From Deltaproteobacteria bacterium RIFOXYA12_FULL_61_11 (lineage in GTDB: Bacteria > Bdellovibrionota_F > JAHFAK01 > YA12-FULL-61-11), in contig MGSU01000017.1 of assembly GCA_001799195.1 (NCBI GenBank), forward strand, positions 1 to 20,915: a stretch of DNA of 20,915 nucleotides. The letters run 5' to 3'. The first letter of the stretch is position 1. Each line of letters starts with the position of its first letter. Position numbers and translations under genes: made by a program. A model generated the notes under the pieces. It ran no database searches. It was not told where the DNA came from and worked only from the letters and a program-made list of their open reading frames with translations. Positions 1-20,915 of this stretch are shown here, in pieces.

Positions 1-2
1 CG

Positions 3-449
3 TATCTTTCCCTTCCCGGTCTCGTCGTGGATGAAACCCTGCGAGCGCCGGGCCACGCCTCCGATCGGCTCGACGACGCCCTCTACGCTCCTCACGGTGG
101 CCTGTTCAGCACGCTTGGGAAGCGGGGTATACCGTTCTTCGACCCTTCTCAGGTCGCGCTCTCAGGTAGAACGCACACCAGGGGCAGTATCGGTATTGCG
201 CCGGAGGGTGGGGGTGGACCGCTCACCATGCTCAGTTTCATCGCGCCGCTCCGCGAGTTCGATCCCCTCGCATCGGAGGCTGAACCGGCAGAGCTGGGTG
301 AAGCCTGCTACCTCGATTTCGACCCGGGAGAGGTGGAACGGCTCGGACCCCGCTGCCTACAGGTTTTTTTCACCCAGGCCAGGACTACACTCCTCAGTGG
401 CCCCCGCGCCCTCGTCTCGGAACTCGAATCTGAAATCCCAGGGGCTTGA
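3..449 (+). CDS. 3' end of an unrecognised gene (partial, start lies left of the window)
   Basis: The reading frame is open from the left edge to TGA at 447-449, so this is probably the C-terminal part (at least 148 residues) of a longer protein. An internal GTG at 27 has no convincing Shine-Dalgarno sequence in front of it. Codon use (many ctc, gag and gac) looks coding and matches the rest of the window. The product is acidic and mixed hydrophobic, with no signal peptide, membrane segment or motif I recognise. It ends three bases before the stop codon of the convergent HNH gene. I cannot assign a function; the main doubt is whether the true start lies outside the window. Confidence 0.5.
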   Translation, partial: YLSLPGLVVDETLRAPGHASDRLDDALYAPHGGLFSTLGKRGIPFFDPSQVALSGRTHTRGSIGIAPEGGGGPLTMLSFIAPLREFDPLASEAEPAELGEACYLDFDPGEVERLGPRCLQVFFTQARTTLLSGPRALVSELESEIPGA

Positions 450-452
450 ACC

Positions 453-773
453 TCAGTCTTCCGAAGACCCGCCGCCGGCTTGTTCCTGCGCTCGGAGGAT
501 CAGCTCGACGGGTGTGAGGGAGCGTTTTTGGGTATTGCAGGGGCCGCAACAGGGGACTAGGTTTCCGCGCGTGCTGCGCCCTCCCCGGGAAAGAGGCACC
601 AGGTGGTCCATGGTCAGGGCCCGAGCGCCGACCTGTTGCCCGCAGTAGTGGCAACGGCCTTCCGCCAAGCGCCGTCGCCACCATACGGAACGGCGCAGTT
701 TGCGGGCCTCGGCCCGTTCGCGGCGCAAGAAGGCCTCCCGCTCGTCCTCGCAAAGGAATTCGTCCACGGCCAC
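453..773 (-). CDS. Small stand-alone HNH endonuclease
   Basis: This 106-residue protein has a clear HNH nuclease core. A first zinc knuckle CHYC (41-44) is followed by MDHLVPLSRGG (55-65), in which D56-H57 form the metal/catalytic pair. The conserved Asn (N71) in GNLVPCC comes next, then the second knuckle Cys pair and CNTQK (79-83). The family cleaves or nicks DNA with a beta-beta-alpha metal finger. The N-terminal 40 residues are Arg/Glu-rich and helical, probably DNA binding. The start is GTG at 773, with a GAGG Shine-Dalgarno sequence about 7 bases upstream. Nothing nearby suggests a restriction system, intein or phage, so the biological role is open. The family call is firm. Confidence 0.88.
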   Translation of the reverse strand: MAVDEFLCEDEREAFLRRERAEARKLRRSVWWRRRLAEGRCHYCGQQVGARALTMDHLVPLSRGGRSTRGNLVPCCGPCNTQKRSLTPVELILRAQEQAGGGSSED

Positions 774-802
774 CTTTTACCTCATGCCCCCGGGTCCGGA
801 AA

Positions 803-917
803 CCGGAAAAAAGACTCAAGCTCTTCGGAGTTTTTTCCGAAGAGAGGGGAGAGTACCCAGAGAGGGGCAAGATCCCCCTTCTAAAAAAATCGCACGTTCG
901 GCAAAAAAAGTCTCAAG
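803..917 (+). repeat. Duplicated A-tract/TCAAG element, 96 bp apart
   Basis: Two similar short elements lie in the gap. One is at 803-820 (CCGG, six A, GACTCAAG) and the other at 899-917 (CGGC, seven A, GTCTCAAG). In both, the sequence CCGA follows the TCAAG box at almost the same distance (836-843 and 933-940). The second copy supplies the -35 part of the sigma-28-like promoter. The first could be a weaker, decayed promoter. The A-tract just upstream of each -35 box is in the position of an UP element. Confidence 0.4.
821..844 (-). promoter_or_regulatory. Hairpin in the HNH leader, possible attenuator
   Basis: Perfect 9-bp arms (CTCTTCGGA at 821-829 and TCCGAAGAG at 836-844) enclose a 6-base loop. 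Read on the minus strand, towards the HNH gene, the hairpin is followed about 9 bases later by a run of six T. This resembles an intrinsic terminator with an offset U-tract, about 48 bases before the HNH start. On the plus strand there is no T-run after the stem. A role as attenuator or upstream terminator is inference. Confidence 0.35.
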
Positions 918-940
918 TTTTACCCTCCAACTGCCGATAG
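913..940 (+). promoter_or_regulatory. Sigma-28 (FliA)-like flagellar promoter
   Basis: TCAAGTTT (913-920), a 12-base gap and GCCGATAG (933-940) match 7 of 8 bases in each half of the enterobacterial FliA consensus (TAAAGTTT and GCCGATAA). The usual gap is 11 bases, so the spacing is one longer. Transcription would start near 947-950, leaving a leader of about 60 bases before the ATG at 1010. The second gene downstream encodes a flagellin-like protein, which is the class of gene FliA normally controls. The half-site matches are seen directly; function is inferred. Confidence 0.7.
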
Positions 941-1009
941 AGTCCTGACAGGCATGTCTTCCTTTGCCCATGGTTAGTCCCAGCAAGGGGTTATCATCCA
1001 GGAGGGGAC

Positions 1010-1906
1010 ATGGAAATCAGGGAAGTCGGCATAGGGCCTACGGTTGCACCGGTAGAGAGCGGTCGTGGAAAAGCGGCTGCCAAGCCGATGGATGCGCCGG
1101 AGCAATCGACCCAGTTCGAGAATACGGTCCGCGAGAAGGTCCAACTCGACAAAGAGACGCACGGAGGGAGTGCTTATACTCCGGAAGAGCGCCGCGAGGA
1201 AACCTCTCGCCGGGAAGCCTACCTCGAACAACTCGAAGGTGGAACGAAGAGTCTGACTGTCGCCCGCCAGGAGCGAGATCGCAACAAGGTCGAGGAAAAA
1301 ATTAAAGAGGGCAATGAAACTGCCCCGGACTATTACGAAAAACGCGGGCAGGTCCTCGACCGGCGCGAAGAAGGCATTGAGCCGAGCACCTTCGAGAAGA
1401 CCATGGTCCGCAACGAAGAGTTCTCCCGCAAGCAGGAGTTCCTGGACCAGGCCCGGGAGGTGAGAGCTGAGGCGCAGTCCGAGCGACTATCGAGTACCCT
1501 GGAACGCGTCGCCGAGCAGAAGAACGAGTTGAGACAAGAAGATGCCGTCAGAGAAGAGGGCATGCGCGAGTTGCGCAGCGAACTCGGCGGCGACCTCGAA
1601 CCTGTGGCCGCCGAGGACGCTCCCCAAATCTCGACCTCACGGCTCTCCTCGGATCAATTCAGCGTCTTGCTCAAGCAACAAACGGACAGCGTGGAGTACT
1701 TCAGCGACAAAGGGTACGTCTCTATTTACGACGATGAGATGCAACGGTCGTTGGGACCCGACAATCCCGCCGAGTTGGAGCGCTTCCTCGACGATTTACA
1801 GCAACTGCGAGACCAACAGAACCTGCGCAGTCTGGAACAAGGGCGACGCACCGTCGAGCGGTCGGGTAACAAGGAGATCGGCGGCAGCCTGGACTTCGAG
1901 GTCTGA
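1010..1906 (+). CDS. Highly charged coiled-coil protein, first gene of the flagellin-like operon
   Basis: I do not recognise this 298-residue family. The start is secure: AGGAGG (1000-1005) lies just before the ATG at 1010. A short N-terminal stretch (MEIREVGIGPTVAPVE) precedes a long Glu/Arg/Lys/Gln-rich region (about 35-205) that should form extended helices or coiled coils. A less charged C-terminal part (about 210-275) follows. There is no signal peptide and no membrane segment. It is first behind the sigma-28-like promoter and ends five bases before the flagellin-like gene, so the two are very probably co-transcribed. By position it could be a cytoplasmic chaperone, export-substrate partner or minor structural protein of the next gene product. 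The opening resembles the style of FlaG, but the C-terminal FlaG signature is absent, so I do not claim that. Confidence 0.75.
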   Translation: MEIREVGIGPTVAPVESGRGKAAAKPMDAPEQSTQFENTVREKVQLDKETHGGSAYTPEERREETSRREAYLEQLEGGTKSLTVARQERDRNKVEEKIKEGNETAPDYYEKRGQVLDRREEGIEPSTFEKTMVRNEEFSRKQEFLDQAREVRAEAQSERLSSTLERVAEQKNELRQEDAVREEGMRELRSELGGDLEPVAAEDAPQISTSRLSSDQFSVLLKQQTDSVEYFSDKGYVSIYDDEMQRSLGPDNPAELERFLDDLQQLRDQQNLRSLEQGRRTVERSGNKEIGGSLDFEV

Positions 1907-1911
1907 GGCCC

Positions 1912-4900
1912 ATGCCCGAGTTCAAGTCACCCGACAATATCTCCGGCTTCGCCCTGGAGAACTTCTTCCGCTTCGATCCCACCGAACTTATTCGACGGAA
2001 ACAAGCCGAGCGCGTCAGCACGGCGGGGACCGGCAATGACAGGGGACTCACCACTGACTTGCGCAGCCTCGAGCGTGTTATCGGTTTTCTGCACCAGGGC
2101 GTGCGCATGCTCGACGCCGCCGAACGCGATCTGGTTGCCATCAACGATACCCTGGCCAGGATGAAGACCTTGGCCGACGATGCAGCGAATATTGCGGCTA
2201 CGGGTGAAGAACGCGAACAATTCCAACGCCGGTTCGCCGCCGAACGCGAAGCCCTCGACGTGCTGGCGCGCGGTTCCAGTTACGATGGCATCAAACTGCT
2301 CGACGGGAGCTTCGACTATCGTTTCCAGACTGGCATCGGGGCCGGTGAGCTCAACCGGACCCGGATAACCATCTCCTCGCTGCGCGTGGCAAAACTCAAT
2401 GCCTATGAGCAGGGTGAGAGCAATCCGGTGGCCATCGCCGCGGTCGATGTGAGGGAGCTCGACAAGACCAACCGGGCTGCTCCGGACGAAGACCCGCTCT
2501 ACAAGACCGATGCCCAGATCGCCACCGACAATGCTCTGGACCGGGCCCGCGAGATCTTGTCCGAGGTGCGAGCCGCCAAAGGCCGTTTTGCGACCGTGAT
2601 CCGCCATCAGGAAGGGACCTCGAGGTCGATCCAACTCGCGCTGGAACGCAATGTTCAGGTAGAGACCGAGCGGGTCCAGAGAGAGCTCGCAGGCCAGGAG
2701 GTTGGGAGGATAGTACAGGCTTCCTTGCTCCGCGCTCGCGACGAAGTCCCGAGACGCACCCTCACGGGGTTGCAGGTGCTCGACGCGGTACCGGGGATCA
2801 CCCGGGGGTCGCAGTCTCCCGCGGCTCCGGTCGCGCTAGATATCGATGCCTTCATCGTCGCCAATGCCGACCTTTTGCAACTAATTGATAAAAATGATGA
2901 ACTTCGCCAAGAGTATTTCCTCGACACGGCCAGGTACGCCGAACCGTTCACGTCCCGGGCCGAACTCCAGGGCATGATTACCGACTACGTGACTGATCGG
3001 CTCGGTGCGGGGAGTAAGCTGGATCGGGGGTTCCTCGAGAAGAATACCGAGGTGACCAACCTGCTCGCCCTCGATCCAAGGGGGCTGCTCGAGCTCGTGG
3101 CCAAGGATGGGAACCTGCAACGACTGTTGTCCTCGAACGGTGCGTTGCCCGAGATAGTAGGAAAAGACGTGGCTGCCCAGGCCGCGGGGCTGTTCCACGA
3201 GAACGGTCCACTCGACCAAGCCTTTTTCCAGCGAAACGCTTCGCTGGCCATCTATTTCCTCGAGAACCAGGATATCGCGGCGCGGATCAAGGATCGCTCG
3301 GCCTCCCCCATTGCGTACGAAGGACGGTCCACGGTGCGCAACGAGGTCTTCACGGCTTTCGGCGCCTTCGATGCCAGCGTCGTGGGGGTGGGGGAGGAAG
3401 GGATGGTCGCGACCGAGGTCTATGACGACTTGGGCCAGAAGGACGAGGTGCTCACCTTCGATATCTACGAGAAGGACGGGCATGTCCCGGTGGCGAACTT
3501 CCAGGTGGTCCTGGACGCGACCAACAACGCCGATCTGCCCACCTTGCTCGCGACTCTCAACGGTGATGCCTCTTTCAGCAGTTATCTCCAAGCCTCGAGT
3601 GCTGGGGGCACCCTCAAGTTCGAAGCCCTCGACCCGGATACCCATGAGTTCGAGCTGGATTCGACCGTGGTGGCCGCGGTCAGTGCCTCTGCCGTCGGCG
3701 TCACAACCCTGGTCTCCTCGACGACCGATGAGATCGCCCTGGAACGGATGGTCGCGACCAACCCCTACGACAGCACCATCGCCAACCAGGACCAGACCCT
3801 GAACTTCAGGATCAACGACCGCTGGTCGGGGAACGAACTCGCCGATTTCTCCGTTGTCCTCAATGCGGGCAACAACGGTTCGCTGGCCCAGGCCGTCAAT
3901 GCGCTGAATACCGATGCCACCTTCAGCAGCTATCTCTTGGCCGAGGCCGAAGGGGGCAGGATTGCGCTCTCCGCGTTGGATCCCGACGAGCACGAATTCA
4001 GTCTTTATGCCACGGATCAACCCCTGGCCAATGCCCGCAGCGGTTTCGGCAGCGAAAACCTGCCCTACGGTTCGAGTACCACCTATAGCGCGGATCCCGA
4101 AACCCTACACTTCTTCATCCAAGATCAAGGAGGGGGAGCGATTACCGACTTCCAAGTCACCTTGGACGAACAAGCCCTTCTCTCCCTCGATACCGTGATC
4201 GAGACTCTCAATACCGATGCCTCGTTCTCCACCTATCTGCTCGCCTCGCGCGATGGCGGGGTGTTGGAATTCCGGGCCAAGGATCCCACGGCTCACCAGT
4301 TCTCGGCTCAGAGTGATCTCGTGCGCAGCAAGACCCGAACCCTCATCGGCAGCGACTCCAATCCCAATGCCTCTGCCGAAGTACTCGAACGTAGTGCCGG
4401 GCGACCGCGTTCGAGTACCGGTTCCATGCTCGGCAATGGGTTGGTACTCGGTGAGGACCTCGATGAACAGGGTGTTGCCGAACGTCTGGGCTCGAAGGAG
4501 TATGCCGACCGCTTCGACTCCCTGGCCGCTGCGTCGGCAGAGGAAATTCTCGGTCCGAGACAGGAAGTCCCTGCGAAGGACTATGCCGAGGGGGGCTTCG
4601 CCTCGACCAGGATCCCCACCCCCACCGTGTTGGAACGAGACCTCACCCTGGCGCGGTTCGCCGCGGGTATTGAGGCGGTCAGGGGTCGTACCCTTCGTAG
4701 TTTTGCCGGGAGCAGGGCACCGCTGCTGCAACGACCTGGCGGACTAGGACTTGAAGAGTTGCTCGAAGACTACCAGATCGGTGAGGCCTTCCGGGCCACA
4801 GGGAGGGATCATCCTCTGGGGCTGGACTTCTATCGCCGTAATCCAGCCGTTGCCCGCCTAGTCGGTGGCTCGGCTGCGGTGGCACGGGTGATGGACGAGC

Positions 4901-5139
4901 AACGCGAGCTGCTCGGATCGGTCTATGGACCGCCCTCGGAGCGGACCTATAGGTTCGACCATGGCGAGGTTTTGCGCCAACGCCTGGGCACGTCCAACGA
5001 GCTCCGAGAGACCTTCCAGATGCCGACGCTCGCCCAGCGTGCGGTTGGAACCAACATCTCCAAACTGCTCGACAGGATGCGGGCCGAAGGCCGTGAAACG
5101 GCTCGACCCGACGGTGCCAAGGTCGAACTCGACGGTTGA
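1912..5139 (+). CDS. Giant flagellin-like protein with a C-terminal extension of about 780 residues
   Basis: The first 295 residues look like a complete flagellin D0/D1 core. Helices at 35-120 are followed by SSYDGIKLLDGSF (122-134), a beta part with TGIGAGE (140-146), and C-terminal-type helices at 200-280. Ordinary flagellins end there, with their C-terminal helix lining the filament channel; this 1075-residue protein continues. Residues about 312-460 hold helical repeats with F-x-x-x-N cores. Residues about 497-803 hold three beta modules sharing LNxDASFSSYLxAS and a DPxxHxF ending. Residues 850-1075 are a helical tail with one more FYRRNPAVARL unit. No signal peptide is visible, which fits type III flagellar export. 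The start is ATG at 1912, with AGG overlapping the upstream stop. It could be a hook-associated FlgL-like protein or a flagellar export substrate that does not polymerise. Confidence 0.85.
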   Translation: MPEFKSPDNISGFALENFFRFDPTELIRRKQAERVSTAGTGNDRGLTTDLRSLERVIGFLHQGVRMLDAAERDLVAINDTLARMKTLADDAANIAATGEEREQFQRRFAAEREALDVLARGSSYDGIKLLDGSFDYRFQTGIGAGELNRTRITISSLRVAKLNAYEQGESNPVAIAAVDVRELDKTNRAAPDEDPLYKTDAQIATDNALDRAREILSEVRAAKGRFATVIRHQEGTSRSIQLALERNVQVETERVQRELAGQEVGRIVQASLLRARDEVPRRTLTGLQVLDAVPGITRGSQSPAAPVALDIDAFIVANADLLQLIDKNDELRQEYFLDTARYAEPFTSRAELQGMITDYVTDRLGAGSKLDRGFLEKNTEVTNLLALDPRGLLELVAKDGNLQRLLSSNGALPEIVGKDVAAQAAGLFHENGPLDQAFFQRNASLAIYFLENQDIAARIKDRSASPIAYEGRSTVRNEVFTAFGAFDASVVGVGEEGMVATEVYDDLGQKDEVLTFDIYEKDGHVPVANFQVVLDATNNADLPTLLATLNGDASFSSYLQASSAGGTLKFEALDPDTHEFELDSTVVAAVSASAVGVTTLVSSTTDEIALERMVATNPYDSTIANQDQTLNFRINDRWSGNELADFSVVLNAGNNGSLAQAVNALNTDATFSSYLLAEAEGGRIALSALDPDEHEFSLYATDQPLANARSGFGSENLPYGSSTTYSADPETLHFFIQDQGGGAITDFQVTLDEQALLSLDTVIETLNTDASFSTYLLASRDGGVLEFRAKDPTAHQFSAQSDLVRSKTRTLIGSDSNPNASAEVLERSAGRPRSSTGSMLGNGLVLGEDLDEQGVAERLGSKEYADRFDSLAAASAEEILGPRQEVPAKDYAEGGFASTRIPTPTVLERDLTLARFAAGIEAVRGRTLRSFAGSRAPLLQRPGGLGLEELLEDYQIGEAFRATGRDHPLGLDFYRRNPAVARLVGGSAAVARVMDEQRELLGSVYGPPSERTYRFDHGEVLRQRLGTSNELRETFQMPTLAQRAVGTNISKLLDRMRAEGRETARPDGAKVELDG
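2851..3288 (+). repeat. Helical F-x-x-x-N repeat block in the flagellin-like protein
   Basis: Residues 314-459 contain repeated units beginning with Phe and an Asn four residues on: FIVANADLLQLI (314), FLEKNTEVTNLL (374) and FFQRNASLAIYF (438), with weaker units between. A related unit, FYRRNPAVARLV (973), recurs near the C-terminus (4828-4893). The beta modules therefore sit inside a helical-repeat region. The units are seen directly; their fold is a prediction. Confidence 0.5.
3400..4320 (+). repeat. Three diverged beta modules of about 105-115 residues in the flagellin-like protein
   Basis: The modules start near residues 497, 612 and 716. Each runs through an L-x-F-x-I strand, a second strand (FQVVLD, FSVVLN or FQVTLD), a helix ending LNxDAxFSxYL, a GGxLxFxA strand and a DPxxHxFxL strand. 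The pattern resembles inserted beta domains of flagellin and hook-associated proteins (Flagellin_IN/FlgK-type), but the placement after the D0 core is unusual. DNA identity between modules is low, so the duplication is old. Confidence 0.7.
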
Positions 5140-5177
5140 TGGTTCGGGCGGATCGTCCCCCCAGGAGAAATCCTTGC

Positions 5178-5205
5178 TTGCTTTGCCCTGGGTCTCGGCT
5201 ATCAT
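5178..5205 (+). promoter_or_regulatory. Possible sigma-70-type internal promoter
   Basis: TTGCTT (5178-5183), a 16-base spacer and TATCAT (5200-5205) lie 28 bases before the ATG at 5234, in the only sizeable gap of the operon (94 bases). This could uncouple the outer-membrane protein from the sigma-28 promoter. If translation starts at the TTG at 5174 instead, the site would fall inside the coding region, which lowers confidence. Confidence 0.35.
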
Positions 5206-5233
5206 TGATAGAACGAGACGTTGGCGGGCGATC

Positions 5234-7009
5234 ATGGGGTCTTCTACCGCACCATATTGTAATTCTTATTGTTCAGCGCTTTGTGTCACCTGCGCACTGG
5301 TGTTCTCGGTCTGGGGGGTGACCGCAGAGAGTTTCGATCTCAAGAGTAAGAAATATAATGTTTCGACCCTCGCCGTCATACCCTTCGTCGACAATACCTC
5401 CTCGAACCTCGGTCCGACGGTCCAGAACCTCGCTGAAGAAACCATCAAGCGGGATATCCGTCGCTTTACGGTCACACCTTCGTTTAAGATGCGCACGATT
5501 ATCAACGAGAACAAGCTCTTCGTCGGCTCCGACAAGACTATCGACCTGGTTGCGCTCAAGCGGGTGAGTGACCAGTACATGATCGACCTCTTCATCATCG
5601 GCAATGTCATCGAGGTCGGAGAAAGCCTCACCGTGCTGTTCCGCTTCATCTTCGGTCGTACCCTCGAAGAGTTGCAGACCCAACGATTGAAGGTCGAAAA
5701 AGGTTTCGATGAGAACGAGTTACGAACCCAGATCGGCGATGTCCTCAAGCAGTTCGTCAACCAGCTTCCCTACCACGGGCTCATCGATGACGCCATGGAT
5801 CCGACGAACATCGCGGTGAAACTCGGCAGGTCTTACGTGCTCAATCCCGGTGATGAGTTGCAGGTTATTGAGATCATGGGTACCACCCAGCACCCCATCC
5901 ACCGCCATGTGACCAATTTCGAGTCCAGAATCATCACCACCTTGGCGGTGAAGAGCATTAAGGGCGATCTGGTCTATGCGGTCAACAATGACGCTCTTGC
6001 CGTCGAGAAGGACGACTTGGTGCGTATCCCCAACCCTATCGAAGCCACGGGGGGGATGGACGGAACTACGCCCGACGAGGGTGAAGAAACGCCTACTCAG
6101 ACAGGTGACGATGACCTCCTGCTGCCTCCGAAGAAGCAAGAGCAGAAGCAAGAACGAGATCCCTTGGCCGATCCCCTGGCCGAGGTATCGGTCGAGGATG
6201 CCCTGGTCGACAAGGAGGAAGCGCGGGAAGAAGAGAGCAGTTCCACGCCAGTGGCCAAGGACCGCATGTTCGCGATCGGGCCGGATCTAGGCCTGACCTT
6301 CTATTCCTATACCCTGCGGAACGGGGTCGATGATGGCAGCGGTTTCTTCCCTTACATCATTCCGCTCAATTTCTTCACCCGCACGGGCATCCGTCTCGGA
6401 CTCGAACTCAATTCCTACTTCCAGTTCGACTTGGCCTATGGCTTCGGTTTCTTCAAGGCCAACGTGAAGATCGAAGGGCGCGGTAACATCAACGACCTGT
6501 TTATCAACATCAATGATCTCGAGGCTTCCGGAGTCGCCAAATATCCCCTCGCGGTGATCGCCGGCGACAACCTCGAAGCAGGGCTGAGGCTGGGCTACTC
6601 CTATAACAGCATCCATCTCGGGAAGGTCTTCTGGTACGAAGCGGACAAAGCCCACTCGGTCTATGTCCTGCCGACCTCCGTGCATTCCCCCGTGGTGGGG
6701 CTCTTGGCAAAGATACCCCTGGGTATGCCCATGCTGAAAGCCGAACTCGGCGGCAATTATTGGTTCCTGCCGACCTTCGAAGAAGAACCCCTGCTCACCG
6801 GCTCGGACCCGAGCACCCTGGGGCTCGACTACTTCGGTTTCCTTTCCGTTGCTTTCCACGATAACGTATCCCTGCAATTCGGCTACAAGGGGCGTATGCT
6901 ATCGACCAGTTTCTCCGGGCAGGGCTCGAGATTGATGAAGTCGATCTCGGACGGCAGTGTGGCCGAGTTGTACCACACCGTGCTCCTGACCCTCTTCCTG
7001 ACCATCTGA
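5234..7009 (+). CDS. Outer-membrane protein: CsgG/TolB-N-like domain plus predicted beta-barrel
   Basis: This 591-residue protein has a hydrophobic export segment at about 12-31, likely cut after GVTA. Residues 41-185 resemble the alpha/beta domain shared by TolB N-termini, CsgG and FlgT: LAVIPFVDNTSSNLG, a helix with EETIKRDI, and IIGNVIEVGE. Residues 190-268 form a beta-rich domain. Residues 270-342 are an acidic, Pro/Glu/Lys linker. Residues 346-591 alternate aromatic and polar strands like an outer-membrane beta-barrel, though the protein ends LFLTI without the usual final Phe. The start is uncertain. ATG 5234 has a weak ribosome site and no basic n-region. TTG 5174 has AGGAGA in front and would add Arg residues. 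It is the third operon gene, so a role in secreting or anchoring the flagellin-like protein is plausible but inferred. Confidence 0.75.
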   Translation: MGSSTAPYCNSYCSALCVTCALVFSVWGVTAESFDLKSKKYNVSTLAVIPFVDNTSSNLGPTVQNLAEETIKRDIRRFTVTPSFKMRTIINENKLFVGSDKTIDLVALKRVSDQYMIDLFIIGNVIEVGESLTVLFRFIFGRTLEELQTQRLKVEKGFDENELRTQIGDVLKQFVNQLPYHGLIDDAMDPTNIAVKLGRSYVLNPGDELQVIEIMGTTQHPIHRHVTNFESRIITTLAVKSIKGDLVYAVNNDALAVEKDDLVRIPNPIEATGGMDGTTPDEGEETPTQTGDDDLLLPPKKQEQKQERDPLADPLAEVSVEDALVDKEEAREEESSSTPVAKDRMFAIGPDLGLTFYSYTLRNGVDDGSGFFPYIIPLNFFTRTGIRLGLELNSYFQFDLAYGFGFFKANVKIEGRGNINDLFININDLEASGVAKYPLAVIAGDNLEAGLRLGYSYNSIHLGKVFWYEADKAHSVYVLPTSVHSPVVGLLAKIPLGMPMLKAELGGNYWFLPTFEEEPLLTGSDPSTLGLDYFGFLSVAFHDNVSLQFGYKGRMLSTSFSGQGSRLMKSISDGSVAELYHTVLLTLFLTI

Positions 7010-7023
7010 GGAGGCGGCTCCCG

Positions 7024-8286
7024 ATGTCGCGTTGCTTCGCCCTTGCGATAGTGCTACTCGGGTTGGGGTGCCTCACCGGCGAGGACGACCCGGCCACGGG
7101 CAAGCCGGTGCAGTACGACCTCGAACTCGACGACCTCTATTTCCAACGTTTGCCCACAGCCCTCGAGCAGATGGTCCAGGTCGAAGCCGACACCTCCTTT
7201 GACGTCGTTACGTCGTTGATCGTTTCGCGGCTCTATTTTGAGCACAATCCGGTTACCGTCTATGAGGCCGAAGCCCAGGTGGTAGCCAGCACCCCTGGTT
7301 TCGTCGAACACTATTTCGATCCCCAGACGGCGGGATGCCAACTCTATCAGGACGAGGAAGCCTTCTCCGCCCATGAGAATACGCCGAGTGCGTATGGGAC
7401 TTGGTTGGAGCAGCGGGGCAAGGTGGCGCCCAAAAATGTACTCATCGGACCCATCGAATTGCGAGCAACCTTGGGGGACCAACCCTTCCTCGTCGAATTA
7501 CCGGTCGTGTACAAAAACGATACCGGCACTATTGCCTACAGTACCCACAACCGCGAGAAAGGAGTGGCCACGATCATAGCGGCCAAGGGGTTCCCCTGCG
7601 GTGAGGACTTCCAGCTCGTTACCACGCCGACTGTGGGGGAGGACAGCTTCCGAGAAACCTTCACGCTGGATCCGGTCTTCACCTTCCCGGCTGCGTTCGA
7701 ACTGCTTAACCCTACTCCTCAACAGAGAGCTGCAGGACCTATCGAGCTCGATGTTGCCGCGGGGTGGCTCGTTGACGCGCAGGATGGCAGCTCCGATAGT
7801 GTGGATCAGAGCGCCGATCCCGCTCCTCCTCCGGTCGAGGCGAGTACCGATCCAACAACGCACGACGTGAGCGCCGAGGTGATCGACGATGATCCGTCCA
7901 GCGATTCCCACCTCGTCCTGACGTGGAATCCACCGCCTCCGTCGGCACAGTACGACCTGGTGGAATTGGAACTCCTGCTCGAAACTCCGGCTCCAGAAGA
8001 TAGCAGCTCTGACCCCCCTTCCTTTCACTCGTACATGCGGTGCGCCTCACCGGACAACGGACGCTTCGCGCTTCCTCGGGGCCTCTATACGGCGCTGCTC
8101 GAGCGTGGCCCAGGCCAGGGAACCTTGATCATCTCGCGGACTGCCACCGCGGAGACCTCGTTGCCGGGAGGGGGGACCTATCGGGCCAAGCTCGTGGTCG
8201 GAGAAGCGGTGGACGTTGTTCTGAAGGGGGAGGTACCCGCGAGCGCCGAGCCTTCAACCGTGACGGCGGCGCAGTCCGAGGAGTAA
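7024..8286 (+). CDS. Lipoprotein of unknown function, last gene of the operon
   Basis: The N-terminus MSRCFALAIVLLGLGC fits a lipoprotein signal with the acylated Cys at 16 (L-G-L-G-C matches the general lipobox pattern). A GAGGAGG ribosome site overlaps the stop of the preceding gene, with the ATG 9 bases later, so translation is probably coupled. The 420-residue protein has a beta-rich first half (about 30-230) with Cys at 105 and 192, and a Ser/Asp/Pro-rich linker (250-295). A second beta domain follows (about 295-402, beginning LVLTWNPPPPSAQYDLVELEL) that looks fibronectin- or carboxypeptidase-regulatory-like. I do not recognise a family. Its 3' end overlaps the convergent minus-strand gene by 33 bases. 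Position suggests an accessory of the outer-membrane protein upstream. Confidence 0.75.
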   Translation: MSRCFALAIVLLGLGCLTGEDDPATGKPVQYDLELDDLYFQRLPTALEQMVQVEADTSFDVVTSLIVSRLYFEHNPVTVYEAEAQVVASTPGFVEHYFDPQTAGCQLYQDEEAFSAHENTPSAYGTWLEQRGKVAPKNVLIGPIELRATLGDQPFLVELPVVYKNDTGTIAYSTHNREKGVATIIAAKGFPCGEDFQLVTTPTVGEDSFRETFTLDPVFTFPAAFELLNPTPQQRAAGPIELDVAAGWLVDAQDGSSDSVDQSADPAPPPVEASTDPTTHDVSAEVIDDDPSSDSHLVLTWNPPPPSAQYDLVELELLLETPAPEDSSSDPPSFHSYMRCASPDNGRFALPRGLYTALLERGPGQGTLIISRTATAETSLPGGGTYRAKLVVGEAVDVVLKGEVPASAEPSTVTAAQSEE

Positions 8287-9579
8287 GCCGAGCAGGGCGA
8301 AGAGAGCCAGACCGGAGAGGGAGTCGTTCTTGCCGGTCATGGTGCCGCACAGACCGCCGTCATCCTCTTCCTGTTCTCCGACGAGTTGATCCGGGGTCGG
8401 CGTGGTACGCAGACCGTCGCGATCCGAGTCCTCTTGACCTGCGGAACGATCGGACGATGGGTCGGAAGCCGGAGCTTCCTGGGTCTGTTCTTGGGTCTGC
8501 GTCGACCCCTTCACCGGACGACCAGTATCCTGGGTTTGCTCTTGGGTCTGCACCGGAGGAACCGGCGCCGGTTCTACTTTGGGCGGTTCGGGGGTAGGTG
8601 TAGCCTTTGGCGGTTCGACCTTCGGCGGTTCCGGTGTGTTCTTCGGAGGCTCGGCCTTCGGGGGCTGTGGAGCTGGAGCCGGTTCGCAGGATTGGGCACA
8701 GCAACGCACTTGGCAGCAGCGGGGAGCGCAGGGGTCGGGTTCGACGATGCGGCGTTCATAAACGTAGACGAAGTATTTGCGTTCCACGGTGCAGCAGGTT
8801 GCGTTGCACAGGCGCATGGTCAGGAAAGTGCTGCCGATGGCCTTGGCCCGGAAGACGAGTCGTTCGGTGCAGCCGGCGCCATTGCAGGTGCTGGGCGTGC
8901 GCTCGAGGGACAGAACGGCGTGGTCGTACTCGAGGTACCAACAGTCGCCGACGCACCCGGCTTCGACCTCGAGGGTGAAGGCGTTGCCTTCGTAGATCAC
9001 CACGGCAGAGCCGTAATCGGCGGAGCGCCGCGCAGAAGGACAGGACGAGGGCGCTTCTCCTCCGCACTCGCTCTCTTCCTCGGTGGGGTCACAGGGATCG
9101 GTGAGGTCTCCACTTGGATCGGTTTCATCACCGCTCTCGTCTTCCTCATCTTCGCCCGGGACGGCCGCTTCGACGGTGATGTCCAGGGTACGGAGTTCCT
9201 CGAGGGTCTCTGCGCAACGGGTAGGCTCGCAGAAGCGGAGAACGAGTTCCGTCCGGCCTGCGGCGAGACCTTCGAAGCGCAGCACGGTCCGGGTGGAAGT
9301 ACCGGCGCTGGCGTCTTCGGGTAATTGTTCTAGGATGGTGTCATCGAAGACCGCCACCCAGGAAGCCTCGGAATCGGCATAGATCGGAAGGGAGAGCGCA
9401 AAGCCGCTGCCCACGCCTATGGTCACGGAGCGGGTTGTCTCAACCGCGAGGTCCACGTGTCCGCCGGTGATCAAATAGCGGATGGCGGGTTGTTCGTCTT
9501 GGGTTTCTTCGGCCGGAGGTGTCTGGCCACAACCCAGGGCAAAGAAAACGATGAGGATAGGCAGGAGCATGGTTTTCAT
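8254..9579 (-). CDS. Dual-anchored lipoprotein with two chagasin-like domains, a Cys knot and a MYXO-CTERM-like tail
   Basis: The start is ATG 9579, behind GAGGAAG. An earlier in-frame start at 9630 lies inside the promoter and would spoil the signal peptide. The protein has 441 residues. The lipobox FALGC places the lipidated Cys at 17. Two beta domains (about 42-138 and 190-276) share the order G-x-F-x-L, a strand with W, then FxGLAAGRTELVLRF or FRAKAIGSTFLTMRL, which resembles the chagasin/I42 cysteine-protease-inhibitor fold. The classic NPTTGY and RPW loops are not intact. A Cys motif C-x3-CC-x3-CC-x3-C (284-298) follows, then Pro/Lys/Glu repeats (300-345), two QTQEQTQ blocks (344 and 361), and a DSDRDGL calcium-type loop (384-390). 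The tail has Cys411, a hydrophobic segment (422-436) and RRR, like MYXO-CTERM sorting signals. The inhibitor role is tentative. Confidence 0.8.
   Translation of the reverse strand: MKTMLLPILIVFFALGCGQTPPAEETQDEQPAIRYLITGGHVDLAVETTRSVTIGVGSGFALSLPIYADSEASWVAVFDDTILEQLPEDASAGTSTRTVLRFEGLAAGRTELVLRFCEPTRCAETLEELRTLDITVEAAVPGEDEEDESGDETDPSGDLTDPCDPTEEESECGGEAPSSCPSARRSADYGSAVVIYEGNAFTLEVEAGCVGDCWYLEYDHAVLSLERTPSTCNGAGCTERLVFRAKAIGSTFLTMRLCNATCCTVERKYFVYVYERRIVEPDPCAPRCCQVRCCAQSCEPAPAPQPPKAEPPKNTPEPPKVEPPKATPTPEPPKVEPAPVPPVQTQEQTQDTGRPVKGSTQTQEQTQEAPASDPSSDRSAGQEDSDRDGLRTTPTPDQLVGEQEEDDGGLCGTMTGKNDSLSGLALFALLGLLLGLRRRHG
8478..8551 (-). repeat. Two near-identical 23-bp repeats encoding QTQEQTQ
   Basis: The segments 8478-8500 and 8529-8551 match at 21 of 23 bases, with a 51-base period. 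They encode the same QTQEQTQ heptapeptide in the low-complexity linker of the chagasin-like lipoprotein. The high DNA identity suggests a recent duplication and a length-variable surface stalk. Confidence 0.7.
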
Positions 9580-9620
9580 CGTACTTCCTCGTGTCGGTCG
9601 CAGTACTCTCGTTCGAGGAG

Positions 9621-9649
9621 TTCCTAGCAAGAATGATGCAAAGTGTCAA
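9621..9649 (-). promoter_or_regulatory. Sigma-70-type promoter for the chagasin-like lipoprotein
   Basis: On the minus strand a perfect TTGACA (9644-9649) is followed after 17 bases by TAGGAA (9621-9626). A TG-plus-one-base extension lies directly in front of the -10 box. The -10 box is weak, but the perfect -35 box, ideal spacing and extended -10 compensate. The leader to the ATG at 9579 would be about 35 bases. Confidence 0.55.
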
Positions 9650-9691
9650 GGTCGGGTGCGCTGTTGATGAGGAGTTGGCGCATGAGATTGC

Positions 9692-9720
9692 TTGACAGGG
9701 GGTTCAGGGCATGACATCGT
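9692..9720 (+). promoter_or_regulatory. Possible promoter for fabH
   Basis: TTGACA (9692-9697) is followed after 17 bases by CATCGT, a poor -10 box. It lies 71 bases before the GTG start of fabH, in the divergent gap with the minus-strand lipoprotein. The -35 match is perfect; the rest is weak. Confidence 0.35.
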
Positions 9721-9790
9721 TCCCCTTCCTGCAACGAGCGGTTGCTCAAGGGGTAGTTGGCGCGAAAGGGCCAATGTTAAGGAGGCCGCG

Positions 9791-10810
9791 GTGTTCAACA
9801 ACCCGGTGGACTTCAGCAAGGTTGCGGTCGGTATCACCGCTGTGGGGAGTTATTTCCCCACCGAGGTGGTGGCGAATGACTACTTCTCCGGCTACCTCGA
9901 CACCAGCGAGGCGTGGATCCTCGAGCGGACAGGTATTCGCGAACGACGCCGGGCCTCACCTGAACAGGCCTCGTCGGATCTCGCCTTCGAAGCCGCTCGT
10001 GGGGCTCTGGCCATGCGAGGCATTGTTCCGGCCGAGTTGGACTGCATCATCGTCGCCACGGTAACCCCGGACATGCTCTTCCCTGCCACCGCGTGTTTGC
10101 TCCAAAAACGCCTGGAAGCCTTCGGTGCTTTCTGCTTCGACCTCAATGCCGCCTGTTCCGGTTTTCTCTATGCCCTGCACGTGGCTGTCTCGTTGATCCG
10201 CAGCGGGGCCCAACATCGAATCTTGCTCGTGGGCGTGGACACCATGTCCTCGATTCTCGATTACCAAGACCGTTCCACCTGTGTGTTGTTCGGCGATGGC
10301 GCGGGGGCGGTGGTGGTCGAGGCCCTCGAGAACCCCGAGCTCGGAGTGCTCGACACCCTCCTTCGTTCCGATGGTCGTGGAGGGGAATACCTCTTCCTTC
10401 CCGCAGGCGGCAGCCGGAAACCCGCCTCTCCCGAAACCGTGCAGGAGGGAGAACACTACATTCGGCAGTTTGGCAAGCAGGTGTTTCGGCACGCCTATCC
10501 GGAAATGGCCAAGGTCAGTCTGGAAGTACTCGAGCGTAACGGCTTGACGGTGGCGGAGCTCGACTTGTTCGTGCCGCACCAGGCCAATCTCCGTATCATC
10601 GAAGCGTGTGCTCGGGAGATGGGTCTGCCTCTGACCAAGGCGTTCGTCAACATCGACCGGTACGGCAACACGACCAATGCCACCATCCCTTCCTGCCTCC
10701 ATGAGGCGTATCGGGAAGGACGACTGCATCGAGGCTCGCTGGTCCAATTGACCACCTTCGGCGCCGGTTTTGCCTGGGGCAGCACGCTCCTGCGCTGGGC
10801 CATCGAGTGA
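9791..10810 (+). CDS. fabH: 3-oxoacyl-ACP synthase III (KAS III)
   Basis: This 339-residue protein is the normal FabH length. FabH condenses a short acyl-CoA with malonyl-ACP to start fatty-acid synthesis in the cytoplasm. The catalytic triad is intact: Cys122 in LNAACSGF, His263 in PHQAN and Asn293 in RYGNTTNATIP. The TSEAWILERTGIRERR segment (38-53) and the GDGAGAVV loop (168-175) are typical. The usual YGNTSAAS is YGNTTNAT here, a small deviation. The start is GTG 9791, behind a near-perfect TAAGGAGG five bases away; an earlier in-frame start at 9692 lies in the promoter region. No other fatty-acid synthesis genes are adjacent, so this may be a second, pathway-specific KAS III rather than the housekeeping copy. 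The two cannot be told apart from sequence alone. Confidence 0.93.
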   Translation: MFNNPVDFSKVAVGITAVGSYFPTEVVANDYFSGYLDTSEAWILERTGIRERRRASPEQASSDLAFEAARGALAMRGIVPAELDCIIVATVTPDMLFPATACLLQKRLEAFGAFCFDLNAACSGFLYALHVAVSLIRSGAQHRILLVGVDTMSSILDYQDRSTCVLFGDGAGAVVVEALENPELGVLDTLLRSDGRGGEYLFLPAGGSRKPASPETVQEGEHYIRQFGKQVFRHAYPEMAKVSLEVLERNGLTVAELDLFVPHQANLRIIEACAREMGLPLTKAFVNIDRYGNTTNATIPSCLHEAYREGRLHRGSLVQLTTFGAGFAWGSTLLRWAIE

Positions 10811-10833
10811 CCGGTCAGCGCAGGGAACGGTCA
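10808..10833. other. Inverted repeat joining the stop codons of fabH and the PIG-L gene
   Basis: TGACCG (10808-10813) and CGGTCA (10828-10833) are reverse complements across 14 bases. Also, 10808-10817 (TGACCGGTCA) is a perfect 10-base palindrome. Three bases of each arm are forced by the two TGA stop codons, so only the extra bases are informative. There is no T-run, so this is not a standard terminator. Confidence 0.25.
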
Positions 10834-11472
10834 ATCAAAGTCCAGGAACAGTCTGAGCGGTACGAAACTTTCCGCATACATGGTGCGGGCCTGGGTGCCT
10901 CGGAACATCGAGGTCGCCCTGGCCAACTCGAGGATGGAGGTTGCAGCGATGTTGGTCTGCGTGAGTTGGGAGCGATGTGCGGTAAGGGCCTCGAGTTTTC
11001 GTTCGATGGTGGTGGTGATATCCACGAAAACGGTGGGGGTGAAGGTGTGGGTCGTGGGACCCTCGTAGAAGAGGACATTACGCTGTTTCCGGGTCGCCGA
11101 GACCGCGACCTGCGAGAGGTTGCGATGGTCCTGGTGGGTATCCTGCCCGTGGTGGACGAAAACGTACTCGGGGCGGATCCGATCGAGGTGCGTCTCGACC
11201 GAGGAAATGATCTCGCGGTCGACCGGCACCGAGGTGTCGGGATAATCGAGCCAGAGAATGTCGCGAGCCCCGAGCAACCTTGCGGAATGTTCTTGTTCGG
11301 CCGTGCGGGGGTTCGCGGTCTGTTCGCCGATATGCCCTTGTTCGCCCGCGGTGCAGATCAAGAGAAAAACCTCATGGCCGGCTGCCGAGAGCAAGGCCAA
11401 GGTGCCTCCGCAGCCGTACTCGATGTCGTCGGGATGGGCTCCAAGTGCTACAATTCGCATCGAATGGATCAT
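10831..11472 (-). CDS. PIG-L/LmbE-family zinc deacetylase
   Basis: This 213-residue protein has the PIG-L zinc site: AHPDD (12-16) and HQDH (113-116), with His13, Asp16 and His116 as likely ligands and Asp15 as the general base. IEYGCGG follows the first motif, as in the BshB/GlcNAc-deacetylase group. These enzymes remove an N-acetyl group from GlcNAc-containing small molecules, glycolipids or antibiotics. The substrate cannot be told here. An ATG at 11472 has AGGAGA touching it, which is too close. The Met at 11460 has AGGAG 13 bases upstream and begins MRIVALGAHPDD, as many relatives do. Either start is possible. The gene converges on fabH with a 20-base gap. A glycan or bacillithiol-like role is inference. 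Confidence 0.9.
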   Translation of the reverse strand: MIHSMRIVALGAHPDDIEYGCGGTLALLSAAGHEVFLLICTAGEQGHIGEQTANPRTAEQEHSARLLGARDILWLDYPDTSVPVDREIISSVETHLDRIRPEYVFVHHGQDTHQDHRNLSQVAVSATRKQRNVLFYEGPTTHTFTPTVFVDITTTIERKLEALTAHRSQLTQTNIAATSILELARATSMFRGTQARTMYAESFVPLRLFLDFD

Positions 11473-11523
11473 TCTCCTAGGTTTGTACCGAGGCGATAAT
11501 AACGGAAGAGCAGGGCCGGATCC

Positions 11524-11588
11524 AGTCCTGAGTTGTATTTTCTCCGGTTAAGCATTATGTAGGTCCTGCACCTAGCAGTATCAGGACT
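11524..11588. promoter_or_regulatory. Inverted AGTCCTGA elements upstream of the ExeA-like ATPase
   Basis: AGTCCTGA (11524-11531) and its exact reverse complement TCAGGACT (11581-11588) flank the leader of the ATPase gene, four bases before its ATG. A third GTCCTG (11563-11568) can pair with the last copy to form a 6-bp hairpin that could cover the ribosome-binding region. The same AGTCCTGA occurs at 941-948, directly after the sigma-28-like promoter. An operator or translational hairpin is possible. Confidence 0.35.
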
Positions 11589-11591
11589 ACG

Positions 11592-12389
11592 ATGTACGAA
11601 GCGTTCTGGAACCTGAGCCAATCACCTTTCAGCGCCAATCCCGACCCGCGTTTCTACTATCGCTCTTTCCGCCATGAAGAGGCGATCAACCGGCTGCTCT
11701 ATGTGATTCTTGCCAAGAACCGGGCCGCTGGTTTCCTCTCCGGCGAAGTAGGGTCCGGTAAGACATTGATATGCAATATTCTACGAACGCATCCCAAGTT
11801 GTCCAACGATAAAGTCCTTTACGTCCCCAGCGCGTTCTATTCGCACACCGATTTCATCAAGGAATTGCTCCTCCAGTGCGGTATCGAATACAGCACGGAC
11901 AGCAAGGCCGAGTTGATCAGGCTGCTGCAGAACTTCCTCATCCAGAATGTGCAGAAGGGCAAGCGTACGGTGATCATCATCGACGAAGCTCAGGCCATCA
12001 CCGATAAACAGGTCTTCGAGGAAATTCGGCTCCTACTCAACCTGCAGTTCAACAATGATTTCATCATGACCCTGATCTTCGTCGGCCAACCCGAGCTCAG
12101 CGTGCTGATCTCCAACATCCCCCAACTCGAACAACGCATCTCGATCCGGTTCCACCTGACCGCCCTCGATCTCAAGGAAACCATCGAATACGTCCTGTAT
12201 CGTCTGAAGATTGCTGGGGCCAGGGATCCCGTTTTCTCCAAACAAGCCCTCGATACCATTTACGAACATACGCAAGGTATACCAAGGAAGATCAATAATT
12301 TGTGTGATCTGTGTATGCTCGCCGCTTACAGCCAGCAGACCAAGACGATCAGCAGCATGCTCGTCAAGGCCGTGCTCGACAACTACTGA
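11592..12389 (+). CDS. ExeA/GspA-like AAA ATPase of an exopolysaccharide locus
   Basis: This 265-residue ATPase has Walker A GEVGSGKT (51-58), Walker B VIIIDEA (127-133), a sensor-1 FVGQPEL (163-169), an arginine stretch QRISIR (181-186) and sensor 2 GIPRKINNL (229-237). The opening MYEAFWNLSQSPFSANPDP is characteristic of the ExeA-like group. That group includes the ATPases found beside tyrosine kinases in exosortase-associated exopolysaccharide loci. ExeA relatives also energise secretin assembly through a C-terminal membrane/peptidoglycan domain, which is missing here. The leader has no strong Shine-Dalgarno sequence. The gene ends seven bases before the proline-rich HD-domain gene, so they likely form one transcript. 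A role in polysaccharide export or assembly is inferred from family and neighbourhood. Confidence 0.88.
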   Translation: MYEAFWNLSQSPFSANPDPRFYYRSFRHEEAINRLLYVILAKNRAAGFLSGEVGSGKTLICNILRTHPKLSNDKVLYVPSAFYSHTDFIKELLLQCGIEYSTDSKAELIRLLQNFLIQNVQKGKRTVIIIDEAQAITDKQVFEEIRLLLNLQFNNDFIMTLIFVGQPELSVLISNIPQLEQRISIRFHLTALDLKETIEYVLYRLKIAGARDPVFSKQALDTIYEHTQGIPRKINNLCDLCMLAAYSQQTKTISSMLVKAVLDNY

Positions 12390-12396
12390 AACAACC

Positions 12397-12811
12397 ATGG
12401 TGGAAACGAAGAACCGCGGCAAATCGCTGATATCGTTCGGACAGCTTGTCGGCAGTGAAGTAGGGCAAGGGGACGGTGCAGAGGACTTCATCGCCCTTGA
12501 CGATTTGCCGAGCAGCGCGGCGGCCGAGTTGCCGGCACCCCCGCCCCCCGTAGCTGTGCCTCCTCCCGCTCCAAGGCCACCCAGACCGAGGGCCAGTTCC
12601 GGCGAGCAGCCGGCGATCCCGAGAACGACCTTGCCCGAGGCCCCGGCCGTGCCGAGGGGCAGGACCCCCGCGCCGCGGTCGGCGGCGACACCTCCTCCTC
12701 AACCAGAAACTCCTCCCGTACGGGTAGCTGCGACCGTGCTGCCCACTACTCCAGGCCCCTCGGGGGGAACTACCGTTGCGAGGACGCGTATCGATGCCCC
12801 TTCCCCCCCCC
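12397..12811 (+). CDS. Proline-rich N-terminal part of the HD-GYP-like protein, cut off by a frameshift
   Basis: Translation from ATG 12397, seven bases after the ATPase stop, gives MVETKNRGKSLISFGQLVG followed by an acidic patch and about 100 residues rich in Pro, Ala and Arg. This is a typical disordered linker. The frame stays meaningful up to the C9 tract at 12803-12811. Beyond it the frame turns into Arg/Ser-rich nonsense until 13188. The sensible continuation (PPRPEEEDYLLATPGG, leading into the HD domain) lies in the frame reached by adding one C. I therefore regard this segment and the next CDS as one gene of about 498 codons. No strong Shine-Dalgarno sequence is visible; translation may be coupled to the ATPase. 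Confidence 0.7.
12803..12811 (+). repeat. C9 homopolymer at the frame break
   Basis: Nine consecutive C separate two coherent reading frames of the same proline-rich protein. One extra C would fuse them. Such tracts are prone to slippage in vivo (phase variation), in transcription and in sequencing or assembly. Confidence 0.8.
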
Positions 12812-12932
12812 GCGTCCCGAGGAGGAAGACTATCTTCTCGCAACCCCTGGAGGCGGTGCCGAGGTCCAACAACCTCGGTCCTCTCCGCTCGAACCGGGGT
12901 GGCCGACGAAGTCCGATACTCCTGCTGCCGAG

Positions 12933-13889
12933 GTGCCGTTGCATGCGGCTTCTCCCCAGAGCGGGGCGGCGACGTTCACCCTGCAGATCCAGGAGCTCTA
13001 TCACTACCTCAAGGATATTTTCCGCTCCATCGCCGAGAAGGACTATGTCTTCGACTTCAAGACCTGCCACGAGATCGTGGCAGGGGCCGTGGACCACATC
13101 CTGGCGATCGAGGAGAGCCAACTCGGTCAAGATCGCGAGAACGAGGTGGTACGGGCAATTTTCGAGGACTACGAGCACGATCTCTTGAGGCATTCCATCA
13201 GCGTGTTCCTGATCTGCATCGAGGTGGGTTGCACCTTGCGCCAACCCCATGAGAAATTGGTCAAATTGGGGATGGCCAGTCTGCTCCACGATTTGATCAT
13301 GTACCATATGCCGGAGCGGCTCCTGACCCATTCCGGAGCCTTTTCCGAAAGTGACCGTCAAGACTGGCGACGGCATATCCGCGAGGGTTTCGAGCATCTT
13401 TCGACCGTGGCCCTGCCGCCCTGGATCGCCAACATCGTGTTCTACCTCGTGCGCAAGAACCTCGAGTTCCCGGTGGAGCTGAAACAGCGCGATCAGTTCG
13501 AGTTTGCCATGATCATCGAAATGGCCAACAGTTACGAGGCTATCACCCATCGGAGGTCCTGGCGGACTTCGCTCGACTCCTTCGCCGTGGTCAGTGCCAT
13601 CCTCAAGAGCAGCGACGTGGTCCCTCAGTACCTCATCAAGGCCTTGTTCATGACCTTCTCCATCTTTGCGCCGAACTCGTACGTGTTGCTCAACAACGGA
13701 GAGGTAGCCCTGGTCATCGGCGTGAACAAGAATTACCCCTTGCGGCCGCGCATCCGGATCGTCTTCGACAGTCAGAAGCATTTCAAGAAAGTGCCGCGAG
13801 AACTCGACCTCAAGGAGCATCGCACCTTCACCATCGTCGATCCGGTGCCCAACGACGAGGTCGAACGCTGGAGGGCGCAGGGCGGCTGA
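12933..13889 (+). CDS. Degenerate HD-GYP-type domain protein (C-terminal part of the split gene)
   Basis: The listed start is an in-frame GTG, but coherent sequence in this frame begins at about 12801. The 318 residues contain an HD-GYP-like fold. EHDLLRHSISV (81-91) supplies the first His. LLHD (117-120) is the HD pair, but the next residues are LIMYH instead of IGK. RRHIREGFEHL (147-156) matches the next metal His. ANSYEAITHRRSW (198-210) corresponds to the usual ADVYDALTS-R region. The HHE...GxGYP signature is absent. The end, APNSYVLLNNGEVALVIGVN, is the usual HD-GYP C-terminal beta unit. HD-GYP enzymes hydrolyse cyclic-di-GMP; with these losses this one is more likely a binding or scaffold protein. 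It lies between the ATPase and the BY-kinase, which fits control of exopolysaccharide. Confidence 0.82.
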   Translation: MPLHAASPQSGAATFTLQIQELYHYLKDIFRSIAEKDYVFDFKTCHEIVAGAVDHILAIEESQLGQDRENEVVRAIFEDYEHDLLRHSISVFLICIEVGCTLRQPHEKLVKLGMASLLHDLIMYHMPERLLTHSGAFSESDRQDWRRHIREGFEHLSTVALPPWIANIVFYLVRKNLEFPVELKQRDQFEFAMIIEMANSYEAITHRRSWRTSLDSFAVVSAILKSSDVVPQYLIKALFMTFSIFAPNSYVLLNNGEVALVIGVNKNYPLRPRIRIVFDSQKHFKKVPRELDLKEHRTFTIVDPVPNDEVERWRAQGG

Positions 13890-13903
13890 GTTCGGACTCA
13901 CCC
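13884..13903. other. Hairpin containing both stop codons of the HD-protein and BY-kinase genes
   Basis: TGAGT (13887-13891), TCGG and ACTCA (13896-13900) form a hairpin that extends through one C-C mismatch to GG/CC pairs. The two stop codons face each other in the stem. Three pairs are forced by the stops. No T-run follows on either strand, so any terminator role would be atypical. Confidence 0.3.
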
Positions 13904-16090
13904 CTCGCTTCGGCCGGCCTCGGCCTGGTCTTTTTTCTTCGTCTCGCCGGCGTAGTAGTAGCTCGAGTACTTCAGGTAATCGATGTCCGAGGACACCTCG
14001 GCCTTGATGCCATTGATCAAGACCCCGAGCAGGTTGGCGTGTACCGTGTCGAGGATGACCTTGGCCCGCTTGAGCGCTTTGCGCGGGATCTCGCCGGAAC
14101 GGTAGACCAGGATGACGCCGTCGACCATCGTGGAGAGGATCGAGGCGTCGGTGACGGGCAGGATCGGGGTGGTGTCGAAGATGACGAGGTCGTACAGGGA
14201 CCGGACACGCTCGGTGAAGGCCTTGACTTCCGGCGAGTTGAGCAGCTCGGAGGGGTTCTGGGGCGAGGTTCCGCAGGTGATGATGTCGAGGTTGTCGATG
14301 CCCGGGATGCGCAGGATGTTGCGGATGTCCAATTTTCCCATCATCAGGTTGAGGACGTTGTTGGTAGCGTCGGCGAGTTCGCAGTTCTGGAGCACGATGT
14401 CGCTGAACCCTGGACTGCGATTGAGGCCCATGGAGGGATGCACGTTCGGGCGGCGGAGGTCGGTGTCGACGAGGAGAGTCCGCTTGCCGAGCTGGGCGAA
14501 GGCATGGGCGAGGTTGCTGGCCGTGATGCTCTTCCCCTCTTCCAAGGAGGACGCGGTGATCAGGATGACCTTGATGTTTTGCTTCTCGAGGATGAAATCC
14601 AGGGTGGTGCGGAAGATGCGGTAGGCCTCCGCGATGGGCGACTTCGGAGCATAATGGAGGATCAACGGGCTGAAATCGCGCAGGGTCTTGTCCTTGATGT
14701 CCGGCAGGTCGAAGAGATGCTTCTGCTTGAGTTCCTCGAAGTCCATGAAGGGAATGACTCCCAGGATCGGAGATTCGACGTAGTTGCTGACCTCTTCAAT
14801 GGTTTCGAAGGAGGTGTCCAAATTCTCGTAGACGATGGCGAGAACCACCCCGAGCAGGAACCCGAGCAGGAGCCCGAGCAAGACCTTGCGCATGGGTGAG
14901 GAGCTGTTGATGGGGGCGGACGGGGTCAAGGCCGGGTTGATGATGGTGATTTCGTCGTGCTTCTCTGCCTCTTTGATCTGGGCTTCCTGGAGGTGTACCT
15001 GGAGCTGATTGTAGAGGCTCGAGTTGGCGTCCACCTGGTGTTGGAGCCGAGCCATTTCGAGCTTGGATTCGGGCAGCTTCTTGTAGCGCGCGTTCAGTTC
15101 GTCTTTCTTGTGCAGGATGGCGACCTGCTCCTCCTTCATCCGGCCCACCTGGGCCTTGAGTTCTTGGACCATCTGTCGGATGGTGGAGGAGATGGTCTGA
15201 TCGAGCTTGGCGATGGGAGGATAGTCCTCTTTGTAGGACAAGAGCATGTTGGCCTTCTGCATGTTCATGTCCACGAGGGAGGAGTTGAGCTTGGCAAAGT
15301 TCGGACTCGACGAGGCGAGGATGAGTTCGGTCGAGGTTCTCGTTGGTAAGGTTTGGTTCTTCTGAATGTAACTGATGATATAGAGCGTTTCCTTGATGTC
15401 CTGGTCCGCTTTGTCGACCTTGGTATCAATGTCGGCGAGTTGCCGCAGCAAGCTCTCTTCTTGCAAAGAAAAATCGACGATATCGGTTTTTTCGCTATAG
15501 CGGCGCAGTTCGTCCTCGGATTCGCGCAGTTTTATGTTGGCTTGGCGGAGTTGCTCCTCCACGAATTCGCGAAGGTTTTTGGTCTTGATGATCTTTTCGT
15601 TGTAATGCCAGGTCTTGTAGGCTTGGGCATAGGCATTCGCAACCCGTTGCGTGGTTTCGGGATCAGGATCGTCCACCGTGATGCTGAGGACTCGCGAACT
15701 GGGTTCCTGGTCCACGGTGATCATGTTCTGGACCCCCAAGACCGCGCTCAGCAGTTCTGGGTCGGCCTTGATCCGGTCATCGGAGACATCCCCGGGAAGG
15801 AGGTCGAGGCTCTGGGAGACGATCACCGCTAGACGGAAACTCTTGAGCATGATCAGGTGGGTCTCGATGGGATCGGCGTTCTGGTATTGGTTGCCCATCA
15901 AGTAGCCGGTCGAGACCTCCTGGGTGTTGATCTTCAGGGAGGCAGAGGCGCGGAAGAGGGGGATTTCGCGATGAAGGCGGGTAAAACCATAGGTCAGCCC
16001 GCCGGCGAGCAGGGTGACCAGGAGTACCACGTACTTGTGCTTCTTGAGGACTCGGAAATAATCGCTGACCGAGAGTTCGTAGCCTTGCAT
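13898..16090 (-). CDS. Wzc-type polysaccharide co-polymerase and BY-kinase
   Basis: This 730-residue inner-membrane protein controls chain length and export of surface polysaccharide. A first membrane helix (20-38) leads into a Wzz domain, then a long periplasmic coiled coil (170-380). A Pro/Ser motif (PALTPSAPINSSSP, 386-399) and a second membrane helix (401-420) follow. The cytoplasmic BY-kinase domain has Walker A ASSLEEGKS (513-521), Walker A' LLVDTDLRRP (539-548) and Walker B LVIFDTTP (635-642). The common GEGK reads EEGK, but the essential GKS remains. The C-terminal tyrosine cluster (Y705, Y708, Y711-713) is the usual autophosphorylation site. The start is ATG 16088-16090; no clear Shine-Dalgarno sequence precedes it. 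The gene converges on the HD protein with an 8-base gap and diverges from the acyltransferase gene. Confidence 0.95.
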   Translation of the reverse strand: MQGYELSVSDYFRVLKKHKYVVLLVTLLAGGLTYGFTRLHREIPLFRASASLKINTQEVSTGYLMGNQYQNADPIETHLIMLKSFRLAVIVSQSLDLLPGDVSDDRIKADPELLSAVLGVQNMITVDQEPSSRVLSITVDDPDPETTQRVANAYAQAYKTWHYNEKIIKTKNLREFVEEQLRQANIKLRESEDELRRYSEKTDIVDFSLQEESLLRQLADIDTKVDKADQDIKETLYIISYIQKNQTLPTRTSTELILASSSPNFAKLNSSLVDMNMQKANMLLSYKEDYPPIAKLDQTISSTIRQMVQELKAQVGRMKEEQVAILHKKDELNARYKKLPESKLEMARLQHQVDANSSLYNQLQVHLQEAQIKEAEKHDEITIINPALTPSAPINSSSPMRKVLLGLLLGFLLGVVLAIVYENLDTSFETIEEVSNYVESPILGVIPFMDFEELKQKHLFDLPDIKDKTLRDFSPLILHYAPKSPIAEAYRIFRTTLDFILEKQNIKVILITASSLEEGKSITASNLAHAFAQLGKRTLLVDTDLRRPNVHPSMGLNRSPGFSDIVLQNCELADATNNVLNLMMGKLDIRNILRIPGIDNLDIITCGTSPQNPSELLNSPEVKAFTERVRSLYDLVIFDTTPILPVTDASILSTMVDGVILVYRSGEIPRKALKRAKVILDTVHANLLGVLINGIKAEVSSDIDYLKYSSYYYAGETKKKDQAEAGRSEG

Positions 16091-16104
16091 GGCGTTGTCG
16101 CACG

Positions 16105-16134
16105 TTGCCTCGAAGCCGTTCCTGGACGTAGAAT
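16105..16134 (+). promoter_or_regulatory. Promoter for the acyltransferase-hydrolase fusion gene
   Basis: TTGCCT (16105-16110), an 18-base spacer and TAGAAT (16129-16134) give a plausible sigma-70 promoter about 30 bases before the GTG start at 16171. The -10 box matches five of six bases. Confidence 0.45.
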
Positions 16135-16140
16135 ACTACG
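16127..16140. promoter_or_regulatory. Palindrome over both divergent -10 boxes
   Basis: CGTAG (16127-16131), AATA and CTACG (16136-16140) form a 14-base palindrome. It covers the putative -10 boxes of both divergent promoters, in the 80-base gap between the BY-kinase and acyltransferase genes. A repressor bound here would shut both directions. The arms are short, so chance is possible. Confidence 0.35.
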
Positions 16141-16161
16141 AGGGGTCTCACAGCAAGACAA
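16133..16161 (-). promoter_or_regulatory. Promoter for the BY-kinase gene
   Basis: On the minus strand TTGTCT (16156-16161), a 17-base spacer and TAGTAT (16133-16138) form a moderate sigma-70 promoter, with a leader of about 36 bases before the ATG at 16090. Confidence 0.4.
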
Positions 16162-16170
16162 GGACAAACC

Positions 16171-18378
16171 GTGGATCTGACGATGCTCCCTGCACTCGAG
16201 AAACGGTACTACCCGTTCCTGAACGTCATTGTCGAAGTTTTGTTGCGGCTAGGGCGGGTGACCATCCGCACCCATGCCATCAAGGACAGACGGTTCGGCT
16301 CGACGATCGTTGCCCTGAACCACTTCACCCGTTTCGAGGTGGCCTTGGTGGGCAAGGTGCTCTACGCGGAGAAGAACATCATCCCTCGCTATCTAGCGGA
16401 CAGCGGCTTGTTCGCCCCGGGGATCCTCGGCCGGTTCATCACCTCCTGCGGGGCGCTCCCGGTCAATTTCCCCAATCGGAACACGGTTATGGCCTCGGAC
16501 CTTGCCGTGGGCGGCACCTGGGTCATCTTCCCCGAGGGGTCGATGATCAAGGACAAGAAGATCTACGAGAAGAACACCTTCGTGGTGTATTCCTACGAGA
16601 GCGAGAATCCCTACCGTCCCCCGCGCACCGGGACCGCGATCATCGCCATGGAGGCCCAGCGGTACAAAGAGGAATTGCGCGAGTTGTTCGAACGGGGCGA
16701 ATACGGTCGGCTCGAGGAGGTTGCCGGGCTCAATCACCTCTCCACCGATACGCTCTACCGGCAGGTGTTCGAGGACGTACGTATCTTGCCCGTGAACATC
16801 AGCTACTTCCCGCGCAATTACCCCGACCATGCCAAGGTCGAACGCATCATCAATTCCTTGATGCCGAAGATCGATAATAAATTACGCGAGGAATTGGTGT
16901 TCGACGGTGCACTTTTGACCTATGGGGTGGATATCGACGTGCGTTTCGAACAACCTCTCTGCGTCAAGGATTTCGTGAATCATCCTTGGCTCTATCGCTT
17001 GCGTAACGTCTTCTCGGGGCTCGACCAACCCGAACGCGATCGGGACACTACGCGGCGACGTGCGAGCAAGATCATGCAGCAGTATATGCGGCGGATCTAT
17101 TTCTCGACCACGGTCAACCTCAACCACATCGCCTCGGAATTGATCCTGCAGGCCGTTCGGACGATCGGTCGAGAGGAGATGCTCTTGCCCGAATTGCGGC
17201 ACCGGATATTCCTGGTCCTGGACGAACTGGCACGGATGAAGGGGGTGTTTATCCACCGTGCTCTGGCAAGTCTCAAGGGCAGGATCGAGTTCCTCTACGA
17301 ACGGAAGGTCCCCCTCTTGGACCAGTACCTGGCCTTTTGCGCACTCAAGGGGCTCCTGACCCAAGAAGGCGAGGTCCTGCGGTTCTCTCCGGCCATCACC
17401 TCGGAGCCGGATTTCCAGCAGATACGCCTCGTGAACCCGATCAAAGTCGCGAGTAACGAGATCCAACCCCTGACCCAGGTCGTCGAGGTGATCAAACGAG
17501 TACTCCGTCGCGAACCCGAGTCCTACCGACAACAGCTTCACGAGGCGCTAACCGAGTTCGAACGTGAGGCCTTCGAACAGGCCTATGCCACCTATAGCGA
17601 GGGCCAGCGTTTGGACAAGGTCTTCATCGGACGGGAGCATCTCGGCCGGCCGCGATTGTTCGAGGGGCGCAGGTTGGGACGTGGGCTCGGCGTTTTGCTG
17701 ATCCACGGCATCACTGCCTGTCCCGGACAGATGGCCGCCCTGGGGGCCTTTCTCGCAGAACGCGGACATCACGTCTATTGCCTTCGTCTCGCGGGACACG
17801 GTACTTCTGCCCAGCACCTCCGCACCAAGAGTTGGCGGAACTGGTACAATACCGTCAAACGTGGTTATGCCCTACTGAGATACATCAGCGAGCGGGTCGC
17901 GGTAGTGGGCCAAGCCGGAGGATCGATGCTCGGGTTGCTCCTTGCTGCCGAACGCTCGGAGATGGCCGGGTTGATCTCGGTTTCCACCTCTGTGGAATTA
18001 CGCACGCAGTTAGAGCCGCTGGCCTGGATCCTCCAATATTTCCAACCCTATCTGGCCACGAGACACGTCGATCGGAGCTTCCACTACGCGGAAATGCCGA
18101 CCAAGTCTTTGGCCGAGGTAGCCTCGTTGCGCCGACAGGTTCGGCGGAGGTTGCCCGAGGTCCGCTGTCCGACCCTGTTCTTGCAGGGGCGGCACGGTTT
18201 TCGGCCAGGTCAAGCGGAGACGGAGAGCCTCTTTCATGCTCTCCCTTCCACGAGAAAAGAGCTTCGCCTCATCGCGGACGAACGCAGGACCTGTCTGCTG
18301 GGCGGCGAAGGGTGCGAGGCCATGTACGCCTCGATCGCGGAATTCCTAGAGGCTCTCGAAGCGGGATCGGAGGATTGA
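16171..18378 (+). CDS. PlsC-like acyltransferase fused to a catalytically degenerate alpha/beta-hydrolase
   Basis: This 735-residue protein starts at GTG 16171 with AAGGA seven bases upstream. The N-terminal part is a glycerol-phosphate/lysophospholipid acyltransferase domain. It has NHFTRFE (50-56), where Glu replaces the Asp of NHx4D, a substrate-binding-like stretch GALPVNFPNRN (94-104), and FPEGS (120-124). A helical region (270-480) follows, as in large PlsB-type enzymes. Residues 505-728 form an alpha/beta-hydrolase with LLIHGITACPGQM (509-521) as the oxyanion region. The nucleophile elbow reads GQAGG (580-584) instead of GxSxG. The acid position in LQGRHGFRPG appears to be Gly676, and the final His position appears to be Cys708 in RRTCLL. 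The hydrolase half is thus probably inactive and may bind lipid or the acyl donor. The protein probably acts at the inner membrane in phospholipid or lipid-anchor acylation; the substrate is unknown. Confidence 0.85.
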   Translation: MDLTMLPALEKRYYPFLNVIVEVLLRLGRVTIRTHAIKDRRFGSTIVALNHFTRFEVALVGKVLYAEKNIIPRYLADSGLFAPGILGRFITSCGALPVNFPNRNTVMASDLAVGGTWVIFPEGSMIKDKKIYEKNTFVVYSYESENPYRPPRTGTAIIAMEAQRYKEELRELFERGEYGRLEEVAGLNHLSTDTLYRQVFEDVRILPVNISYFPRNYPDHAKVERIINSLMPKIDNKLREELVFDGALLTYGVDIDVRFEQPLCVKDFVNHPWLYRLRNVFSGLDQPERDRDTTRRRASKIMQQYMRRIYFSTTVNLNHIASELILQAVRTIGREEMLLPELRHRIFLVLDELARMKGVFIHRALASLKGRIEFLYERKVPLLDQYLAFCALKGLLTQEGEVLRFSPAITSEPDFQQIRLVNPIKVASNEIQPLTQVVEVIKRVLRREPESYRQQLHEALTEFEREAFEQAYATYSEGQRLDKVFIGREHLGRPRLFEGRRLGRGLGVLLIHGITACPGQMAALGAFLAERGHHVYCLRLAGHGTSAQHLRTKSWRNWYNTVKRGYALLRYISERVAVVGQAGGSMLGLLLAAERSEMAGLISVSTSVELRTQLEPLAWILQYFQPYLATRHVDRSFHYAEMPTKSLAEVASLRRQVRRRLPEVRCPTLFLQGRHGFRPGQAETESLFHALPSTRKELRLIADERRTCLLGGEGCEAMYASIAEFLEALEAGSED

Positions 18379-18390
18379 AGTGGAGCTGGG

Positions 18391-20763
18391 TCAGCGAGCC
18401 CTGAGTCGGCGGTGCAGCCTCCAACCCACGAGGACGAGCAAGGTGATGAGCGGCCAGGACGGATCACGGCGAGGTTGTGACGCGGTGGGGTTTCCGGTCA
18501 AGAGACAACCGCCGGCGGAGGTGACCAGGATATCGTCACCTTGGTACTCACCGTGCTGCGGGGAGACGTTGTAGGCTCCGGACCCGGTCGGGTTATAGGG
18601 CGGGGGCTGCATGTCGAGGAAGGCAGGGTTGGGCGGCAGATACGAACTGGCCGGGGGCAAGTTCTGCTCGCTATTGGGCAGAGAACCGTTGCTGGTAGCT
18701 TCGACCACGACCCTGGAGGGACGAGAAAGAACGAAGTTGTCGGCCACGAGCAGGTCGAAAACGTAAGAACCCGGAGCGTCGGGGGTGAAGCGCAGACTCG
18801 CCTGGTAGGGGTCGGCGATCCTGTAGGTGCTCGTTTCGGGTTTCGAGGTCAGTTTCCAGTAATATCCGATGACCTGTTGGCGTACTCCTTCCACGAAGTC
18901 GTAGCTGTTGCTGCCCGTGAGGTCGAGTCCATTGGCAGCACCGCTGAGTTCGATACGGACGCCGTTCTGAGGCTCCGCCACGGCGACCGGGATGGAGTTG
19001 TCGCTGGGGACCCCCCCGGGGACTTGGAAGCCTCGCTGGGTGAGGTGGGCAATGATCGGAACGTGGTACTTCCCTCCGTGTTGTTCCTCGTCTGCCAGTA
19101 AGATCGCTTGATACCCCTCGAGCATGGAGAGGGTTGATTTGTTCAAGTACTGGAGGGAACCCAGGACCAGCCGGGTAGCGAGACCGGAGCCGCCCCCGGG
19201 TATCACGGTATTGTCGGGGAAGTCGCCGACGAACTGGCCGCGGAGTTGCCAGAGCGCTTGGCCCCACATCTCGCCCATGATGTGGACTTCTTGGAGGCCC
19301 TCGGTGAGGGTGGTCGAGTAAACCCGGTCGGTGCCGGCCAAGTTGCGCAAATAGGAGATCTTCTTGTTGTTGGCGTCGTCGGCGTCCCCGTCTTCGTAGA
19401 GACAGTTGCCCTTGCCGCAGTAATATTCTCCGATGAAAGGATCATCGGTGTAGGTTGCGGCGAAGAAGTCGGCAAAGCCCTCGTGGAGACCGCTGCCCTC
19501 CTTGTTCTCGAGGGGACCTTGGGTCGGGTCGTCGATGATCTGCGGTATCTGGGTGACCCGGTCGACGACGTAGTGGGTCAGTTCGTGGAGAATGACGTCG
19601 GCGCTCAGAGCTGGATCCTGAAAATGTTTTCCGTTGGAGAACATGAAAGCGTAGCGGGGACCGAGACCGTTGGGCAAGGGGAATTTCCCCATGTAGGCAG
19701 CGTTGTCGAACACCGCTTCTTCTCCGAGGTTGCTGACATTGGCATAGGCAATGACCTGGGTGTCGCCATCGTCGAAGCCCTGTTCGTGGAAGAAGGTCTT
19801 ACCCTGGTCGAGGTAATGGTAGATCATCAACATGTCGACTTCGGGCGAGGCTTCACCATAGGATTGGTCGACGAAGCTGCCGCTCGTCAGTTTTGGTTCT
19901 GCGACGCGGATGTCATCGTTGAGGACGCGAACGTAGATGCCGTTGAGGCTGCTCACCGAGGTCCCGTTCTCGGGCAAGAGGTGTTGAAAATCGACCACGC
20001 CGATAGGCCCGTCCATGGGGTTGAAGGTGAAGACCATGCCCTGCACGGTGACGCCCGGGTTCGTCAATTGGAGCTTGAACTCGCCCTTTTGGGAGCGAGC
20101 CTCGTCCTTGATCGAGAGGAACCGGGGAAAGCGATCGGCGGTGGTGGCGAGGTTCACCCAGTAGCCCCACACGGTGCGGCTGACGCGATCCTCGGAGTGA
20201 TGGACCACGCGGCAATGCATGGCGTAGAGCAGTTGCTGTTGATAGGGGAAGACGTACTTGTTGCAATCGAAGAGCAGGTCGTCCTTGGCTAGGGCAAGGT
20301 CCTGGGCGATCAATTCCTCGACATCATTGAAGCCGAGACCGTCGTTGTTGGCGGGGGTGATCCCCTCGAAGAGGATGCCGTCAATACTTATCAGCGAGTT
20401 GTGTTCGTCAAGATGGATATTGTAGGTCGAGGAATAGATGGGGTAGCCTCCGAAGTATTGTTCATAACGGGTATGGCGCGGAGAGGAGGACGTGTCGACG
20501 CCCTGGAGGTCGTTGGCGGCGATGCCGAGTTCCCCGGTATGGCTGAGCAGGTATTGCTTCGCGGGCAGGACGGTTGAACTGGGATTGAGGGTCATCGCCC
20601 GATGGAGTTCTTGGAATTTCCTGGTCTTACGTGCAAAAATGGTCGTTTTGGTTGCTGGGGACGTACTGGGTCCGAGTTGGTATTTCTCTCCCTGGGGCTC
20701 CTCGGGTGGATTGGTCGAACAGGCCAACCCGAGCGTGAAGAGGAAGATGAGTGCATACTGCAT
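18391..20763 (-). CDS. M36 (fungalysin)-type metalloprotease, lipoprotein with PKD-like domain and MYXO-CTERM-like tail
   Basis: The start is ATG 20763, behind GGAG; an in-frame start at 20838 would add 25 non-signal residues. The 790-residue product has a lipobox LGLAC (Cys15). An FTP-like propeptide (about 95-220) includes YEQYFGGYPIYSSTY. The peptidase domain has HELTH (393-397) as the zinc site with catalytic Glu394, and HEGFADFF (427-434) with Glu428 as third ligand. HIMGEMWGQALW (494-505) is the M36 hallmark. A PKD/Ig-like domain (about 591-690) and a Pro-rich stretch (700-730) follow. The tail has GGCLLTG (Cys753), a hydrophobic segment (770-780) and an Arg cluster, like MYXO-CTERM signals. 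It should be a secreted, surface-held or released gelatinase-like protease, self-activated by propeptide removal. It converges on the acyltransferase gene with a 12-base gap. Confidence 0.92.
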   Translation of the reverse strand: MQYALIFLFTLGLACSTNPPEEPQGEKYQLGPSTSPATKTTIFARKTRKFQELHRAMTLNPSSTVLPAKQYLLSHTGELGIAANDLQGVDTSSSPRHTRYEQYFGGYPIYSSTYNIHLDEHNSLISIDGILFEGITPANNDGLGFNDVEELIAQDLALAKDDLLFDCNKYVFPYQQQLLYAMHCRVVHHSEDRVSRTVWGYWVNLATTADRFPRFLSIKDEARSQKGEFKLQLTNPGVTVQGMVFTFNPMDGPIGVVDFQHLLPENGTSVSSLNGIYVRVLNDDIRVAEPKLTSGSFVDQSYGEASPEVDMLMIYHYLDQGKTFFHEQGFDDGDTQVIAYANVSNLGEEAVFDNAAYMGKFPLPNGLGPRYAFMFSNGKHFQDPALSADVILHELTHYVVDRVTQIPQIIDDPTQGPLENKEGSGLHEGFADFFAATYTDDPFIGEYYCGKGNCLYEDGDADDANNKKISYLRNLAGTDRVYSTTLTEGLQEVHIMGEMWGQALWQLRGQFVGDFPDNTVIPGGGSGLATRLVLGSLQYLNKSTLSMLEGYQAILLADEEQHGGKYHVPIIAHLTQRGFQVPGGVPSDNSIPVAVAEPQNGVRIELSGAANGLDLTGSNSYDFVEGVRQQVIGYYWKLTSKPETSTYRIADPYQASLRFTPDAPGSYVFDLLVADNFVLSRPSRVVVEATSNGSLPNSEQNLPPASSYLPPNPAFLDMQPPPYNPTGSGAYNVSPQHGEYQGDDILVTSAGGCLLTGNPTASQPRRDPSWPLITLLVLVGWRLHRRLRAR

Positions 20764-20915
20764 CGGTTTCTCCAACCGTAGGTTTGCAGAGAGAGTACCG
20801 CGGCGAGTGGACCTGCAAGAAATACACCCTAAAACCAAGGGAATTCTGCGTTGAAGTCATTGAGGAATATTACTCATGGTACGACTGCAACCCGAAGTAG
20901 TGAAAATTTTTCCTG
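20764..20915. other. Upstream region of the M36 protease gene, cut by the window edge
   Basis: This stretch should hold the promoter of the minus-strand protease gene. It is more AT-rich than the genes. I see the GGAG ribosome site next to the start but no -35/-10 pair strong enough to name, no tRNA and no convincing reading frame. Confidence 0.4.

Follow-up and report, generated by a model that had tools for sequence, protein, structure and literature searches.

A predicted flagellin-family protein with a 787-residue tail behind its D0 helix, encoded downstream of a sigma28-like promoter

Flagellar axial proteins carry no signal peptide and exit the cell by way of the flagellar type III export channel. 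Both in the standard filament model and in the flagellins examined here, the polypeptide chain ends at the channel-lining D0 helix. The D0 domain makes up the filament's inner tube, with its C-terminal part (D0C) lining the export channel (PMC8306008). Flagellinolysins carry an extra domain in the central variable region (PMC5595980), and Campylobacter FlaC is an exported flagellin-family protein that is not built into the filament (PMC5466977). The openly accessible literature yielded nothing useful on flagellins with a C-terminal extension. Here we describe P0001, a predicted protein in which a long tail appears to follow a flagellin core.

The window that was analysed is a stretch of DNA of 20,915 nucleotides on contig C17 of a genome of 4.64 Mb in 342 contigs. 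P0001 is an open reading frame in this window without an internal stop, and its predicted features up to the end of the core are as follows.

1912..5139, forward strand: P0001, flagellin core plus C-terminal tail, 1075 aa (open reading frame, Flagellin_N, alignment, codon usage)
1912..2016, forward strand: residues 1-35, D0N/spoke segment in degenerate form, 8 residues shorter than in flagellins around the LSSGLRINSAKDD motif (MAFFT)
2017..2379, forward strand: residues 36-156, N-terminal half of flagellin D1, up to and including a YDGIKLLDGSF beta turn (Flagellin_N, own profile)
2527..2772, forward strand: residues 206-287, D1C and D0C of flagellin, which usually form the C-terminal end (gapless register, shuffles, helix)

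Judged by its sequence, the segment from residue 1 to 288 is a complete yet divergent flagellin D0-D1 core. The original prediction, which was made from the DNA alone, had placed both flagellin halves within the first ~295 residues, and this was borne out. Pfam Flagellin_N matched residues 38-134 with 34.3 bits (cut-off 26.6), a profile built from 16 compact flagellins gave 52.5 bits over residues 44-251, and PDB flagellins matched from about residue 34 onward. Pfam did not find FliD_N or FliD_C domains in P0001, and it returned no match to Flagellin_C above threshold. The proposed domain profile check thus supported the N-terminal half; the C-terminal half we checked separately by aligning 16 ordinary flagellins with full-length P0001 in MAFFT. 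The flagellin C-terminus fell on residues 206-287 over 82 columns with zero gaps, the P0001 register ending ...SLLRARDEVPRRTLTGLQ opposite, for example, ...AMLAQANQVPQGVLQLLQ in ordinary flagellins. When a flagellin C-terminal profile was slid along P0001, the score had a single peak of 38.8 at residue 206 (mean -57.9, sd 15.5). None of 20,000 shuffles reached this value, and among 405,016 background positions one scored as high, that one coming from the C-terminus of a FlgK. The D1C part of the register was very strong (0 of 20,000 shuffles), whereas the D0C part alone (residues 253-287) was moderate and less certain (76 of 20,000).

The AlphaFold model of P0001, which is biased towards flagellin since it was built with a flagellin alignment, contained helices at residues 40-93, 98-121 and 200-291, the last as a single helix, in agreement with the C-terminal flagellin helix that had been expected in this region. 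It could be superposed on entire filament flagellins from the PDB across ~260-300 columns. Because the N-terminal segment is degenerate in P0001 at what is the best conserved motif of flagellins, an export signal cannot be recognised there. A misplaced start codon was considered as the cause of this degeneracy and rejected: the stop-to-stop frame adds just 14 codons, so the start cannot be far off.

We also considered whether P0001 could be a giant flagellin of the ordinary type, with a large insertion in its centre and its true D0C helix at residues 1040-1075, the placement that the original prediction had named as evidence against itself. Flagellins often carry large insertions of this kind, and a helix is predicted at residues 1039-1058. 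However, the C-terminal profile peaks only at 206-287 and scores at best -27 from residue 900 on, and MAFFT, given the whole protein, chose 206-287. A D0C helix at the true end of P0001 is thus refuted at the sequence level by the profile scores, and we regard the giant flagellin reading as extremely unlikely.

The predicted P0001 chain runs 787 residues past residue 288, so that the flagellin trait of a chain ending at the D0C helix appears to be absent. Among 165 flagellin-family open reading frames with a recognisable C-terminus in the loci examined, 161 stopped within ~10 residues of the D0C end; in two more the match broke off earlier, and the apparent extensions of the other two span N runs in the assembly. 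A tail like that of P0001 occurred in none of the 163 other flagellin-family open reading frames examined. Searches for a homologue of the whole protein found nothing in the genome contig collection (short exact patterns only), nothing beyond ordinary flagellins among 59 relatives, and no relative in viral contigs; no homologue with the same core-tail order turned up among the 59 relatives. The gene was absent from the other compared genome of its phylum, which is sparsely sampled, the comparison covering one other genome.

P0001 contains no Cys and a single Trp in 1075 residues, where ~20 Cys plus Trp would be expected from a background of 96 genes from part of the genome's contigs (1.05% Cys, 0.84% Trp). 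The tail alone would be expected to contain ~15, so the depletion extends to both sides of the core/tail junction. Among genes of at least 500 residues (n = 27), only FliD and P0001 had at most one Cys plus Trp. The shorter genes at this level included three flagellin reading frames, one rod-type protein and at least one non-axial gene. The depletion resembles that of flagellar axial proteins, as a tendency that a few non-axial genes have in common with them. On cysteine scarcity in flagellins, the openly accessible literature held nothing useful.

These results bear on whether P0001 is a chimera or a decaying fusion without a function of its own, produced by an assembly join or by loss of the stop codon of a flagellin gene, which then runs into its neighbour. 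The gene has been found in one assembly only, no relative has the same core-tail order and D0N is degenerate, as such an origin would allow. Nevertheless, codon usage preferred the same frame in 18 of 18 consecutive 60-codon windows, the junction included, and gave no sign of a frame or assembly break there; Cys and Trp are depleted on either side of it; and in another lineage the tail family is tied to a promoter of the flagellin type (see below). We consider a chimera very unlikely.

The original prediction described a large helical and beta region beyond the D0 position. We found such a region: the 787-residue tail consists of helical repeats, three beta domains and further helices, although outside the beta repeats most of it was modelled by AlphaFold with low confidence. 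Pfam matches to Zn-dehydrogenase and thioesterase families were below cut-off and were disregarded. The predicted features of the tail are listed here.

2839..3297, forward strand: residues 310-462, helical repeats with F[ILFY]xxN at 314, 374 and 438 (homology to P0002, E 8e-15)
3397..3744, forward strand: beta repeat R1, residues 496-611 (self-comparison 73-79 versus a null maximum of 33-43; D2-like predicted fold)
3742..4059, forward strand: beta repeat R2, residues 611-716 (42% identical to R1)
4057..4359, forward strand: beta repeat R3, residues 716-816 (38% identical to R1)
4738..4929, forward strand: residues 943-1006, second part of the helical repeats, F[ILFY]xxN at 973 (matches P0002 residues 350-413, E 1e-5)

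Residues 496-816 are thus three copies of one beta domain. A model of the repeat made from the three copies alone had the order b-b-a-b-b-b with a mean pLDDT of 68.5. Near the top of its structural alignments were flagellin D2 domains (Vibrio FlaA-D, Z 7.2-7.7), the FliD D2 domain (Z up to 7.3) and FlgK (Z 6.3); phage tail sheath proteins also matched the fold (Z 8.3). R1-R3 had no Pfam match, Flagellin_IN (PF07196) included, and a sequence profile of the repeat found nothing in the PDB. Against the genome's own proteins the profile gave weak matches (FliD D2, P 0.011; flagellin, P 0.33). As the sequence matches are weak, the likeness to D2 rests on the predicted fold. With Z scores in the middling range, the repeats would resemble flagellin D2 and FliD D2 in fold, a likeness that falls short of proving descent.

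A genome search with the tail identified P0002 (E 3.8e-14) in the flagellated genome G214, which has flagellins. P0002 (L127:3606-4961, reverse strand) is a stand-alone protein of 451 aa with helical repeats, 0 Cys and 0 Trp, and no Pfam match. Both helical flanks of the P0001 beta domains match it collinearly through the F[ILFY]xxN repeats; P0002 differs in having neither a flagellin core nor beta domains. It is the single homologue of the tail, a distant one that covers part of it. The alignments therefore place the beta domains of P0001 within a helical-repeat arrangement that stands alone elsewhere. Tail matches to a long beta-rich protein in G325 and to a histidine kinase in G052 were rejected as chance. 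Like P0001, P0002 is encoded in an operon behind a flagellin-type promoter: the sigma54-like promoters of the P0002 operon (TTGGCATACTCATTGCTTT) and of the G214 flagellin operon (TTGGTATATTCATTGCTTT) are nearly identical, and within the 274.5 kb of G214 examined a generic sigma54-type motif occurred only at these two loci. Both loci had been chosen beforehand, so the promoter match counts as supporting evidence. Proteins of the P0002 type are possibly an undescribed flagellar-regulon family, a helical-repeat family that would lie behind promoters of the flagellin type in each of two distant lineages.

Upstream, P0001 appears to be the second gene of a two-gene operon.

913..940, forward strand: sigma28 (FliA)-like promoter, TCAAGTTT-N12-GCCGATAG, upstream of the two-gene operon (motif)
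1010..1906, forward strand: 298-aa highly charged protein, first operon gene (5-nt gap to P0001; 0 Cys, 0 Trp)

The promoter motif has 14 of 16 sigma28 consensus bases with a spacing of 12, and shuffling the window 100 times produced no match to it. Genome-wide, the pattern AAGTTTN{12,14}CCGAT occurred three times: here, upstream of the best ordinary flagellin with the same spacing (C297:32046-32069), and inside an unrelated coding sequence. A reversed control pattern also occurred three times, so it is the positions and not the count that are remarkable. The motif is missing at both flagellin genes of C176. FliA is present in the genome, and the P0001 operon carries, to judge from the motif, a FliA-type promoter of the sigma28 regulon. 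The 298-aa protein belongs to no Pfam, NCBIfam or PHROG family and had no relative in the 59 genomes.

Downstream of P0001 and on the same strand is a 590-aa reading frame (window 5237-7009, forward strand) with a hydrophobic N-terminal stretch and no Pfam or NCBIfam family. Elsewhere in the window, an XrtA/PEP-CTERM-associated-type ATPase, an HD-domain protein and a Wzc-like tyrosine autokinase are clustered at 11592-16090, resembling a partial exopolysaccharide locus, and a 735-aa protein (16171-18378, forward strand) combines an N-terminal part resembling an acyltransferase, slightly below the Pfam cut-off, with a C-terminal alpha/beta hydrolase. Two secreted-type proteins on the reverse strand (8257-9630 and 18394-20838) have a hydrophobic Arg-rich C-terminal end; one is just under the MYXO-CTERM cut-off and the other is an M36 metallopeptidase that includes a PKD-like domain. 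On its 5′ side, the C297 flagellin is preceded by another M36-like gene, whose C-terminal end is similar.

The neighbouring 298-aa gene could encode a partner of P0001, as would fit a role in the cytoplasm, where P0001 would act as a regulator or a chaperone-like decoy, imitating flagellin and binding its partners (the export chaperone, FliW or similar). D0C is the FliS-binding region of flagellins and is partly kept in P0001, which also has no signal peptide and a helical tail that is not obviously extracellular. On the other hand, the Cys and Trp depletion along the full length, tail included, speaks against a decoy, as do the D2-like domains, which are outer-surface modules of known flagellar proteins. 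We consider this reading unlikely. FliS itself was not found with one query in the contigs examined.

A search for separate ordinary flagellins, which the original prediction had called for, located them on C297/C19 and on C176. FlgK and FlgL are encoded on C112 and FliD on C19. Because the genome has this ordinary set, P0001 is an addition and not a replacement. Identification of P0001 as a replacement cap or junction protein, two of the options offered originally, is accordingly disfavoured, and an exported non-polymerising substrate or a flagellum-docked accessory would fit best among those options. The FlgL-like protein beside FlgK on C112 is unusually long, with a 738-residue open frame and central repeats. 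P0001 could still be a rare structural subunit at a filament end, at the base by FlgL or at the tip near FliD, where a few tailed copies would be tolerated. A complete D1, a moderately supported D0C, D2-like domains as in FliD and FlgK, and the late-gene promoter fit such a role, but FlgK, FlgL and FliD are all present, the D0N/spoke segment is degenerate, and we know of no example of an end-placed subunit of this kind. An end subunit is rather unlikely in our estimation.

Since D0 forms the inner tube and D0C lines the channel (PMC8306008), it is reasonable to suppose that P0001 is not an ordinary filament subunit. We give a probability of about one half to the reading that P0001 is an additional flagellin-family protein that is not part of the filament, belongs to the late (sigma28) regulon, is exported via the flagellum, and is released or held outside or at its end. 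The late-gene promoter, the Cys and Trp depletion and the D2-like domains together make an exported accessory flagellin the likeliest account. We infer export, failure to polymerise, location and task as follows. P0001 and the 298-aa protein would be co-made once the filament genes are switched on, and P0001 would exit unfolded via the flagellar type III export channel. It could not be stacked in the filament core, as its channel-lining D0C helix would run into the 787-residue tail and its D0N/spoke is degenerate. Instead, it would be released or, more likely, held outside or at the flagellum end by way of its D1 helices; the helical-repeat and D2-like domains would then do the work, in surface binding or filament decoration. 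More tentatively, and somewhat doubtfully, P0001 may represent a new class of flagellar protein, with the D0-D1 core as an export and docking module and D2-like domains behind D0C, nested in a helical-repeat family, that build an undescribed tip or surface structure. A flagellin-derived protein with a large C-terminal tail would offer a test of how much the export and assembly machinery can accommodate, and would suggest a route of domain display other than the known central insertions.

P0001 follows FliC in the order of its D1 N-terminal half, LLDG beta turn, D1C and D0C, and nearly so in their length (288 residues), but its chain continues beyond D0C, its D0N/spoke is degenerate and its Flagellin_C match is below threshold. 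Campylobacter jejuni FlaC (PMC5466977) is likewise a D0-D1 flagellin-family protein; it is short and without a tail, and its export was shown by experiment, whereas non-filament export is proposed for P0001. Flagellinolysin (PMC5595980, PMC7643111) and the giant flagellins also combine a flagellin core with large extra domains; theirs are central, between the two halves, with D0C terminal, whereas the extra part of P0001 follows D0C. Sphingomonas p5 (PDB 2zbi, 3k8v, 3k8w), a reported cell-surface flagellin homologue, appeared among the matches to the core, by sequence and by fold, but its deposited chains (292-351 residues) have no P0001-like tail. FliD, FlgK and FlgL share with P0001 the axial D0-D1 plan and late expression, the latter predicted for P0001, and FliD (in D2) and FlgK share D2-like beta domains as well; in these three proteins, each of which the genome encodes separately, the outer domains lie between the helical halves.
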